Positions 1-64,000 of a stretch of DNA of 64,000 bases are shown here, one piece after another. Below the pieces are notes generated by a model. It did no database searches and was not told where the DNA came from. It saw nothing but the letters and a program-made list of their open reading frames with translations. Source of the DNA: Fibrobacter sp. Its GTDB lineage: Bacteria > Fibrobacterota > Fibrobacteria > Fibrobacterales > Fibrobacteraceae. Within the stretch, counting starts at the first letter, position 1. Each line of letters begins with the position of its first letter. The translations under genes and the position numbers were made by a program. Where the stretch lies: NCBI GenBank assembly GCA_024398835.1, contig JAKSIK010000001.1, positions 62,001 to 126,000 of the forward strand. Direction: 5' to 3'.

Positions 1-1
1 G

Positions 2-241
2 GAACTTGGGCTGGAACAGGGTATTCCGAGCCACCTGATTGACTCTGTGGATGACCTGGACATGGCTTGGTTCGATGACATAGAGACGGTTGGACTTTCC
101 AGTGGGGCCAGCGCACCTGAGGTGCTGGTTCAAGAGGTGGTGGACTGGCTCAAGGCCAAATTTGGGTCCATAGAAATCGAAAATTTCGTAAAATTGGTGG
201 AATCGACTAAGTTTAACCTGCCCAAAGAGTTACAAGATTGA
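2..241 (+). CDS. ispH: IspH C-terminal fragment (4-hydroxy-3-methylbut-2-enyl diphosphate reductase)
   Basis: Only the last 79 residues are present; the gene enters from the left edge. IspH is the iron-sulfur enzyme that makes IPP and DMAPP in the last step of the MEP isoprenoid pathway. The piece ends in the pattern seen at IspH C-termini: a run like SHLIDSVDDLD, then the substrate-contacting stretch SSGASAPEVLVQEVVDWL. A GTG at 47 opens a shorter in-frame ORF, but the homology continues upstream of it, so that is not the start. It is followed by the rpmB promoter. The assignment rests on the C-terminal motif only, since the iron-sulfur cysteines lie outside the window. Confidence 0.85.
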   Translation, partial: ELGLEQGIPSHLIDSVDDLDMAWFDDIETVGLSSGASAPEVLVQEVVDWLKAKFGSIEIENFVKLVESTKFNLPKELQD

Positions 242-249
242 TTCCCATC

Positions 250-278
250 TTGACAAAAAGGCCCGTTTTAACTAAAAT
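250..278 (+). promoter_or_regulatory. rpmB promoter
   Basis: TTGACA at 250-255, a 17-base spacer and TAAAAT at 273-278 form a near-consensus housekeeping promoter. It gives a leader of about 24 bases with GGAG at 299-302, six bases before the rpmB ATG. Confidence 0.75.
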
Positions 279-308
279 TGGGCACGATAAAAAACAACGG
301 AGTTTATT

Positions 309-530
309 ATGAGCCGTATTTGTGAAGTCACCGGAAAAGCCGGCCTCGTGGGTAACATGGTTTCCCACTCTAATCGTAAGAAGTTGATGAAGCAGCTTCC
401 CAACCTCCAGAAGAAGCGTTTCTACATTCCTGAAGAAGATCGCTGGGTTACCCTCCGCGTCAGTGCCGCTGGTCTTCGCACCATCAGCAAGCGTGGCATT
501 CAGGCCGTCGCTGCTGAACTTGGCATCTAA
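309..530 (+). CDS. rpmB: 50S ribosomal protein L28
   Basis: 73 residues, the normal size for bL28. The N-terminus [10 protein letters not shown] and the central [19 protein letters not shown] stretch are typical of the family. It is a structural component of the large ribosomal subunit. It has its own promoter (250-278) and Shine-Dalgarno, and stands alone rather than beside rpmG as in many bacteria. A hairpin at 567-586 probably terminates it. Confidence 0.97.
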
Positions 531-566
531 TTCCCGTTAACAGTTGCGGGAATTGCAACGCAAGCG

Positions 567-592
567 CCGCTGGGACCTCCTAGCGGTCTTTG
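567..592 (+). terminator. Probable rpmB terminator
   Basis: CCGCT at 567-571 pairs with AGCGG at 582-586, extended inward by G-T and G-C pairs to a small loop, and is followed by TCTTTGTTGT. It is a modest intrinsic terminator because the T-run is interrupted. Confidence 0.55.
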
Positions 593-600
593 TTGTATCT

Positions 601-1416
601 ATGAAGCACTTGTTTTCCAGTATCTGTTTGTTTTGGCTTGGTACGCTTGGCCTTATCTCGGCTGCATTTGCTGAGGATACTGAAGAGTGGAATAACGACA
701 CCGAGGAATTTTCCATGGACACTCCCGATGAGGAGGATGGCATGGATAACTATGATACGGATGACGAGCCGATTATAGCCGTGTTGGATAGTGCCGTGAT
801 AGATAGCGTTGCTGCTAGTCAAACCGGTAGGCGTCGGCCAAAAATCGATCGATTTTGGGGAGTTAGGATGGATGCAGCTGCAAATTTGGCGGATGTGTCC
901 AGCGATATTCCTTATGCGGGCGGATACCTGGTTTTAGGGGTTGCCCGGAAATGGCACTTCAATAAAGCCATCGACTTTGATGTTACCAGTGGGCTGGGCT
1001 TAGGTGTAAGCATGATGAAAACCATCGATAACAATGTGGACGAAGTCCTTGATGGGGAGGTGGACCCGAGGAATGTGCTGGATGAGGAAACGATTTCCCG
1101 CGTGATTGTGAGCGTCCCTGGAACGATTCAGAAGGATTTCAAACTATTCCGCTATTTTAGTTTTCTTGTAGATTTTGGGCTGCAGGCGGATGTGGTGGTT
1201 TATGGAGAGCGCTGCCGCAAGACTCTTTTCGATGAGGAAACCGAGGAATTTTATTTTGATGGAACCCTATATGCCGTTACGGGCCTGGGTTCTTCATACA
1301 AACTATTTGGCTATACTTTGGAATATGTACTGCGTTCGTCCTACTACTTGGCTGGATTTCGTGCAGGCGAACATTTCGAATTTAGAGAGGGCCTAAGCGT
1401 AAGCTTATGGTTCTAA
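601..1416 (+). CDS. Secreted or outer-membrane protein of unknown function
   Basis: 271 residues from the ATG at 601. The frame is open back to 544, but that extension crosses the rpmB terminator, and the residues from 601 form a clean signal peptide (MKHLFSS, hydrophobic core, cleavage near AFA/ED). A very acidic segment follows (about residues 25-60, rich in D, E and T). The rest has alternating hydrophobic and aromatic strands and ends in LSVSLWF, a terminal aromatic residue as in outer-membrane beta-barrels. I recognise no family. The lipoprotein gene starts 22 bases downstream and may be cotranscribed. A barrel fold is inference. Confidence 0.7.
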   Translation: MKHLFSSICLFWLGTLGLISAAFAEDTEEWNNDTEEFSMDTPDEEDGMDNYDTDDEPIIAVLDSAVIDSVAASQTGRRRPKIDRFWGVRMDAAANLADVSSDIPYAGGYLVLGVARKWHFNKAIDFDVTSGLGLGVSMMKTIDNNVDEVLDGEVDPRNVLDEETISRVIVSVPGTIQKDFKLFRYFSFLVDFGLQADVVVYGERCRKTLFDEETEEFYFDGTLYAVTGLGSSYKLFGYTLEYVLRSSYYLAGFRAGEHFEFREGLSVSLWF

Positions 1417-1438
1417 GAGTTTAACAACAGGAGACAAC

Positions 1439-2029
1439 ATGAAAAAACTCTCACTTACCGCGATTCTTTTGACGCTACTTGTCCTTACAGGTTGTACCGT
1501 CACCAACCAGAACAAGAACTTGATGAAGGAGCCCAACGGAAATATCCGCGTGGAAACTGCCACCATTAAGCGCTTTGTACCGGTGAGCTTTACCTACCAG
1601 ACGAACGTGACCAGTTGCTCTGAAGTGGAGTTCCTTCGGTATGTGACGGAAAAGGACCCGACTCTTGATAATATCTATGAGATTCACTGGAACTTGATTG
1701 AAAATCACCATAAGTTTTTGGGTGTCATCAAGACGGAAAAGAAGTACTCCTGCAACTTCTGGGGCGTTGGTGTGGAATATGGCGATCCGCTCCCGCGGGT
1801 AGTCCCTACGGGTACTGCTGTCGTTACCGCCTCCGGTGAGACAGTGACTCCGGAACCTGCTACGCCTGCTGTTCCTGTGGCTGCAGCAATGCCTGCAGTT
1901 GCACCTGTATCTGCTCCGGCAGTTGCGCCAGCTGAAGAACCGATGACCGCTGCCAAGCAGGAAGTTGCTGCTGAAGTCGCAAAAGACACTCCGGAAACCG
2001 CAGCAGACACAACCTCCGCGAAGCACTAA
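1439..2029 (+). CDS. Lipoprotein with a Pro/Ala-rich tail
   Basis: 196 residues. The lipobox LTGC near residue 19 after a short hydrophobic stretch predicts lipidation. The middle contains several cysteines (near CSEVEF and YSCNFWG) that could form disulfides. The C-terminal 70 residues are low complexity, rich in Ala, Pro, Val and Glu, and probably span the periplasm or cell-wall zone. GGAG at 1429-1432 is a good ribosome binding site. The function is unknown; it may form a unit with the envelope protein just upstream. Confidence 0.75.
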   Translation: MKKLSLTAILLTLLVLTGCTVTNQNKNLMKEPNGNIRVETATIKRFVPVSFTYQTNVTSCSEVEFLRYVTEKDPTLDNIYEIHWNLIENHHKFLGVIKTEKKYSCNFWGVGVEYGDPLPRVVPTGTAVVTASGETVTPEPATPAVPVAAAMPAVAPVSAPAVAPAEEPMTAAKQEVAAEVAKDTPETAADTTSAKH

Positions 2030-2039
2030 TTACGAAGTA

Positions 2040-2290
2040 TGAGGTATGAGAAGCCTCGGACGCGTCATTGCCCGCGGCTTAATTTTGCATTTTGAATTGT
2101 GAATTATGAATTGCTTCGTAAGCGTCATTGCGAGCGTAGCGCGGCAATCCAAAAATTATGAATTATGAGATGATTCGGGCGATGGATTCTCTTGAGATAA
2201 TTTTCAATTTTGCATTTTGAATTGTGAATTTTTAATTATGAGATGTCGCGGTCATTACCCGCGATTAATTCATCATTCCGCATTCAGCAT
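2040..2290. repeat. Intergenic cluster of short dispersed repeats
   Basis: This gap holds several copies of an AATTATGAATT/GAATTGTGAATT type word and a half copy of the CGTCATTGCGAG...GGCAATCC element near 2118-2150. Related words occur at 15750-15782, 39404-39486 and 41775-41818. They look like non-coding dispersed repeats, and no gene is supported here. Confidence 0.7.
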
Positions 2291-2296
2291 TCTGCA

Positions 2297-2962
2297 TTAT
2301 TTGTTCAGGAATTGTGGGATGCCCTTATACTTGGCCATAGCCTGCATAATGCTTCCCATTTCCCAGTCCTTCTCTTTCAAGCGGCGGCGGAGTAGCGCCA
2401 CAAACACTTCCATCAGCATTTCGCAGTCATAGACCGCACGGTGCATCTTGTCGGAATCAATGCTCATGGCGATTTCATTCCGGCGCTTGAACATGTTGGC
2501 TAAAAAGCCTAGCTTGTGGTTGTGCTTGCCCGTTTCGTCGGTGAGTTCCGGCAGAATGGTGCGGGCGATGGCGAGGCTATCCACGATGGGGTTCCCGGGC
2601 ACGAACTGCGGATTCTTCTTGTAGGCATCCCGCAAAAAACTGGAGTCGAAATTGGCGTTGTGGGCGAGGAGGATGGAACCCTGCCCGCAGAAGTTTGCAA
2701 AGTTCTTGATGGCTTCGCCCGGGAGGGGGGCGTTTTCCACCATGGCGTCGGTAATGTGGTTCACGCTGGAAGCTTCGGCAGGAATCATCATGCTGGGCTT
2801 CACGAAGGTCTCGAATTCCTTCTCGATTTTGGGAACCACGCGCCCGGCCTTGGTTTCCACGGTGAACTTCACGGCACCGATTTCGATAATTTCATCTTTT
2901 CCACAAACAAGTCCAGTCGTTTCCAGGTCAAAAGCGACAAATTTAGGCGGCATTGCAATCAC
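2297..2962 (-). CDS. DnaQ-like DEDDh 3'-5' exonuclease
   Basis: 221 residues. Exo I FDLETTGL, with the Asp and Glu metal ligands, lies near residue 11. Exo II is in HNANFDSSF and the Exo III-epsilon motif is HRAVYDCEM, so all DEDDh ligands appear present. The family includes the proofreading epsilon subunit of DNA polymerase III and stand-alone nucleases. The protein is close in size to epsilon, but whether it serves replication or RNA/DNA turnover cannot be told. Its start overlaps the DUF374 stop by 4 bases, so the two are cotranscribed. The alternative start at Met4 is equally possible. Confidence 0.85.
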   Translation of the reverse strand: MIAMPPKFVAFDLETTGLVCGKDEIIEIGAVKFTVETKAGRVVPKIEKEFETFVKPSMMIPAEASSVNHITDAMVENAPLPGEAIKNFANFCGQGSILLAHNANFDSSFLRDAYKKNPQFVPGNPIVDSLAIARTILPELTDETGKHNHKLGFLANMFKRRNEIAMSIDSDKMHRAVYDCEMLMEVFVALLRRRLKEKDWEMGSIMQAMAKYKGIPQFLNK

Positions 2963-3510
2963 GGCTGTTTTCCTTTTAGGTTAGAATGTTCAACTACGTC
3001 CGAAAGATATTTAATTTGAATGTCAATAGCTGTCATGGGAAGGGGAACGATGAATTTATCCCAGGATTTTAGAGAAAAATGAGGACCATAATGGGGCTCG
3101 ATAAGCCACAGGGGGCGGTTTGCTGTTTCGGCGAGCCAATAAGAACCGGGCTTGACTTCAAGTGCCGGACCATGGGGGCCATCTAGGGCCATTCCCACAA
3201 ACCCATCCTCTTTCAAAGTCCGCAGAAGGTGCCGCACGTTGAGGGCGCCGTGGCTGTCGGACCCTCGGGTGACTTTGTACCCAAGTTTTGTAACCAGTTT
3301 CGCAAAAAATTCCCCATCCTTGGATTCCGAAATCAGTACGTGGACGTCTTTATTCTTGAAGCAGGCGGTGCTGGCCAGCAAATCCCGATGCCACAGTCCC
3401 AGGACTCCGGGGCGGTAATCCGCTGGGGCGTGGAGCCGGATTCTGAGGCTTCGGACCCAGAGGGAGGCCAAAATCAGGAGAATTCGGGATTTCAAACTGG
3501 CAAACTGCAT
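2959..3510 (-). CDS. DUF374 family acyltransferase-like protein
   Basis: 183 residues. Family features are LGLWHRDLL, the block ISESKDGEFFAKL, TRGSDSHGA and MALDGPHGP. DUF374 proteins resemble lysophospholipid and lipid A acyltransferases, and the WHRDLL segment probably corresponds to the HxxxxD catalytic motif. An N-terminal hydrophobic stretch suggests inner-membrane association. It heads a two-gene operon with the exonuclease. A TATCTTTG box ends close to the ATG, so the transcript may be leaderless. The substrate is unknown, probably a lipid A precursor or phospholipid. Confidence 0.82.
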   Translation of the reverse strand: MQFASLKSRILLILASLWVRSLRIRLHAPADYRPGVLGLWHRDLLASTACFKNKDVHVLISESKDGEFFAKLVTKLGYKVTRGSDSHGALNVRHLLRTLKEDGFVGMALDGPHGPALEVKPGSYWLAETANRPLWLIEPHYGPHFSLKSWDKFIVPLPMTAIDIQIKYLSDVVEHSNLKGKQP

Positions 3511-3514
3511 GTTT

Positions 3515-3522
3515 CAAAGATA
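3515..3522 (-). promoter_or_regulatory. -10/-7 box for a leaderless DUF374 mRNA
   Basis: On the minus strand TATCTTTG reads from 3522 to 3515. The six-base TATCTT ends six bases before the ATG at 3510, placing transcription start at or next to the start codon. There is no Shine-Dalgarno. Confidence 0.5.
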
Positions 3523-3579
3523 GAATTTTCCCCACCCCTTGAAAAAGAAAAGGGATTTACCTATATTGACCCCCACAAT

Positions 3580-3652
3580 GGCGACGTACCCAAGTTGGTA
3601 AGGGGCGGCTCTGCAAAAGCCTTATTCATCAGTTCGAGTCTGATCGTTGCCT
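3580..3652 (+). tRNA. tRNA-Cys (GCA)
   Basis: The acceptor stem GGCGACG (3580-3586) pairs with CGTTGCC (3645-3651), followed by a U discriminator as expected for tRNA-Cys. The anticodon arm GGCT-CTGCAAA-AGCC gives anticodon GCA. The T-loop TTCGAGT is present. CCA is not encoded. A strong terminator follows. Confidence 0.95.
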
Positions 3653-3655
3653 CTC

Positions 3656-3690
3656 AAAAAACTCCTGGAAGTGATTCCAGGAGTTTTTCG
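3656..3690 (+). terminator. tRNA-Cys terminator
   Basis: ACTCCTGGAA (3661-3670), loop GTGA and TTCCAGGAGT (3675-3684) form a perfect 10-bp stem followed by five T. A short A-run precedes it, so it may also act on the minus strand. Confidence 0.9.
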
Positions 3691-3719
3691 TTATTTGTAA
3701 AATTGCGAAATTTGCCGAA

Positions 3720-4415
3720 TTACGGATTTTCTGGCGGGAGGGGGTTCTTGCGGGGGCGGCCACGGGGGCGCTTCATGGGAACCACTCCATCGGTGGCGCC
3801 GCTTTGACTAGCGGTGGCAATCCCAGTGCCGGCTTCGGCGGATTTCTTCGCGAAAAGTGCTGCACGGATTTTCTTAGCCTTCTCCTCCATGCGTTTTTTT
3901 GCCAAATCTGCAGAGGAGATGATTTCTGCCTTGAGGATGGCGCCTTTTGCTCCGAAGGCTCCGCGGATGACGCGGCCCGAGGCTGGAATCTTTGGGGCTT
4001 CATGAATGACGGTCTTGACTACCTGGGCGGCTTTTTGGGCGACCACCTCTTTCTTTGCTGTGAACAGGGTTTCCAATTTTTTGCGGGCATCGGAAAGTGT
4101 TCCGCTTTTGATTTCCGTCTCCCGTGCGAAATTCAGAGCGGTATTGGCGGCGGCGGTTGCTGCCGCTGCGGCGCTTTTAATAGTACTAGAGATATTTTCG
4201 GTGCGGGCCACCGTTTTTTCGGCCATGGTCTTCATGATTCCAAGAGCCTTCCGTTTTTTTAGTTCCAGACGCTCTCTTTTGGAGGGGCGTTTGGCGGAAT
4301 TTCGTCTTTTTTGGGAGTCTTTTGACTCCGATTGCTGCAAAATTTCTTCATCGGATGGGCCCCGGAGTTCAGGCGGGACCTCTATAACAGGGAGGCTGTT
4401 TTCGCGCTTTTCCAT
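3720..4415 (-). CDS. Lys/Ala-rich protein with C-terminal AT-hook
   Basis: 231 residues, highly basic. The N-terminal part (about 35-60) is rich in Lys and Arg. The middle (about 80-200) is Ala/Lys/Glu-rich and probably helical. The C-terminus carries KRPRGRPRKNP, a canonical AT-hook that binds the minor groove of AT-rich DNA. This suggests a nucleoid-associated or histone-H1-like protein; that role is inference. No enzyme domain is seen. The gene is preceded on its strand by a very AT-rich, A-tracted region (4416-4530) that it could itself bind. It stands alone between tRNA-Cys and the AlkD-like gene. Confidence 0.75.
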   Translation of the reverse strand: MEKRENSLPVIEVPPELRGPSDEEILQQSESKDSQKRRNSAKRPSKRERLELKKRKALGIMKTMAEKTVARTENISSTIKSAAAAATAAANTALNFARETEIKSGTLSDARKKLETLFTAKKEVVAQKAAQVVKTVIHEAPKIPASGRVIRGAFGAKGAILKAEIISSADLAKKRMEEKAKKIRAALFAKKSAEAGTGIATASQSGATDGVVPMKRPRGRPRKNPLPPENP

Positions 4416-4554
4416 GTAAATATCGGATTAAATAGATGCTTTTTTTAATTTGTCAAGAGTGGTTTTTGCGTTTTTTTGTAAAAAACTAGAGAAAATTTAA
4501 AAAAAAGTGAAAAAAAATGCTTGTCAAGACCTAGAAAATAAATTTATTCTGGAC

Positions 4555-4562
4555 TATCTTTG
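4555..4562 (+). promoter_or_regulatory. -10/-7 box for a leaderless AlkD-like mRNA
   Basis: TATCTTTG at 4555-4562, with TATCTT ending eight bases before the ATG at 4569. It matches the TAnnTTTG form. A further AT-rich segment with TTGTCA near 4521 lies upstream, but its spacing does not suit this box. Confidence 0.5.
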
Positions 4563-4568
4563 AGAGCG

Positions 4569-5231
4569 ATGTTACGGTTTACACAAGAAATACTGCTCGC
4601 TTTGCGCGCCATCGCCAACGAAGAAGAATCTCACGAAATGTCCAAGAAGGCGCGCGAACAATTTGACTTTTTAGGAATCAACGTGGTGCCGCGTCGTGAA
4701 GTCACGTACCCCATCTTTGACAGGAACCCGCCCAAGACGGATGTGGAACTTGTGAATAGGGTGGAGGATATGTGGTCTCAGCCCTACCGCGAGATTCAGT
4801 ATGCCGCCTGCGACTATCTCTTCCGTCATAAGGAGATGCTTGGAGGGCAACATCTGAACTTTTTGAAGAAGCTCATCAAGACCCGTGCCTGGCGCGATAC
4901 GGTGGATACCATTGCCACCTGCATTCTTGGGGACTTGGTTTTAAGGCTTCCTGCACTCCGTTCCAAGATTACGGCTTGGATTCGCGACCCCAACGTGTGG
5001 GTGCGCCGCAGTGCCATCATCTTCCAGATTCAGTATAACGCCCGTACCGACTGGCCCCTTCTCCGGCAGTTCTGCCTCACCTGCGCTCAGGATGATGAAT
5101 ATTATATCCGGAACGGCATTGGGAAGGCTCTCATCGCCTACGCTCGCGTGAATCCTATGGAAGTGCGCCGCCTGGTGCAGGATAATTCCTTCTGCGATCA
5201 GACGACACAAGAAGTTCTTCGAGTGGTGTAA
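4569..5231 (+). CDS. AlkD-like HEAT-repeat DNA alkylation repair protein
   Basis: 220 residues from the ATG at 4569; a TTG three codons upstream is less likely. The whole protein is helical repeats with the AlkD signatures YREIQYAACDYL, a TRAWRDTVD-type helix and DPNVWVRRSAI. AlkD glycosylases excise bulky or cationic N3- and N7-alkylated purines without base flipping. The WRDTVD segment corresponds to the family's W/D catalytic surface (aligned by eye). TrkA-like gene 5237 starts five bases after the stop, so the two are cotranscribed although functionally unrelated. Confidence 0.85.
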   Translation: MLRFTQEILLALRAIANEEESHEMSKKAREQFDFLGINVVPRREVTYPIFDRNPPKTDVELVNRVEDMWSQPYREIQYAACDYLFRHKEMLGGQHLNFLKKLIKTRAWRDTVDTIATCILGDLVLRLPALRSKITAWIRDPNVWVRRSAIIFQIQYNARTDWPLLRQFCLTCAQDDEYYIRNGIGKALIAYARVNPMEVRRLVQDNSFCDQTTQEVLRVV

Positions 5232-5236
5232 ACATT

Positions 5237-5893
5237 ATGGCTTCAAAACAATTCGTAGTAATCGGCCTCGGGAATACTGGGTATTTCCTGGCTAGACATT
5301 TGACGGCTTTGGGTCATGATGTGATGGTCATTGACCCCAGTCCCGAAAAGATTCAGGACATTTCCAGCTCTGTCTCTCAGGCGGTGGTGGCCGATGGCAC
5401 CCGCAAAAAGCAGTTGCAGGCCTTACCCCTTTCTAAGGTGGATGCGGTCATCTGCTGCATTGGCGAGGACTTGGAAGCCTCTCTCCTCACGATTCTCAAC
5501 CTGAAAGAGCTTGGCGTCAAGAACATCATCGCAAAGTCCAGCAGCCCGGAACATACCATCATTCTTGAAAAGCTCGGCGTGGAAGACATCTTCCATCCGG
5601 AGCGAGACATGGCTGTTTCTCTGGCGGAGCGCCTGAATCGCCCCAACATGCTGGATTACCTCCCCTTCATGGAAGGCTTCTCCATCGTGGAGATTGTGTG
5701 CCCCAAGGACTTCATTGGAAAGACTTTGAAAGAGCTTTCCCTGACTCACAAGTATGGCGTGCAGGTCATTGCCATCCGTGATCCCTTGGAACCCACCCCC
5801 AAGATTGGTAATATTGCCGATTACGTGCTCCAGGAGCAGGACGTGTTATTCCTGATTGGCCCCAACGAGGCCCTGGATACCTTCAAAGGATAA
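5237..5893 (+). CDS. TrkA/KtrA-type RCK potassium channel regulatory subunit
   Basis: 218 residues. The N-terminal Rossmann RCK domain begins FVVIGLGNTGYFLARHL with the GxGxxG motif and an acidic residue at the end of beta-2 (VIDPS), typical of NAD(H)/nucleotide binding. A C-terminal RCK_C domain (about 140-218) includes IGKTLKELSL and LIGP. It gates TrkH/KtrB-type potassium uptake in the inner membrane. No membrane pore subunit lies nearby, which is unusual because ktrA and ktrB are often adjacent. It is cotranscribed with the AlkD-like gene. Confidence 0.88.
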   Translation: MASKQFVVIGLGNTGYFLARHLTALGHDVMVIDPSPEKIQDISSSVSQAVVADGTRKKQLQALPLSKVDAVICCIGEDLEASLLTILNLKELGVKNIIAKSSSPEHTIILEKLGVEDIFHPERDMAVSLAERLNRPNMLDYLPFMEGFSIVEIVCPKDFIGKTLKELSLTHKYGVQVIAIRDPLEPTPKIGNIADYVLQEQDVLFLIGPNEALDTFKG

Positions 5894-5911
5894 TTTTTCT
5901 TAAAATACCCC

Positions 5912-5954
5912 TTGACACTCTCTTGTTGCATTTGTTATATTGTAATTATTACAA
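5912..5954 (+). promoter_or_regulatory. Rubrerythrin promoter with PerR-type operator
   Basis: TTGACA at 5912-5917, exactly 17 bases, then TTATAT at 5935-5940. Directly against the -10 lies TTGTAATTATTACAA (5940-5954), a perfect 15-base 7-1-7 palindrome. It matches the known PerR box TTATAATNATTATAA at 12 of its 14 defined positions. The operator covers the predicted transcription start, so binding would repress. Confidence 0.8.
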
Positions 5955-6012
5955 AAATAACAAACAAGCGAATAAAACAACTAAAGTTCCGCATGGCGGA
6001 AAGGAGTGAAAA

Positions 6013-6567
6013 ATGAAGGTATGGGTTTGTAAGGTTTGCGGTTATGTGCACATGGGTCCGGAAGCTCCGGAAGAATGCCCGCAGTGCCATGCTCCCAAGA
6101 GCAAGTTCTTTGAGAAGGTGGAGCAGACCGCTGGTAAGATTGTTTGGGCCGATGAACATAAGGTGGGCATTGCCCAGGGTCTCGATGCCGAGGTGGTGCA
6201 GGGCCTCAAGGAGAACTTCGCCGGCGAATGTACCGAGGTGGGAATGTATTTGGCCATGAGCCGTCAGGCTGACCGTGAGGGCTATCCTGAAGTGGCGGAA
6301 GCCTACAAGCGCATCGCCTTTGAAGAAGCGGAACATGCTGCCAAGTTTGCGGAACTCTTAGGAGAAGTGGTGTTCCCGGACACCAAGAAGAACTTGGAAC
6401 TTCGTGTAGCCGCCGAAGCGGGCGCTACCGAGGGTAAACTTGCTCTCGCCAAGCGCGCCAAGGAACTGGGTTATGATGCCATTCATGACACCGTTCATGA
6501 AATGTGCAAGGACGAAGCCCGCCACGGAAGCGCCTTCCAGGGTCTTCTGGGCCGTTACTTCAAGTAA
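6013..6567 (+). CDS. Reverse-type rubrerythrin (peroxidase)
   Basis: 184 residues. Cys6, Cys9, Cys22 and Cys25 form an N-terminal rubredoxin-like Fe(Cys)4 site, followed by a ferritin-like four-helix diiron domain with ExxE/ExxH patterns (for example [28 protein letters not shown]). Having rubredoxin first is the arrangement called reverse rubrerythrin, found in anaerobes. It reduces hydrogen peroxide with electrons from NADH via a reductase. AAAGGAG (5999-6005) is a good ribosome binding site. The PerR-type operator and the adjacent Fur/PerR gene fit peroxide-induced expression. Confidence 0.95.
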
Positions 6568-6576
6568 TTGGGTGTA

Positions 6577-6606
6577 GGTGGGCCCCTTTGGGGCCCGCCT
6601 TTTTTA
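6577..6606 (+). terminator. Rubrerythrin terminator
   Basis: GGTGGGCCCC (6577-6586), loop TTT and GGGGCCCGCC (6590-6599), then six T. Its T-run merges with the TATATT box just before the Fur/PerR gene. Confidence 0.93.
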
Positions 6607-6619
6607 TATTTTAGGTTGT

Positions 6620-7027
6620 ATGCAAAATCCTGTTATTCTGTTGCAAGAACGTGGCATTAGGCCTTCCATCCAGCGGGTGGAGGTTTTGCGGTATTTGATG
6701 GGCGTGACGACGCACCCTTCTGTAGATACCATCTATCAGGCTTTGCAGGAGCAGTACCCCAACATGTCCCGGACCACCGTCTATAACACGCTGGAACTTT
6801 TGGATAGCAAGGGCTTGGTGCTGACTCTGGATTTTGGAGAGGGCTTTCTCCGTTACGACGCAACGACGGAACCGCACAGCCACTTCATGTGCAATGCCTG
6901 CGGTCAGGTGACGGACATTTTTGAATCCCCGAAGGGTTGCGAATCCATGCTCCCCAAGGGCTATGTCTTGAAGGGCGCTGCTCTTTATTTGCACGGACTG
7001 TGCAATCACTGCGCTCAGAAAAAATAA
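6620..7027 (+). CDS. perR: Fur family regulator, probably PerR
   Basis: 135 residues. It has a winged helix with the family pattern HPSVDTIYQAL...SRTTVYNTLELL, then a dimerisation domain with HSHFMCNACGQ and the terminal CNHC, giving two CxxC pairs for the structural zinc. It lies just downstream of a rubrerythrin whose promoter bears a PerR box, which favours PerR over Fur or Zur. In PerR, metal-catalysed oxidation of histidines releases DNA. The ATG at 6620 is chosen because the in-frame TTG upstream lies inside the terminator. TATATT at 6605-6610 suggests a very short or absent leader. A second PerR box is not seen in front of this gene. Confidence 0.85.
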   Translation: MQNPVILLQERGIRPSIQRVEVLRYLMGVTTHPSVDTIYQALQEQYPNMSRTTVYNTLELLDSKGLVLTLDFGEGFLRYDATTEPHSHFMCNACGQVTDIFESPKGCESMLPKGYVLKGAALYLHGLCNHCAQKK

Positions 7028-7050
7028 AAAAGCCTCTAGTTGTAGAGGCC
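7023..7050. terminator. Bidirectional terminator between perR and the 7074 gene
   Basis: GCCTCTA (7032-7038), four-base loop, TAGAGGC (7043-7049). The minus strand has the better T-run (the plus-strand A-run at 7027-7031), so it mainly serves the minus-strand gene; it can also serve perR. Confidence 0.75.
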
Positions 7051-7073
7051 TGTCTTAGTTGTATTTTTGATTT

Positions 7074-7640
7074 TTAGAATACTGGTGCGGCGGAAGTTTT
7101 TTCTCCGCTCTCGTCTTTCTTTTCTTTTGCCAGCGCTCTGTGGGTAACATTTCCAATGGCAAAATAGCGGCTGTCTGTTTTTATGATGGATGTGTAGGCA
7201 TCAAGGGCTCTGACTCCATACCATTGTTCATAAATATTACGGCCTTCGTGTAAGTCCTTTTCAGTAAGGGTTGCATCGCTGGCGTGTTTCTTGTACTTCA
7301 AATCAAACTGTTCGGACATGTAGGAGACAGCCTCAAATACTTTTGGGAGCCGTTCTTCTTCCACTCGGCCTGTACGGATTTCAAAGGCATAGAATTTGTC
7401 ATTCTGGTTGAAGAGGAATTCAATCTGGACAAGCAACTCCCCGAACTGGTAGGTGGAAAGCCCCATATTGCCGTGGGAACTCTGCCCGTAGGGTTCGTAG
7501 CCTCTTTTAAGGAGTTCTTCCGCAACGGTCTGGCGAGTAGCACCGAAGGGAATGCCCGCAAATTTGTTGTAATCCTGCGCAAAGCCTTCCACAGCGAAGG
7601 TGAGGACGAAAAACAGTATGATAGTTGTGGACTTCAGCAT
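7074..7640 (-). CDS. Secreted protein of unknown function
   Basis: 188 residues from the ATG at 7640. The frame runs 12 codons further upstream, but the signal peptide (MLKSTTIILFFVLTFAVEGFA, cleavage before QDYN) starts here. The mature part begins FAGIPFGATRQTVAEELLKRG, a pattern seen in small periplasmic proteins that compare a predicted flow or fold change, but no function is assigned. The charged C-terminus (KEKKDESGEK) looks unstructured. A TATATT motif about 30 bases upstream of the start may be its promoter. Confidence 0.75.
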   Translation of the reverse strand: MLKSTTIILFFVLTFAVEGFAQDYNKFAGIPFGATRQTVAEELLKRGYEPYGQSSHGNMGLSTYQFGELLVQIEFLFNQNDKFYAFEIRTGRVEEERLPKVFEAVSYMSEQFDLKYKKHASDATLTEKDLHEGRNIYEQWYGVRALDAYTSIIKTDSRYFAIGNVTHRALAKEKKDESGEKTSAAPVF

Positions 7641-7701
7641 AGCTAAATTCAAAAAATTGTAAGCGAAATATAGCAAATGGCTTCGTTTTAATTAAGGGAT
7701 G

Positions 7702-7733
7702 TTTGTGGATTTTTTTGTAATATCTATATTTTG
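7702..7733 (+). promoter_or_regulatory. aroC promoter, Bacteroidetes-like and leaderless
   Basis: TTTG at 7702-7705, 19 bases, then TATATTTTG from 7725. This is the spacing and nearly the sequence of the Bacteroidetes -33 TTTG / -7 TAnnTTTG promoter. TATATT ends seven bases before the aroC ATG, so the mRNA should start at or next to the start codon. Confidence 0.65.
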
Positions 7734-7737
7734 AAAC

Positions 7738-8817
7738 ATGTCTAGCACCTTTGGAAAAATATTTACGGTAACCACATGGGGTGAATCCCATGGCCTCGCT
7801 GTTGGGGCTGTCGTGGATGGCTGCCCTGCGGGAATTCCCCTAACAGAAGCGGATGTTCAGGAATTTCTGGACCGTCGCCGCCCTGGTCAAGGTGCTGTGA
7901 CTACGGCTCGGAACGAAAAAGACCAGGTGAAGATTCTTTCTGGCGTTTTTGAAGGGAAGACCACGGGAACGCCCATCAGTTTTGTGGTTTTCAATGAGGA
8001 CCAGCACAGTGCCGATTACAGCGATGTGCAAAAGTGGTACCGCCCGAGCCACGCGGATTTGAGCTATGATTTGAAGTATGGGTTCAGGGATTATCGCGGT
8101 GGTGGCCGTAGTTCTGCCCGCGAAACCATCGGCCGTGTGGCCGCAGGTGCTGTAGCGCGGAAATTTCTGGAAAAAGTTGCAGGAACGGAATTCCTGGCTT
8201 GGGTCAGTTCCATAGGCGATGTAGATTGCCCGACGTTTAATGCGAGCGATATATCTCGCGAGGCTATTGAGGCTTCTGCGGTTCGTTGCCCGGACAAAGA
8301 TGCTTCTGCCCGGATGGAAGCAGCTATTTTAGATGCCAAGAAGAATGCGGATAGCATTGGTGGCGTTGTGAGCCTTCTGGTGAAGAATGTACCCGCTGGT
8401 TTGGGCGAACCCGTTTTTGATCGTTTGGATGCTCTTCTTGCTCAGGCCATGCTTTCCATTCCGGCAAGCAAAGGCTTCGAAATCGGAAGCGGTTTTGCGG
8501 CTGCTCGCATGAAGGGCAGTGAACATAATGACGACATCTTCTTTGATGGCGCCTTCCATACCCGCACGAATAATGCAGGCGGTTCTGTTGGCGGCATCAG
8601 CAATGGAGAGAATATCTTCTGCCGCATCGCCTTCAAGCCGACGGCTACAATTGCCCAATCTCAAAAGACCGCTAGTCGGGATGGTGAGAATGGGGAACTT
8701 TTGGCGAAAGGACGTCATGACCCCTGTGTGGCTGTTCGCGCTCCAGTGATTGTAGAAAGTATGGCGGCGTTGGTGCTTGCCGATCTCTATCTGCAGCAAA
8801 AGCGTCAGTCTCTCTAA
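7738..8817 (+). CDS. aroC: Chorismate synthase
   Basis: 359 residues, full length. AroC converts 5-enolpyruvylshikimate-3-phosphate to chorismate with reduced FMN, the last common step of aromatic amino acid synthesis. Signatures seen are the N-terminal FGKIFTVTTWGESHG, RRRPGQG, the FRDYRGGGRSSARET block and GGSVGGISNG. The transcript appears leaderless. lpxK follows nine bases after the stop, which makes an unusual aromatic/lipid A gene pair that is probably an operon. Confidence 0.97.
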   Translation: MSSTFGKIFTVTTWGESHGLAVGAVVDGCPAGIPLTEADVQEFLDRRRPGQGAVTTARNEKDQVKILSGVFEGKTTGTPISFVVFNEDQHSADYSDVQKWYRPSHADLSYDLKYGFRDYRGGGRSSARETIGRVAAGAVARKFLEKVAGTEFLAWVSSIGDVDCPTFNASDISREAIEASAVRCPDKDASARMEAAILDAKKNADSIGGVVSLLVKNVPAGLGEPVFDRLDALLAQAMLSIPASKGFEIGSGFAAARMKGSEHNDDIFFDGAFHTRTNNAGGSVGGISNGENIFCRIAFKPTATIAQSQKTASRDGENGELLAKGRHDPCVAVRAPVIVESMAALVLADLYLQQKRQSL

Positions 8818-8826
8818 GAGGGCGTT

Positions 8827-9684
8827 GTGCCTCTATTCCTGAAATACCTTCTAGCTCTGGTCTACAGGATTGGGTATTTGCTTCATCATCATTTTTGCCT
8901 CAAATCGGGGAAGCCTCTTTCCCATGCCCAGCTAATTGTGGTTGGGAGTTTTTTGGTCGGTGGCGCTGGAAAGACACCTTTTTGTCTGTGGTTGGTGTGG
9001 AGGATTCCTGCAAATTACAAGGTGGCGGTTTTATGCCATTCCAGGGCTTGGGATGAAGTTAATTTGTATAAAATGAAGTTGTGCGATTGCGCGAATGTGC
9101 GGGTGTTTGCCACAAAAAATCGGTACAAAACGGCGCATGAAATTGATATGCAGTTTGATTACATCATTTGCGATGATGGCTTTGAGGATTCCCGCCTAGT
9201 GGGGGCAAAAGTTGTCCGTTTAGATTGGTCGCAACCGCCCACGTCTCTTAAGGATTTGATTCCGCTAGGAAAACATCGCAGTTTGGTGCAAGATCATGCG
9301 GCTCCGGCTTTGGTTGCACGCTGCTATGGTGCGGAGAGGGATGTTTCTTTTGCAATTGATGGCGTTAATGCTGATGGATTTTCGGGTCGTTCTGCTGTAG
9401 TTTGTGGGCTAGGAGATCCAACCCGCTTTGTGGAGGATTTGAAGAAGGTTGGAGTGGACGTGCAGATGGTGATTTACCGCCCCGACCATGATTCGAAATT
9501 TGAGACCGCTGTAATTTCCGTCATGGAGCTTGCAGATGCCGTATGGATGACAGAAAAGGATGTTTGTCGATTGTCCGCGGAGTTGCGGGGAAATTCTAAA
9601 ATCAGGGTGGTGGTGCAAAAAAATTTTGTGGCTCCGAACTTCGCTAAAAAAATGGAACTGTCATTTCACCTGAGCTTCATCTAG
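8827..9684 (+). CDS. lpxK: Tetraacyldisaccharide 4'-kinase
   Basis: 285 residues. LpxK phosphorylates the 4' position of the lipid A disaccharide at the inner membrane. An N-terminal hydrophobic helix precedes the P-loop GSFLVGGAGKTP (about residues 39-50), and the family block DYIICDDGFEDSRL carries the conserved Asp pair (DDGF). The start is GTG. The protein is shorter than typical LpxK (about 320-330), with a compact C-terminus, but the key motifs are present. It shows that the organism makes lipid A and fits the Gram-negative envelope. Confidence 0.9.
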   Translation: MPLFLKYLLALVYRIGYLLHHHFCLKSGKPLSHAQLIVVGSFLVGGAGKTPFCLWLVWRIPANYKVAVLCHSRAWDEVNLYKMKLCDCANVRVFATKNRYKTAHEIDMQFDYIICDDGFEDSRLVGAKVVRLDWSQPPTSLKDLIPLGKHRSLVQDHAAPALVARCYGAERDVSFAIDGVNADGFSGRSAVVCGLGDPTRFVEDLKKVGVDVQMVIYRPDHDSKFETAVISVMELADAVWMTEKDVCRLSAELRGNSKIRVVVQKNFVAPNFAKKMELSFHLSFI

Positions 9685-9735
9685 ACGACGTTGTAAGAAA
9701 TTTGTAAATTTACCTGTGTTTTACAGGAGTGCGGT

Positions 9736-11199
9736 ATGACATTGACGAAACGAATTTCAGAACTTTTACAGTCCTTATCTGCAGGAATTCCCGAACGCGA
9801 ATTTTTTATCCAATTGGGATTTCTGTCTACTCTTATTGGGGAACCCTTTTATTTGTATGGACGTGCTGGTTCCGGAAAGTCGCTAATTATTGAACGTTTG
9901 ATTGCTGCTTTTAAGAACGCAAAGGTGCTGAAAATTGGCAAGCGTGAACAGGAAATCCCTGAAAAGTTAAACGCCTTTGACATTATCGTGTTTCAGAAGT
10001 TTGATCCGGCTGAGGAAGACGAAAAGACTCAAGTCCACATTGCCTTGCAGGACGGCGATAAGGCTTCCGTTATCATTTCCGGAGAACTTCGCCCTGAGGT
10101 GGCGCTTAACCGTGGTGAGATTGTAGATGAAATCACGCTGACCATCGCCCTTCCAGATAGCATTTCTTCAGGAGCGCTTTGCTCGCTACTCCAAACCCCA
10201 GGTGATGTGACCGCGACGCATGTTCCCCTTGGAATGGCGGTATCTGCAGAGGAACGTACCCTTTGGAATGAGGAAATCAAGAAGGTCTCGTTGTCGGCGG
10301 ATTCTCTGAATGTTATTGGCAAGGTTGCGGAAATTTGCGAGCAGAATAATTTTTATGTATCCATCCGCAAATGGATTGCCCTCACCAATATGGTAAAAGC
10401 CGTGGCCTTTTTCAATGGCCGCTCGGAAACGCAATTGACGGATACGTTCTTCCTTGGAACATCGATTTGGGGCCGTAATACTTCTAACAAGATTATCGCA
10501 GACAAGTATCGTGAAATTGTCTATAGCGCTCTGTTTAAGGATGCTCCGGGTGTTTTGAATGATCCTTACGATGGAGACCAACTTTTGGAACGTGTGCACA
10601 AATTATTGAATCGTAGCAATAATTTGTATGAAACAAAAGTGTTCAATAATGAGTCTTGTCTTTTCTATCGCATTACCGTTGCAGGCGAACCTACACCGTT
10701 GTACGCTCCGCTTCGCTATGTGGAAACGGAACAGGATTTTCACCCGTATAACGAATTACGTCAAGAAGAAAAACGGGTGCTTTGCAATTATCATGGGACA
10801 TCTCTCTGCTCTATCGCTATTGATTCTTCCATAAAGTCTGTGGGTTTGCGTAATTCTACAGCTCGTTCTGCCTCTGCAGTTGTCGGAAAGTATGAGGATT
10901 TCGCAAATGTGCCCTCCTATGTCATTCGGGAAAATGACCCTACCATCATTGCCCAGAAGCAAGAGGAATTGGATGCTATTCGCAAGGAAATCCAGGAAGT
11001 TTCTGAAAGGGAAAGCAAAAACTTGCAGGTGATGCGTGATGTATACAAGAACATCAAGGCTGCGCAGGAAGACTTGTTCTGCAATAAGGTTTTCTTTGAC
11101 GAGGCGCAGGCTTTGGTCAAGAAAAGCTTTGATGCTTCTACAACGGCAATCAATAAGCTTAAAGAAGCCCACGAACTTATAGCTTCTAAAAGCATCTAA
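9736..11199 (+). CDS. RavA-like MoxR-family protein with degenerate ATPase site
   Basis: 487 residues. The N-terminus (PEREFFIQLGFLSTLIGEP) and the segment SIRKWIALTNMVKAVAFFNGR resemble RavA, the MoxR AAA+ partner of a VWA protein. Walker A is intact (GRAGSGKS, 42-49). The Walker B position reads FDIIVFQK (81-88), so the Asp-Glu pair is replaced by Gln-Lys, and the sensor 1 Asn region reads ISGELRPEV. It may bind but not hydrolyse ATP. The C-terminal 100 residues are a predicted coiled coil (from about residue 395, EELDAIRKEIQEVSERES). AGGAG lies upstream at 9725-9729. No VWA partner gene is adjacent; a true MoxR lies convergently at 11282-12265. Confidence 0.75.
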   Translation: MTLTKRISELLQSLSAGIPEREFFIQLGFLSTLIGEPFYLYGRAGSGKSLIIERLIAAFKNAKVLKIGKREQEIPEKLNAFDIIVFQKFDPAEEDEKTQVHIALQDGDKASVIISGELRPEVALNRGEIVDEITLTIALPDSISSGALCSLLQTPGDVTATHVPLGMAVSAEERTLWNEEIKKVSLSADSLNVIGKVAEICEQNNFYVSIRKWIALTNMVKAVAFFNGRSETQLTDTFFLGTSIWGRNTSNKIIADKYREIVYSALFKDAPGVLNDPYDGDQLLERVHKLLNRSNNLYETKVFNNESCLFYRITVAGEPTPLYAPLRYVETEQDFHPYNELRQEEKRVLCNYHGTSLCSIAIDSSIKSVGLRNSTARSASAVVGKYEDFANVPSYVIRENDPTIIAQKQEELDAIRKEIQEVSERESKNLQVMRDVYKNIKAAQEDLFCNKVFFDEAQALVKKSFDASTTAINKLKEAHELIASKSI

Positions 11200-11220
11200 C
11201 GCACTGCGTTTTAACGAAGA

Positions 11221-11252
11221 AAGCCTCAAGAGAAATCCTGAGGCTTTTCTGT
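11221..11252 (+). terminator. Terminator after the RavA-like gene
   Basis: AAGCCTCA (11221-11228) pairs with TGAGGCTT (11239-11246), followed by TTTCTGTTTT. Confidence 0.85.
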
Positions 11253-11281
11253 TTTATAAGGGTGTCGTCGCAGTCCGTAAA

Positions 11282-12265
11282 TTACGGAACTTCCACTGTA
11301 TCCAGAATCTTCTGGACCACAACTTCCGGCGTGATTTCTTCGGCCTCTGCTTCAAAGCTCAAAATCAAGCGGTGGCGGAGAACTTCCATTGCCACAGCTT
11401 TCACATCTTCGGGCGTAACATAGGCGCGGCCCTGAATGAAGGCGTGTGCCTTTGCCGCTTGCGCAAGACCGATGGAGGCGCGGGGAGAGGCGCCCACTTC
11501 TACAAAGCCCACTAAATCGCTACGCTTGATGCTGCCCGGATCGCGGGTGGCGAGAACCAGGTTCACAATGTATTCGCGGACGCGTTCGTCCACATAGACC
11601 TGCTTCACCAATTGCCGAGCGTTCAGGATGTCTTCCTTAGTAGCTACGGCCTTGGGTTGGCGAAGGCCAGCACCGCTAACCGCATCCAAAATCTTCATTT
11701 CATCAGCCTTGTTGGGGTAGCTGACTTTCACCTTCAGGAGGAAACGGTCCACCTGGGCTTCAGGGAGCGGGTATGTTCCTTCCTGCTCGATGGGGTTTTG
11801 CGTCGCTAGCACCAGGAAGGGTTCGTCCAGTTTGAAGGTTTCATCGCCGATGGTGATGTGCCGTTCCTGCATGGCTTCCAGAAGGGCGCTTTGGACTTTG
11901 CTGGGTGCGCGGTTGATTTCGTCAGCCAGCACCAGGTTTGTGAAAAGCGGGCCCTTTCGAGTTTCAAACTTTGCTTCTTTTGCATTATAAATGGTAGTAC
12001 CCAAGAGGTCTGCAGGGAGCAGGTCTGGCGTGAACTGGATGCGCTTAAAATTCAGGGAGACGGCATCGGCAAAAGCCTTGACTGCGGTTGTTTTTGCAAG
12101 GCCAGGAAGACCTTCCAAGAGCACGTGGCCATCGGCGAGAATGCCAGTCAAGATGCTCTCCACCATGGATTTCTGGCCAATCACCGTATCTTCAACTTCG
12201 TTCAGCAGATTTTGACAGAAAACGCTCTGCTGCTTGATTTTTTCAGAAAGTTCTTGAATATCCAT
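11282..12265 (-). CDS. MoxR family AAA+ ATPase
   Basis: 327 residues. Walker A is in LLEGLPGLAKTTAVKAF and Walker B with the arginine-rich MoxR signature is LADEINRAPSKVQSALLEAM; sensor 1 is LATQNPIEQEGTYPLPEAQ. These are hallmarks of MoxR, a chaperone-like ATPase that works with VWA-domain and Bat proteins. GAGG precedes the ATG. It is the last gene of a minus-strand group, 95 bases after the BatD-like gene. A VWA-domain partner is not in the window. Confidence 0.93.
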   Translation of the reverse strand: MDIQELSEKIKQQSVFCQNLLNEVEDTVIGQKSMVESILTGILADGHVLLEGLPGLAKTTAVKAFADAVSLNFKRIQFTPDLLPADLLGTTIYNAKEAKFETRKGPLFTNLVLADEINRAPSKVQSALLEAMQERHITIGDETFKLDEPFLVLATQNPIEQEGTYPLPEAQVDRFLLKVKVSYPNKADEMKILDAVSGAGLRQPKAVATKEDILNARQLVKQVYVDERVREYIVNLVLATRDPGSIKRSDLVGFVEVGASPRASIGLAQAAKAHAFIQGRAYVTPEDVKAVAMEVLRHRLILSFEAEAEEITPEVVVQKILDTVEVP

Positions 12266-12360
12266 ATCAACAAACCTCTTTTATAATTACAAAGGGATAT
12301 TACCTTGTTTCTCGCAAAAATCTACAAATTAATTTTTGAAAAAACAATTTTGTGTGCCTG

Positions 12361-13170
12361 TCAATCCTCTTCTTCCACTTGCATGAGCTTCATGGCGAGT
12401 TTCCAGGTTTCCCGGTTTTCAAAAGTGTCCCGAGCCAGTGCGCCGTAGCGGGCGTGGGCGAAGGCTTGAATGATGCCTTCCCAACCTTCTAGGGCGCCTT
12501 CTTTCTGCAGAGTTTCCAGATTTTCGCTGCCGAATTTGTGGCCTGCGAATTTTTTGCAGGCTTGCTCCAGCTCCAGAAGCCACTGGCGGCCATCTGCCAC
12601 GTTGATGCGCTGTTTGAGAATGAGCATCTGTTCTCTGAGTTCCAGCTGGAATTCACGTTCGGTGCGGCTGGTGAGGGCCCGCTGCTTGTTTCTGCGGGTG
12701 CGGAGGATGGCGGCTGCTGCGACGATGGCGCCCACGGCGAATCCTACGGCAATGGGTGTGCTGTTGACGGGCTCTTTTACTTGCAGGGGAAAGGGTTCCG
12801 TTTTGAGTTGGAGCGGAACTCCCATTGAGGTTGGAATTTCAAATTGGAGGGCGGGAATGGCGAGACTTCCGGTGTCTTCGGCGGCAATTTTATACTTGAA
12901 AAGTACCGAAGCCTTTTCTTGCCCATCCACTACAGAGCGGCTGGATTCCTGAGACATGCTAATTTGCGTGAGGCCCTTGGCATTCGCGGAATTGGTGGGA
13001 AGTACGAGAAGTGAACTTCCGTTAACGCTCCAGCTTACTGTTACGGGGAATTCAAAGGTGTCGCCAACGTGGACGTTTTTTACGCAGCCAATGGTAATTC
13101 CAATTCCCAAGTCCTTTGGAGACGGGAGTTCTTGTGATTCCATGGGTTGGACTAGTGAATCTATAGCCAT
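12361..13170 (-). CDS. BatD-like membrane protein
   Basis: 269 residues. An N-terminal region (about 20-130) predicted as beta-sandwich has the phrasing of BatD-type proteins (VHVGDTFEFPVTVSW, GSLAIPALQFEI). One transmembrane segment follows (PIAVGFAVGAIVAAAAIL, about 138-156), with basic residues after it, then a helical cytoplasmic part (160-265). No classical signal peptide is visible at the N-terminus; the start used is three bases after the preceding stop. Placement before MoxR supports a Bat/MoxR function in envelope stress or complex assembly. The family call is by pattern and position. Confidence 0.65.
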   Translation of the reverse strand: MAIDSLVQPMESQELPSPKDLGIGITIGCVKNVHVGDTFEFPVTVSWSVNGSSLLVLPTNSANAKGLTQISMSQESSRSVVDGQEKASVLFKYKIAAEDTGSLAIPALQFEIPTSMGVPLQLKTEPFPLQVKEPVNSTPIAVGFAVGAIVAAAAILRTRRNKQRALTSRTEREFQLELREQMLILKQRINVADGRQWLLELEQACKKFAGHKFGSENLETLQKEGALEGWEGIIQAFAHARYGALARDTFENRETWKLAMKLMQVEEED

Positions 13171-13173
13171 AAT

Positions 13174-13839
13174 TTAAAAGTCCAGATTTCCTGTAGAAAG
13201 CCCTGTAACGGGAACGATTCGTTTTTCACCATTGCCACTAACGACGATTGCCATTCCAGTGAGGTAATTCATCCAGTGACTGGGAGTGAATTCGAAGTTG
13301 CAGAAATAGCCGAGGCAAGGCACAACCCATGCATCGTGGGTCGAAAAAATGTTGAACCGGGCCGTTCCCTTTTCGAACATCATTTGAACCAGTTCTTCCG
13401 CTTTTGGCCCGATGGGGAAGAATGCGGGATGGTCCTTGCCGTACATCCAGTTGCAGATGTTCTGGTAGAAGTGAGAGTTGAGTTGCTTGAGGTATTCGTC
13501 GTAATTGCGGACAAAATAATGCCCGAGAGAATCCATCACGTTGACTTTTGAGGCGGAGGGCCCGCCGGCGGTTTCGCGGCCTGCGGCAATCTGTTCCGCG
13601 GTTTCGATGCAGCGGCCTACGGGGCTTGAAAAATAGATGGCATCGCCAGATGTGGGGAAGAGCTTTCCGAGGGCGAAAGCTTCTGCACGGCCTTCATCGG
13701 TAAGCCCTACAAGGGCGCCTTTGTGGGCATCGCCTTCGGTAATGTGGCGACGCGTGCCATGCCGGATGAGCCAGAAAACGCGGTCATCGGGTTTGAGGGA
13801 GAGGAAGAAATCTTTGGCTTGGATGTAGTTGTTTGCCAT
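13174..13839 (-). CDS. Histidine phosphatase superfamily protein
   Basis: 221 residues. WLIRHGTRRH near residue 23 is the RHG motif whose His is phosphorylated in catalysis. FSSPVGRCIETAEQI gives the second Arg region, and STHDAWVVP near residue 165 supplies the second catalytic His. Branch 2-like features (no signal peptide, an HD-type motif) suggest an acid phosphatase or phytase-like fold, but the substrate is unknown. It lies in a minus-strand cluster, three bases before the BatD-like gene, and probably shares its transcript. Confidence 0.85.
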   Translation of the reverse strand: MANNYIQAKDFFLSLKPDDRVFWLIRHGTRRHITEGDAHKGALVGLTDEGRAEAFALGKLFPTSGDAIYFSSPVGRCIETAEQIAAGRETAGGPSASKVNVMDSLGHYFVRNYDEYLKQLNSHFYQNICNWMYGKDHPAFFPIGPKAEELVQMMFEKGTARFNIFSTHDAWVVPCLGYFCNFEFTPSHWMNYLTGMAIVVSGNGEKRIVPVTGLSTGNLDF

Positions 13840-13880
13840 GGTCGCTTTCTTTATGCTCTAGAAGATTACGCTCCGAATTT

Positions 13881-14462
13881 TTATGCTCCGAACAAGCTTT
13901 CGATTTTTTCTGCAAAGGGAAGACCGAGGCTCCCTTCCACTAGAAGCCACAAGATATATCCGATGATGAAACTGAAAATTCCGAGGAGGAACCCGCAAAT
14001 GACGTCAGTAAACCAGTGGACGCCGTAGTAGACCCGCAAAAGTCCCCAGGTGAGGGGGAGAATCAGCATAATCCAGCCGTACTGAGGAACTACGAAAAAT
14101 ACAGAGGTGGCAACGGCCAGGTTGTTCATGGTGTGGCCGGAGGGAAAACTGTATTTGTCCAGCGGTGGAACCTCTGCCTTGATTTCGGGGTTTGCGGCAA
14201 AGGGGCGTGGGCGCTTGGTGCTGAGCTTGACAATCTCGTAGACGATGAGGCTTATGACAAGAGCGATGAGGGCGTGGTCCAAGGCTTTGAAAAAAGTTAT
14301 CCAGCCCGTTTTCCAGATGACGAATGCGATAAAAAGAGCCCAGCCATATCCGTCTCCTAGACGAACATAGAATTTCATCAGCTTTTCGACTTTCTTTGAA
14401 AAATGTCGATTTGTCCAACTGACAGATATCCGGTTGTCAAATTCTGCGATTTTCTTAAACAT
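13881..14462 (-). CDS. PAP2 family membrane phosphatase
   Basis: 193 residues with about five hydrophobic helices. The three phosphatase motifs are KLSTKRPRP, FPSGHT and LRVYYGVHWFTDV; the last keeps the catalytic His and Asp, with LR in place of the usual SR. Relatives dephosphorylate phosphatidate, undecaprenyl pyrophosphate or lipid A. A TAAATT box ends seven bases before the ATG, so the mRNA may be leaderless. It heads the minus-strand cluster leading to MoxR. Confidence 0.88.
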   Translation of the reverse strand: MFKKIAEFDNRISVSWTNRHFSKKVEKLMKFYVRLGDGYGWALFIAFVIWKTGWITFFKALDHALIALVISLIVYEIVKLSTKRPRPFAANPEIKAEVPPLDKYSFPSGHTMNNLAVATSVFFVVPQYGWIMLILPLTWGLLRVYYGVHWFTDVICGFLLGIFSFIIGYILWLLVEGSLGLPFAEKIESLFGA

Positions 14463-14579
14463 TTGCTCTAATTTAATTATTTTCGCGGGGAACCAAAGAT
14501 GAAATTTTCATATCTTTTGATTTAAGCAAATCATTTCTAGTGGCGGCATTTTTGCTGTCAAATTTTAAGAGGTTTTATA

Positions 14580-15749
14580 ATGCGCGTTCTCGTTCTCAAT
14601 TGCGGCAGTTCTTCTGTGAAGTTCGCTGTCATCGATACCAAAACTCAGGAATCCATTTCCAGCGGCCTTGTGGAAAACATCGGCGTTGATGGTCATGTGA
14701 AGGCTAAGGGCCCGGAAGGAAAGATCGATTTCAACTTTGATTGCCCCACTCACGCAGAAGCTGTGGCAGAAGTGCAGAAGTTCTTGGGAGAACAGAAGCT
14801 CATTGATTCCATCGAAGCCATTGGTCATCGCGTGGTGCATGGCGGCAAGTACATCAAGAGCGAGAAGGTCACTCAGGAAGTGATTGATTACATCCGCAGC
14901 ATCACTCTGTTTGCCCCTCTCCATGAGCCTGCCCATGCCACAGGTATGGAATGCGCCATGAAGTTCTTCCCCAAGCTTCCCCAGGTTGCCGTGTTTGATA
15001 CGGCTTTCCATCAGACCATGCCCCGCAAGGCTTTCCTCTATGGCATTCCCTACAAGTTCTATGAACAGGACGCCATCCGCCGTTACGGCTTCCACGGCAC
15101 CAGCCACCGCTTTGTTACTGGTGAAGCCTGCAAGATTTTGGGCAAGAAGCCGGAAGAAACTTGCCTCATTACCGCCCACTTGGGCAATGGCTCCAGCTGC
15201 TCTGCCATTCTGAACGGCAAGTGCGCCGACACTACCATGGGCTTTACACCGCTGGATGGTCTCATCATGGGCACCCGTTCCGGTAGCATCGACCCCGCCA
15301 TTCTCTTTTTCATCAGCAAGAAGTACGGCTACGATATTGATCGCCTGGACAAGATGGTGAACAAGGAATCCGGTTTGCTGGGTCTTTCGGGACTTAGCAA
15401 CGACATGCGCACTTTGAGCCAGGCTGCAAGCGAAGGCAATGTGGGTGCACAGATTGCTATTGAAACCTTCTGCTATAAGTTGGCACGTGAAATCGGTGGC
15501 ATCGCCATGGCGCTTCCGCGGATTGACGCTCTCGTGTTTACCGGCGGCATTGGCGAAAACAGCTTCCTCGTGCGTAAGACGGTGATGGAGAACTTGGCTC
15601 TGCTGGGTTACCAGATTGACGATGAACGCAACATGAAGAGCGGTAAGGAATCTGGCCACATCATCAGTAAGGATGGCACGCCGACTGCCATGGTGGTGGC
15701 TACCAACGAAGAGTTGCTCATTGCTCTCGATACAGAAGCAATGGCGTAA
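14580..15749 (+). CDS. ackA: Acetate kinase
   Basis: 389 residues, full length. AckA makes ATP and acetate from acetyl phosphate, the final step of acetate fermentation. Signatures are the N-terminal VLVLNCGSSSVKF, the ITAHLGNGSS region, FTPLDGLIMGTRSG and GGIGENS near the C-terminus. A TATCTTTTG box at 14511 gives a leader of about 60 bases with GAGG before the ATG. pta is not adjacent. Codon use is strongly biased to C-ending codons, which fits high expression. Confidence 0.97.
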   Translation: MRVLVLNCGSSSVKFAVIDTKTQESISSGLVENIGVDGHVKAKGPEGKIDFNFDCPTHAEAVAEVQKFLGEQKLIDSIEAIGHRVVHGGKYIKSEKVTQEVIDYIRSITLFAPLHEPAHATGMECAMKFFPKLPQVAVFDTAFHQTMPRKAFLYGIPYKFYEQDAIRRYGFHGTSHRFVTGEACKILGKKPEETCLITAHLGNGSSCSAILNGKCADTTMGFTPLDGLIMGTRSGSIDPAILFFISKKYGYDIDRLDKMVNKESGLLGLSGLSNDMRTLSQAASEGNVGAQIAIETFCYKLAREIGGIAMALPRIDALVFTGGIGENSFLVRKTVMENLALLGYQIDDERNMKSGKESGHIISKDGTPTAMVVATNEELLIALDTEAMA

Positions 15750-15782
15750 CAATTTAAAATTCAAAATTCATAATTCATAATT
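15750..15782. repeat. AATTCATAATTC-type dispersed repeat
   Basis: Tandem words of the form AAAATTCA/TAATTCATAATT, the reverse complement of the words at 2085-2235 and 41775-41818. Non-coding. Confidence 0.7.
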
Positions 15783-15811
15783 AACCGCGGGTATGAAACT
15801 CGCGGTTTTTG
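15783..15811 (+). terminator. ackA terminator
   Basis: AACCGCG (15783-15789) pairs with CGCGGTT (15801-15807), followed by five T in all. Confidence 0.85.
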
Positions 15812-15839
15812 CATTTTAAATAATCTACTTTTTTGCTAA

Positions 15840-16085
15840 AAATAAAAAAAGTGTGGTAGTGATAAAGTTAAACTGTCGTTGTGAGAATAAAGCGTCGACC
15901 AAGGATGGGGAGGGCGCAGGGAGGGGCCCGTGCGGCCTTCGCACAAATCCAAAAGCCGAAACAAACGAGCAAACTTGTTCGGTCACTTGTGAGGCTAGGA
16001 TTTGGGGTATACCCCACTCTGAGCTGGGGCCCCGCCCAGCAAGCAGTTTATTTCTGCTGATAAATATATAGTCATATAAGTATCC
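15840..16085. other. Unexplained GC-rich structured intergenic segment
   Basis: The segment is markedly more GC-rich than the flanking intergenic DNA and contains the hairpins GTGCG-GCCTT-CGCAC (near 15929), the palindrome GGGGTATACCCC (near 16007) and GGGGCCCC-type blocks near 15915 and 16028 that could pair. A short ORF (72 codons from 15853) has no family signature and no ribosome binding site. It matches none of the 6S, tmRNA, SRP or RNase P signatures I know. It could be a small RNA, a repeat copy or the remains of an element. Confidence 0.4.
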
Positions 16086-16127
16086 TAAATATTTTTATAT
16101 TTAACTCGTCAAAACCTTATGCTGTGA

Positions 16128-16350
16128 AAGGCTGCAAAGTGGGGTGGCGCGGTTTGTGAATCGCCGGCCTACTTTGTAAGAGAATCCCGTGCTGCAACTG
16201 GCAAAACGCCAAGGCAAATTCGGGAACGGTCCCGCCGCTGTAAGGGAGGACGAAACCAGCAAAAACCAATGTTTGGCGGGCAGGCAACTGCGAAGCCAGA
16301 TGTGAAGGGGCTGGAAGTAGGATGATTCCCGAGTCAGAAGAACTGTAAGG
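16128..16350 (+). ncRNA. Cobalamin riboswitch
   Basis: The segment contains the B12-riboswitch landmarks in order: GAATCCCGTG (about 16182), GGGAACGGTCCCGCCGCTGT (about 16221, the conserved B12-box core), GCCAG (about 16294) and ATTCCCGAGTCAGAAGAAC (about 16324) closing the aptamer. It ends about 50 bases before a BtuB-like receptor start, with GAGG at 16391-16394. Such elements shut off expression when adenosylcobalamin is present, probably here by hiding the ribosome binding site. Outer boundaries are approximate. Confidence 0.9.
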
Positions 16351-16398
16351 CTCCACGGGCATGGCGCCCAAAGCGCTATGCTGCAACTTTGAGGCTGA

Positions 16399-18438
16399 AT
16401 GCGAGAGACGTTGGCTTTAACCACTACGGGAATCCGTAGATTACTTTGTGTGTGTCTTCCTGTGTGTGGATGGCTTTCTTTGGCAGTTGCTGGGGAAGGT
16501 CCTGTTCGCGATTTGGGAACTAGCGAAATTGTGAGTGCGGACTCTTTTGGGCAGTCGCAAAATCGCTTTTCCAGTTATGAAGAGATTTCGCCGGAGGCAT
16601 GGGAGGGTCGCGGTATTTCTGCGGCAGAACTGCTTTCCACTCTCACAGGCGTGGAGGCTCATTCCCAAGGTGGTGTAGGGAGTTTTCAGACCATCAGCAT
16701 TCGGGGAATTGCGAGCCAGGACATTTTGATTTGCGTGAACGGCGTTCCTCTCAATGATGGTAGCGGTGGTGCGGTGGATTTGGGCCGAATCGACTTGAAC
16801 CAGGTTGAAAAAATTGAGGTTTATAAGGATCGTGTGCCTGTAAAATTTGGCGGTTCGGGAGTTGGCGGCGCTGTAAATTTCATTACCAAGTCCGCAAAAG
16901 TTTCTAACCAGGAATCGTCGGGCAAATTCCTCGCCGCTTACGGAAGCCACAACTACTGGGAAACGGCAACTCAAATCAACTCCGCTATTACAGATAGTAT
17001 GGGCTTTACGGCGGCAGCTTCTGCAAGGCATTCCGACAATGATTATGAATTCAAGAGTGAAAACGGGACGCCTTACAATAAGGATGACGACTTTACGGCA
17101 AAGCGGGAGAATGCGGAATTTACGGAGTATTCGGGTAGTGCGGAACTTCGGATTTTGCATGGTAACGGCGCCTTCTCTACGCTTGCTTTCAGTGGCTCTT
17201 TCGCCGAAGGTGGAAATCCTGGACGCGGAGAATTTCAGACGAAAGTTGCAGGCTATGAAGGAGAAAATGCTACTCTCAGTTATCGCCTGGAATCGCCAGA
17301 GTTATTTGGCTGGCTGTGGCTTACGGCGGGCCTTTCGGGACGTTTTGAGAAGAACATTTCCCACTCTTACTATCCGCTGGATCACATCGGATACTTCTCC
17401 ACAGAATATCTAGAGTATGGTGCTGCGGGCTATCATCTGCTGCCGGAAATAACAGCGGAATATTTGGGTGAGCGACTTGCGGCAACGCTTCGGATTGCAG
17501 GCGGCCTCGACCGCATGGAGGCCCGCGGAACTTCTCGGGAGTGGGCGCTGGAACGCTCTTCCGGAAATGCCGCAGGCGAGGTAAACTTCCACATCACTCG
17601 CTGGCTCGCTACTTCGGGCGAGGCTTCCCTCCAGCTATTGCAAGATGATATCGATGGCGGAAAGTTCGTGCTCCCTACTGCAACGCAGAAACTGAAAACC
17701 GCCAGCAATCGGGACGCCTCCTACTCTTACCGCGGGGCGATTTTGCTGACACAGCCCGCAGGTTATTTTGGCGGGCATATAAGCCTCGGGCGTTTCTATC
17801 GTCAGCCGCAACTGATGGAATTGTATGGCGTCTACCCGGGGGTCGTTTCCAACCCGGATTTGAAGGAAGAAACTGCCCTGCGCTTTGAGGGCGGCCTCTT
17901 TGCCTCTACGCCAAAAAAAGTTTCGACACTGCGGGCCACTTACTACGAAACCGCCGTGGATAACGGGATTTACTGGGTCACAAGCGGTGCCTTTATGAAG
18001 GCTTTGAATGTGGGAGAGGTTCGCATTCGCGGGTTGGAATTGAATTTGGAAAGTCATCCGGCGAAATTCTTGCAGGTGCTGATGGGGGCTACGATTCAGA
18101 AGGCCTTGGACCACACGGATGATGTTGCTTACCGTGATAAGAATCTTCCTGGTGAACCTGTGCAGAGTTATTATACGGAAGCCAAGTTGCAGTTGCCCTT
18201 CCATTTTGATTTTATCTGGGCCAGTTCCTACCGCACCAAAATTTATGAAGACCGCGGAAATCGCCTGGAGCAGCCTGCGGTGCCCAACCATCGTGCCGCT
18301 TTAGGTTTTACACCTTATACGCAAACACGCTTTGTTTTTGCAGTCGAAAACATTACGGACGAAACGTATCGAAATGCCTATTCGCCTTTCCCCATGCCGG
18401 GGCGAGAATACCGGCTCACATTCACCCAGGGGTTTTAA
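16399..18438 (+). CDS. btuB: TonB-dependent cobalamin receptor, BtuB-like
   Basis: 679 residues. An N-terminal signal peptide precedes a plug domain (about 60-165) with ISAAELLSTLTGVEAHSQGG, ISIRGIASQDILICVNGVPL and IEVYKDRVPVKFGGSGVGGAV. A 22-strand barrel of TonB-receptor type ends in LTFTQGF with terminal Phe. It imports a bulky ligand across the outer membrane using TonB energy. Control by a cobalamin riboswitch makes vitamin B12 or another corrinoid the likely ligand. The ATG has GAGG five bases upstream. The lipoprotein gene 18486 follows after 47 bases. Confidence 0.93.
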   Translation: MRETLALTTTGIRRLLCVCLPVCGWLSLAVAGEGPVRDLGTSEIVSADSFGQSQNRFSSYEEISPEAWEGRGISAAELLSTLTGVEAHSQGGVGSFQTISIRGIASQDILICVNGVPLNDGSGGAVDLGRIDLNQVEKIEVYKDRVPVKFGGSGVGGAVNFITKSAKVSNQESSGKFLAAYGSHNYWETATQINSAITDSMGFTAAASARHSDNDYEFKSENGTPYNKDDDFTAKRENAEFTEYSGSAELRILHGNGAFSTLAFSGSFAEGGNPGRGEFQTKVAGYEGENATLSYRLESPELFGWLWLTAGLSGRFEKNISHSYYPLDHIGYFSTEYLEYGAAGYHLLPEITAEYLGERLAATLRIAGGLDRMEARGTSREWALERSSGNAAGEVNFHITRWLATSGEASLQLLQDDIDGGKFVLPTATQKLKTASNRDASYSYRGAILLTQPAGYFGGHISLGRFYRQPQLMELYGVYPGVVSNPDLKEETALRFEGGLFASTPKKVSTLRATYYETAVDNGIYWVTSGAFMKALNVGEVRIRGLELNLESHPAKFLQVLMGATIQKALDHTDDVAYRDKNLPGEPVQSYYTEAKLQLPFHFDFIWASSYRTKIYEDRGNRLEQPAVPNHRAALGFTPYTQTRFVFAVENITDETYRNAYSPFPMPGREYRLTFTQGF

Positions 18439-18464
18439 CCCCGTGTAATACAAAATGTATTACA
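18429..18464. promoter_or_regulatory. Double palindrome between btuB and the propeller lipoprotein
   Basis: GGGGTTTTAACCCC (18429-18442) overlaps the btuB stop. Immediately after it, TGTAATACA-AAA-TGTATTACA (18444-18464) is a perfect 9-bp inverted repeat. It could be an operator, an mRNA stability hairpin, or part of a second promoter for the lipoprotein gene (AT-rich to 18476). There is no T-run, so it is not a classical terminator. Confidence 0.55.
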
Positions 18465-18485
18465 TAAAATATAACAAGGAAAAAC

Positions 18486-19664
18486 ATGAAAAATAAAAAC
18501 ACTAAAATTAATGCTCTGCGGTATTTATTGCCGATTGCGCTGCTAATTATCGCGGCTTGTGGCGATAATTCCTCGTCGGCGGAATCTTCTGGACCATCTT
18601 CGTCTAGCGAAATGGATTGCGATGGAACCGGCTGCGTCACTAGCGCTTGCACTGACCGGACAGTTTTCATTTTTGGCACGGATTACAAGGCTGGAGAACT
18701 GCGCTGGATTGAAGAAAAGGCCGAGCATGCCGCGGTGATTTCAGAAGACAAACTGGATTTTTATCAGGATTCAAAAATCATCAATGCGGGCGGAAACTTT
18801 TTTGTGCTGGAGCGTGCGGGTGCAGACAACTTAACATTGCTGGACCCTTGCAAAAAAGAAGTGCTGTGGCAAACGGCACTGGAAGATTACTCCAATCCCA
18901 CGGACGTCATTATGTCGGATGAATCTTCGGCCTGGGTGGCTTTGGAAGGCACACAGAACTTCATCAAAGTTTCCGCAGCCGATGGAAAAATCCTGAAAAC
19001 GGTGAAGACGGATGCTTTTACAAGCAAGGGCGGGACATCTCCAAATTTGGCGGATTTTGCTGTGCGTGGAGATACGCTGTTTGCAATTTTTCAGCGGTAC
19101 GTCTATGATGCCGCAACCTATACTTCCACATATCCGAAGGGCCTTTTGGCCTGGTATGATTTGAAGACAGGCAAATTGCTGGATACCTTGAGCCTTGCGA
19201 CGAAAAATCCGGCGATGATGGCTGCGACTTCTGAAAATCTCTATGTGGCGACTCAGGGTGAATATGATGAAATGTGGTCTTTGCCTGCAGATGAGAATCG
19301 CGGTATCGAGAAGGTGGATTTGACTAAGAAAACATCTAGTTTGTTTGTAACGGGCGCAAAACTCGGCGGTGGTGCTACGGATGTTGCTGTTGATGAAAAA
19401 AATGCCCTCGCTTATGTGGCGGTTTCCGCGGGATTTTCAAAAGCAGTTGTCAGCGTAAATTTGAAGGATGGTTCCGTCAAAGAGCTGAAGGACATTTCCG
19501 GAGCTGATGGCGGCTTTTATTTTGACGCAAAATCTGGACTGCTCTATACGGGTGACAGAACTTTTGGTGATGTACTTTTTTATGATGGCAAAGATGTGCT
19601 CGTCGTAGAAAAAGGCGATGTGGCGCCACTTCCACCATACGGCATCACCGTTAGTGGAAAGTAA
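18486..19664 (+). CDS. Surface beta-propeller lipoprotein, BtuG-like candidate
   Basis: 392 residues. Lipobox IIAAC near residue 25, then a Ser-rich linker (GDNSSSAESSGPSSSS) typical of Fibrobacter exported proteins. The remainder shows repeated blade-like units in which a name-value pattern recurs (WVALEGTQNFIKVSAADGK, LLAWYDLKTGKLLDTLSL, LAYVAVSAGFSKAVVSVNLKDG), characteristic of seven-bladed YncE/DUF5074-type propellers. In Bacteroides, BtuG is a lipoprotein propeller next to BtuB that captures cobalamin with very high affinity. The same neighbour and the upstream riboswitch suggest the same role here; the binding function itself is inference. AAGGAA precedes the ATG. Confidence 0.75.
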   Translation: MKNKNTKINALRYLLPIALLIIAACGDNSSSAESSGPSSSSEMDCDGTGCVTSACTDRTVFIFGTDYKAGELRWIEEKAEHAAVISEDKLDFYQDSKIINAGGNFFVLERAGADNLTLLDPCKKEVLWQTALEDYSNPTDVIMSDESSAWVALEGTQNFIKVSAADGKILKTVKTDAFTSKGGTSPNLADFAVRGDTLFAIFQRYVYDAATYTSTYPKGLLAWYDLKTGKLLDTLSLATKNPAMMAATSENLYVATQGEYDEMWSLPADENRGIEKVDLTKKTSSLFVTGAKLGGGATDVAVDEKNALAYVAVSAGFSKAVVSVNLKDGSVKELKDISGADGGFYFDAKSGLLYTGDRTFGDVLFYDGKDVLVVEKGDVAPLPPYGITVSGK

Positions 19665-19686
19665 ATCAATTTATTGTAGGCTGTTT

Positions 19687-20694
19687 TTATTTGGTGAGGC
19701 TGTAGCAGGTGCTGCGGCCTCCCTTATTTTGCTTGACAGTGCCTTGTTCTATGAGGCTTTGCAAATCTCGGAGTGCAGTGTCGTGGCTCGTGCCGACAAG
19801 TGCAGCGTATTCTTTTACGGTAAAGGGCTGTGGCAATGTTCCGTTGAAGACCGCTTCGAAAAGCTTCTGCTCACGAGCGCTATTTTTGCCAACAGCGCCT
19901 TGGGCTTGGTGCTGCTTGGCGAAAACTTCCGAGGAAATCTGCTCAATGGTTTTCTGGATGGCATCGCTCATTCGGGCGAGGAACCACAAAATCCATTCCG
20001 TCAAGTCTCCATTGCCGGCCTGGCATTTGGCTAGAATCTGGAAGTATTCCTCTTTTTGCTGGAGAATCTCCGCATTCAGTGCGTAGCTGCAGCATTTCGT
20101 GCCCTCGCAGCGGGCGAGAAGCATGGCGGAAAGCATCCTGGCGATGCGTCCGTTAGCATCGTCGAAAGGCCGTATGGTTAGAAACCAGAATTGGGAAATG
20201 GCAGCTTTGATGACTCCGTCTTCGTCGTCGGTTTCGAACCAGTTGATAAAGCGTTCCATTTCTGCTTGGAGTCTGTAGGCACTGACACCCTGGAATTTCT
20301 TTTCGCCAAAAATGACTTCGGAATCCTCTTCCCTAAAATGGTGGGCTTGGTTCTGCCCCAGGGAGGCGTGCCAGTTGAAAATGCGCTCTTCTGTCAGAGG
20401 CTGTTCTGCCTTTTGCAACATGCCCAGGTGATTCTTGACTTCGGCCTTTGTGGAATCGTTCCGCAACAAGAGTTCGTTTTGAATGGCGTCGGCATTTGCG
20501 GTTATTCCATCGATGGCAAAATTTGCGGCAATATCCTTGGCGAGAATCTCTGTTGCACGGCCATTGAAATCCACCAGTTTGGCGAGACCCAGCAGGTGCC
20601 CCTGCTCCATGCGGCATTTGCCGAGAGCCTTGACCACGCTTTTGTGGTTGTAGCGGAAATTGGTCCAGTCTGGGAATTGGTGGATATACAGCAT
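19687..20694 (-). CDS. DUF4172-Fic family protein with altered catalytic motif
   Basis: 335 residues. The N-terminal DUF4172-like region (1-45, IHQFPDWTNFRYNH) precedes a Fic domain and a C-terminal winged helix (about 270-335). Fic enzymes transfer AMP or other groups to protein hydroxyls using HPFx(D/E)GNGR. Here the motif reads IRPFDDANGRIAR, so the catalytic His is Arg175 (CGG, complement of 20170-20172) and the first Gly is Ala. The inhibitory helix motif (S/T)xxxE(G/N) reads NFAIDG (58-63), with both key residues changed. Adenylylation activity is doubtful; it may be a pseudoenzyme or a DNA-binding regulator. A TATATT box ends eight bases before the ATG. Confidence 0.85.
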   Translation of the reverse strand: MLYIHQFPDWTNFRYNHKSVVKALGKCRMEQGHLLGLAKLVDFNGRATEILAKDIAANFAIDGITANADAIQNELLLRNDSTKAEVKNHLGMLQKAEQPLTEERIFNWHASLGQNQAHHFREEDSEVIFGEKKFQGVSAYRLQAEMERFINWFETDDEDGVIKAAISQFWFLTIRPFDDANGRIARMLSAMLLARCEGTKCCSYALNAEILQQKEEYFQILAKCQAGNGDLTEWILWFLARMSDAIQKTIEQISSEVFAKQHQAQGAVGKNSAREQKLFEAVFNGTLPQPFTVKEYAALVGTSHDTALRDLQSLIEQGTVKQNKGGRSTCYSLTK

Positions 20695-20702
20695 CGATAA
20701 TC

Positions 20703-20708
20703 AATATA
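20703..20708 (-). promoter_or_regulatory. TATATT box of the Fic gene
   Basis: On the minus strand TATATT reads 20708-20703 and ends eight bases before the ATG at 20694; the transcript is likely leaderless. Confidence 0.5.
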
Positions 20709-20752
20709 AAAACAACTCGGAGGAGGTGATGCCCGGATGGCGAATTTTAGAG

Positions 20753-20758
20753 TATATT
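20753..20758 (+). promoter_or_regulatory. TATATT box of the 20766 gene
   Basis: TATATT ends seven bases before the ATG at 20766. The purine-rich GGAGGAGGTGAT at 20719-20730 resembles a ribosome binding site but lies far upstream of the ATG and outside the predicted transcript. Confidence 0.5.
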
Positions 20759-20765
20759 TAACCAC

Positions 20766-22949
20766 ATGGGTGTACAATCTTTTAAAGTTTTGGGTCTTGC
20801 AATTTTAGCGGCCGCTAGTTTTGCAACTGCAGGTTTCATTCCTATCGAGGGCGTCTTTATTCAGGCGTGGCTCTATGCCAGCTGGGATAATCCAGACCAC
20901 TGGAAGCAATTGAACGGGGATAATCCAAACCCAAAAATCACGGCGGAGAACGCTTGGGATTTGGAGGCCCAATACTGGAAGAGTATGGGTGTCACGCAGG
21001 TCATCGATGGCGACATTGCCTACAAGAATGTGGGCGATTCTTTGTGGCATGCCAGTTATCCGGGCCACTTGAAAGATAGCGTGGAATATGGCGGTAATGT
21101 GGACAAGAACATCATTATGGCCAAGGCGAAGAAGTATGGATTCAAGGTGTATCTCGGCTTGGGCGTGGACAATGCCTGGTGGGGCTGGGATCTTTTGAGG
21201 GACGAGGATTTCCAGGGTTTTAAGAATGCCATGATGAAGGCTGGGGCTTTCGCTCGCGACTTGTACGAAGTCTATGTGGACTCCATGGGTTACGGCGAAA
21301 CCTTTGGCGGATTCTATAGCGTGTATGAGATTTGGAATCACAATCATTTGAATGAAGGGGACTCCATTCGCGACGAGTATGCAAAGCGTCTGGCTGCAGG
21401 TTTTAACATTCTCATTGATTCCCTGAACAAGGTGGACCCCAAACGCCCTCTGCTTTTCAGCCAGTTCGCTACGGAGGATTTGGATGCGTTGGATATCCGG
21501 GATACGATTTATAATGATAATGGCTCAGTGAAAAGGGCTGGCCCCCGTGGCTATGGAACGCTTAAAAATACAGAACTTTTCTGGCAGAAGTTCTTTGAAA
21601 CTGCCCATTTCCGTGAACAGGACAAGTGCCTCCCTATGGATGCTGTGGGCGGTGGCGGCCAGAAGATTGACCGCGTGGAGGCTTGGACTGCGGCATACGA
21701 AAATGCGGTGAAGAATAGCGGAAGTAAAATCGGCTACTACGCCAATATTGAAGATTTTGCTCAGCCGGATATGCCTTGGCATCAGGAACAGGCCTATACG
21801 CCGCTGTATGGCCGCAGTTATATCAGTGCGGGCCACATCGGTCGCTTTGCCCGTCAGATTGCTATTGCTCAGCGCCATACCAAGGGCATCTTCAATTTTG
21901 CGTTCTCCCACTATCATTCTCCATTGAATGCAATCCCTGGTTATTATGAGGTGTTGTTGAACTATTTGCAAACGCAGCAGGGTGATTTGGTGGCGCCCAC
22001 GCTTCCGAAGACTTTGCATGTGATTGACACCTTGGCCTACAATGAATCCCAGTCGGCGAAAAAGGGCTATTCTGTTAATGATCGGGTGTTCAAATTCTAT
22101 TGGGAGGGGGCCCTGGACAATAAGTGGAATGGGGCTTTGGACGATCACGGCATTCATCGTGTGAAAATCAACCAGCCTGTGAGAACCTATGGTCATGATT
22201 CAGAAATAGCGGATTCCACGGTGGCCTATGCGACTGCCACTCGTTCAGAATCGGGCGTTATGGCCCACGAACCGGATTCCATCTACTTCCCCCATAGTAC
22301 GGGTCGCGAATGCTCTGGTGAGGCGGGAGTGGAAGAATACTGCTTCCTTCCGCGGTTCCATGCGGACGGAAATTTTAATGAAAAGATGAGGTATGCTACA
22401 GATAAAGTATTTTTTGATAACGACAAATTCGTCTTCATCACTATGGATGTTTGGGGCAACGAGGCAGTCTCCAAACCATTTACTCTGCATGAGGCCGCAG
22501 CGGGAATTGGTGGCCGTTACGACATCACGCTGGAACTGGATTCCGTGCGGATGTTTAAGGTGCCTGTGAAGGATACTTTGCGGAGTACATTTGCCCTGGA
22601 TTCCAGCAAGTGGGTGCAGGATGGGCCGGATACGCGTTCTAGTTCTTCTTCAGGAGAAAATCTGAGTAGCAGTAGCTCTAGCGCAAATGACTCTAGCAGT
22701 AGTTCTACAGAAATTTTGCCGAATTTCCACTATTCTGTCAATGGTTTGAAGGTCTTCCGTGATGGCTCTGTTTGGAAACTGCAATACAACACGAATAGGG
22801 CCGGAACATATCGCCTGGTGATATATGCTCCTACGGGAGCCCGCATGCATGTGGCGAATGTGTGGTTGAAGGACGGCTCAAATGTTCTTCCTTTGCCCAA
22901 GAATAACGTAGGCTATTCCAGATTCTATATCCAGCTGTTGCCGCGGTAG
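20766..22949 (+). CDS. Secreted glycosidase-like protein, DUF4434-like
   Basis: 727 residues. A signal peptide (cleavage near ATA/GF) is followed by a large TIM-barrel-like domain beginning GVFIQAWLYASW and containing WKSMGVTQVIDGD, KAKKYGFKVYLGLG, GFYSVYEIWNH and YYANIEDFAQPD. This resembles DUF4434-type glycoside-hydrolase-like proteins. A beta-rich region (about 430-610) and a Ser-rich linker (about 625-655, typical of Fibrobacter) lead to a short C-terminal domain (GTYRLVIYAPTGARM...) of the sorting type used by type IX secretion. It probably acts on plant cell-wall polysaccharide outside the cell; no catalytic residues are assigned. Confidence 0.7.
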   Translation: MGVQSFKVLGLAILAAASFATAGFIPIEGVFIQAWLYASWDNPDHWKQLNGDNPNPKITAENAWDLEAQYWKSMGVTQVIDGDIAYKNVGDSLWHASYPGHLKDSVEYGGNVDKNIIMAKAKKYGFKVYLGLGVDNAWWGWDLLRDEDFQGFKNAMMKAGAFARDLYEVYVDSMGYGETFGGFYSVYEIWNHNHLNEGDSIRDEYAKRLAAGFNILIDSLNKVDPKRPLLFSQFATEDLDALDIRDTIYNDNGSVKRAGPRGYGTLKNTELFWQKFFETAHFREQDKCLPMDAVGGGGQKIDRVEAWTAAYENAVKNSGSKIGYYANIEDFAQPDMPWHQEQAYTPLYGRSYISAGHIGRFARQIAIAQRHTKGIFNFAFSHYHSPLNAIPGYYEVLLNYLQTQQGDLVAPTLPKTLHVIDTLAYNESQSAKKGYSVNDRVFKFYWEGALDNKWNGALDDHGIHRVKINQPVRTYGHDSEIADSTVAYATATRSESGVMAHEPDSIYFPHSTGRECSGEAGVEEYCFLPRFHADGNFNEKMRYATDKVFFDNDKFVFITMDVWGNEAVSKPFTLHEAAAGIGGRYDITLELDSVRMFKVPVKDTLRSTFALDSSKWVQDGPDTRSSSSSGENLSSSSSSANDSSSSSTEILPNFHYSVNGLKVFRDGSVWKLQYNTNRAGTYRLVIYAPTGARMHVANVWLKDGSNVLPLPKNNVGYSRFYIQLLPR

Positions 22950-22951
22950 TT

Positions 22952-23728
22952 TTACTTTGTGCAAATGACGCGCCAGAGGGTTTGCCCGGCGGCGCTGTAT
23001 TTGCGTTCGAAGGCGGTGCATGGCGTATCTGGCGTGAAGTTTGAAAGCTTGACATCGAGGTGCGCCGCCGGGGATGTACCTGTCGGGCAAAAAGTTGCCA
23101 AAATTTCCGCAGCCTTCTTGAATTCCTGAGCGTAGATTTCCCAGTTGGTGCGGAGTTCCAACGTCTCGCCCAATGCCATCAGTGTGGGGAAGATGGGATG
23201 CAGATGAAACCTGCGGGTGGCTTCGCTCTGCTTGGGCCATGGATTCGGATAGTAGAGGGCGTGATAGGGAATGGTCCATTCGCCCGCCTGCACTTTCTCC
23301 AGAGCGAGCCGCCAGAAATCAAGAAGCTCCGCCCGCACCCAGAAGGCGTTTCGCGGGCGGTTCCGTTCGGCAGTCGCAGAATTTTCTGTGAGCACGCTAC
23401 GGCTGCCGTTATCGCCGCGGGTAAGGCGTGCAGCGGATTTGTCTATCCCGATGACTGGTGTGTCGGGAAATTTCTTTGCCAGATGCAGCGTACTTTCGCC
23501 TGTGCCGCAGCCGGAATCCAGAATGACGGCTCGGGGGCCCGCGCTGTAAAACGCATCCACAAATTTTTCCGCTTGCGCAAAAGCTTCACGTGTATGGTCT
23601 GCGATGGGTCTAAGATATTTCGTGCTTGCGTATTTCTGGACGACCTCGGCTAAATCCTTATAAATGCCGTCTTGGTTACTGACGACGGACTTGACAGCGC
23701 CGGATTTTGTCGATGGTTCTTGCTTCAC
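22952..23728 (-). CDS. trmB: tRNA (guanine-N7-)-methyltransferase-like protein
   Basis: 258 residues from the GTG at 23728. TrmB makes m7G46 in tRNA using SAM. Seen are the SAM motif ILDSGCGTGESTLHLAKKFP, a RPRNAFWVRAEL stretch and the TrmB signature LYYPNPWPK, then RRFHLHPIFP. The frame continues upstream to 24124, but that part is antisense to the divergent membrane gene and shows no family match. A TATTTT box ending six bases before the GTG supports this start. The divergent gene starts 27 bases away. Confidence 0.82.
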   Translation of the reverse strand: MKQEPSTKSGAVKSVVSNQDGIYKDLAEVVQKYASTKYLRPIADHTREAFAQAEKFVDAFYSAGPRAVILDSGCGTGESTLHLAKKFPDTPVIGIDKSAARLTRGDNGSRSVLTENSATAERNRPRNAFWVRAELLDFWRLALEKVQAGEWTIPYHALYYPNPWPKQSEATRRFHLHPIFPTLMALGETLELRTNWEIYAQEFKKAAEILATFCPTGTSPAAHLDVKLSNFTPDTPCTAFERKYSAAGQTLWRVICTK

Positions 23729-23734
23729 GACGGA

Positions 23735-23749
23735 AAAATAAATTATTTT
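23735..23749. promoter_or_regulatory. Back-to-back boxes of two divergent leaderless genes
   Basis: On the minus strand TATTTT reads 23740-23735, six bases before the trmB GTG at 23728. On the plus strand TATTTTG lies at 23744-23750, with TATTTT ending six bases before the ATG at 23756. The two boxes are separated by three bases and share an AT-rich core. Confidence 0.55.
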
Positions 23750-23755
23750 GCAAGC

Positions 23756-24472
23756 ATGCCTGAGGGAATGAAGCCTACCGACAAAGTGCAATTGCGCATT
23801 ACGAATGTGAGTCGCGATGTGCATTCTGGCGATTCCTTCGCCACTCGGTTCGCAGGTAAACTTTCCCAGCCCGATACGTGGCATCCGGTTTTGCGATTCT
23901 TCTTTTACCCCAGGGCTTACGGATTCTCCCAGAGCCTGTTGTTCCGCATTGCAGTGTGGATTGTATTTGCAATTTTCACCGTCACCCTGTTTGTTAAGGG
24001 GCCGGATGCTTGGATTGTGAATTTTCTCCACAGCTTGAATTTGGGTGTTCATGAATTTGGGCACCCGCTGTTTGGGCTGTTTGGCGGGCACATGTTGATG
24101 AGCCTTGGCGGCTCGCTTTTTCAAGTCATCATGCCACTCATTTTCTGCCTCGCTTTATGGATTAAGCCGCGGGATTTGTTTGGTGCTTCCATTGGCCTCT
24201 GGTGGGCTTTCGAAAACCTGATGGATTGGGTCCCCTACATCGCAGATGCGCTGGTGATGCGGTTGCAGCTCACTAGTGGCGGCACCGGCGCCGAGATGGA
24301 ATACGGCTTCCACGACTGGAACTATCTCTTATCGGAATGGGGGGTGCTGGTGAAGTGCGAATCCATTGCGGCTACTGTGCAAACGGTCGCCCTCGTTGGT
24401 GCAACAATTAGCATGCTGTGGGGTGCCTGGAGTTTGTTTTATTACGTCCGCTACCAGCGCCGCCGCGGTTAA
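23756..24472 (+). CDS. Membrane protein with HEFGH zinc-protease-like motif
   Basis: 238 residues from the ATG at 23756. A soluble N-terminal 55 residues is followed by about five hydrophobic helices. HEFGH (99-103) sits in a membrane segment, followed by HPLFGLFGGH, with later conserved-looking acidic pairs (ENLMDWVPYIADA and FHDWNYLL). The HExxH motif suggests a zinc metallopeptidase of site-2-protease type, with DW or DA acting as a further ligand; that is inference. The transcript appears leaderless. It is divergent from trmB and convergent with the activator at 24507. Confidence 0.65.
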   Translation: MPEGMKPTDKVQLRITNVSRDVHSGDSFATRFAGKLSQPDTWHPVLRFFFYPRAYGFSQSLLFRIAVWIVFAIFTVTLFVKGPDAWIVNFLHSLNLGVHEFGHPLFGLFGGHMLMSLGGSLFQVIMPLIFCLALWIKPRDLFGASIGLWWAFENLMDWVPYIADALVMRLQLTSGGTGAEMEYGFHDWNYLLSEWGVLVKCESIAATVQTVALVGATISMLWGAWSLFYYVRYQRRRG

Positions 24473-24506
24473 TTGCCTGCGTCGTAGTTCATTCCCGCGC
24501 CGCGGT

Positions 24507-25643
24507 TTAACCCAAACCGAACTTCTTAACTTTGTAGTGCATCATCCGTGGGCTTACGGAGAGTTCCCGGCCCGCGGCACTCATGTTCCCGCCGTTGCGT
24601 TTTAGCGCTTCGGTGAGGATTTCTTTTTCGTAGCTATCCAGCAGGGTTGTGAGCGAGGCGCTGCCTTCGGGTAGTAGCGTCGTTCCGCTGGTCACGTCCG
24701 TCTGTAGCGTAGGCGGCAAGTCGTAGGCGTTGATGGCCACGTCTGTTGTGGCAAGGCATGCATGCTCGATGCAGTTTTCCAGTTCCCGCACGTTACCTGG
24801 CCAGTGGTAGCTCATGAGCATGTCGATGGCGGGGGAGCTGAGGCGGAGAATCTTCTTCCCGTATTTCAGATTCATCTTACCGATAAAGTAATCCGCCAGG
24901 AGGAGGATGTCCGTTTTGCGCTGTGCCAGGTCGGGCAGGTGAATCTGGAAGATGTTCAGGCGGTAAAAGAGGTCTTCGCGGAAGCGGCCCTCTTGGATGA
25001 GGCTTTCCAGGTTCTTGCCCGTGCTCGCGATGATGCGGACGTCTGCGCGCTGGACGATGTTGCTTCCCAGTCGGCTGAAGCTGCGGTCCTGAATGAACTG
25101 CAACAGTTTTGTCTGCGCTGCGGCGGGAAGGTCCGCCACCTCGTTCAGGAAGAGGGTCCCGCCGCTAGCCTGCTCTGCCTTCCCGATGTGCCTGCTCATG
25201 GCGCCGGCGAAGGCACCGCGCTCGTACCCGAACAGCTCGCTCTCGAAGGAATTGCCGCCGGGGAGCGTGCTGAGCGCGTCGCAGTTCAGAATCACGAAGG
25301 GCTTCTCTTTGCGGTCCGAAAGCTGATGGATGGTGCGGGCGGTGTATTCCTTGCCGGTGCCGGAATTCCCGCGCAATAGAAGTGTCGCCTCAGTGCTTGC
25401 AATTTGCTGCACCTGCTCTCGGACATCCTGCATTTCTCGCGTATTGCCGATGAGGTCGCCGGGGGCTCCCTCCACGATGTTCCGGAGTTGCTCGCACTCT
25501 TTTTCGTGGGCGGCCTCCAGATTTTCGAAGGCGTTTTTCAGGATGTGCTGGATTTGGGCGGACTGCTCGCTACACCGCCGAACGGAATTCAGCGTGTTGG
25601 CGATGTCCCTGTAGACGGACTGGAAATTCAAATTTCTCGGCAT
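24507..25643 (-). CDS. Sigma-54-type AAA+ activator, variant GAFAGA
   Basis: 378 residues. It has an N-terminal helical segment (1-60, no recognisable sensor domain), a central AAA+ domain (about 64-300) with Walker A RGNSGTGKE (91-99), and a C-terminal Fis-type helix-turn-helix (about 340-378). The sigma-54 contact loop reads GAFAGA (143-148) instead of GAFTGA, and Walker B reads LFLNEV where LFLDEI is usual (Asn167). Divergent placement from glnN suggests control of nitrogen assimilation, but no -24/-12 promoter could be found for glnN. An R-finger-like RxDLFYRLN and the HTH are intact. Confidence 0.88.
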   Translation of the reverse strand: MPRNLNFQSVYRDIANTLNSVRRCSEQSAQIQHILKNAFENLEAAHEKECEQLRNIVEGAPGDLIGNTREMQDVREQVQQIASTEATLLLRGNSGTGKEYTARTIHQLSDRKEKPFVILNCDALSTLPGGNSFESELFGYERGAFAGAMSRHIGKAEQASGGTLFLNEVADLPAAAQTKLLQFIQDRSFSRLGSNIVQRADVRIIASTGKNLESLIQEGRFREDLFYRLNIFQIHLPDLAQRKTDILLLADYFIGKMNLKYGKKILRLSSPAIDMLMSYHWPGNVRELENCIEHACLATTDVAINAYDLPPTLQTDVTSGTTLLPEGSASLTTLLDSYEKEILTEALKRNGGNMSAAGRELSVSPRMMHYKVKKFGLG

Positions 25644-25713
25644 CTGAAATTTTTCTCCCGCGCGGCACTATACCCCGCGAGGCGCAAAAAATATACATAA
25701 TTTTCTTATGCGC

Positions 25714-25758
25714 TTTACAAAAATGTAATAAAATAGACGATATTTACAAAAATGTAAT
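25714..25758. promoter_or_regulatory. Paired TTTACAAAAATGTAAT operators before glnN
   Basis: The word TTTACAAAAATGTAAT occurs twice, at 25714-25729 and 25743-25758, 29 bases apart. Each holds the inverted repeat TTACA-N4-TGTAA. They lie between the activator gene and glnN, 100-160 bases upstream of the glnN start, as expected for an upstream activator or repressor site. Confidence 0.65.
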
Positions 25759-25873
25759 GTAAAATGAGCGAAAACGGCCCATTTTGCCCCGTGTCTGGCC
25801 CCTCCCTCCTTGCTAACTTTGCCCTCGAAGAAATTCCCCATGCGGTCACTTTCGAACGCAGTGAGGGAGTCCA

Positions 25874-27994
25874 GTGAAGATTATGAACCGAAATACTGCC
25901 ATCTACGATATCGCCACCGCGCCCGCCAGTTCCATCAAACCTGCCGAACCGGTGAACGTGCAGTTCTACGGCGAAGACGTCTTTAACGCCGACGCCATGC
26001 GCACTTACCTTTCCAAGGACATTTGTGAAAAGCTTCTGGCCACCATCGACGAGGGCGAGGCTCTGGACCCGAACATCGCTGGCGATGTGGCTCATGCCAT
26101 GAAGAAGTGGGCCATGGATCGCGGTGCCACTCACTTTACCCACTGGTTCCAGCCGCTGACGGGCTCCACTGCCGAAAAACACGACTCCTTCCTCGAACCC
26201 AGTGGCTGCAAGGCCATCATGGTGCTCTCGGGCAAGAACCTCATTGTGGGGGAACCCGACGCTTCCAGCTTCCCCAGTGGCGGCCTCCGTTCTACCTTCG
26301 AGGCTCGCGGCTATACCGCCTGGGACCCGACGAGCCCAGCCTTCATCAAGCGCCATGGCAATGGTGCAACGCTCTGCATCCCCACGGCTTTCTGCAGCTA
26401 CACGGGCGAGGCCCTGGACAAGAAGACTCCGCTCCTCCGCAGCTTGCAGGCCCTTTCCAAATCTACCCGCCGCCTCATGACTTGCTTCAAGGCGAGTCCC
26501 AAGAAGACCACGGTGACGCTGGGCGCCGAACAGGAATACTTCCTCATCGACAAGCGCTTCTACCTGCAACGTCCGGACTTGTACCAGGCGGGCCGCACCA
26601 TCTTTGGCGCCACTCCTGCCAAGCATCAGCAGATGGACGACCACTACTTCGGTAGCATCCCCACCCGCATTTTGAATTTTATGAATGAGGTGGAGGTGGA
26701 ATTGTGGAAGCTGGGGATTCCGGCCAAGACCCGCCACAACGAGGCGGCTCCCGCACAGTTCGAACTGGCTCCGATTTTTGAGGACGTGAACCTGGCCTGC
26801 GACCACAACATGCTCATCATGGAGACGCTCAGGAATGTGGCCGACCGCTATGGCCTCGTTTGCCTGCTGCACGAGAAGCCTTTCGCCGGCGTGAACGGCA
26901 GTGGCAAACACAACAACTGGAGCATTTCCTACGGCAAGGGGAATCTCCTGAATCCGGGGAAGGACCCGCACCAGAATGCAGTGTTCCTTACAACGTTGTG
27001 TGCAATCATGTACGCTGTGGATACTCATGCGGATCTCCTCCGCATGACATGTGCTGGCGCCGGTAACGATCACCGCCTGGGTGCAAACGAAGCGCCTCCA
27101 GCCATTGTCTCCATGTACTTGGGCGATCAGCTGATGGATGTGATTGAACAGTTGGAGCAGGGTGTTCCCAAATCCAGCAAGCAGGCGGGTGCCATGCGCA
27201 TCGGTGCCGATATGCTGCCGCCACTCCCTCGCGACGCCACGGATCGCAATCGCACAAGCACATTTGCATTCACGGGCAACAAGTTCGAGTTCCGCGCGCC
27301 AGGCAGTAGCCAAAGCTGCTCCGAGCCCAACGTTGTTCTGAATACGATTGTGGCGGAAGCCTTCGACATGATTTCCGAACAGTTGGAAAAACTGGACGAG
27401 AAGAACTTCCACACCGGTTTACAGAAAATCCTCCAGAAGATTGTGAAGGAACACAAGCGCGTGCTTTTCAACGGTAACGGCTATACCGACGAGTGGGTGG
27501 AAGAGGCAAAACGCCGCGGACTCCCCAACATCCGCACCACCATGGATGCGCTGCAGGCCCTCACCAAGGAAGAAAACATCGCCCTCTTCGAGAAGTACGG
27601 CGTCATGAACCGCCGCGAAATGGAATCCCGCTACGAGGTGAACAGCGAGGATTATCACAAGCGCATCCGCATCGAAGGCGAGATTGCCCGCGAGATGGCG
27701 AAGAACGTGATTCTCCCTAAGGTGGTGGAGGCCTACTCCAAGGCATTAAAGACAAATGAAATGGCCTTGAATCAGGGTTTCCCTGGGTTGGACAGTTACG
27801 CCAAGACTCTCGGCGAAGGCTGCAACAACTTGATGGAAAACATCGCCAGGATGGAAGTGGCCTTGAATGGTTCCCACGAAGACATCATCAACGCTGTGGC
27901 GGAACTCCGCAAGGTGGTGGATGGGTTGGAGAAAGTGGTTCCCGACGATTGCTGGCCCTTGCCCAAGTATCGCGAGATGCTGTTTATTTACTAG
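25874..27994 (+). CDS. glnN: Glutamine synthetase type III
   Basis: 706 residues from GTG 25874, or 703 from the ATG at 25883. GSIII is the large dodecameric form found in Bacteroidetes, Fibrobacter and cyanobacteria; it makes glutamine from glutamate, ammonium and ATP. Visible features are the ATP-binding region ([12 protein letters not shown]), [19 protein letters not shown] with catalytic glutamates, and [17 protein letters not shown] lies just before the GTG. The twin operators upstream and the divergent sigma-54-type activator are the probable controls. A putative acyltransferase gene follows after 18 bases. Confidence 0.95.
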
Positions 27995-28012
27995 ACAAGA
28001 AAAGGATGTAGA

Positions 28013-29215
28013 ATGATTTTTTCGAAGCAGCGCGTCAATACTGGCAGACAATTGGAATTTGATCTTGTGAAGGCAGTGACCATATTGCTGATGATTTGGA
28101 CGCATGTATTTGAGACTATTTCGAACTATTTTGAGCCATCTCTGAGTCATATCAATGCCTATGTGAGGGGAAACATGTTCGGTGCGGTGACTTTTATGTT
28201 CTGTATGGGCATAGGGATGTCGTATACGCGCCACAATTCTAGTAGGGAATTCCTGAATCGCGGATTCCAGATTCTCACTATAGGTTTAATTCTTATAATA
28301 GTTAGGGACATGATGAGTTGGTTCTTGAGTATTGCTTTGTTTTCAAGACCTCAGAGCCTTGCGTTTCTGGCCCTTGGTGTCAGCAATGACATTTTGCCAT
28401 TCGCTGGATATGCGTACATGTTGGTTGCCTTGTTGAAACATGCGAAATTTGGCAAGTGGAGTATATTGGCGATTGCTGTTGTGATGAGTATATTGGGAAC
28501 TTTTCTCAGAGGGGTGCAGACGGATGTTTATGGTATTGACCAGATCCTTGGAATCTTCTGGGGAACCTATTCAGAATGTTATTTTCCTCTATTTAACTGG
28601 TTCATTTTTGTGGCTGCTGGTCAATGTTTTGGTGAGATCTACCAACATTTGCAAAATCCAAAAAAATTCCATATCGTCTCTTTGGGTTTAGGAATAATTC
28701 TGTGTGCTGCATATTTGTTTGTGTCCTTTAAGGTGGAACAAAATGTGTTTACCGCGCTTGTTTCCGAAATCGGTTTGGCTCATCGCCCTTTTCAGGACGC
28801 AATTGTGTGCATTGCGTTGAATGTTTCTCTAATCAGCCTGTTCTATTTTATCGCCAAAGTGCTTCCAAAGAAGGTAATGCCTGTGTTGACCCACCCCTCC
28901 AAGCATATTAATCAATATTATTGCATATCATGGGTGTTGATTTTCTATTCATATATATTAGTATTCAGAAAAATCGTTTTGACAAACGATATTCAGGTGC
29001 TTTCCGCTTGGCTCGGCGTTCTTGTGCTGACTATTCTCATAGTTATTGTGTGGTCGCGTTATCTCAAGGAAAAGACGGAAGCCTTTTTTGCGCGCAGACG
29101 CGTGTTCTGGACAGTTCTCGTATATGCCATTTGTATTGGAGGTTTTGTCTGGGCGGTCTGTAATTATGATGCGTCTTGCTTCCCCAATTTCCAAAACGGC
29201 TACACTGTGAAGTAA
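28013..29215 (+). CDS. Membrane acyltransferase-like protein
   Basis: 400 residues, with about ten hydrophobic helices. The N-terminus RQLEFDLVKAVTILLMIWTHVFE has the acidic and His arrangement seen in acyltransferase-3 and DUF1624-type membrane acetyltransferases, which acylate cell-surface glycans. No catalytic residue can be assigned firmly. AT-rich codon use differs from glnN, upstream by 18 bases, which may point to acquisition by transfer. AAAGGATG precedes the ATG. Readthrough from glnN is possible because no terminator lies between. Confidence 0.6.
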   Translation: MIFSKQRVNTGRQLEFDLVKAVTILLMIWTHVFETISNYFEPSLSHINAYVRGNMFGAVTFMFCMGIGMSYTRHNSSREFLNRGFQILTIGLILIIVRDMMSWFLSIALFSRPQSLAFLALGVSNDILPFAGYAYMLVALLKHAKFGKWSILAIAVVMSILGTFLRGVQTDVYGIDQILGIFWGTYSECYFPLFNWFIFVAAGQCFGEIYQHLQNPKKFHIVSLGLGIILCAAYLFVSFKVEQNVFTALVSEIGLAHRPFQDAIVCIALNVSLISLFYFIAKVLPKKVMPVLTHPSKHINQYYCISWVLIFYSYILVFRKIVLTNDIQVLSAWLGVLVLTILIVIVWSRYLKEKTEAFFARRRVFWTVLVYAICIGGFVWAVCNYDASCFPNFQNGYTVK

Positions 29216-29224
29216 GGGAGCCTG

Positions 29225-30073
29225 CTAGATTTCCAGATCGGCGGAGTAGACGGTGAGGGTTTCGCCGTCGTCGGTTTTGAAGAGAAGGCTTCCGTCAGGA
29301 TTCATGTCGAGTATCTGCCCGGATTTCTTGATGCTTCCTTCGCCGCTGTTGCGGTTTTCGTCCGTGCAGTGGTTGTTTACGATGACGGTACCGCGGCTCC
29401 CGAGGAACTTGTCCATCTGTCGCCAGGCATTTACCCAAGGCGAGATGCCAAAGGCTTTGAACTGCCCGAGGGCTCGTTCCAGAGAGGAGATGAGGGCCTG
29501 AAGTAACTTTTCGCGGTTGATTACTTTGTTTGTAATCGCCTTCAGTGTGGTGACGTCGCGATTGAGGTTTTTGTAATCCTCGGGTTCGCTGTTCACATTG
29601 ATGCCCACGCCCATATTGAGGAAAAACTCGCCAGCTTCGCAGCCGTTGGGGATGAAAATGATTTCGGAGAGGATTCCGCAGAACTTGCTTTTGCCCGCAA
29701 GGATGTCGTTGGGCCACTTGACGGTGACATCAGCACCCAGATTTTTGAAGACTTCCGCAAAGGTGAGGGCTGCAATCTGCGTGATTTGCGCAAAGCGGTT
29801 TTGAGGGATTCCCTCCAGAGGGAGGAGAATGTTGAAGTAGAGGTTTTTCCCGGCGGGGGAGGCCCAGGTGCGGTCATGGCGGCCACGGCCCGCGTCTTGA
29901 CTGTCTGCGACAAAGAGGGTGCCTGCGGAAATTTCGCCCGCGATGGCCTGCTGCTTCATTTTGCTGTGGGTGCTGTCGATGGTCTCGAAGAGAAATGTCT
30001 GGGCGCCTGCGAATGCTGAAATCTTCCAATTCCTGAATTCGCGCTCCGGAGAAAACATATCATGCCAACCCAT
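29225..30073 (-). CDS. birA: Biotin-protein ligase
   Basis: 282 residues. BirA activates biotin as biotinyl-AMP and attaches it to carboxylase carrier proteins. The catalytic GRGRHDRTW lies near residue 62, followed by the KWPNDIL and CGILSE blocks. No N-terminal winged helix is present, so it is a class I enzyme without repressor activity. The likely start is the ATG at 30073; an internal ATG five codons in is also possible. It converges on the acyltransferase-like gene, with nine bases between the stops. Confidence 0.95.
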   Translation of the reverse strand: MGWHDMFSPEREFRNWKISAFAGAQTFLFETIDSTHSKMKQQAIAGEISAGTLFVADSQDAGRGRHDRTWASPAGKNLYFNILLPLEGIPQNRFAQITQIAALTFAEVFKNLGADVTVKWPNDILAGKSKFCGILSEIIFIPNGCEAGEFFLNMGVGINVNSEPEDYKNLNRDVTTLKAITNKVINREKLLQALISSLERALGQFKAFGISPWVNAWRQMDKFLGSRGTVIVNNHCTDENRNSGEGSIKKSGQILDMNPDGSLLFKTDDGETLTVYSADLEI

Positions 30074-30099
30074 TTTATTAAAAGCGGAACCTTGCAGGG

Positions 30100-30549
30100 C
30101 TATTCGTCTTCTTCCTGCTTTTGCTGCAGTTCCTTCAGGGCTTCTTCCGGGAAGATGGCGAAGAATTCCCGCTTCTTGTCTTCGAAGAGTTGCAGCATGC
30201 GCTCCTGCTCGAATTGCTCGCGGTCGATGTTCTGCATGAAGAATTCGTCCCGGGCGAAGTCGCGGGTGGTCATGAGTTTCTTGATGTCTTCGGAGAGGTC
30301 CACGTAATCCCAGAGGATGTAGTAGGAGCCTACGTCGAGGCTTCCGAAAATGTCCACGTTCAGCTTGATGGAGTTGCTGTTGGTGGAGTCGACGAGCTCC
30401 ACTTTTGTTTCCCGCTTTTCGGGGCGGAACACTTGCACGTCGCTGATGGGTTTTGTAAGGTCTGCGGGCTCCTCGGCAAACGCAGCGGGAACAAGCGCAA
30501 AGAGGATTGCGCCTATGGCCAGTGCTTTATGGAGTGCCTTGCATTTCAT
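30100..30549 (-). CDS. Small secreted protein of unknown function
   Basis: 149 residues. A clean signal peptide (cleavage near AFA/EE) precedes a short mature part, including a charged C-terminal half that is probably helical (about 95-149, ending EALKELQQKQEEDE). No family is recognised. It stands alone on the minus strand upstream of birA. A TATATT box ends six bases before the ATG, so the transcript is probably leaderless. Membrane or cell-wall association is possible; no function is claimed. Confidence 0.65.
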   Translation of the reverse strand: MKCKALHKALAIGAILFALVPAAFAEEPADLTKPISDVQVFRPEKRETKVELVDSTNSNSIKLNVDIFGSLDVGSYYILWDYVDLSEDIKKLMTTRDFARDEFFMQNIDREQFEQERMLQLFEDKKREFFAIFPEEALKELQQKQEEDE

Positions 30550-30555
30550 ACTTAC

Positions 30556-30561
30556 AATATA
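30556..30561 (-). promoter_or_regulatory. TATATT box of the 30549 gene
   Basis: On the minus strand TATATT reads 30561-30556, ending six bases before the ATG at 30549. ATTG lies about 20 bases further upstream, near the -33 position. Confidence 0.5.
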
Positions 30562-30653
30562 TAATACTTGGGCTTTCCCGCCAATGGTTCCCTTGACAAT
30601 TTCAGAAACAATTTTACATTATATCCCGAGGCTTGATGAAGTATCTCCTGTGG

Positions 30654-30684
30654 CAACTGATTAAATCAGTTGTTTTTCTTTTTC
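30654..30684 (+). terminator. Terminator-like hairpin in the DUF1016 gene leader
   Basis: CAACTGATT (654-662) and AATCAGTTG (664-672) give a stem of at least seven pairs with a small loop, followed by TTTTTCTTTTTC directly before the AAGGAG ribosome site. No plus-strand gene lies upstream for it to terminate. A TTGACA at 30593 marks the likely promoter, about 60 bases upstream. This is the layout of an attenuator. Confidence 0.6.
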
Positions 30685-30695
30685 AAGGAGATGTT

Positions 30696-31754
30696 ATGTC
30701 AAAACAAAAAATCAGTAATCTTCAGAACGTGGAATATTCCAAGTTTTTGGATGAAATCAAGGACAGAATTCGTTCGTCACAATATGAGGCGATGCGGGAG
30801 GTGAACCGCCAAACCATCGCCCTCTATTGGGAAATTGGTCGCCAAATCAACATTAAGCGGGAGTCTTCGGGATGGGGAAAGGCCGTCGTAGAAAATCTTT
30901 CGCGGGACATTCAGAAGGAATTTCCGGGAATCCAGGGATTTGGCACATCAAATTTGTGGTATATGGCGCAATGGCAGGCTGAATATAATGGAAATGAAAT
31001 TCTCCAACCATTGGTTGGAGAAATCAGTTGGACCAAACATATTGTCATTCTTACAAAGTGCAAGGATGCCCAAGAACGGCGTTTTTACATCCAGGCAACG
31101 AAGAAGTTTGGTTGGACGAAGGATGTCCTTATCCATAAGATCGAACTGAAAACCTTTGAAAAAGTGCTGCTGGGCCAAACGAATTTTGAAACCAATTTGC
31201 CGGACAAGGTGAAAAAGCAGGCTGTTCTTGCTATTCAGGATGAATACAATCTGAGTTATACGGGCTTGGATACGGAGCATTCTGAGGAAGATTTGGAACT
31301 TTCGCTTGTGAAAAATATTCGCGCATTTCTGATGGATTTTGGGGCAGACATGTCTTTCATTGGAAACCAGTATCGTCTGGTGGTGAGCGGAACTGAATAT
31401 TTTGTGGACCTTATGCTTTATCACCGTCGGTTGCGGGCTTTGATTGCTGTGGAATTGAAAATCGGCGAATTCAAGCCAGAGTACAAAGGCAAGATGGAAT
31501 TCTATCTGAATGTGCTGAACGACACGGTGAAAATGCCGGAGGAAAATCCTTCCATTGGGATTATTATTTGCAAGTCGAAGGATCGGACGACTGTAGATTA
31601 TGCCTTACGTTCTTCTAACATGCCCATAGGTGTGGCGACATACACTTTGACAAATGAATTGCCGGGTGATTTGAAAAATATGTTGCCTGAAGGGGATGAA
31701 ATCGCAAGGAAACTGGATTTCCTGTTTCCCAAGGAAAGTGCATCTGTTGGGTAA
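30696..31754 (+). CDS. DUF1016 (YhcG-type) PD-(D/E)xK nuclease family protein
   Basis: 352 residues from the ATG at 30696, which has AAGGAG five bases upstream; the frame extends 21 codons earlier without any support. The N-terminal domain (about 10-150) is DUF1016_N-like (NRQTIALYWEIGRQINI, TSNLWYMAQW). The C-terminal nuclease fold has YFVDLMLYHRRLRALIAVELKIGEFKPEY, containing the D...ExK active-site residues. Related proteins are found near restriction-modification and mobile genes. A terminator-like hairpin sits in its leader, so expression may be gated. No partner restriction gene is present. Confidence 0.87.
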   Translation: MSKQKISNLQNVEYSKFLDEIKDRIRSSQYEAMREVNRQTIALYWEIGRQINIKRESSGWGKAVVENLSRDIQKEFPGIQGFGTSNLWYMAQWQAEYNGNEILQPLVGEISWTKHIVILTKCKDAQERRFYIQATKKFGWTKDVLIHKIELKTFEKVLLGQTNFETNLPDKVKKQAVLAIQDEYNLSYTGLDTEHSEEDLELSLVKNIRAFLMDFGADMSFIGNQYRLVVSGTEYFVDLMLYHRRLRALIAVELKIGEFKPEYKGKMEFYLNVLNDTVKMPEENPSIGIIICKSKDRTTVDYALRSSNMPIGVATYTLTNELPGDLKNMLPEGDEIARKLDFLFPKESASVG

Positions 31755-31756
31755 AA

Positions 31757-32764
31757 TTACAGCGCGAGGGGCATCCAGGGCTTCACCACATCGATGGAGG
31801 TGAGTTTGCCTTGGAGTTTGCGGCGGATGGCTGCGGCTGCAATCATGGCGCCGTTGTCGGTGCTGAGGCTTCTGTCGGGGATGCAGAAGCGGATGCCGTG
31901 CTTGCTGCAGTAATCCTGAAGACGCGTGCGGAGCCAAGCGTTTGCGCTCACGCCACCGCCCACCACGAGAGTTTTCATCTTGGTCTTTTTCAGGGCGTTC
32001 ACGGTTTTTGTCACGAGGCTTCCGACAATGGCGTCTTCCAGAGAGGCGCAGATGTCGCCCAGGTTCTGCTGGATGAATTCGGGGTCATGAGTTTCCGTGT
32101 AGCGGAGCACTGCGGTTTTGAGGCCGCTGAAAGAGAATTCGCAGTTGTCATGAGTGTTGAGAGCCCGCGGAAATTCCACGAATTTGCGGTTGCCGTTTTG
32201 GCCCAGGCGGCTGATGGTGGCGCCTGCGGGGTATTTGAGACCGAGAAGTTTACCGCATTTGTCAAAAGCTTCGCCGGCGGCATCGTCGCGGGTGCGGCCG
32301 ATGCTCGTGTATTTGAAGCCGGGTTCTTCCATCACGAGTTCCGTGTGTCCGCCAGAGACGGTGAGGGTGAGGAAGGGTGGCTCGATGTCAGGATTGCTGA
32401 GCCATGCGGCGGCCAGATGGCCTTCCAGATGGTTCATGCCGTAGGCCGGGATGTTCAAATCTCTCGCAAGGCCTTTTGCAAAACTGGCGCCAACGAGGAG
32501 CGGTCCCATAAGGCCTGGGCCTGTAGTGTAGGCGATGGCGTCGATGTCGCTGAGTTTGATGCCGGCTTCTTTTACGGCGGCTTCTGCCACGGGCACGATT
32601 TTTTGCAGATGGGCGCGGGCGGCGATTTCGGGAACCACTCCGCCATACAACGCGTGTTCGTCAATCTGGCTGTAGAGCGGGTTGGAAATCACCTTCAGGG
32701 GGTCGTCTTGCAGAATGGCGCAGGCGGTTTCATCGCAGCTGGATTCAATGCCGAGCCAAAGCAT
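31757..32764 (-). CDS. tsaD: tRNA N6-adenosine threonylcarbamoyltransferase
   Basis: 335 residues. TsaD transfers threonylcarbamoyl to A37 of ANN-decoding tRNAs as part of the TsaBDE complex. Seen are the N-terminal WLGIESSCDETACAI, the metal-binding region HLEGHLAAAW and the nucleotide-binding GGGVSANAWLR. It converges on the DUF1016 gene (two bases between the stops). The start overlaps the YbbR-like stop by one base, so the two are coupled. Confidence 0.96.
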   Translation of the reverse strand: MLWLGIESSCDETACAILQDDPLKVISNPLYSQIDEHALYGGVVPEIAARAHLQKIVPVAEAAVKEAGIKLSDIDAIAYTTGPGLMGPLLVGASFAKGLARDLNIPAYGMNHLEGHLAAAWLSNPDIEPPFLTLTVSGGHTELVMEEPGFKYTSIGRTRDDAAGEAFDKCGKLLGLKYPAGATISRLGQNGNRKFVEFPRALNTHDNCEFSFSGLKTAVLRYTETHDPEFIQQNLGDICASLEDAIVGSLVTKTVNALKKTKMKTLVVGGGVSANAWLRTRLQDYCSKHGIRFCIPDRSLSTDNGAMIAAAAIRRKLQGKLTSIDVVKPWMPLAL

Positions 32765-33801
32765 CAGGGCGCCTCGACGTTAGCTTCGTCAGTTGGCGCA
32801 GCATTTTCTGCGGGCTTCGCTGCGGACGTGTCTGCAAAGGCATCATACTTTTTCAGTTTCACTTTTTCCGGAATAAGCCGCATTCCCTTGATGGAAAGGT
32901 CGCGGTTCACGCCGGGCGAAAGTTGCAATTTCACTGTAGGCGCAAGGCTATCCACATCTTCGATGGTAAAGCGGTTGATTTCCACCAGGAGCTCGATGTC
33001 AGTCGCCTTGATGGAATCCAGAACTTCTGCACCGCCGGAGATTTCCACAGAAACGGTGTCCGGCGAAAGCTTTGCCAGGCTCTTGTCGTAAATGCCGATG
33101 AGCTGCACCGGAACTTTCTCAAACTTCTTGCTCGCGATTTTCTGGATGTTTACGTCAATCATCACGGTAGAATCGCTAGGAGTCACGTATGCCGGGAACA
33201 AATCAAAGTTCAGGTGGACTTTGAAGCCATCGCTTGCCGTCAGGCTATCAAATCGGACCGAATCCGTGGGGATTTCAATAATGCGGGTGATGGCGTTGCG
33301 AGCTCCTGTCACTTTTACAAATTCCGGCTTCAGCTTTGGCGCATCGGCGCGGATGTAGCCAGGCGCAGTTTCGAATACCGCGTTGGAATGGACGGGAATG
33401 CTTCGTTCAATGCGTGTATCCAAATCCAAGTCAATAAAAAGAAGTTGGTTGGAAGGTTCCACAAATTGCACATTGGGGTAGCCTGCTGCCTGGATGTTTT
33501 CTTTTGAGATGTGCTTGCGCGTGGAACCTAGTTCCGCGTTTTGCAAGTCGATATTGATGACCACCGCATCTGGATTTTTGGAATGCATGTCGGCGCGCAA
33601 ACGGATCAGGTCAAAGGCCGGACCCTGCACCGTGATGGGCAAAGTCTGAGGTGGCTTGGAAGCAACGGCCAGCATTTCCGGAAGCCTAACCAGCTTCACG
33701 GGGGCATCGATTTGCATTTGAAAATCCTGCTGGGACATGACGAAGAACCAGAGGGCGATGCCGAAAATAAGTGCCGTAATCTTTAGGACGATGTTATTCA
33801 T
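32764..33801 (-). CDS. YbbR/CdaR-like domain protein
   Basis: 345 residues from the ATG at 33801; the longer frame upstream would run through the ftsX start region. There is one N-terminal membrane segment (about 3-20, VLKITALIFGIALWFFV), then repeated YbbR beta-domains (about 30-320). YbbR proteins stimulate diadenylate cyclase or act in the envelope, but no dac gene is visible. The C-terminus is Ala/Pro/Glu-rich. It is coupled to tsaD. Its upstream boundary is shared with ftsX: both start from one AT-rich palindrome-like region at 33829-33841. Confidence 0.8.
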   Translation of the reverse strand: MNNIVLKITALIFGIALWFFVMSQQDFQMQIDAPVKLVRLPEMLAVASKPPQTLPITVQGPAFDLIRLRADMHSKNPDAVVINIDLQNAELGSTRKHISKENIQAAGYPNVQFVEPSNQLLFIDLDLDTRIERSIPVHSNAVFETAPGYIRADAPKLKPEFVKVTGARNAITRIIEIPTDSVRFDSLTASDGFKVHLNFDLFPAYVTPSDSTVMIDVNIQKIASKKFEKVPVQLIGIYDKSLAKLSPDTVSVEISGGAEVLDSIKATDIELLVEINRFTIEDVDSLAPTVKLQLSPGVNRDLSIKGMRLIPEKVKLKKYDAFADTSAAKPAENAAPTDEANVEAP

Positions 33802-33812
33802 AAAGAACTCGC

Positions 33813-33840
33813 TTGGGACCTCCCTAAATTTAGTTATATT
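33813..33840 (+). promoter_or_regulatory. ftsX promoter, leaderless
   Basis: TTGGGA (33813-33818), 16 bases, TATATT (33835-33840). TATATT ends seven bases before the GTG at 33848. The same AATATA/TATATT core, read on the minus strand, may serve ybbR. Confidence 0.5.
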
Positions 33841-33847
33841 CTGGTGC

Positions 33848-34735
33848 GTGTTCGGACAGTTAGGATATTTATTATCGGAATCTATCCGCGGGTGGCGAGA
33901 ACATCGCACGGTGATTTTGCCGTCCCTCATCACCATATTCCTCTGTTCCCTACTGCTTTCGGCCTCGTTGGTGGCCCTCGGTGGCGCAAAACGGCTGCTT
34001 TCTGCAGAAAAGACCCTCTATACGGTGGAGGCGTTCTTGCCTGGGGAGGTATCCAAGGATTCCCTTAGGCACATTCAGGACAAGCTTTCGCACCTGAAGC
34101 ATATCGAGACGGTGCAGTTTGTGAGTGCGGACTCCGCTCTGGCGGATTTCCGGAGGCACTTCTCGGGCGAAATGCTGGACCTTGTGGAAGGGAATCCCAT
34201 TCCGCCGTTTTTCCGCTTGACGCTGGATGAAGAAAGCCAGAATCCGGTGGAACTTGAAAACGTGCGGCTGGCGCTCACGCATGAGGGTACCTTCGAAGAG
34301 GTGCAGGCTCCTGTGGAATGGACGGAGCGGATTGCGGCCTGGAAGTTCAAGATGATTTTCTGGCCCATCTTCATTAGCGTGATGCTTCTCATCACTCTCG
34401 CCCTCATCATCCGCAATTCCGTGCGGCTTTCCCTTCTTTCCCGCAGGCTTCTGGTGGAGAACATGAAGTATGCCGGCGGCAGCACATTCTTTATCCAGTT
34501 CCCCTTCGTGATGCAGGGCATTATGCAGGGCTTTATCGGCAGCGGACTCTCGGTGCTTTTGTTAGCCGTTTTCCTCAATTCCCTGGGCCGCATGATTCCC
34601 ATTATTGGTGCGAATCTGACGGGCATTGGAATCTTGTTTGTTGGCGTGGTGGCTTTGGTGACGCTCCTTTCCGCCTACTTCAGCTATTTGACGGTGCGTG
34701 GGTTCCTGCTGGCCAAAAGGAACGAGCAGGATTAA
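33848..34735 (+). CDS. ftsX: Cell-division protein FtsX
   Basis: 295 residues from the GTG at 33848. One transmembrane segment follows a short cytoplasmic N-terminus (about 18-45), then an extracellular domain (50-165) and three C-terminal transmembrane helices, the FtsX/MacB-like permease topology. FtsX with FtsE opens peptidoglycan hydrolases through EnvC. There is no ftsE next to it, whereas ftsE usually precedes ftsX. EnvC-like 34739 starts three bases after the stop, so the pair is a direct operon. The start is judged by the missing ribosome site and the close TATATT box. Confidence 0.88.
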   Translation: MFGQLGYLLSESIRGWREHRTVILPSLITIFLCSLLLSASLVALGGAKRLLSAEKTLYTVEAFLPGEVSKDSLRHIQDKLSHLKHIETVQFVSADSALADFRRHFSGEMLDLVEGNPIPPFFRLTLDEESQNPVELENVRLALTHEGTFEEVQAPVEWTERIAAWKFKMIFWPIFISVMLLITLALIIRNSVRLSLLSRRLLVENMKYAGGSTFFIQFPFVMQGIMQGFIGSGLSVLLLAVFLNSLGRMIPIIGANLTGIGILFVGVVALVTLLSAYFSYLTVRGFLLAKRNEQD

Positions 34736-34738
34736 TCT

Positions 34739-35956
34739 ATGCGTTTGATTGCGCTACTCCTGTGCTTTGTGGTGGGGTTTGGATTTGCTGCCCCTAAAAA
34801 GACGGACGCCCAGATTAAGGAACAAAAGACGGCTCTGAAGAAGCTGGAATCGGATTTGGCCAAAAAGCGAAAAGAGCTGGCGCAGTTGGAAACAGAAGAG
34901 AAGGGGGTGCTCAATACCATTTCTCTTTTGGACCAAAACTTGAACCAGACCCGAAACTACATCTACGAACTTTCCAAAAGTGAAGTCATGGTGCAGCAGG
35001 CGGTGGAGCAATTGGGCGCAGAAATTGATTCCCTGGATAAAAACATCCATGCCCGGAAAGAGGTGATGAAAAAACGCATCCGCACCTTGTACATCAAGGG
35101 TCGCAGCAGTGAAGCGGAAATCCTCTATACGCTTTTGACAAAAAAGGGGAGCCCGGAACGGCAGGTTTATTGGGTGCACCACATTCTGAATCAGGATAGG
35201 GAACAGGTGGAAACGCTTACCCGCCTGATGCAGGAGCGCGACGAAAAGAAGAAGCAGGAAGAAGAACATCTGGCAGAACTGAACGACCTTCGTTCCAAAA
35301 AATCTGTGGAAGAAAAAGGTCTTGTGACCCAGATGAACGGGCAAGAGAAAATGCTCACCAGCTTGAAGCAGGACAAGGCCATGCAACAGCAGGCTTTGGC
35401 GGAGTTTGAACGCAATCAGAAGACCATGCTCGCCTTGATTAAGAAGTTGGAACAGAAGCGAAAGAAGGAAATTGAGGCTGCCAAGAAGGCGGAAGCGGAA
35501 CGGAAGAAGAAGGGTAAGAAGAAGGGCGCCGAAAAGCCGAAGCCAACGGTTGTCACTTCTGTGAAGGGCCCCAAGTGTACGCCGATGGAAGGCGAAATCA
35601 TTAGCCACTATGGCCTCCAGGAACATCCTGTACTTCATATTCAGACGCGAAATCTGGGTGTGGAAATCCGTGGAAAGCGGGGCGGGAAAATCAAGGCCGC
35701 TGCCCCAGGAACCGTGGTGATGGTGGCTGAAATTGATGGGCGTGGTCCATCAGTGATCATTGAACATGAGGGCGGAACCTACTCTGTGTATGGCCACATG
35801 AGTTCCATCAAGGTTCAGGAAGGTAAAGAAGTCAAGAATTGCGAAGAAATTGGCGTTGTGGGCGATATTGCCAGCTTAAATGGAATTAAATTGTATTTCC
35901 AAGTGAGTGAAGGGACCCAGACCGTGGATCCCTTGGAGTGGTTGAAGACGAAATGA
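34739..35956 (+). CDS. envC: EnvC-like murein hydrolase activator
   Basis: 405 residues. A signal peptide precedes a long coiled coil (about 22-265, rich in K, E and Q), followed by a LytM/M23-type domain (about 285-400). The LytM zinc-site residues are degenerate: the usual HxGxDxx position reads NLGVEI and the last strand reads LYFQVS, as in EnvC, so it probably activates an amidase rather than cuts peptidoglycan. The coiled coil in EnvC docks on FtsX, and this gene directly follows ftsX. An AEKPKP linker lies near 270. Its stop overlaps holB by four bases. Confidence 0.87.
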   Translation: MRLIALLLCFVVGFGFAAPKKTDAQIKEQKTALKKLESDLAKKRKELAQLETEEKGVLNTISLLDQNLNQTRNYIYELSKSEVMVQQAVEQLGAEIDSLDKNIHARKEVMKKRIRTLYIKGRSSEAEILYTLLTKKGSPERQVYWVHHILNQDREQVETLTRLMQERDEKKKQEEEHLAELNDLRSKKSVEEKGLVTQMNGQEKMLTSLKQDKAMQQQALAEFERNQKTMLALIKKLEQKRKKEIEAAKKAEAERKKKGKKKGAEKPKPTVVTSVKGPKCTPMEGEIISHYGLQEHPVLHIQTRNLGVEIRGKRGGKIKAAAPGTVVMVAEIDGRGPSVIIEHEGGTYSVYGHMSSIKVQEGKEVKNCEEIGVVGDIASLNGIKLYFQVSEGTQTVDPLEWLKTK

Positions 35957-37092
35957 TTGAGTACCGCTTAAATGGACCTGTTTCTCAGGAACGGCAACGC
36001 ATCCGCTTGATGGCTGCGCTCCGTGAAAACCGGTTCCCTCAGGCGATCCTCATCGACGGCCCTGCAGGCATCGGCAAGAAGGCCTTGGCTATCGAAATCG
36101 CGAAGGCCCTCCAATGCTCTAACGAAAACTTAAGGCCCTGCGGCTGCTGCTTTGGCTGCAAGATGGCGGCAGACCCAGGCGTCACCGACAACTGGGTCAT
36201 CCCTCTGGAAAGCAAGGAAGCTCACGCCCGCAGTTCTGACGATGTCTCTGTCGGCAGTACCGCCAAGACGGTGGAGGATTTCAAGCGGGCCTACATCGAC
36301 GAAATTTTCAAGAATCCCTACCGCACGGATATCTTTGGCGCCGGCGCAGAAATCTCTGTGGACCTCATCCGCAACATGACGAAGTCGTTTGCACTGAAGG
36401 GTGACCGTGTTCGGGTGGTGATTGTGGCTGAAGCCGACCGCATGAACGATTCCGCGGCCAACGCCTTCCTGAAAACGCTGGAAGAAGTTCCGCCAAACAC
36501 TTATTTCATTCTGACCACCTCTTCCCGGGAACGGCTTTTGCAGACCATTCGCTCTCGCTGTCTGGCCCTCCATCTGCTGCCTCTCACTGATGCGGAAGTT
36601 CGCAAGGAAACCGTCAAGCTTCTTGGTGAAGATGGCGATGAAGATTCCGTGACGGATGATGTGGTTGGTTTGGCGGTGGGCTCTGCGGGCAAGGCCCTCT
36701 ACTATGTGGACCATGCCGCCGCCTGGTGCAATCTGGCTAAGAGTTTTGTGGAAAAATCCCTCAGTGGAGATTACAGCGAGTTGTTTAGTGAACTTGCAGA
36801 AACGGATATGGCGGATTCTACGGATGCGGGCCGCGCGGAATCCGGATATTTTCTGGAAGTGTTGTCTTTCCTTTTGGCGGATTTGCTCCGGAAGGAATCG
36901 GGCGCGGCGCTCCGTTTGCCCGCGACTACGAATGCAGTAGATTTGGAACGCTTCCCGCGGGTGGATGCCGCGGCCCTGGAGCGCGCTGTCGTGACGGTGC
37001 AAGAGACAATGTCCCGCATTGCAAGCCGCCGCACGGGCTCCATGATGTGCCTTCAGTCTCTCGCCATCAAACTTTTCGAGGGGTACAAGTGA
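35953..37092 (+). CDS. holB: DNA polymerase III delta' subunit
   Basis: 379 residues. AAA+ clamp-loader protein with a P-loop-like DGPAGIGKKALA near residue 35, a zinc finger CGCCFGC region, EADRMNDSAANAFLKTLEE (the usual delta' pattern near Walker B) and the SRC motif SRCLALHLL. Part of the clamp loader that loads the beta clamp. The ATG overlaps the envC stop by four bases, and recJ begins one base into the stop. It is placed in a cell-wall/replication operon (ftsX-envC-holB-recJ). Confidence 0.93.
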   Translation: MIEYRLNGPVSQERQRIRLMAALRENRFPQAILIDGPAGIGKKALAIEIAKALQCSNENLRPCGCCFGCKMAADPGVTDNWVIPLESKEAHARSSDDVSVGSTAKTVEDFKRAYIDEIFKNPYRTDIFGAGAEISVDLIRNMTKSFALKGDRVRVVIVAEADRMNDSAANAFLKTLEEVPPNTYFILTTSSRERLLQTIRSRCLALHLLPLTDAEVRKETVKLLGEDGDEDSVTDDVVGLAVGSAGKALYYVDHAAAWCNLAKSFVEKSLSGDYSELFSELAETDMADSTDAGRAESGYFLEVLSFLLADLLRKESGAALRLPATTNAVDLERFPRVDAAALERAVVTVQETMSRIASRRTGSMMCLQSLAIKLFEGYK

Positions 37093-38771
37093 TGGAAGAT
37101 TTAATCGCTTCTACGCTCTCGCAGGAATTGAAAATCCCGCATCTGGTGGCACGCTTCCTCGTGTCCCGCGGTATTCGTAATGCGGTGGATGCAAACCGCA
37201 TGCTCTCATGCTCCAAGGAAGACATCCTTTCCCCCTGGGGCATTCTCGGTATGGACAAAGCGGTTCGCTGGCTTTTGGATGTCTTTGAAAAGCGGGAAAA
37301 GATTTTCATTTTTGGCGATTACGATTTGGATGGAATGTCCAGCGTGACGCTTCTGACCAAGGCCTTGCAAGAAATTGGGATGGAAACGGAATGGCGGCTC
37401 CCGAACCGCTTTGGCGATGGCTACGGGCTTTCCAATTCGGCAGTGGATGAAATGCATGAGGCTGGAGCCCGCTACGTGATTACCGTAGATACGGGCATTA
37501 CCGCCAATGCGGAAATCGCCTATGCGAAAACTTTGGGAATGTCTGTGCTGGTCATCGACCATCATCAGCCCTCTGGCGATGGGCTTCCCCCTTGCGACGT
37601 ACTTCTGGACCCCCATCAGGAGGGCGATACCTACCTGAATCCGGAACTTTGCGGCGTGGGCGTTTCGTACAAATTCATCTGCGCCCTGTTTGAAAAGTTG
37701 AGCATTCCGGTTCCCGAAAAATATTTGGATTTGGTGGCCCTCGGAACGCTGGCGGATTTGGTCCAGATGACGCCGGAAAACCGCGTGTTTACCAAGTCGG
37801 GCCTTGCACGATTGCAGAAGAGCGAGTGGCCTGGAATCCAGGCGCTGTATAGCTCGCTGATGAAGCCTCACAGTGCGGTGGGTGGCATCGATGTGATGTT
37901 CAAGATTGCGCCGCTTCTGAATGCTCCCGGCCGTATGGAAAAGCCGGACCCGGCACTGAAACTCTTGTTGTGTGACGATAAAAAGGAAGCCCCCAATCTG
38001 CTTGCAGAACTGAAGGACTGGAATTCCCGCCGCAAGGAAAAGGAAGCTGAAATTACAGAAGCCGCCATGGAGCAGGTTCGCCAAGTCTATGGAGAAAATA
38101 TTCCCAAGGTCTTGGTGGTGGCAGGTGAAAACTGGCACGTAGGTGTGATTGGCATTGTGTCTGCAAAGCTGGCCCAGGAATTCTCCCGTCCGGCGGCGGT
38201 CCTTTCCATCATGGACGGAATGGCTCACGCCTCGGCGCGAGCGGTTCCGGGATTCAACTGGCACAAGGCCCTCTTTGAAGCCCGCGACATGTTTGACCGC
38301 TGGGGTGGCCACGCCAATGCAGCGGGCTTTTCGCTGGAGGCCAGCCGCATTGACGAACTTCGCAAACGTTTTGAGGCATCTGCCGCGGAGCAGGGTTTCA
38401 CGGGGGAAGCCCCGGTGGAAGAATCTCACGCCTACGACATCGAGGTCGCTCTCGGCGAACTCTATGTGGACGAATCCCACACGGTGCTGGATTACTTCGA
38501 CCGTATGGAACCCTTTGGCGGTAACTTCCCTTATCCGCAGCTCAAAGCTTCTGGCATTACCGTCCACAAACTGCGGGAACTTCGCGGCGGACATTTGCAG
38601 ATGGAAATTTCTCAGGCGGGGAGCCCCTCCTTCTCAGCCATTGCTTTTGGACTTCGCAAGTGCAAGAACCTCCTTGGCAAAAATCATTCCGCTTCCATCA
38701 TTTTCGAGCCCACCTGGAACTACTACAACGGAAGGCGGAGCCTGCAACTTTGCATTAAAGCCATCGAATAG
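37092..38771 (+). CDS. recJ: Single-stranded-DNA-specific exonuclease RecJ
   Basis: 559 residues from the ATG at 37092, one base overlapping the holB stop. The DHH domain contains IFGDYDLDGMSSVTLL, VITVDTGITAN and DHHQPSGD, with the metal-binding Asp and His residues. DHHA1 (about 350-450) includes GVIGIVSAKLAQEF and GGHANAAGFS. RecJ digests 5' single-stranded DNA in recombination and repair. The length is near the family norm (about 570). The next gene follows after 24 bases. Confidence 0.96.
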   Translation: MEDLIASTLSQELKIPHLVARFLVSRGIRNAVDANRMLSCSKEDILSPWGILGMDKAVRWLLDVFEKREKIFIFGDYDLDGMSSVTLLTKALQEIGMETEWRLPNRFGDGYGLSNSAVDEMHEAGARYVITVDTGITANAEIAYAKTLGMSVLVIDHHQPSGDGLPPCDVLLDPHQEGDTYLNPELCGVGVSYKFICALFEKLSIPVPEKYLDLVALGTLADLVQMTPENRVFTKSGLARLQKSEWPGIQALYSSLMKPHSAVGGIDVMFKIAPLLNAPGRMEKPDPALKLLLCDDKKEAPNLLAELKDWNSRRKEKEAEITEAAMEQVRQVYGENIPKVLVVAGENWHVGVIGIVSAKLAQEFSRPAAVLSIMDGMAHASARAVPGFNWHKALFEARDMFDRWGGHANAAGFSLEASRIDELRKRFEASAAEQGFTGEAPVEESHAYDIEVALGELYVDESHTVLDYFDRMEPFGGNFPYPQLKASGITVHKLRELRGGHLQMEISQAGSPSFSAIAFGLRKCKNLLGKNHSASIIFEPTWNYYNGRRSLQLCIKAIE

Positions 38772-38795
38772 AGTGGCTGGCCACCTCTGAAATTT

Positions 38796-39302
38796 ATGGT
38801 CACCAGAAATCTCCCCATCATCACGCTTGCGATTTTCTTCGGGATACTGCTGTACCTCATTTTCACGTTTCCGCGGTATTCGCCACAGGAGAACATCATC
38901 GCTCCCTCGGAACTAGCCGCGGGCGAATCGAAGACGTTTGTGGGCCGTATGGCCATGCCCTCTCTGGATGACATCTATGTGCTGGAAAATTCCGCAGGCC
39001 GCGACCTCACCAAGCTGGAAACCTACATCCAGGGCCGCGCCGCTGGACTCCACTGGCTGTCTCAAGAGCACTTCAAGCAGGCCCGTCGTGCGAAAAAGAA
39101 GGACGATGTCACCATGGGCGTCATGCTCACGCTGGATTCCGCGGGCGTTTTTCGCTGCGACGAGATTTCATTTTCCACCACAGACGATGAAGACTTAAAG
39201 ACTCGCCTCGCAGACCACATCGAACGCTTCTGGCGCTACACGCGAAGCACCGCGGGCACCACGAAAATCTGGATTCCCATCCGCTGGCGGTATAAATACT
39301 GA
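38796..39302 (+). CDS. Membrane-anchored TonB/AgmX-like protein
   Basis: 168 residues. One N-terminal transmembrane helix (LPIITLAIFFGILLYLIF) is followed by a short linker. The last 70 residues (GVMLTLDSAGVFRCDEISFS..., ending KIWIPIRWRYKY) have the pattern of TonB-type or AgmX/PglI C-terminal domains. This suggests an envelope adaptor, perhaps feeding gliding or outer-membrane energisation; it is inference. No ExbB/ExbD partners are adjacent. It follows recJ closely and may share its transcript. Confidence 0.6.
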   Translation: MVTRNLPIITLAIFFGILLYLIFTFPRYSPQENIIAPSELAAGESKTFVGRMAMPSLDDIYVLENSAGRDLTKLETYIQGRAAGLHWLSQEHFKQARRAKKKDDVTMGVMLTLDSAGVFRCDEISFSTTDDEDLKTRLADHIERFWRYTRSTAGTTKIWIPIRWRYKY

Positions 39303-39403
39303 ATGTCATGAGTGCGCTTTATGCGTCATTGCGTTACGCGCCATGACAGGTTCGCCTCGGTACAGAAATTAAACAAGTTTGTTCTCGCAACCCTCGGCTC
39401 CCA

Positions 39404-39486
39404 CGTCATTGCGAGCCCTTTAGGGCGTGGCAATCCAGGCCTTATTTGTCTTAGATTGCTTCGTCACTACGTTCCTCGCAATGACG
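39404..39486. repeat. 83-base palindromic dispersed element
   Basis: CGTCATTGCGAG (39404-39415) and its exact reverse complement CTCGCAATGACG (39475-39486) flank an inner inverted pair GGCAATC/GATTGCT. A half copy lies near 2118-2150. It has the shape of a small dispersed palindromic element that can fold into a long hairpin. Related CGTCATTGCG words also occur just upstream, near 39320. Confidence 0.75.
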
Positions 39487-39496
39487 ATTGCAAAAA

Positions 39497-39922
39497 TTAA
39501 CCTTTCAACAGCGCGAGAAGCTGGTCGGCCTTTTTCTCGATGAGAATGAAGGCTTCAAACATGCGGGCTTCGCGCCACTTCACCAAGTACTTGGACAGCC
39601 ATTCTTGGGCTACCTCATCAGGAGCCTCAGGCTTTTTTTCGTTCTGGTACCAGATTTCCTTGGTGATTTCCTTGATCATGTCACCCATTTCTGCCGCAGG
39701 CTGCAAAGAGCCCTTGCACAGGAGCAGCGCACGCAAGTTGTCCAGAAGGATTTCGTCGGTGGGCTCATCAGCATCGTCACGCGCGCAGTCCCAGATTTCG
39801 CCACGATGGCGTTCTGTCCAACCCATCAAGTGCTCTTCCGTTTTTTGCAGTTCCCCACGAGCCAACTTCTCTTCGACGGCTTCACGAGGGTAATAGATGC
39901 TGTTCGGGTAAAATTCAATCAT
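39497..39922 (-). CDS. Small hypothetical protein
   Basis: 141 residues, mostly helical, with an acidic character (GEIWDCARDDADEPTDEILLDNL) and conserved-looking Trp and Cys residues. No family is recognised. No signal peptide or membrane segment is seen, so it is likely cytosolic. TATAAA about ten bases before the ATG may serve as a promoter with a short leader. It stands alone between a dispersed repeat and tRNA-Leu. Confidence 0.65.
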   Translation of the reverse strand: MIEFYPNSIYYPREAVEEKLARGELQKTEEHLMGWTERHRGEIWDCARDDADEPTDEILLDNLRALLLCKGSLQPAAEMGDMIKEITKEIWYQNEKKPEAPDEVAQEWLSKYLVKWREARMFEAFILIEKKADQLLALLKG

Positions 39923-39946
39923 AGTTCACTCTTTATAGCGCTTTAA

Positions 39947-40029
<83 letters not shown>

Positions 40030-40095
40030 GGTGCGCGTGTGCCAAATATAACAAAAGTTGGGTTGAAACGCCTGTTTTTTATTATTTTGATTGGC

Positions 40096-40542
40096 ATGAA
40101 AATCAAGAACTTTACCAAATCCGTTTCTGTCATCGCGTTTCTGCTCCTTTCCCTGGTGCTCCCCGCAAGTGCCGAGGTGGATATTGATGTTTACCATGAG
40201 TTCCGTGAGGAGTTGGCTCTTGTCCGCGACGGATATGTGACGGCCTGGAATATGGCCATTGAAACTGCCAACGAAAACGACCCGGAAGGCTGGGCAAAAA
40301 TGCATGCAGGGAACAAGGCGGTGACCTGGGCAGAAATTGAATTCGAAGCTCCGGAAACCGCACATTTGAAGGTGACGGAAATTCCCGATGGTTTTGCCAT
40401 CGAAGGCACTTACGATGTTTATAAATTGAAGGCAACCTTCGTTCCTTATGCCAAGGAAAACGATACCTTTTATAAGATCAAGTACAGCACAAAGCCCAAC
40501 ACTTACACCAAGGAAGTGGTGGAAGAAGTTTTTGGCCGCTAA
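40096..40542 (+). CDS. Small secreted protein of unknown function
   Basis: 148 residues from the ATG at 40096; the longer frame begins within the tRNA-Leu gene. The signal peptide ([20 protein letters not shown]..., cleavage near ASA/EV) precedes a small mature domain with [15 protein letters not shown] and an ending beta-strand part. No family is recognised. An AT-rich TATT-type box precedes the ATG closely. It converges on the MFS gene. Confidence 0.65.
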
Positions 40543-40544
40543 GG

Positions 40545-41759
40545 TTAGCCTTCCAACTTATTTTTGTGATAGTGCCTGGAAGTCCAGGTCCAGTAAATAA
40601 TATCGGCAATCACTAGCGCGACAGTACAGGCGAGGAATACGGGACGGTGCATCCCGAAGTGTTCCGCCATGGCGCCGCCGGCAAAGATTCCCGCTCCAAT
40701 GCCAATATCCCAGCCGCTTAAGTAAGTGCTGTTGGCGGTTCCACGCTGGTCGTGGCGGGCGAGGTTCACGCACATGGTCTGGTAGCCCGGGAAGATGAGA
40801 CCCAGGCTTGTTCCGATGAGGAAGGCGGAAATGAAGAATACGGGAATGGATGCGCAGAAGTAGAGAAGCACGTAGGCGAAGACGATGATAGTCATGCCAA
40901 TCCCCACCAATCGGGTAAGGTAACCGCGGTCAATAAGCCGCCCCGTGGTCACGCGGTTGATGATAAGACCCGCAGCGATGAGGGCGTAGAACCATCCGCT
41001 ACCGCCAAAGCCAAGTTCTTTTGCATAGAGGGCGATGTAGTTGGTCACGGGGCCGTAGGCGAAACCGACGAAGATGAAATTCACAAATTGGGGAATGGCG
41101 CGGGTGAGGAAGAACCTATCGAGGGAAAGGGGAGCGTGGGGCTTCTTTTCGCGGGGCTTCACCTTCAATGTGGATACAAGAATGAGACCGATTACACACA
41201 AAGTAATTGCAGAGACGAAGACGATGGTATCGCCCAGAGCCTCGTACAAGAACATCCCGGTCATGGGGCCCGTGGCGAAAGCCAAGTTCACGCTGACACC
41301 AAAGTAGCCGATGCCTTCGCCACGACGGCTGGCGGGGAGGGAATCGATGGCCACCGTATTGCTTGCGGTGCTGGTAATGCCGAAGGAAAGCCCGTGGGCA
41401 AACCGTAGAACCGCAAGTAGCGGGATGAGGCCTAAAGTTTTATATCCGATAAAGCAGAGAGTGAATGCAAAAAAGCACCAGAAGTACAGCGGCTTTCGGT
41501 TGAGGGTGTCTACCAGGAATCCGGCAAAAGGCCTGCAGGCGAGGGCGCCCACAGTGTACATGGAGATGACGATGCCTGCCGTGGCGCTATCGGTTTGGAA
41601 TTTCTCAATGATGTATAAAGGCAGAATGGGCAGCAGCTGGTAGAAGCTGAAAAACAGCAAAAAGTTTGCGATGGCAATAGTGACAAAACTTCTGTTCCAA
41701 AGTTTCTCACGACTTTGTGTGGAAACATCCGTAACATTATTTTGTATGCAATCGCTCAT
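40545..41759 (-). CDS. MFS transporter
   Basis: 404 residues with about twelve hydrophobic helices and a central loop (KVKPREKKPHAP). GFLVDTLNRKPLYF is the loop 2-3 motif of major facilitator proteins, and RFAHGLSFGITSTASNTVAID is characteristic of helix 4-5 of drug:H+ antiporter-like members. The substrate is unknown; efflux is likely. It converges on the 40096 gene. Confidence 0.88.
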   Translation of the reverse strand: MSDCIQNNVTDVSTQSREKLWNRSFVTIAIANFLLFFSFYQLLPILPLYIIEKFQTDSATAGIVISMYTVGALACRPFAGFLVDTLNRKPLYFWCFFAFTLCFIGYKTLGLIPLLAVLRFAHGLSFGITSTASNTVAIDSLPASRRGEGIGYFGVSVNLAFATGPMTGMFLYEALGDTIVFVSAITLCVIGLILVSTLKVKPREKKPHAPLSLDRFFLTRAIPQFVNFIFVGFAYGPVTNYIALYAKELGFGGSGWFYALIAAGLIINRVTTGRLIDRGYLTRLVGIGMTIIVFAYVLLYFCASIPVFFISAFLIGTSLGLIFPGYQTMCVNLARHDQRGTANSTYLSGWDIGIGAGIFAGGAMAEHFGMHRPVFLACTVALVIADIIYWTWTSRHYHKNKLEG

Positions 41760-41774
41760 TTTTAATTAGATCTC

Positions 41775-41818
41775 AAAATTATCAATTATGAATTTTGAAT
41801 TATGAATTGTGAATTGTC
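41775..41818. repeat. Tandem AATTATGAATT words
   Basis: A short run of AATTATGAATTTTGAATTATG-type words of the same class as at 2085-2235 and 15750-15782, between MFS and TrmA-like genes. Confidence 0.7.
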
Positions 41819-41820
41819 GC

Positions 41821-42981
41821 CTATTTTCTCTCCAGCGCAATGAGGGTTTCCAAATGAGGTGTGCCCGGGAACAAGTCCATGGGCTGCACTTCCTTGACGC
41901 GGTACCCAAACCGCTCCCATTCCTTAATCGCATCGGGAATCTCGTCCGTGCCGCAGAAGATGTGCAGCACCCGCACCGGATGGCGGGCCGCCAAGCAGCG
42001 AATCACGCCCGGTTCCGTTCCCTTTCGCGGCGGGTCCAGCAGGATGCGCTCGGACTCTTCGGGAATTGGCCGCGGGAGCCGCATCTGCAAAAATTCCTCA
42101 TCGATTTTTCCGGCGATGAAGCGGTAGTTCTTCTTCAAGAACTTCGCGCTGTTCTTCGCGCTTTCAATGCTCGGGCCTTCCCATTCCACGCCAAGCACGG
42201 ATTTAGCCGCTTCACCTAGGGCGAAACTGAATAGCCCGTAACCGCAGTACAAATCCAGGAACTTGTCCGTCTTCTCGAGCCCCATCATGCGGCTGGCCGC
42301 CTTGATGAGGTTGTGGATTTGGCTCTCGTTAATCTGGCTGAAACCGGTGGCCGGATATTTGAGGCTGAAGTGCCCCAGGTTGAGGGAAAGTTCCCGCGGG
42401 CCAAAGAGCTGCTTGAAGCCAAGGCCTTCGGTGGGGCGCTTGGATTCCAGATAGTAGTCGCTTTCCGTCTGGTCCAGGTAGGCGTGGGCCGCCGTCACAT
42501 GGTAGGGGCATTGCTGCAAAACTTCTGCGATGGTTTTCAGTTTGCGGACGATGCTTGCGTCCAACTTCTTCACGTTGAAAATCACCACGCGATACTGGTA
42601 GGTGCCGCGGATGATAATCCAGTTCAGGGCGTAGGCCAGCGGCTTGTAGGCCGGCATGATGAGTTTATCGAACAGCAGGCGGTAAATCGCATTGTGTTCT
42701 TCCGGCTCTAGGATGCTATCGTATTCGTTGAACCGCAAATCTCCGGGCTGCATGTCCACGCGGCGCTTGCTGGTGGTGCGGTAGTTCCTCGGCATGGGGC
42801 TCGCTATCACGGGCTGTGGACCGCGGGGCAAGCGGTTCTTTTCCCAGAACTCCTTGATGGCCGCGTTCTTGATTTTCAGTTCGTCTTTGTAGTCTAGCGG
42901 GGCGAGGGTCTCGCCGTAGGCGCTGTCGGATTCCTTGGTGTAACCGGGGAGGTTATTTGCGATGGCTTGTTCAAAGAACAT
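41821..42981 (-). CDS. TrmA/RlmD-like RNA (uracil-5-)-methyltransferase
   Basis: 386 residues from the ATG at 42981, preceded by GAGG; the frame extends upstream only weakly. The C-terminal SAM domain has FLDLYCGYGLFSFALG, the family motif LLDPPRKGTEPG and the catalytic Cys in HIFCGTDE, where most relatives have SCNP. There is no TRAM domain or iron-sulfur cysteine set, unlike RlmD. It is likely a tRNA U54 or rRNA m5U enzyme; specificity is not decided. It may be coupled to no neighbour. Confidence 0.8.
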   Translation of the reverse strand: MFFEQAIANNLPGYTKESDSAYGETLAPLDYKDELKIKNAAIKEFWEKNRLPRGPQPVIASPMPRNYRTTSKRRVDMQPGDLRFNEYDSILEPEEHNAIYRLLFDKLIMPAYKPLAYALNWIIIRGTYQYRVVIFNVKKLDASIVRKLKTIAEVLQQCPYHVTAAHAYLDQTESDYYLESKRPTEGLGFKQLFGPRELSLNLGHFSLKYPATGFSQINESQIHNLIKAASRMMGLEKTDKFLDLYCGYGLFSFALGEAAKSVLGVEWEGPSIESAKNSAKFLKKNYRFIAGKIDEEFLQMRLPRPIPEESERILLDPPRKGTEPGVIRCLAARHPVRVLHIFCGTDEIPDAIKEWERFGYRVKEVQPMDLFPGTPHLETLIALERK

Positions 42982-43101
42982 GGGTGCCTCCTGAGACGGC
43001 AAAAAATTAACAGGCACAAATTTAGAAATAAATAGGATGATGTTCATAGACGCGGTACTTTTTGTTTTATTATTTATCTTAATAATCTTTTAGAGCAAAT
43101 C

Positions 43102-44118
43102 ATGAATTTTTCATTAGTCAAGACATTTATTTTTGTTGTGTTCGTTTGTAATGTTTTTGCCGTAACAGTGGAAACAATGGACGAACAGGTTAATTCCGAT
43201 AATTTGACGGTTCTACGCCTTAGGATAAATAACGAAACAGGCGAACCCATTTACAATACGAGGGTAAAATATTTTGTAAGTGGTGAGTCTGGTAGGCCAA
43301 TTGTTGATGCTTATGATTTGGGAGGCGCAAGTCTTGATGTAGATTCTTTAAACGAAAGCCTCTGGGAAGTGACGGTAGTTGTGGACACCTTGCCTTTGGG
43401 AATTTTTCCCTATGAGTCGGGTATTTGCCTAGGTATACATAGCGCAAATTGGCAATCGAGAGACAAAAGCCGGGATCCTAGTTATATGGTATCTTCCAGT
43501 TTTGTTGTTAACGATAAAGTAGAATTAAATGTCAACGGGAACCATTTGCCAAATGCGGAACTTTTAGTGCTTTATTCAGGAATGAGAATATTTCTTGAAG
43601 AGGGCGATTCCGTGCTGGTTATCCAATCAGGAGACACTTGTTTTTTTAACGACAACGATCGATTTAGAATGCTGAAGGTTGAATTAGGCGGTGTTGTTTA
43701 CTTTCCGGTAGGAAACGTTTATGTCGGGGACTTGCAGTTAGATGCAGGAAGTTTAATAAAATTTTCAAAGCCTCTTTATGAAACAAATCTCCATGTTAAA
43801 GGAGAGTTTATATGGCGCGGAAATTTTTCTCTTTATCATCAAATTGGTTTAGAGAGTTTGGCAAGAGGATTTAGACTTTTTTATTATGGGAATAAAAGAA
43901 TATTTTTTGACGCTAATTGGGGTGGTACAATTATTGCGCCAAATGCCAAGATTATATTGGGTCAAACTAACGCAAAGGAATTATACGGTCAGTTCTATGC
44001 TAACGAAATTGTAATACATCAATACGCTCATCTGACAATTGTTCATTTTGACCCGAATAAAGATAAAATAGAATATGCTCTAACGAAAGAAAGCAAGAAG
44101 AAAGGTGATTGCTTGTGA
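43102..44118 (+). CDS. Secreted protein with choice-of-anchor-like domain
   Basis: 338 residues, AT-rich. The signal peptide (cleavage near VFA/VT) precedes a beta-rich domain (about 25-140) with NESLWEV, and a C-terminal domain ending GGTIIAPNAKIILGQTNAK...EIVIHQYAHL, a pattern seen in choice-of-anchor-A type surface proteins of Fibrobacter. Probably extracellular or cell-bound. The next gene starts inside its stop (GTGA overlap), so the two are translationally coupled. Low G+C relative to neighbours may mark transfer. Confidence 0.6.
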   Translation: MNFSLVKTFIFVVFVCNVFAVTVETMDEQVNSDNLTVLRLRINNETGEPIYNTRVKYFVSGESGRPIVDAYDLGGASLDVDSLNESLWEVTVVVDTLPLGIFPYESGICLGIHSANWQSRDKSRDPSYMVSSSFVVNDKVELNVNGNHLPNAELLVLYSGMRIFLEEGDSVLVIQSGDTCFFNDNDRFRMLKVELGGVVYFPVGNVYVGDLQLDAGSLIKFSKPLYETNLHVKGEFIWRGNFSLYHQIGLESLARGFRLFYYGNKRIFFDANWGGTIIAPNAKIILGQTNAKELYGQFYANEIVIHQYAHLTIVHFDPNKDKIEYALTKESKKKGDCL

Positions 44119-44891
44119 AAAAAATCATAATTGTTTTTTTATTACTAACAATGTATGCCATGGCTGAAGAATGCGAACTTAGATATCCTAAGATTGAAAT
44201 AAGGTTTCCAGATAGCACGTTTTGGTGGCACGATAGTTATTCTTTTTTTGGTGTGGGCCCCGTTGTTTTTCAAAATGATGAATGGACCTATGTTCTTGAG
44301 GATGGGTACAATTGTGAAAAAGAGATGGTGGAAAAGGCCTTTTTAGATTCTAATGTATTCCTTTCTAGGGAAATACCTCCTGGATACAATCTTCCGTCAG
44401 GAATGAATATTCTTCTTATTTATAGCCTTTCTCTAACAAAGCATGATATTGGTGAAGTTTTTAAAGATGAATTTTTGCATTGGCAGCAATGTGGTATGTT
44501 GAGCCTAACATACGAGGAAGCAGATAGTTTGGCAACATCGTTGGTTGAACCGTTAAACAATCTTGTTAAACGTAAAATAGACTTCGTTCATACAGATGCT
44601 TTTTTTGTTGCGGAATATCCAGGTGCTAACACTCGTCAAATCTCACAATTGATTCAAGAAACTTGTGCTGAAACTTCTGCATCCTTACGGAGAGTAAAGC
44701 GTGTTAATATTGGTGTCATCTTTGAAAACCGGGTGGCGCACATCCCAGAATATCTGCGTGGGGAGAAGTATTTTGTATTCGACGTGAACGGCAGGGTTGT
44801 GCAAAAAGGTGTTGCGGGGGAGGCAATCCGTATGCCCAGTATTCCGTCAATTCTAAAAATTGGGAATGTAAAGCCGTTTTTGCTGAAATAA
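44115..44891 (+). CDS. Secreted protein with sorting-like C-terminus
   Basis: 258 residues from the GTG at 44115, with AAGGTG seven bases upstream and a 4-base overlap with the previous stop. The signal peptide (cleavage near AMA/EE) precedes an AT-rich mature part with few recognisable features. The last 45 residues (YFVFDVNGRVVQKGVAGEAIRM...) resemble the beta-sandwich C-terminal sorting domain of type IX secretion substrates, though short. Works as a pair with the 43102 protein. Function unknown. Confidence 0.6.
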   Translation: MKKIIIVFLLLTMYAMAEECELRYPKIEIRFPDSTFWWHDSYSFFGVGPVVFQNDEWTYVLEDGYNCEKEMVEKAFLDSNVFLSREIPPGYNLPSGMNILLIYSLSLTKHDIGEVFKDEFLHWQQCGMLSLTYEEADSLATSLVEPLNNLVKRKIDFVHTDAFFVAEYPGANTRQISQLIQETCAETSASLRRVKRVNIGVIFENRVAHIPEYLRGEKYFVFDVNGRVVQKGVAGEAIRMPSIPSILKIGNVKPFLLK

Positions 44892-44905
44892 AAAGCCCCG
44901 CGAAT

Positions 44906-44932
44906 AAAAAAGACCCTTCCGTAGAAGGGTCT
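44906..44932 (-). terminator. tRNA-Gly terminator
   Basis: AGACCCTTC (44911-44919), loop CGTA, GAAGGGTCT (44924-44932). The minus strand then has a run of T (plus-strand A-run 44906-44911), so it terminates the tRNA-Gly transcript. Confidence 0.87.
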
Positions 44933-44935
44933 TAG

Positions 44936-45007
44936 AGCGGCGGACCGGGATCGAACCGGCAACCATTAGCTTGGAAGGCTAAGGCTCTACCATTGAGCTA
45001 CCGCCGC
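44936..45007 (-). tRNA. tRNA-Gly (UCC)
   Basis: On the minus strand the acceptor stem GCGGCGG (from 45007) pairs with CCGCCGC; the discriminator is U as expected for glycine. The anticodon stem TTAGC/GCTAA closes a loop with UCC. T-loop TTCGATC. Confidence 0.95.
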
Positions 45008-45066
45008 GAGCTAGGCCAAATGTATAAAAAAAAGCCCTTTTTATAAAGGGGTCGTTGAAAAAGAAG

Positions 45067-45095
45067 TTGGAAACCCTTTTTTTTGTTGCTAAATT
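45067..45095 (+). promoter_or_regulatory. infC operon promoter
   Basis: TTGGAA (45067-45072), 17 bases, TAAATT (45090-45095). Transcription should start near 45102, giving a leader of about 64 bases. Confidence 0.6.
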
Positions 45096-45109
45096 TACCG
45101 CCACTTAAC

Positions 45110-45138
45110 GGTAACCCGACCGGGTGGTCGGGTCTACC
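45110..45138 (+). promoter_or_regulatory. infC leader hairpin
   Basis: ACCCGACC (45114-45121), loop GGGT, GGTCGGGT (45126-45133) form a perfect 8-bp stem, extended by GGTA/TACC around one bulged C (45134). There is no following T-run. It sits at the start of the leader, 17 bases before the GAGG ribosome site, and is a candidate site for autoregulation by L20 or IF3. Confidence 0.6.
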
Positions 45139-45165
45139 TTTCAAACCATCAAATGAGGTAACTAC

Positions 45166-45795
45166 TTGTTCCCGAACCCGCGCGATCGCCGCATGCCCAA
45201 CCGTCCCAGCGATGGGACCCGTATCAACGAAGAGATTCATATCTCCCCGATTAGACTCATCAAGGAAGATGGCGAGGCTCTCGTCATCGAGACGAGCAAG
45301 GCACTGCAGATGGCAAAAGACGCCGGACTGGACCTGGTGGAAGTCTCCCCGAATGCCAAGCCCCCCGTCTGTAAGATCATCAACTACGGCAAGTACAAGT
45401 TCGAGCAGATCAAGAAGGCGAAGGCGGCCAAGGCCAAGCAGCACGTGGTGAAGCTGAAAGAAATCAAGATGCACCCGAAGACTGCGGAGAACGACTACCA
45501 GTACCGCATCAAGCAGGCATGCGAGTTCCTGCAAGATGGAATGAAGGTGAAACTGATTATGCAGTTCCGTGGGCGTGAAATGGCGCACATGGATTACGGC
45601 AAACGCCTTATGGAACGGGCCAAGGAAGACCTGTCCCAGTTTGGCGAGTTGGAAATGGATTCACGGGTGGAAGGCAACACAATGCTTTCCATCTATGGTC
45701 CGAAACGCGGTGCAGGCTCTGCAAAGAAGCAAGCTTCCCAGCAGGACCAGGCACCCAAGCCCGCAACCGAGCCCATGGCAGCAGGTGAGGCTTAA
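45166..45795 (+). CDS. infC: Translation initiation factor IF-3
   Basis: 209 residues from TTG 45166. GAGG (45155-45158) is seven bases before this TTG, while the first ATG (45193) would be 34 bases away, so the TTG is chosen. IF-3 discriminates start codons, and its own gene often uses a rare start codon for self-regulation (AUU in E. coli). Visible are the IF-3 N-domain (RINEEIHISPIRLI, LDLVEVSPNAKPPVCKI) and C-domain (KEIKMHPKTAENDY, IMQFRGREM). The C-terminal tail after residue 185 is Gln/Ala/Pro-rich and longer than usual. Confidence 0.95.
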   Translation: MFPNPRDRRMPNRPSDGTRINEEIHISPIRLIKEDGEALVIETSKALQMAKDAGLDLVEVSPNAKPPVCKIINYGKYKFEQIKKAKAAKAKQHVVKLKEIKMHPKTAENDYQYRIKQACEFLQDGMKVKLIMQFRGREMAHMDYGKRLMERAKEDLSQFGELEMDSRVEGNTMLSIYGPKRGAGSAKKQASQQDQAPKPATEPMAAGEA

Positions 45796-45816
45796 CTACA
45801 AACCCACGAGGTAAAA

Positions 45817-46014
45817 ATGCCAAAGATGAAAACACATAGCGGTTCCAAGAAGCGCTTCCGCCTGACTGGCTCTGGCCACGTCAAGTTCAAGCGCGCTGGT
45901 ATGCGCCACATTCAAGCTAAGATGACCACTAAGCGTAAGCGTAACCTGCGTAAGGGCGCTCTCGTTAAGAAGGTTGATATGTTCCACGTCAAGCGTCTGC
46001 TTGTTGTTGCATAA
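45817..46014 (+). CDS. rpmI: 50S ribosomal protein L35
   Basis: 65 residues, typical of bL35: [20 protein letters not shown] start and the [13 protein letters not shown] stretch. GAGGT precedes the ATG. It is the middle gene of infC-rpmI-rplT, a conserved operon under ribosomal protein L20 autoregulation in many bacteria. Confidence 0.97.
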
Positions 46015-46025
46015 GGAGAGTAAGA

Positions 46026-46376
46026 ATGCCACGCGCAAAATCTAGAGTTCCTTCCCGCGAACGCCGCAAAAAAATCCTCAAGGCCGCTAAGGGCTTCTAT
46101 GGCCGTCGCAAGAGCAATATCCGCCTTGCCATCGCCGCTGTTGCCCATGCTGGTCAGTATGCTTTCGCTCACCGCCGTGACAGAAAAGGCGCCTTCCGCT
46201 CTCTGTGGATTACCCGCCTCAATGCCGCTGTTCGTGAACATGGCATCAGCTACAGCCAGTTCATTTACAAGCTTGCAAAGGCTAACATCAACCTGAACCG
46301 CAAGGTTCTCGCTGACATGGCCGTTGCCGACCCTGAAGCATTCGCCAAGGTGGTCGAGATTGTAAAGGCTGCTTAA
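46026..46376 (+). CDS. rplT: 50S ribosomal protein L20
   Basis: 116 residues, full length. [19 protein letters not shown] start and the [15 protein letters not shown] block are diagnostic for bL20. L20 is an early assembly protein and in several bacteria represses this operon by binding its mRNA. GGAGAG precedes the ATG, 11 bases after the rpmI stop. A strong terminator follows at 46430. Confidence 0.97.
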
Positions 46377-46429
46377 TAGACTCTGTTTATTAAGTTGTTC
46401 GTACTGTCTTAGCACAACGCGAGAAATTG

Positions 46430-46460
46430 CACCCTGCCTTCAAGGCGGGGTGTTTTTTTT
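46430..46460 (+). terminator. infC-rpmI-rplT operon terminator
   Basis: CACCCTGCCTT (46430-46440) pairs with AGGCGGGGTG (46443-46452; one T-G pair) and is followed by eight T. Confidence 0.93.
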
Positions 46461-46483
46461 ACAAATAAATTACATAACGACCC

Positions 46484-46511
46484 TTTACAAGAAATATCCT
46501 TATTCTATATT
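46484..46511 (+). promoter_or_regulatory. Promoter of the Rpn-family gene
   Basis: TTTACA (46484-46489), 16 bases, TATATT (46506-46511). Start would be near 46518, giving a leader of about 140 bases that includes the hairpin at 46540. Confidence 0.55.
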
Positions 46512-46539
46512 CCTGCCCGATGGTTCTATAACCTCCGCG

Positions 46540-46566
46540 AGCACCTGAATTTTCAGGTGCTTTTCT
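46540..46566 (+). terminator. Terminator-like hairpin in the Rpn-gene leader
   Basis: AGCACCTGAA (46540-46549) pairs with TTCAGGTGCT (46552-46561), loop of two, followed by TTTTCTG. It lies between the promoter at 46484 and the gene at 46660 and after the separate rplT terminator, so it would end leader transcription unless read through. About 90 bases of leader follow it up to GGAGG. Confidence 0.65.
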
Positions 46567-46659
46567 GTTGCATTCAAAACGCTCAACTCTAGAAAGGCAA
46601 GGTATGCCCTGGCCGGAATCGGCTCTAAAGTTGATAACAAACAACAATGGAGGTTCTTA

Positions 46660-47604
46660 ATGAACAGAAGTCAATATGCAGAAATGCTCAAGGATATTCA
46701 CGAAACCCGTACAAGTGGTGGCGATGTGGCCGCCTGTATCAATAAATACAGGGAGAAATACCGCTACGTGTATGTCTATAATGACGCGTGCTTCAAAAAG
46801 ATTTTTGGTGCGCTAGGGAACAAACCCATGGCGGCCAGCTTTTTGAATGCAGTGCTTAAGTTGGAAGGGGGCGATTGTATTCGCAGTCTTGATTTTGTGG
46901 ACCCAGAGGTTCCGGGAGGGCCTTACGTGAAATCGGTAACATCGGATCTTGTGGCGGAGAATCAGGATAAAAACCGCATTGTCATTGAGGTGCAACACAG
47001 GGGGGATAGCGAGTTCAAGGACCGCCTGGTATTCTACACTGCTTGTCACACTCTGCAAAACAAGGTCCCTGGAGAAGCTTACGAACTTCGGCAGATGGAC
47101 TTTATTGCCCTCCAGATGTTTGACACCTATCAGGATTCCAAGAGTTACAGGCATTGCGTTCAACTGAAAAACCAGGACAATGAACTGTTTTTTGGCAAGC
47201 ATCGTTTGACGATAGTGGAGGTGGACAAGTTCCTGAAAGGGAAATATGACGCCGACGAGAGTAGGCTCGCCAATTGGTTGCGGGCGATTGACCGCATCAA
47301 TAACGAGGAACTGGTTGAGGAAGTGGACGATCCATACCTAAAAGTCTTGCAAAACGCAGCAAAGTTGTGTAACTTTGATATGGGTTACCTGCTAACGGAG
47401 GCTAGAAACATGACTGATCGCGCATACGAACGTTCCATGGATCGTAAGGAGGCCCGTGCCGAAGGTTTGGCTGAGGGTCGTGCTGAGGGGCGTTCGGAAG
47501 GTCGCTCCGAGGGTCGGCAGGCGACGCTCGATGTTATGCGCAAGTTGGGCGTCCCGGAGGAGAAAATCCGTGAAGCCGAAGCCATGCTGAAGGCGGACGT
47601 TTAA
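46660..47604 (+). CDS. Rpn family nuclease/putative transposase-like protein
   Basis: 314 residues. Rpn (recombination-promoting nuclease) proteins are PD-(D/E)xK-type nucleases found in many copies in gut bacteria. Seen are the N-terminal YNDACFKKIFG and the nuclease block VTSDLVAENQDKNRIVIEVQ, with the D...ExQ catalytic residues, followed by helical parts. The tail has the repeated AEGRAEGRSEGRSEGR segment (about 270-290), typical for the family and prone to length change. GGAGG precedes the ATG. A terminator-like hairpin in the leader may gate expression. It is not accompanied by inverted repeats of an insertion sequence. Confidence 0.9.
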   Translation: MNRSQYAEMLKDIHETRTSGGDVAACINKYREKYRYVYVYNDACFKKIFGALGNKPMAASFLNAVLKLEGGDCIRSLDFVDPEVPGGPYVKSVTSDLVAENQDKNRIVIEVQHRGDSEFKDRLVFYTACHTLQNKVPGEAYELRQMDFIALQMFDTYQDSKSYRHCVQLKNQDNELFFGKHRLTIVEVDKFLKGKYDADESRLANWLRAIDRINNEELVEEVDDPYLKVLQNAAKLCNFDMGYLLTEARNMTDRAYERSMDRKEARAEGLAEGRAEGRSEGRSEGRQATLDVMRKLGVPEEKIREAEAMLKADV

Positions 47605-47631
47605 CATCCACTCTTGCGTGTCTTTGCATTT

Positions 47632-47655
47632 AGCCACCTTTCGGGGTGGCTTTTT
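47632..47655 (+). terminator. Rpn-gene terminator
   Basis: AGCCACC (47632-47638) pairs with GGTGGCT (47645-47651), followed by TTTT and more T-rich sequence. Confidence 0.9.
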
Positions 47656-47918
47656 GTATGTGGGAATTGGCGTATTCGGCACGGGGTAATTAACGCACTA
47701 GCATACAATTGTAAAGATAAGTTTACCAATGTGCGGAGTACAGGGACGTTTTGTCCCAAATATTTGCGCTTTGTCACATAATTGTATGAAACGGAACCCG
47801 TTTTCTTGGAAAATTTGGGCATTTTTCTAAATTTGGGGCGTAAAAAAAGTATGCGAGGCATGCTGTATTTTGTAATTGGTACAAAATGGTTTGGTGTGCC
47901 TTGCAAGGAGAAAGAAAT
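47656..47918 (+). promoter_or_regulatory. Upstream region of the giant gene
   Basis: Non-coding and AT-rich. It includes two related words, CATACAATTGTA near 47702 and CATAATTGTATG near 47777, a doubled AAATTTGGG motif (47811 and 47830 regions) and TATTTTG near 47870, a possible -10/-7 box. AAGGAG at 47905-47910 is the ribosome site of the giant gene. A precise promoter is not assigned. Confidence 0.45.
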
Positions 47919-50900
47919 ATGAAACGTAACATATTCTCTATCAAGAAGTTAGCGATTGTTTTCCTGTGCCTGTTCGCCTTTGTGGGCGAGGCGTTTGGTG
48001 CGTGGAGTAGCGCGAACAATCAATTCGAGATAACATCGTGCGCAGATTTAAAAAATTTCGCTAGTTATGTGAATGGTGGCAAGCGAGTCAATGGAGGAAC
48101 TTCCCCAACAAATAACACTACGAACCCTTACGCTGCCGCAGCTACCGTGGTGCTTACCACGGACATCGACTGTTCCAAAACAACTGGCCTGACCCCTATA
48201 GGAACGAGTACAGATAACAACAAGTATTTCAGAGGCACCTTCGATGGTGACGGGTATTCTATTACCGGGTTTACGTTGAACACGAACTCCACTTATGCGG
48301 GTCTGTTTGGCTATGTCAGTGGAGCGACGATAAAAAATGTTTCTGTGGATGTGGCGATAACTCAAACGAACACAGGCACTACAGATAAAATTTATGCGGG
48401 TGGATTGGTCGCCTATTTGAATACAGGGACGATTTCTAACTGTCTCGTTTCGGGAACCGTTAAGTCGACGCAAAGTAACGCTAAACTCAGAACTGATGCT
48501 GGAGGTGTTGCTGGGTATATGGGAGGAGGAACGATTTCTGATTGCCTGAGCCTCGTTGCTGTTGAAGGTATAGATAGTGACCGTTCAAATTTGGGTGGCA
48601 TTGTAGGCTTTTTGCAAGGTGCTAGTTCGAAAAGCTCAACAAGTAAGCCGAAGATTGAAAGATGTGTGTACGACGGTACCGGTGTTGTTGTGGATGGTAA
48701 GATTGATGGTGGTGCGATAGTTGGTTGTTCTTATAATTATGTGATTGTTGAAAGTTGTTATTTCGATTCGGATAAACTTAGTAATGCTTCGGTTATGGGT
48801 AATAACCAAGGAACAAATTCTGGTTCTAGTGATAAGCCCAATTCTGGGAAAACTACTGATGAATTGATTTCTACTCTTGTTATGGACAAACTGGGAGATT
48901 CATGGGATATTGTGGATGGGGTCCCAATGCCCAATGGTTTTAGGCGGCATACAGTGACTGTTATCTATACGTATTCGGACGGATCTAAGACGGATACCAC
49001 TACCACAAGCAAGAAGCCGGGTGAAACATATAGCATAACTACCCCTGAAGTAACGGGCTATACTCCCGACAAAACTGTTGTTTCTGGAATCATGGGCACG
49101 AGCGATATCAATGTAATTGTTACCTATTCGCCTTCGACATACATCATTACCTATAACAAGGGTGCAAATGGCACGGGTTCCATTCCTGCTGGCACCAAGA
49201 CTTATGGCGATGCCTTCACTTTGAGTACAGACAAGTTCACTCGTTCGGGTTACGAACAGGTGGGCTGGGCAAGAACAGATGGCGGTGAGCAGGCATTTGC
49301 TCTCGGCGGCTCTTATACCGATGATGCCGATGTTACGTTGTATCCGGTGTGGATGCAACTTTTCACAGTGACTTTCAATGCCAATGGCCATGGAACCGCT
49401 CCGGCATCCCAGAATGTTCTCGATGGCGAAAAGGCTACGGCTCCTACAGCTCCTTCGGCAACGGGCTATTCCTTCAATGGCTGGAACACGAAGCAAGACG
49501 GAACCGGCACTACATGGGACTTCAGCACAAATACTGTTACGGCTGCCACGACGCTTTATGCCATGTGGACGGTGGAAACCTATACCATCACCTACGAAAT
49601 GGATGGTGGTATCAACAATACCAACAACCCTGCCACTTACACTGTTGAAACGGCAGTGACGTTCCAGGAACCTAACAAGGTCGGCTACGGATTTGATGGC
49701 TGGTATGAGGAAAGCGATTTTACGACAAAGGTGACCGGATTTACTGCTGGCTCCAAGACGGGCGCCTACACGGTCTATGCAAAGTGGGGCGACCCCATTG
49801 AGTACAGCATCACCTATAATTTGGATGGTGGTACCAATGCCGCTGTCAACCCTGCAAAATATACCATTGAAAGCGAAACATTCACCATTGCAGACCCGAC
49901 AAAAACGGGTTACACGTTCGATGGCTGGTTCAGCGATGAGGAACTGGAAACTGCTGCAACCACAACGATTGCCCAGGGTAGCACCGGAGATGTGGTGCTC
50001 TATGCCAAGTGGACTGTCAATAGCTACACGGCCACGTTCGATGCCAATGGTGGTGAATTTGGCGAGGGCGCTGTGACGACCAAGTCTGTGGATTATGATG
50101 CCGCGATTACCGCTACGGACATTACGGAACCCACTCGCGAAGGCTACGCATTCAAGGGCTGGGCTCTTACGTCCGATGCTACTGCCGCTGCTGAAAATCT
50201 CGGCACCATGAATAGCACCGAGGGCGTGACGATTTACGCCGTATGGCTCGTGAAGAGCTTCACTATCACACTGGAACCCAATGGCGGTACGCTTGGAACA
50301 GGCGCAAGTCCGATTACTCAGGAATACGGCTCCGAAATTGCAACTCGCGCTAATCCCACAAAGACGGGCTACACGTTCGCCGGCTGGTTTGAAAACGAGG
50401 AACTTTCCGGTGACGCCGTGACGATTCCTGCCACCATGCCTGCCAAGACATACACTCTGTATGCTAAGTGGACTGCCAATAGCTACACGGCTACATTCAA
50501 TGCCAATGGCGGTGAATTTGGCGAGGGCGTGACGACAGCGACGAAGCAGGTTGCCTATGATGCCACGATTACCGCTACGGACATTACGGAACCCACTCGC
50601 GAAGGCTACGCATTCAAGGGCTGGGCTCTTACGTCCGATGCTACTGCCGCTGCTGAAAATCTCGGCACCATGAATAGCACCGAGGGCGTGACGATTTACG
50701 CCGTATGGCTCGTGAAGAGCTTCACTATCACACTGGAACCCAATGGCGGTACGCTTGGAACAGGCGCAAGTCCGATTACTCAGGAATACGGCTCCGAAAT
50801 TGCAACTCGCGCTAATCCCACAAAGACGGGCTACACGTTCGCCGGCTGGTTTGAAAACGAGGAACTTTCCGGTGACGCCGTGACGATTCCTGCCACCATG

Positions 50901-53900
50901 CCTGCCAAGACGTACACGCTGTATGCTAAGTGGAATATGGATGTACAGGCGACGGCCTTCACGGGAACTTACGATGGCGAGCCTCACGGCATTACTGTTA
51001 CCGCTCCTGCGGGCGCAACGGTAACATACAGCACGGCTGCGGACGGCACTTATGGCGATGCAATCACCTATACGGAAGCCGGTGCTTATACGGTTTACTA
51101 TAAGGCGAGCCAGACGGGCTACGCCGATGTGAAGGGCTCCTCTACGGTGACCATCAATCAGGCTGCAGATTTGGCTATTTCTAAGTTTGACGGTGCAACG
51201 TTCACTTACGATGCGGCTGCTCATGCGTTGTCGACTGCCGCGACGACGAATGCCGTGTCGGGAACGACCGTCGTCGAGTATTCTTTTGATAAGTCCGTTT
51301 GGGTGAGCGACCTCGCGAGCCTCACGAAGGTTGCCGCCGGCACCTACACTGTGAACGTGAAGGCGACGAACCCGAACTACAGCAATACGGCTGAAGGCTC
51401 TGCAACGCTTACCATCAACAAGGCTGCCATGACTGTGAAGGTCGTGGGCTCCTCTTCCACCGTCAAGTACGATGGCGAAGAACATAGCGTCAGCGGATAT
51501 ACTGCGACCAGCGAAAGTGGCTTGTACGATGCCAACAAGGTCACATTCAGCGGCACGGCGGAAGCCAAACAGACGACTGTTGGTACTGCAAACATGGGAC
51601 TCACTGCCGCCATGTTCTCTTATGATGACACAAACATTGAGGCGACCTTTGACATTACGGATGGCTACCAGACCATTTCCGAAGCCGATGAAGTCGTCGT
51701 GACCATCACGGGCCACAAATCTACGGTGAACTACAATGGCGGAATTCAGGAAGTCACGGGCTACGACTTCTCTGCGGATAATGCGCTTTACACCACTAGC
51801 GACTTCGAGTTTACGGGTACTGCAAAGGCAAGCGGAATGGTGACCGGAACTTACGATATGGGTCTCGCTGTTGCCAACTTCTCCAACAAGAATGCAAACT
51901 TCAGCAAGGTGACCTTCAAGGTGACGGATGGCCAGTTGACCATCAACCCCATCGCCACACCCATTGTCATTACTGCTGCAAGCGACGAAAAAGTCTATAA
52001 TGGAACGGCTCTCACGAATAGCACCTATACCTTCACGGATGGCGTTGTCCTGACTGGCGATGAACTGAGCGCCACTGTCGAGGGAACCATTACGAATGCT
52101 GGCTCTGCAGACAACGTTGTCAAATCTTACAAGGTGATGAACGGCATCACTGATGTGACTAGCTGTTACACCTTCGGCGAAAGCGTGAAGGGTACCTTGA
52201 CGGTGAACAAGGCTACGTTGAATGTAAAGACGGAGTCCGCCTCCCGTGCGTATAACGGTGAAGCATTGACTGCTGGTGCCTCCATTGTTTCTGGCCTCGT
52301 GGGTAGTGAAACGGCGACCATTGCGGCTACCGGCTCCCAGACGATTGTGGGATCCACTGACAATACCTATGAAATCACCTGGGGTACCGCCAAGGAGTCC
52401 AACTACACGGTCTCTGCTACTGTGGGTACCCTTGAAGTGACTGCTGCTGCGTTCACCGTGACCCTGAGCGATAATGTTACATACAACGGCACGAAACAGA
52501 CCCCGACCGTCACCGTGAAGGACGCAAACGACGACACGAAGACTCTGGAGCTCAATACGGACTACACTGTGGCTTGGGATAATGACGGTTTCACCAATGC
52601 TGGCGACTACAAGGTCACCGTGACTGGCAAGGACAACTATACTGGAAGTGTCGAAAAAACTTATAAAATAGGCAAGCCCACAGCGCACTTTACTGGTGAA
52701 TCTGCTACGAAAACCTATACTGGCTCTGAAATTGAACTGACGGATTTGATTGTGGAAGGTCTTGTCACAGGTCATAAGCATAACGTCAGTTATTCTAATA
52801 AAGCCACAGAGGTTAAATCTTCTGCATACATCGCCATGCCGACAGCTGCTGGGGAGGGACTTCAGATAACAGATGCTGAGGGTAATGATGTAACAGACAA
52901 CTATTATCAGCACTTCACAGCAGGTTATTTGACCATTAAACCTGCCACGGACCTCACTGTTGCTTTAAGTAATGCTGCCTATGACTATGATGGAAACAGC
53001 AAAGCTTTGACTGCTGCCGCTACGGTTAGCGCAACTTCCACCACTGTGACGGGCACCTCTACTATTGAGTACCAGTTTGAAGGCGATGGTGAGACCTGGG
53101 TGAGCGATATCTCTAGTCTCACGAAGGTTGACGCCGGCGTCTACACTGTGAATGTGCGTGCCACGAACCCGAACTACAGCAATACTGCTACAAATTCTGC
53201 AACGCTTACCATCACTCCCGCGACACTCACTGTCGCCGGCGAGGACTACGAGAATGTTTATGATGGCGCAAGCCATGGAGCCGCCGCCGTGGTGAAGTAC
53301 GGCGAGACTGTCGTGACCGATGCAACCGTCGAATACAGCACTGACAATGGCACGACCTGGTCCGCGACCGTCCCGACCATCAAGGATGTGGGCAGCAAGA
53401 CCATCAAGGTCCGCGCGAACAAGACGAACTACGCCCAGGCCGAGGATGACTACTCGCTCGTCGTTACCGCCCGCGAAGTGACCTTGAGCTGGGATCCGAC
53501 CACATTCGTGTATGACGGAAACTCCCATATCCCGACTGCGACCGCGGGCAACGTGGTCGACGGCGAAACCGTGACTGTGACAGTTGACGCTTCTGGCGCC
53601 AAGACCGATGTCGGCACGGACTACGTTGCTACTGCCACGGCTCTCAGCAGCACGAACTACAAGCTTCCTGAAGCCAATACGACGACGTTCAGCATCACTC
53701 CCGCGACCATCACTATCACCGCAATCGACCAGTGGTACACCTACACGGGTTCAGCCCAGCAGGCAACCGCCGCGAAGACGGACGTCGCTGGCGCAACCAT
53801 CACGTACAGCGTTGACGATGGCACGACCTGGTCCGCGACCGTCCCGAGCCTCACTGACGCTGATACCGTGACCGTTACCGTCAAGGCCGAAAAGGCGAAC

Positions 53901-56900
53901 TACGCCACCGCGACGAATACGTTCAAGTTCGGCATGGCCCAGGCGAACATCAACGACGTGACTGTTGCAATCGAAGACTGGACCTACGGAGAAACCGCCA
54001 AGGTCCCGACGACTTCTGCAACTTTCAAGGCTGAAGGCGAACCCTCCATCACATACAGCGTGAAGGACGCCAACAGCTGGAGCGCAACTGTTCCGACGGA
54101 TGCTGGCGAATACACCGTGAAGGCTACTGTCGCAGAGACCGCGAACTATGTTGGCGGCGAAGCCACGCAGGACTTCGAGATCCTGCCTGCCACCATCACT
54201 ATCACCGCAATCGACCAGTGGTACACCTACACGGGTTCAGCCCAGCAGGCAACCGCCGCGAAGACGGACGTCGCTGGCGCAACCATCACGTACAGCGTTG
54301 ACGATGGCACGACCTGGTCCGCGACCGTCCCGAGCCTCACTGACGCTGATACCGTGACCGTTACCGTCAAGGCCGAAAAGGCGAACTACGCCACCGCGAC
54401 GAATACGTTCAAGTTCGGCATGGCCCAGGCGAACATCAACGACGTGACTGTTGCAATCGAAGACTGGACCTACGGAGAAACCGCCAAGGTCCCGACGACT
54501 TCTGCAACTTTCAAGGCTGAAGGCGAACCCTCCATCACATACAGCGTGAAGGACGCCAACAGCTGGAGCGCAACTGTTCCGACGGATGCTGGCGAATACA
54601 CCGTGAAGGCCGCTGTCGCGGAGACCGCGAACTATGTTGGCGGCGAGGCCACCAAGGACTTTACCATCGCGAGGGCTACGGCTACAGTTATCGCCGTTGC
54701 TAACGGAAAGACTTATGGCGCTGAAGAGCCTACATTGACGGCCGAAGTAACTGGTCTTAAAAATGGCGATGCAGCTAGTGTCATCAGTTATAGCGTTTCC
54801 CGTGCCCCTGGTGCGGATGTGGGCAAGTACACGATTACTCCGAGCGGTGATGCCGAACAGGGTAACTACAATGTCGAATATATGACTGCGGATTTCACCA
54901 TCACGAAGGCTATGACCAACAACGTGACGGTATCCATCAATAACTGGGGTTATGGTACGACTCCGGCTATTCCTAGCTTTACGGCTGACTTTGGTGAGGA
55001 AGCTGCCTACACTTACAGCGTGAAGGGTGCTGATGTTTGGAACGAAACTAAACCATCAGCTGCCGGCGAATATACCATTAAGGCTACTGTTGCCGGAACC
55101 GACAACTATGTTGGCGGCGAAGCCACTAAGGACTTCACTATTGGTGAAGCGGTTATCAATATCACCGCTCCTGATCAGTTGTATGATTACGATGGTTCTG
55201 CCCATGGCGTTGCAGTTACTGCAGACGTAGATGGTGTGACCATCATTTATAGCTATGCAACATCGACTGGAACGATTCCTCCACAACTTACGGATGCTGA
55301 TACCATAGTTGTTGAGGTGAATGCCACTAAGGAAAATTATACTCCAGTTAACAAGACCTATCGTCTCGGAGTTGCCAAGGCAAAGACCAACAACGTAACT
55401 GTGGGCATTACGGGCTGGACTTACGGCGAAACCGCCAAGGCTCCGATGACCTCCGCCACCTTCAAGGCTGAGGGCGAACCCTCCGTCACGTACAGCGTGA
55501 AGGGTGCCGACAGCTGGAGCACGGAAGTCCCGACGGATGCCGGCGAATACACCGTGAAGGCCACTGTCGCCGAGACCGCGAACTACGTTGGCGGCGAAGC
55601 CACCCAGGATTTTACGATTGCCCCGGCTACGATGACGCTCGTTGTTGCTGGCTATGCCGGCACCTATGACGGCGTTGCTCATAGTGGTACGGTGACTCCG
55701 AGCGCTACGACTGGTACGACAGTTAGTTACAAGGTTGGCGAAGGCGACTGGAGTACGACTGTCCCGACATTCACTGACGCTGATACTGTTGAAGTGAAGG
55801 TGAAGGCCGTGAATAGCAACTATCAGCCGGTCGAGGACAGCTATACTGTGGCTATTGCAAAGAAGGCGATTGAAGTCGCAGTCAGCGGCAATAGTGGCTC
55901 TACGACTTACGACGGCAAAGACCATGCAGTTGAAGGTTTCACCGCGATGACCGAGGAAACCCTCTACGACGTCAAGAGCGTCGCACTTGTTGATGGTAAG
56001 TTTGCCTCCGCCACGACGAAGAACGTCGACAAGGTGATGATGGGCCTGACCAAGGATTCGTTCGTGAACAACGACAACAACTTCACTGCGACCTTTACCG
56101 TTACGGACGGCTACAGCGAGGTGACTGCCCGCGAAGTGACCTTGAGCTGGGATTCAACCACGTTCGTGTACAATGGCGACGCCCATCTCCCCGCAGCGAC
56201 CGCGGGCAACGTGGTCGACGGCGAGACTGTGACAGTGACAGTTGATGCTTCTGGCGCCAAGACCGATGTCGGCACGGACTACGTTGCTACTGCCACGGCT
56301 CTCAGCAGCACGAACTACAAGCTTCCTGAAGCCAATACGACGACGTTCAGCATCACTCCCGCGACCATCACTATCACCGCAATCGACCAGTGGTACACCT
56401 ACACGGGTTCAGCCCAGCAGGCAACCGCCGCGAAGACGGACGTCGCTGGCGCAACCATCACGTACAGCGTTGACGATGGCACGACCTGGTCCGCGACCGT
56501 CCCGAGCCTCACTGACGCTGATACCGTGACCGTTACCGTCAAGGCCGAAAAGGCGAACTACGCCACCGCGACGAATACGTTCAAGTTCGGCATGGCCCAG
56601 GCGAACATCAACGACGTGACTGTTGCAATCGAAGACTGGACCTACGGAGAAACCGCCAAGGTCCCGACGACTTCTGCAACTTTCAAGGCTGAAGGCGAAC
56701 CCTCCATCACATACAGCGTGAAGGACGCCAACAGCTGGAGCGCAACTGTTCCGACGGATGCTGGCGAATACACCGTGAAGGCTACTGTCGCAGAGACCGC
56801 GAACTATGTTGGCGGCGAAGCCACGCAGGACTTCGAGATCCTGCCTGCCACCATCACTATCACCGCAATCGACCAGTGGTACACCTACACGGGTTCAGCC

Positions 56901-59900
56901 CAGCAGGCAACCGCCGCGAAGACGGACGTCGCTGGCGCAACCATCACGTACAGCGTTGACGATGGCACGACCTGGTCCGCGACCGTCCCGAGCCTCACTG
57001 ACGCTGATACCGTGACCGTTACCGTCAAGGCCGAAAAGGCGAACTACGCCACCGCGACGAATACGTTCAAGTTCGGCATGGCCCAGGCGAACATCAACGA
57101 CGTGACTGTTGCAATCGAAGACTGGACCTACGGAGAAACCGCCAAGGTCCCGACGACTTCTGCAACTTTCAAGGCTGAAGGCGAACCCTCCATCACATAC
57201 AGCGTGAAGGACGCCAACAGCTGGAGCGCAACTGTTCCGACGGATGCTGGCGAATACACCGTGAAGGCCGCTGTCGCGGAGACCGCGAACTATGTTGGCG
57301 GCGAGGCCACCCAGGACTTCACCATCGCGAAGAAGGCTGCCAAGATTACCGTCACCGCTGCAAGCAAGACCTACGGCGATGTCGATCCTACCTTCACTGG
57401 CAAGGTGGAAGGTCTCGTGAATGACGCCGACCTCGGCACTATCGCCTATGTCCGCGTCGGCACGGATGAGAGAGCCGCAGTTCATCAGGATGAACTCACT
57501 GCGACTTACACCAAAAACAACAACTATGACGTGTCTGTCGTTCCGGCCAATTTCACTATCAAGAAGCGCGAAGTCTCCTTCACCGGCGAAACCGCCACGG
57601 AGGACTACACAGGTTCTGAAATTGAGTTGACGGAAGTGACCGCGGACGGTCTCGTCGATGGCCATACCCACAATGTGACGTATTCTGCCAAGGGTACTGA
57701 AGTTGGCGATTATGACGGCGAAATCACCGCTGTCTCCGCTGTGAAGATTATGTCTGGCGCAGATGATGTGACCAAGAACTACACTATTACTACGATGGCA
57801 GGTAAACTTACCATCCAGGCTGCTGGCGAGTTCTTCATCGCCCTTGCGGACACGGCCATCACCTATGATGGAACTGCCCATTACAACGGCTATACCGCCA
57901 CATCTACGGCAAAGTCTGGCACCACCACGTTCCAGTACCAGTTTGCTGGCGACGCTGAATGGACTGCGGACCTCACAAGTCTCACAAAGACTGCCGCAGG
58001 CGAGTACATCATCAACGTGAAGGGCACGAACCCGAACTACACGGAAGCCGCTACCACGACTGCCAAGCTCATTATCAATAGAGCCGCCGTGGTCGTCGTT
58101 GCCAACGACAACCAGAAGGTGTTTGGCATGGCTGATCCGACTCTCACTGCAACGGTGACGGGAACTATCGGTGACGACAAGGTCGAATACACGCTCGCCC
58201 GTGCCACTGGCGAAACTGCTGGCAAGTACGTGATTACTGCTAGCGGTGACGCAATTCAGGGCAACTACGCTGTAAGCTTCACGAATGGTGTATTCACCAT
58301 CAGTCCTGTTGTTACCGTTGTTCTGGCTGATTCTGTACAGCTGGTTTGCACCGAAGGCGCAACTGGCGCTGAAAACTGCACTGAAGATGGCAAGTCCATC
58401 GATCACACCTATGGCGAAGAAACCTCTCCGCTGCCGGGTGCTGTGATTGTGGATGTGACTACCGGTGCAGTTGACACAACATGGCATTTCCAGGGCTGGT
58501 TTGAAAATGAGGACGGCATTGAACCTAAGGTGACGAAGATTGATGCTGACGAAACAGATCCTGTAGTCATCTATCCGTTCTTCGAAAAGACTATTGAAGT
58601 CGTGATTGGCGATTCTACCACAATTCCTGTGGTCATCGACAACAACGACACGAAGGATAGCATCGAGGCTAAGGTGAAGGAAGCTGCTGAAAACAGCGAG
58701 CCTCCTATCAAGCCGAATCCGGAAACCTACGTGAAGGAACCGTATGAATACACCTATAGTGGTGAATACGAATGCGAACTGAAGGAAGACAAGTACCTCT
58801 GCGAAGCAATCTTCGATTCTACCGCCATCACCTACGATGTTGTCATCAATCTGCCGGATAGCATCAAGCTGGATTGCACGAACTCCAACGGTTGCACAGT
58901 TGACCCGAAGACTGGCGACACCACCGTTGCACACAAGTATGGCGAGGAAACCATCCTGCCGACGGCCAACGTTGTTGACTCCAAGACGGGCAAGGTTGAC
59001 TCCACTTGGGAATTCCAGGGCTGGTTCGATAACGAAGACGGCCGCGGCGATACCATCAAGACCATCGGCGCTGACGTCTACGGCGACACCACCATCTATC
59101 CGTTCTTCACGAAGGAACTGGATGTCGAAATTGCCGACACCACCATTACAGTGGTTATCGACAACAACGATTCCAAAGATAGCGTGGACAACAAGGTGAC
59201 AGACGCCATCCGTGAGGCTGGCATTAAGGATCCTACAAAGCCTGCCGATTCCAAGTATTCTTATGAGTTCGAGAAGTATGAATACGATATGGAAACAGGC
59301 AAGGTGACGCCGGTATTCAAGCCCACAGGTCGCGAATACAAGATTGTTTACGTGATGCCTAAGGCCGCTCAACTGTCCAAGGAAATCAAGACTTACACTT
59401 ATGGTGTCGGCACCGTGCTTCCCACGGCAAGCATCAAGGGTGGCAAGGATTGGATGTTCATGGGCTGGTATGCAGACGAAGGCTTTATCGGTGAACGCAC
59501 AAAGGAAATCACGAAGAAGGATGTTGGTAAGAAGGTTCTCTATCCGATGTTCCAGAAGGATTTGCGTTACATCACTCGTGACGAATCTGGTGTGATTTCT
59601 GTGCTCTACGATGAAGACGTGGTGAATGCCATCGAGAGAACGCTTGCTGGCGTACGTCCTGCAGATTATGATGAATCTGGCGTGGCCTACACCTTCAGCA
59701 AGTGGGTCGAAAAGAACGGCGTTTACACGGCTGAATATACCGAGAAGACCGGCATCAACCATCGCGCTATCGCAAACTTCCAGGTGATGGTCTCTGGCCG
59801 CACACTTGAAATCAGCGGTGCCAAGATGGGCGCAAAGATTGCCGTGTTCGATATGAGTGGCCGCATGGTTGCTCAGGGCATTGTTGAAAACGGCACCACA

Positions 59901-59975
59901 CGTGTTGACCTTGCAAAGGCCGGCAGCTATGTGGTCCGCGTGAACAATCAGGTGAACCGCGTCAACGTGCGCTAA
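47919..59975 (+). CDS. Giant repeat surface protein (GLUG/InlB-repeat/MBG, sorting domain)
   Basis: 4018 residues from the ATG at 47919, with AAGGAG eight bases upstream. After a signal peptide (1-27) a beta-helix region of GLUG-motif type (about 30-310) with repeated AGLFGYVSG and GGVAGYM patterns follows. Listeria-Bacteroides InlB-type repeats (about 345-1005) carry GYTFDGW and TLYAKW words. A very long array of MBG-type beta-grasp domains (about 1005-3460) carries WSATVPTDAGEYTVKA patterns. Three domains with WFENEDG...IYPFF (about 3460-3880) lead to a C-terminal sorting domain (from about 3950, MSGRMVAQGIVENGTTRV). It is likely cell-surface exposed through type IX secretion, a probable adhesin. 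Long near-identical internal repeats are described separately. Confidence 0.88.
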   Translation: MKRNIFSIKKLAIVFLCLFAFVGEAFGAWSSANNQFEITSCADLKNFASYVNGGKRVNGGTSPTNNTTNPYAAAATVVLTTDIDCSKTTGLTPIGTSTDNNKYFRGTFDGDGYSITGFTLNTNSTYAGLFGYVSGATIKNVSVDVAITQTNTGTTDKIYAGGLVAYLNTGTISNCLVSGTVKSTQSNAKLRTDAGGVAGYMGGGTISDCLSLVAVEGIDSDRSNLGGIVGFLQGASSKSSTSKPKIERCVYDGTGVVVDGKIDGGAIVGCSYNYVIVESCYFDSDKLSNASVMGNNQGTNSGSSDKPNSGKTTDELISTLVMDKLGDSWDIVDGVPMPNGFRRHTVTVIYTYSDGSKTDTTTTSKKPGETYSITTPEVTGYTPDKTVVSGIMGTSDINVIVTYSPSTYIITYNKGANGTGSIPAGTKTYGDAFTLSTDKFTRSGYEQVGWARTDGGEQAFALGGSYTDDADVTLYPVWMQLFTVTFNANGHGTAPASQNVLDGEKATAPTAPSATGYSFNGWNTKQDGTGTTWDFSTNTVTAATTLYAMWTVETYTITYEMDGGINNTNNPATYTVETAVTFQEPNKVGYGFDGWYEESDFTTKVTGFTAGSKTGAYTVYAKWGDPIEYSITYNLDGGTNAAVNPAKYTIESETFTIADPTKTGYTFDGWFSDEELETAATTTIAQGSTGDVVLYAKWTVNSYTATFDANGGEFGEGAVTTKSVDYDAAITATDITEPTREGYAFKGWALTSDATAAAENLGTMNSTEGVTIYAVWLVKSFTITLEPNGGTLGTGASPITQEYGSEIATRANPTKTGYTFAGWFENEELSGDAVTIPATMPAKTYTLYAKWTANSYTATFNANGGEFGEGVTTATKQVAYDATITATDITEPTREGYAFKGWALTSDATAAAENLGTMNSTEGVTIYAVWLVKSFTITLEPNGGTLGTGASPITQEYGSEIATRANPTKTGYTFAGWFENEELSGDAVTIPATMPAKTYTLYAKWNMDVQATAFTGTYDGEPHGITVTAPAGATVTYSTAADGTYGDAITYTEAGAYTVYYKASQTGYADVKGSSTVTINQAADLAISKFDGATFTYDAAAHALSTAATTNAVSGTTVVEYSFDKSVWVSDLASLTKVAAGTYTVNVKATNPNYSNTAEGSATLTINKAAMTVKVVGSSSTVKYDGEEHSVSGYTATSESGLYDANKVTFSGTAEAKQTTVGTANMGLTAAMFSYDDTNIEATFDITDGYQTISEADEVVVTITGHKSTVNYNGGIQEVTGYDFSADNALYTTSDFEFTGTAKASGMVTGTYDMGLAVANFSNKNANFSKVTFKVTDGQLTINPIATPIVITAASDEKVYNGTALTNSTYTFTDGVVLTGDELSATVEGTITNAGSADNVVKSYKVMNGITDVTSCYTFGESVKGTLTVNKATLNVKTESASRAYNGEALTAGASIVSGLVGSETATIAATGSQTIVGSTDNTYEITWGTAKESNYTVSATVGTLEVTAAAFTVTLSDNVTYNGTKQTPTVTVKDANDDTKTLELNTDYTVAWDNDGFTNAGDYKVTVTGKDNYTGSVEKTYKIGKPTAHFTGESATKTYTGSEIELTDLIVEGLVTGHKHNVSYSNKATEVKSSAYIAMPTAAGEGLQITDAEGNDVTDNYYQHFTAGYLTIKPATDLTVALSNAAYDYDGNSKALTAAATVSATSTTVTGTSTIEYQFEGDGETWVSDISSLTKVDAGVYTVNVRATNPNYSNTATNSATLTITPATLTVAGEDYENVYDGASHGAAAVVKYGETVVTDATVEYSTDNGTTWSATVPTIKDVGSKTIKVRANKTNYAQAEDDYSLVVTAREVTLSWDPTTFVYDGNSHIPTATAGNVVDGETVTVTVDASGAKTDVGTDYVATATALSSTNYKLPEANTTTFSITPATITITAIDQWYTYTGSAQQATAAKTDVAGATITYSVDDGTTWSATVPSLTDADTVTVTVKAEKANYATATNTFKFGMAQANINDVTVAIEDWTYGETAKVPTTSATFKAEGEPSITYSVKDANSWSATVPTDAGEYTVKATVAETANYVGGEATQDFEILPATITITAIDQWYTYTGSAQQATAAKTDVAGATITYSVDDGTTWSATVPSLTDADTVTVTVKAEKANYATATNTFKFGMAQANINDVTVAIEDWTYGETAKVPTTSATFKAEGEPSITYSVKDANSWSATVPTDAGEYTVKAAVAETANYVGGEATKDFTIARATATVIAVANGKTYGAEEPTLTAEVTGLKNGDAASVISYSVSRAPGADVGKYTITPSGDAEQGNYNVEYMTADFTITKAMTNNVTVSINNWGYGTTPAIPSFTADFGEEAAYTYSVKGADVWNETKPSAAGEYTIKATVAGTDNYVGGEATKDFTIGEAVINITAPDQLYDYDGSAHGVAVTADVDGVTIIYSYATSTGTIPPQLTDADTIVVEVNATKENYTPVNKTYRLGVAKAKTNNVTVGITGWTYGETAKAPMTSATFKAEGEPSVTYSVKGADSWSTEVPTDAGEYTVKATVAETANYVGGEATQDFTIAPATMTLVVAGYAGTYDGVAHSGTVTPSATTGTTVSYKVGEGDWSTTVPTFTDADTVEVKVKAVNSNYQPVEDSYTVAIAKKAIEVAVSGNSGSTTYDGKDHAVEGFTAMTEETLYDVKSVALVDGKFASATTKNVDKVMMGLTKDSFVNNDNNFTATFTVTDGYSEVTAREVTLSWDSTTFVYNGDAHLPAATAGNVVDGETVTVTVDASGAKTDVGTDYVATATALSSTNYKLPEANTTTFSITPATITITAIDQWYTYTGSAQQATAAKTDVAGATITYSVDDGTTWSATVPSLTDADTVTVTVKAEKANYATATNTFKFGMAQANINDVTVAIEDWTYGETAKVPTTSATFKAEGEPSITYSVKDANSWSATVPTDAGEYTVKATVAETANYVGGEATQDFEILPATITITAIDQWYTYTGSAQQATAAKTDVAGATITYSVDDGTTWSATVPSLTDADTVTVTVKAEKANYATATNTFKFGMAQANINDVTVAIEDWTYGETAKVPTTSATFKAEGEPSITYSVKDANSWSATVPTDAGEYTVKAAVAETANYVGGEATQDFTIAKKAAKITVTAASKTYGDVDPTFTGKVEGLVNDADLGTIAYVRVGTDERAAVHQDELTATYTKNNNYDVSVVPANFTIKKREVSFTGETATEDYTGSEIELTEVTADGLVDGHTHNVTYSAKGTEVGDYDGEITAVSAVKIMSGADDVTKNYTITTMAGKLTIQAAGEFFIALADTAITYDGTAHYNGYTATSTAKSGTTTFQYQFAGDAEWTADLTSLTKTAAGEYIINVKGTNPNYTEAATTTAKLIINRAAVVVVANDNQKVFGMADPTLTATVTGTIGDDKVEYTLARATGETAGKYVITASGDAIQGNYAVSFTNGVFTISPVVTVVLADSVQLVCTEGATGAENCTEDGKSIDHTYGEETSPLPGAVIVDVTTGAVDTTWHFQGWFENEDGIEPKVTKIDADETDPVVIYPFFEKTIEVVIGDSTTIPVVIDNNDTKDSIEAKVKEAAENSEPPIKPNPETYVKEPYEYTYSGEYECELKEDKYLCEAIFDSTAITYDVVINLPDSIKLDCTNSNGCTVDPKTGDTTVAHKYGEETILPTANVVDSKTGKVDSTWEFQGWFDNEDGRGDTIKTIGADVYGDTTIYPFFTKELDVEIADTTITVVIDNNDSKDSVDNKVTDAIREAGIKDPTKPADSKYSYEFEKYEYDMETGKVTPVFKPTGREYKIVYVMPKAAQLSKEIKTYTYGVGTVLPTASIKGGKDWMFMGWYADEGFIGERTKEITKKDVGKKVLYPMFQKDLRYITRDESGVISVLYDEDVVNAIERTLAGVRPADYDESGVAYTFSKWVEKNGVYTAEYTEKTGINHRAIANFQVMVSGRTLEISGAKMGAKIAVFDMSGRMVAQGIVENGTTRVDLAKAGSYVVRVNNQVNRVNVR
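50106..50913 (+). repeat. Near-identical InlB-type DNA repeat pair
   Basis: About 350 bases starting at 50106 reappear from 50568, offset 462 bases (154 codons), with almost no differences. The repeat covers the two residues blocks from ITATDITEPTREGYAFKGWA through ATMPAKT. In-frame, so it changes domain number without breaking the gene. Confidence 0.85.
53706..54660 (+). repeat. Tandem 486-base MBG repeat, first block
   Basis: Two copies of a 486-base (162-codon) unit starting at 53706 and 54192, with very high base identity. The unit encodes ITITAIDQWYTYTG through to GGEATQDF. The same double block recurs at 56364. Confidence 0.85.
56364..57310 (+). repeat. Tandem 486-base MBG repeat, second block
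   Basis: Copies starting at 56364 and 56850, offset 486. The block, with its upstream flank (from about 56120), is a duplicate of 53465-54660 shifted by 2658 bases. Four near-identical unit copies therefore exist in total. Confidence 0.85.
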
Positions 59976-60011
59976 TCAGCGCCAGTCAACAAAGCGCGTT
60001 ATTGAAATTTA

Positions 60012-60043
60012 AAGCTCGTGGGCAAAACGCCTGCGGGCTTTTC
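60012..60043 (+). terminator. Terminator of the giant gene
   Basis: Twelve pairs (60012-60023 with 60029-60040, some G-T), loop AAAAC, then TTCT following the closing TT. It runs directly into the TATATTTG box of azlC. Confidence 0.85.
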
Positions 60044-60051
60044 TATATTTG
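60044..60051 (+). promoter_or_regulatory. -10/-7 box of azlC, leaderless
   Basis: TATATTTG at 60044-60051 exactly matches TAnnTTTG; TATATT ends seven bases before the GTG at 60057. No ribosome binding site is visible. Confidence 0.55.
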
Positions 60052-60056
60052 GCCCC

Positions 60057-60755
60057 GTGGTTTATTTGAAAGGCTTAAGAGATGGTCTCCCTATAGGAAT
60101 CGGTTACTTCGCCGTCTCCTTCTCTTTTGGTATTGCAGGTTCCAAATTCCTCTCCTGGATTTGGGTGACGCTCATCTCCGCCACAAACATCACTTCTGCT
60201 GGTCAGTTCGCCGGGCTCCAAATCATGAATGATGCCGCGGGCACTCTTATCGAGATGGCCATCGCCACCTTCTTCATCAATCTTCGTTATTCCCTCATGG
60301 CCATTTCCCTTTCGCAAAAGGTGAAGCCTTCTTTCGGGATGGCCAAACGCCTCCTTCTTGCCATGGGCATCACGGATGAAATCTACGCCGTTTCCATGAG
60401 CCGCAAGGGTCGCATTCGCCCGCTCTATTTCCTCGGCCTCTGTACGCTTCCCTACATCGGCTGGACAGGCGGCACCATGACCGGCGCCATCTGCGGCGAA
60501 ATCCTCCCGGCCTTTGTGACCAATGCATTGGGCGTCGCTCTCTACGGCATGTTCATCGCTATCTTCGTGCCGCCCATGAAGGAACATCGTCCCACGCTCA
60601 TCGCGGTCCTTATTGCTGTGGCCCTCAGTTTTGCCTTCAAGTACGCACCGGTCTTGAATAAAGTTACCTTCGGCTTTGCCATCATCATCTGTTCTGTGGT
60701 GGCGTCACTCATTGCGGCCTACTTCTTCCCCGTGAAAGTGGAGGATGACGAATGA
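60057..60755 (+). CDS. azlC: AzlC family branched-chain amino acid exporter subunit
   Basis: 232 residues from the GTG at 60057; the frame is open to 60018 but that part lies in the terminator. AzlC has several hydrophobic helices, with GLPIGIGYFAVSFSFGIAG at the N-terminus and LRYSLMAISLSQKVKP and MGITDEIYAVS, characteristic of the family. With AzlD it exports branched-chain amino acids or analogues. The stop overlaps azlD by four bases, an operon hallmark. Confidence 0.93.
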   Translation: MVYLKGLRDGLPIGIGYFAVSFSFGIAGSKFLSWIWVTLISATNITSAGQFAGLQIMNDAAGTLIEMAIATFFINLRYSLMAISLSQKVKPSFGMAKRLLLAMGITDEIYAVSMSRKGRIRPLYFLGLCTLPYIGWTGGTMTGAICGEILPAFVTNALGVALYGMFIAIFVPPMKEHRPTLIAVLIAVALSFAFKYAPVLNKVTFGFAIIICSVVASLIAAYFFPVKVEDDE

Positions 60756-61072
60756 ACTTGAGAGACTATTTCTGCTTTTTATTGGTGATGACCGGCGTGA
60801 CTTACGTGCTTCGCGCAGTGCCTTTTGTGCTCATGAAGAAGCAACTGCAAAGCCCATTCCTCAAATCTTTTTTGGCGTACATTCCCTACACGGTTTTGGC
60901 GGCCATGACGGTGCCCTCCATTTTCTATGCCACGGAATCCAGACTTTCGGGAATTCTCGCCCTCGTCACAACGGTGATTGCCGCCTGTTTTGGTGGCGGT
61001 CTCGTGATTGCGGCAATTGTCTCTTGCTGCACCGTGCTTTGCATCGATGGGTTCATTCCCATGCTCTTTTAA
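60752..61072 (+). CDS. azlD: AzlD family branched-chain amino acid transport partner
   Basis: 106 residues, four hydrophobic helices, the AzlD size. YVLRAVPFVLMKKQ and YIPYTVLAAMTVPSI fit the family. It starts inside the azlC stop (ATGA). AzlD is the small partner of AzlC in the inner membrane. The next gene starts 17 bases on. Confidence 0.92.
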   Translation: MNLRDYFCFLLVMTGVTYVLRAVPFVLMKKQLQSPFLKSFLAYIPYTVLAAMTVPSIFYATESRLSGILALVTTVIAACFGGGLVIAAIVSCCTVLCIDGFIPMLF

Positions 61073-61089
61073 TTTGCTAAGGTTTGATT

Positions 61090-62511
61090 ATGAATTTCGG
61101 TCGTTTTGAGGCTTTGATTGAAAAGTTCCCTCAGGTCCAGATTTTTAGTGCGGAAGGGGAGGACCTGGACAGGGTCATATCCCATTTTCTAGTCCAGCGT
61201 GAAAATGTCTCCACCATGAGCGAAGCCATGCAGCGGAAAATCCAGCAGGCGCTGGCTCCCTTCTGGCAACAGCGATTCATCAGCCTGCACGATGCCGAAG
61301 CCCCGCTGGTGCGGAATCTCCTTTTGAACAAGAAGTTCTTCCTCCAGACGGACCGCTATGTGGACGACGTGCCCTTCCCGCAGACCAATCCCGATAAACT
61401 GGAGGAAGCCCTCCGCATCGCGGATTTGAGCGAAGGCATTCTGGACCGGAAACTGCTGAGCCTCTCCAACGGCGAACTCCGCCGCGTTCTTCTCGCGAGA
61501 CTCTGGATGGAAACGCCTGAATGGATTTACTTCAACGATTTGTTTGGCGGCCTTGATCCGGAATACCGCAATCATCTGGCCAACTGCGTGCTGGACCTCA
61601 CGAAAAAATCCAGCGTGAACATCGTGGTGCGCCTCGCCCGCGAAGACGAACTCATTCCGGAAATCCCCGCATTCGTCTACGCCAACAAAACCTTCTCCAC
61701 CTACGAAGGCGCTCTCCCCGCAACCACCGCCAAACCCAAATTCACCAAGGCAGAGCTGAAGGATTACGAAATCGTGCCTTTGAAAGGTGCCCGCGAAGTA
61801 ACATCTTGCGATAAAACTGCCCGCGACGCTTCTGCAGAAATCCTCTTTGACCTCAAAAACGTGAATGTTCGTTTCGGCGACACCGACGTCCTCAAAAATC
61901 TCAGCTGGACCGTGCGCAAGGGCGAACATTGGGCGGTCATGGGGGAGAATGGTGCCGGCAAAAGCACGCTTCTCGGGCTTCTCACTGCCGACCATCCGCA
62001 AATCTACGGCAACGACATCACCCTCTTGGGCGAACGTCCGGGTCATGGCCTCAATGTGTGGGACCATAAGGCAAAATTGGGATTCTTCTCTCCGGAACTA
62101 GCCCTCCAGTACCGCGAAGATTTGGACCTCTGCGAGGTCCTCTGCACGGGCTTCACTACGGGCCTCTGCAAGGCGGAAAACACCACTTGGGAAGAGAAAG
62201 CCAAGGCGCGGGAATGGCTCCGCTATCTCGGTTTTGACGACCCGGCGGCGCGGTTCCGCAAACTTTCTCCCATCGACAAACGCCTCATCCTTATGGCCCG
62301 CGCCGCCATCCGCCCGCCAAAAGTGCTTCTGCTGGATGAGCCCACCCAGGGACTCAAAGGTGAATATCGGGAAAAGATTTTCCACCTGCTGGAACTCTTG
62401 GCCGGCGAAACAACTATTATTCTCGTGAGCCACTACGAAGAGGAATGGCCCCCTTGTATGACCCATCTTCTTCGCATGCCCAAGTTCTCTTTAACTTCGA
62501 GTGAGGCCTGA
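61090..62511 (+). CDS. ModF-like tandem ABC ATPase with truncated first domain
   Basis: 473 residues from the ATG at 61090; AAGG at 61079-61082. The C-terminal ATPase domain is complete: Walker A GENGAGKST (about residue 285), a signature-like LSPIDKRLILMARA, Walker B VLLLDEPTQG and switch His (SHYEEE). The N-terminal domain keeps a signature (LSLSNGELRRVLLARLW, about 125) and a Walker-B-like WIYFNDLFGGLDPE but has no Walker A, because the sequence starts too late. This layout resembles ModF of molybdate uptake genes; no membrane permease accompanies it. crcB overlaps its stop by one base. Confidence 0.82.
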   Translation: MNFGRFEALIEKFPQVQIFSAEGEDLDRVISHFLVQRENVSTMSEAMQRKIQQALAPFWQQRFISLHDAEAPLVRNLLLNKKFFLQTDRYVDDVPFPQTNPDKLEEALRIADLSEGILDRKLLSLSNGELRRVLLARLWMETPEWIYFNDLFGGLDPEYRNHLANCVLDLTKKSSVNIVVRLAREDELIPEIPAFVYANKTFSTYEGALPATTAKPKFTKAELKDYEIVPLKGAREVTSCDKTARDASAEILFDLKNVNVRFGDTDVLKNLSWTVRKGEHWAVMGENGAGKSTLLGLLTADHPQIYGNDITLLGERPGHGLNVWDHKAKLGFFSPELALQYREDLDLCEVLCTGFTTGLCKAENTTWEEKAKAREWLRYLGFDDPAARFRKLSPIDKRLILMARAAIRPPKVLLLDEPTQGLKGEYREKIFHLLELLAGETTIILVSHYEEEWPPCMTHLLRMPKFSLTSSEA

Positions 62512-62882
62512 TGAGTGTCTTGTTTGTTGCGTTAGGCGGTGCGGTGGGTAGCCTTCTTCGCTACCTTCTTTCCCTCGTGATTCCAAAGGCGGCGGGTTTT
62601 CCGTGGCCTACGCTCGTTGCAAATGTTTGCGGCTGCCTTCTCATTGGAATTTTCTCCGGCCTCTTTATGAAGTGCGGCGGACTTTCTCCGAATCTGAAGC
62701 TCTTCTTGATTACGGGATTTTGCGGCGGCTTCACCACCTTTAGCACTTTTGCAAATGAGAACATCGCGCTCCTTCAGAGTGGCAAGGTGGGAATGTTTGT
62801 GGTTTATGCGCTGGCCAGTTTTGTAGTGGGCCTTGCTGCCTGTGCTGCCGGCTTATATTTGGTGCGTCCTACGGCGGTGTAA
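62511..62882 (+). CDS. crcB: Fluoride ion channel CrcB/Fluc
   Basis: 123 residues, four hydrophobic helices, normal size. Signatures are LGGAVGSLLRYLLS, the LVANVCGCLLIG stretch with conserved Asn, and GFCGGFTTFSTFANE. It exports fluoride as a dual-topology dimer. The ATG overlaps the previous stop by one base, so there is no own leader and no fluoride riboswitch immediately upstream. Confidence 0.95.
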   Translation: MSVLFVALGGAVGSLLRYLLSLVIPKAAGFPWPTLVANVCGCLLIGIFSGLFMKCGGLSPNLKLFLITGFCGGFTTFSTFANENIALLQSGKVGMFVVYALASFVVGLAACAAGLYLVRPTAV

Positions 62883-62893
62883 ACGCTAAGCAT

Positions 62894-64000
62894 CTATAGA
62901 TTGTTATCTATCCATTGGTATCGCTGCTTTGCCCAGGATTTCAAGGAATCTACAGCTTCGTCGTATGTACTATAGCTTTCTTTGTATGACCAAAATTCGT
63001 CGTTACCTAGAGTAGACCATTTCCTTTGTTCGTTTTTTTCTGGTGCACGCAGTACATTTGCTATGGAATCTAATTGCTCGATTTCGTTGTAGAATACATT
63101 TTTATTGTTTTGCCAGTATTTTTTTGCTCCTTCCCAAATTTTTTTGTCACTAAATAATCGCCAGTACATGTTGGCATTTTTTATAAACCACTCGCTTGGA
63201 TTTTTTTTAGGCTGTCCCTCAATACTTGACCCAAATGTTAAGTCAAAATCCCAAACAGGAGTCATTTTTATAGGGTTGTTCATTTGCCATGTCATATATG
63301 TACTTCTATTGAATCTTCCGTCTGCATTTTTTGAAAATTCAGTAAGCCAATAATAGCGGTAAAAGCAGTCTGTATCAATCCATTTTGAAAAAGGCTCTTT
63401 TTCGGAAAATTCACTATGATAGATAATAGCCTCAAGAGAATCTAAATGTTGTAAAAGTATGTTGTTTATAGAGTCGATGTTTTCTTTGGGATGCTTTATT
63501 TCAAATTGGTTCCCTTCTTTTGTTATAATGTGAGGCTTTTGCTTTTTGACATGTGTTGTTTTTTCAAAAAAGAAGGCTGAATCCTCAGAAATATCTATTC
63601 GATTCTTTGAAATTTTAAGTGTCTCACAAAAACCATAAATACCCATGTAGACTCGGTTTAAGTAAACTTCTACAAAATGTATTCTGGGTGAATAATCGCT
63701 GCCTAAGGCGCTGTCAAGTTTAGTGATGAAATAATTTCTAATCAAGGTTTTGTCGGCAAAATAAGAAATCAAGGCCCACTTTTTATCCTTGGGCATATGA
63801 AAGAATTTTTCTTTTTCGGGGAAGGAAAGCTTGAGACTATATTTGGGCATTGCGTGGAAACTAGAGTTTCCTCTTCCTCGAATGGTTAAATTGTATACTC
63901 GACTTTCAGGCTTCTTTTCTCCCCATATTTGCATTTTTGCAGGAATCTCGGTTTCCTTGTTTCGAATCTCTTTGAAATTTTCGGTTTCAATAACCACTCG
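62894..64000 (-). CDS. CotH kinase family protein, partial
   Basis: At least 368 residues; the 5' end lies beyond the right edge. The CotH family comprises spore-coat and secreted protein kinases. Features are LTIRGRGNSSF near the present N-terminal part, YMGIYGFCETLKISKNRI, and the DxDxxFG-type VWDFDLTFGSS. In Fibrobacter and relatives, CotH proteins are exported and may modify surface or cellulosome-like proteins. AT-rich codon use contrasts with the neighbouring crcB. It converges on crcB with 11 bases between the stops. Confidence 0.85.
   Translation of the reverse strand, partial: RVVIETENFKEIRNKETEIPAKMQIWGEKKPESRVYNLTIRGRGNSSFHAMPKYSLKLSFPEKEKFFHMPKDKKWALISYFADKTLIRNYFITKLDSALGSDYSPRIHFVEVYLNRVYMGIYGFCETLKISKNRIDISEDSAFFFEKTTHVKKQKPHIITKEGNQFEIKHPKENIDSINNILLQHLDSLEAIIYHSEFSEKEPFSKWIDTDCFYRYYWLTEFSKNADGRFNRSTYMTWQMNNPIKMTPVWDFDLTFGSSIEGQPKKNPSEWFIKNANMYWRLFSDKKIWEGAKKYWQNNKNVFYNEIEQLDSIANVLRAPEKNEQRKWSTLGNDEFWSYKESYSTYDEAVDSLKSWAKQRYQWIDNNL

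Follow-up and report, generated by a model that had tools for sequence, protein, structure and literature searches.

The window, the 64,000-nt stretch of Fibrobacter DNA that was analysed, contains a cobalamin riboswitch followed on the same strand by the genes for a TonB-dependent receptor (P0001) and a lipoprotein (P0002). In the nearest relative, a Fibrobacter MAG from horse faeces, the lipoprotein is 91% identical. The locus has the following features:

16157–16364, + strand: cobalamin riboswitch aptamer (RF00174; Infernal 63.8 bits, gathering score 31.5, E 1.9e-13)
16358–16382, + strand: stable hairpin between the aptamer and the receptor start, with a 10-pair stem and the loop CCAAA (fold and scan)
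16399–18438, + strand: BtuB-like TonB-dependent receptor, 679 aa (plug domain, profile A3)
18486–19664, + strand: BtuG-like lipoprotein with a Ser-rich linker and a predicted beta-propeller, 392 aa (lipobox, profile A2, structure matches)
19696–19721, + strand: terminator-like hairpin 3′ of the lipoprotein gene, with a stem of 11 pairs and then a T-rich tail (consensus scan)

The covariance-model score of the aptamer exceeds the gathering cut-off, and it is the sole cobalamin riboswitch match in the window and in the assembled genome. The receptor and lipoprotein genes are separated by 47 bp, and the gene after the lipoprotein encodes a Fic-domain protein on the opposite strand. The first-pass annotation had placed a cobalamin riboswitch, a TonB receptor and a Ser-linker lipoprotein in one run, and this arrangement is borne out by the RF00174 match, the TonB plug domain of the receptor (PF07715, 2.5e-17) and the lipobox of the lipoprotein (...LLIIAAC, Cys25).

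The hairpin at 16358–16382 is a possible element of the expression platform; its fold energy is ordinary compared with shuffled sequences (z −0.65). In the window its loop is complementary to 5 nt within the aptamer, a complementarity that is not conserved among relatives. We do not claim a kissing loop between aptamer and hairpin, because just 5 of 28 sequences show one in a naive scan. The terminator-like hairpin comes from a scan for the consensus only, in which the number of sites was near chance.

Similarity of the receptor to BtuB

Searched as a single sequence against solved structures, the receptor has E. coli BtuB as its best match (2.2e-13). For the profile of the receptor family (A3), the best ten PDB matches are all BtuB. 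The top match is BtuB1 of B. thetaiotaomicron (8blw_A, 2.2e-45, full length), followed by E. coli BtuB, and hhalign of the profile with Bacteroidota BtuB gave 5.8e-40. Against Bacteroidota BtuB the window receptor alone scores 191, compared with 68–85 for iron-side paralogues and 41 for PqqU. The curated BtuB equivalog model TIGR01779 is not passed (102 bits versus a cut-off of 599.7), and in the receptor tree the sequences group by phylum on long branches, the known BtuBs themselves not being one clade. For these two reasons we call the receptor BtuB-like rather than BtuB. E. coli BtuB is likewise a TonB-dependent receptor and is under cobalamin riboswitch control; it differs in having no lipoprotein partner, and it is separate from the window receptor in the tree.

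The closest known systems are the BtuB–BtuG pairs of Bacteroides (BtuB1G1, BtuB2G2 and BtuB3G3). BtuG is encoded beside BtuB in riboswitch-regulated loci (PMC6143338), as seen in the Bacteroides loci L072 and L073, and forms a lid on BtuB that binds B12 very tightly (PMC10404256, PMC6143338). The Fibrobacter operon shares with them the cobalamin riboswitch and the order of a receptor gene and then a propeller lipoprotein gene, and the best profile matches are BtuB1 for the receptor and BtuG1 for the lipoprotein. In contrast, the Fibrobacter lipoprotein has a Ser-rich linker after the Cys, where the BtuG of Bacteroidetes has an export-signal motif, the operon is devoid of btuF, btuC and btuD, and a single-sequence search does not recognise the lipoprotein as BtuG.

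A TonB receptor and a seven-bladed propeller lipoprotein are also combined in XusA–XusB of Bacteroides (PMC13142918), an iron-siderophore system; the blade number of the Fibrobacter protein is not fixed, and XusB is among the structure matches of the lipoprotein models. It is nevertheless extremely unlikely that the window locus encodes such a siderophore piracy pair. Its riboswitch is of the cobalamin type, profile A3 favours BtuB (2.2e-45) over XusA (9gbc, 1.7e-30), and a Pfam scan that admitted E values up to 0.1 gave a DUF4374 (XusB) match for no member of the lipoprotein family profile (A2). Furthermore, a better candidate for XusA exists in Fibrobacter: a separate receptor, encoded beside feoB, with a XusA match at 3.2e-62.

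On the iron side, positions 4093–13809 of locus L106 (genome G019) contain two TonB receptor genes, each beside a gene for a propeller-like lipoprotein, that flank feoB. One of the two receptors is the one matching Bacteroides XusA (9GBC), and related matches occur in G020, G027 and G116. The XusA match suggests a putative XusAB-like xenosiderophore system in Fibrobacter.

The lipoprotein family and its predicted fold

In the lipoprotein, Cys25 is followed by the Ser-rich linker and a beta-rich body, and this Cys is invariant across the 27 rows of alignment A1. Acidic residues after the Cys (CGD...) are common in this genus; we know of no lipoprotein export signal for Fibrobacterota. At least one other lipoprotein of the genome has a Ser linker, and the linker was dropped as a diagnostic argument because it is not specific to P0002. 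A DUF4434 protein at 20766–22949 of the window has a Ser-rich linker close to the C-terminal end, and Ser linkers were found in further proteins of the same genome.

The first-pass annotation had claimed no sequence similarity to BtuG beyond the fold. This is correct for single sequences: a search with the lipoprotein sequence alone does not reveal it as BtuG, and taken singly it does not match a small BtuG profile (score 24.6). At the profile level, weak similarity exists. Profile A2, built from 25 members, was searched against 177,635 PDB sequences, and its best three matches are BtuG1 entries (7.5e-4, 8.6e-4 and 0.005). The hhalign value for the lipoprotein family against BtuG is 98%. With four single Bacteroidota BtuGs the family profile reached 52–63, compared with 32, 31, 22 and 18 for YncE, BamB, Pgl and TolB of E. 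coli, respectively. Some family members match the Pfam family DUF5074, which known BtuGs match as well. The reverse search of whole genomes with the BtuG profile found the operon lipoprotein in G015, G017, G020 and G051 only, and lends weak support to BtuG likeness. No relatives were found in the viral contigs scanned.

For comparison, a propeller lipoprotein from the iron side of a Fibrobacter relative, encoded beside a XusA-like receptor and feoB, scored 92% against BtuG. Similarity to BtuG is therefore not specific to B12, and the similar values point to a larger set of propeller lipoproteins paired with TonB receptors. The case for a B12 role of the window lipoprotein is thus built on its riboswitch, the receptor and the context of the operon.

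A beta-propeller fold is predicted by profile and model searches alike, the models being of low confidence (mean pLDDT 48 for a single-sequence AlphaFold run and 50 for a two-sequence run). We rejected them as a basis for the number of blades or a ligand site, and blades are not confidently readable from one sequence either, the PQQ_2 match of P0002 (8.6e-6) lying below the PQQ_2 cut-off. Matches to propellers are strong (Z about 16 at a model pLDDT of about 50). The comparison with BtuG that had been proposed gave a divided result: in a structure search with the first model BtuG entries occupy ranks 1–7, whereas with the second BtuG is not first and lies close to BamB and a hydrazine synthase subunit, with no separation from YncE or others either. 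A VIA-align comparison of the second model (pLDDT about 50) had no BtuG among the 50 rows listed.

Propeller folds are common, and the weak PQQ_2 (BamB) similarity would also fit a periplasmic housekeeping propeller of the YncE or BamB type that follows the receptor gene by happenstance. A propeller gene adjoining a TonB receptor gene has a precedent in E. coli, where yncE adjoins the PQQ receptor gene pqqU. However, PqqU–YncE has no B12 link, YncE scores far below BtuG against the family profile, as does BamB, and the lipoprotein is linked to the riboswitch across the phylum, in one genus with the riboswitch directly 5′ of the lipoprotein gene (see below). A housekeeping function is thus very unlikely.

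Linkage of riboswitch and lipoprotein across the phylum

In a first set of 61 related genomes, a single-sequence search detected the lipoprotein family in 48 genomes; 36 genomes from the same genus were available. For 46 of 49 lipoprotein places in this set, a cobalamin riboswitch lies 2.0–3.2 kb upstream on the same strand. A wider sample of the phylum yielded a family match in 109 of 111 genomes, a count that includes a few matches to a related paralogous lipoprotein; all 83 good genomes and all 36 genera are represented. Riboswitch matches within the E-value limit of the search are present in 107 of the 111 genomes, and in 104 the match is above the Rfam cut-off. Among the 107 genomes for which a lipoprotein place was listed, 102 have the riboswitch upstream of that gene and on the same strand; the five exceptions concern loci on short or end-truncated contig pieces. 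As roughly 0.1% is expected per gene by chance, coincidence is ruled out. For the loci that were read, the receptor gene lies between the riboswitch and the lipoprotein gene. In the four genomes of genus g20, a riboswitch match is found 40–74 nt directly 5′ of the lipoprotein gene itself; all four matches are weak, with 25–31 bits and thus under the Rfam gathering score of 31.5.

Seven genomes of distant relatives that were missed by the single-sequence search (G040, G043, G050, G052, G053, G055 and G056) show the order riboswitch, receptor, propeller when the profile is used. In G040 (L082, 1238–8868) the pair is followed by genes for a histidine phosphatase, a CobQ–CobU fusion, CobT and CobS in one cobalamin riboswitch operon. 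CobU and CobT genes precede the pair in G052 and a BtuF gene follows it, while in G056 the pair is followed by genes for BtuF and an ABC ATPase. These adjoining cobalamin-salvage and BtuF genes tie the receptor–lipoprotein pair to cobamide uptake.

A subset of Fibrobacter genomes (G003, G005, G025, G029, G033 and G034) encodes a lipoprotein of about 500 aa that is matched by P0002 in two pieces, their order in the DNA being reversed relative to P0002. For example, on contig C8 of G003, positions 58375–59073 match residues 130–362 and positions 59191–59559 match residues 58–182. From the order of these matches, the longer protein looks like a circularly permuted propeller.

Cobamide supply and a model for the operon

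The MetH activation domain is present in 34 of the 37 genomes scanned, including the window genome. CbiC, which marks de novo corrin synthesis, was above the cut-off in 1 of the 37, a distant one, and the 23 Fibrobacter genomes scanned for CobS all lack it. The commonness of MetH, the near absence of CbiC and the lack of CobS matches suggest that these organisms are auxotrophic for cobamides and take them up preformed. The window assembly is about 72% complete, and absences in that assembly alone prove little.

Each genome has one strong FecCD permease; in the window genome the BtuC model is its best match, and an ABC ATPase gene follows. A periplasmic binding protein is present in nearly all genomes scanned. 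The btuF and btuC/D candidates of the window genome are located outside the operon, with no detected riboswitch in front. In the stretch 4784–8365 of locus L101 (contig 3 of G000) lie the one FecCD permease gene and the ABC ATPase gene. A gene for a 320-aa Ala/Pro-rich protein without a Pfam match precedes them there and a TraB-family gene follows; a gene for an Ala-rich protein is also found at the corresponding place in L102 and L103 from related genomes.

We favour, with a probability of roughly three in four, a cobalamin-repressed operon for corrinoid uptake across the outer membrane, with the propeller lipoprotein capturing corrinoids for delivery to the BtuB-like receptor. Low intracellular B12 would lead the riboswitch to permit expression of both genes. 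The lipoprotein, anchored via Cys25 and extended outward by its Ser-rich tether, would expose the propeller at the surface to collect corrinoids and would hand them to the receptor for TonB-energised import. The single FecCD-type ABC importer, encoded elsewhere in the genome, would carry them across the inner membrane, where they may feed cobamide enzymes such as MetH.

The same co-conservation is predicted if the operon serves B12 uptake and the lipoprotein has a structural or stabilising part alongside the receptor and binds no corrinoid of its own, similar to other receptor–lipoprotein pairs. BtuG ligand-site residues are not traceable in the lipoprotein at this divergence, which is compatible with such a role. 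We consider it unlikely, as BtuB-linked propeller lipoproteins with solved complexes do bind B12 (PMC10404256); the strongly acidic character of the lipoprotein (net charge −19), which several BtuGs share, is weak evidence in the same direction.

The genomic context gives good support to a function of the pair like that of BtuBG. The proposal that this mechanism extends to another phylum gains from the riboswitch, the BtuB-like receptor, the propeller lipoprotein and the Fibrobacter origin of the DNA. Its strict form, in which the lipoprotein is BtuG itself, is unproven, because the similarity is at profile level only, an iron-side propeller scores similarly, and the receptor tree shows no single BtuB clade. 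Competition for cobalamin in the gut, which the first-pass annotation predicted, would rest on the horse-faeces origin of the nearest relative.

A 2018 study that searched 313 genomes of human gut bacteria with BlastP at 1e-10 reported BtuG homologs only in Bacteroidetes (PMC6143338). Such a search could not have detected the Fibrobacter lipoprotein. Full-text literature searches (BtuG with Fibrobacter; Fibrobacter with lipoprotein and cobalamin riboswitch) retrieved no paper. It is thus probable that a second phylum has its own version of a B12 capture strategy described as exclusive to Bacteroidetes, with an origin tied to the crowded gut, and the presence of such a counterpart in all 36 sampled genera of Fibrobacterota changes that picture. 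The results offer a testable route of B12 acquisition for Fibrobacter, which has MetH and is without the cobamide synthesis markers tested, and they name the members of the lipoprotein family as candidates for binding assays. On balance, we lean towards the view that a phylum-wide B12 capture lid on a BtuB-like receptor either evolved within Fibrobacterota or was inherited from an ancestor shared with Bacteroidota. Surface B12-binding propellers would then predate the dense human gut setting that was invoked to explain BtuG, or have arisen independently of it.
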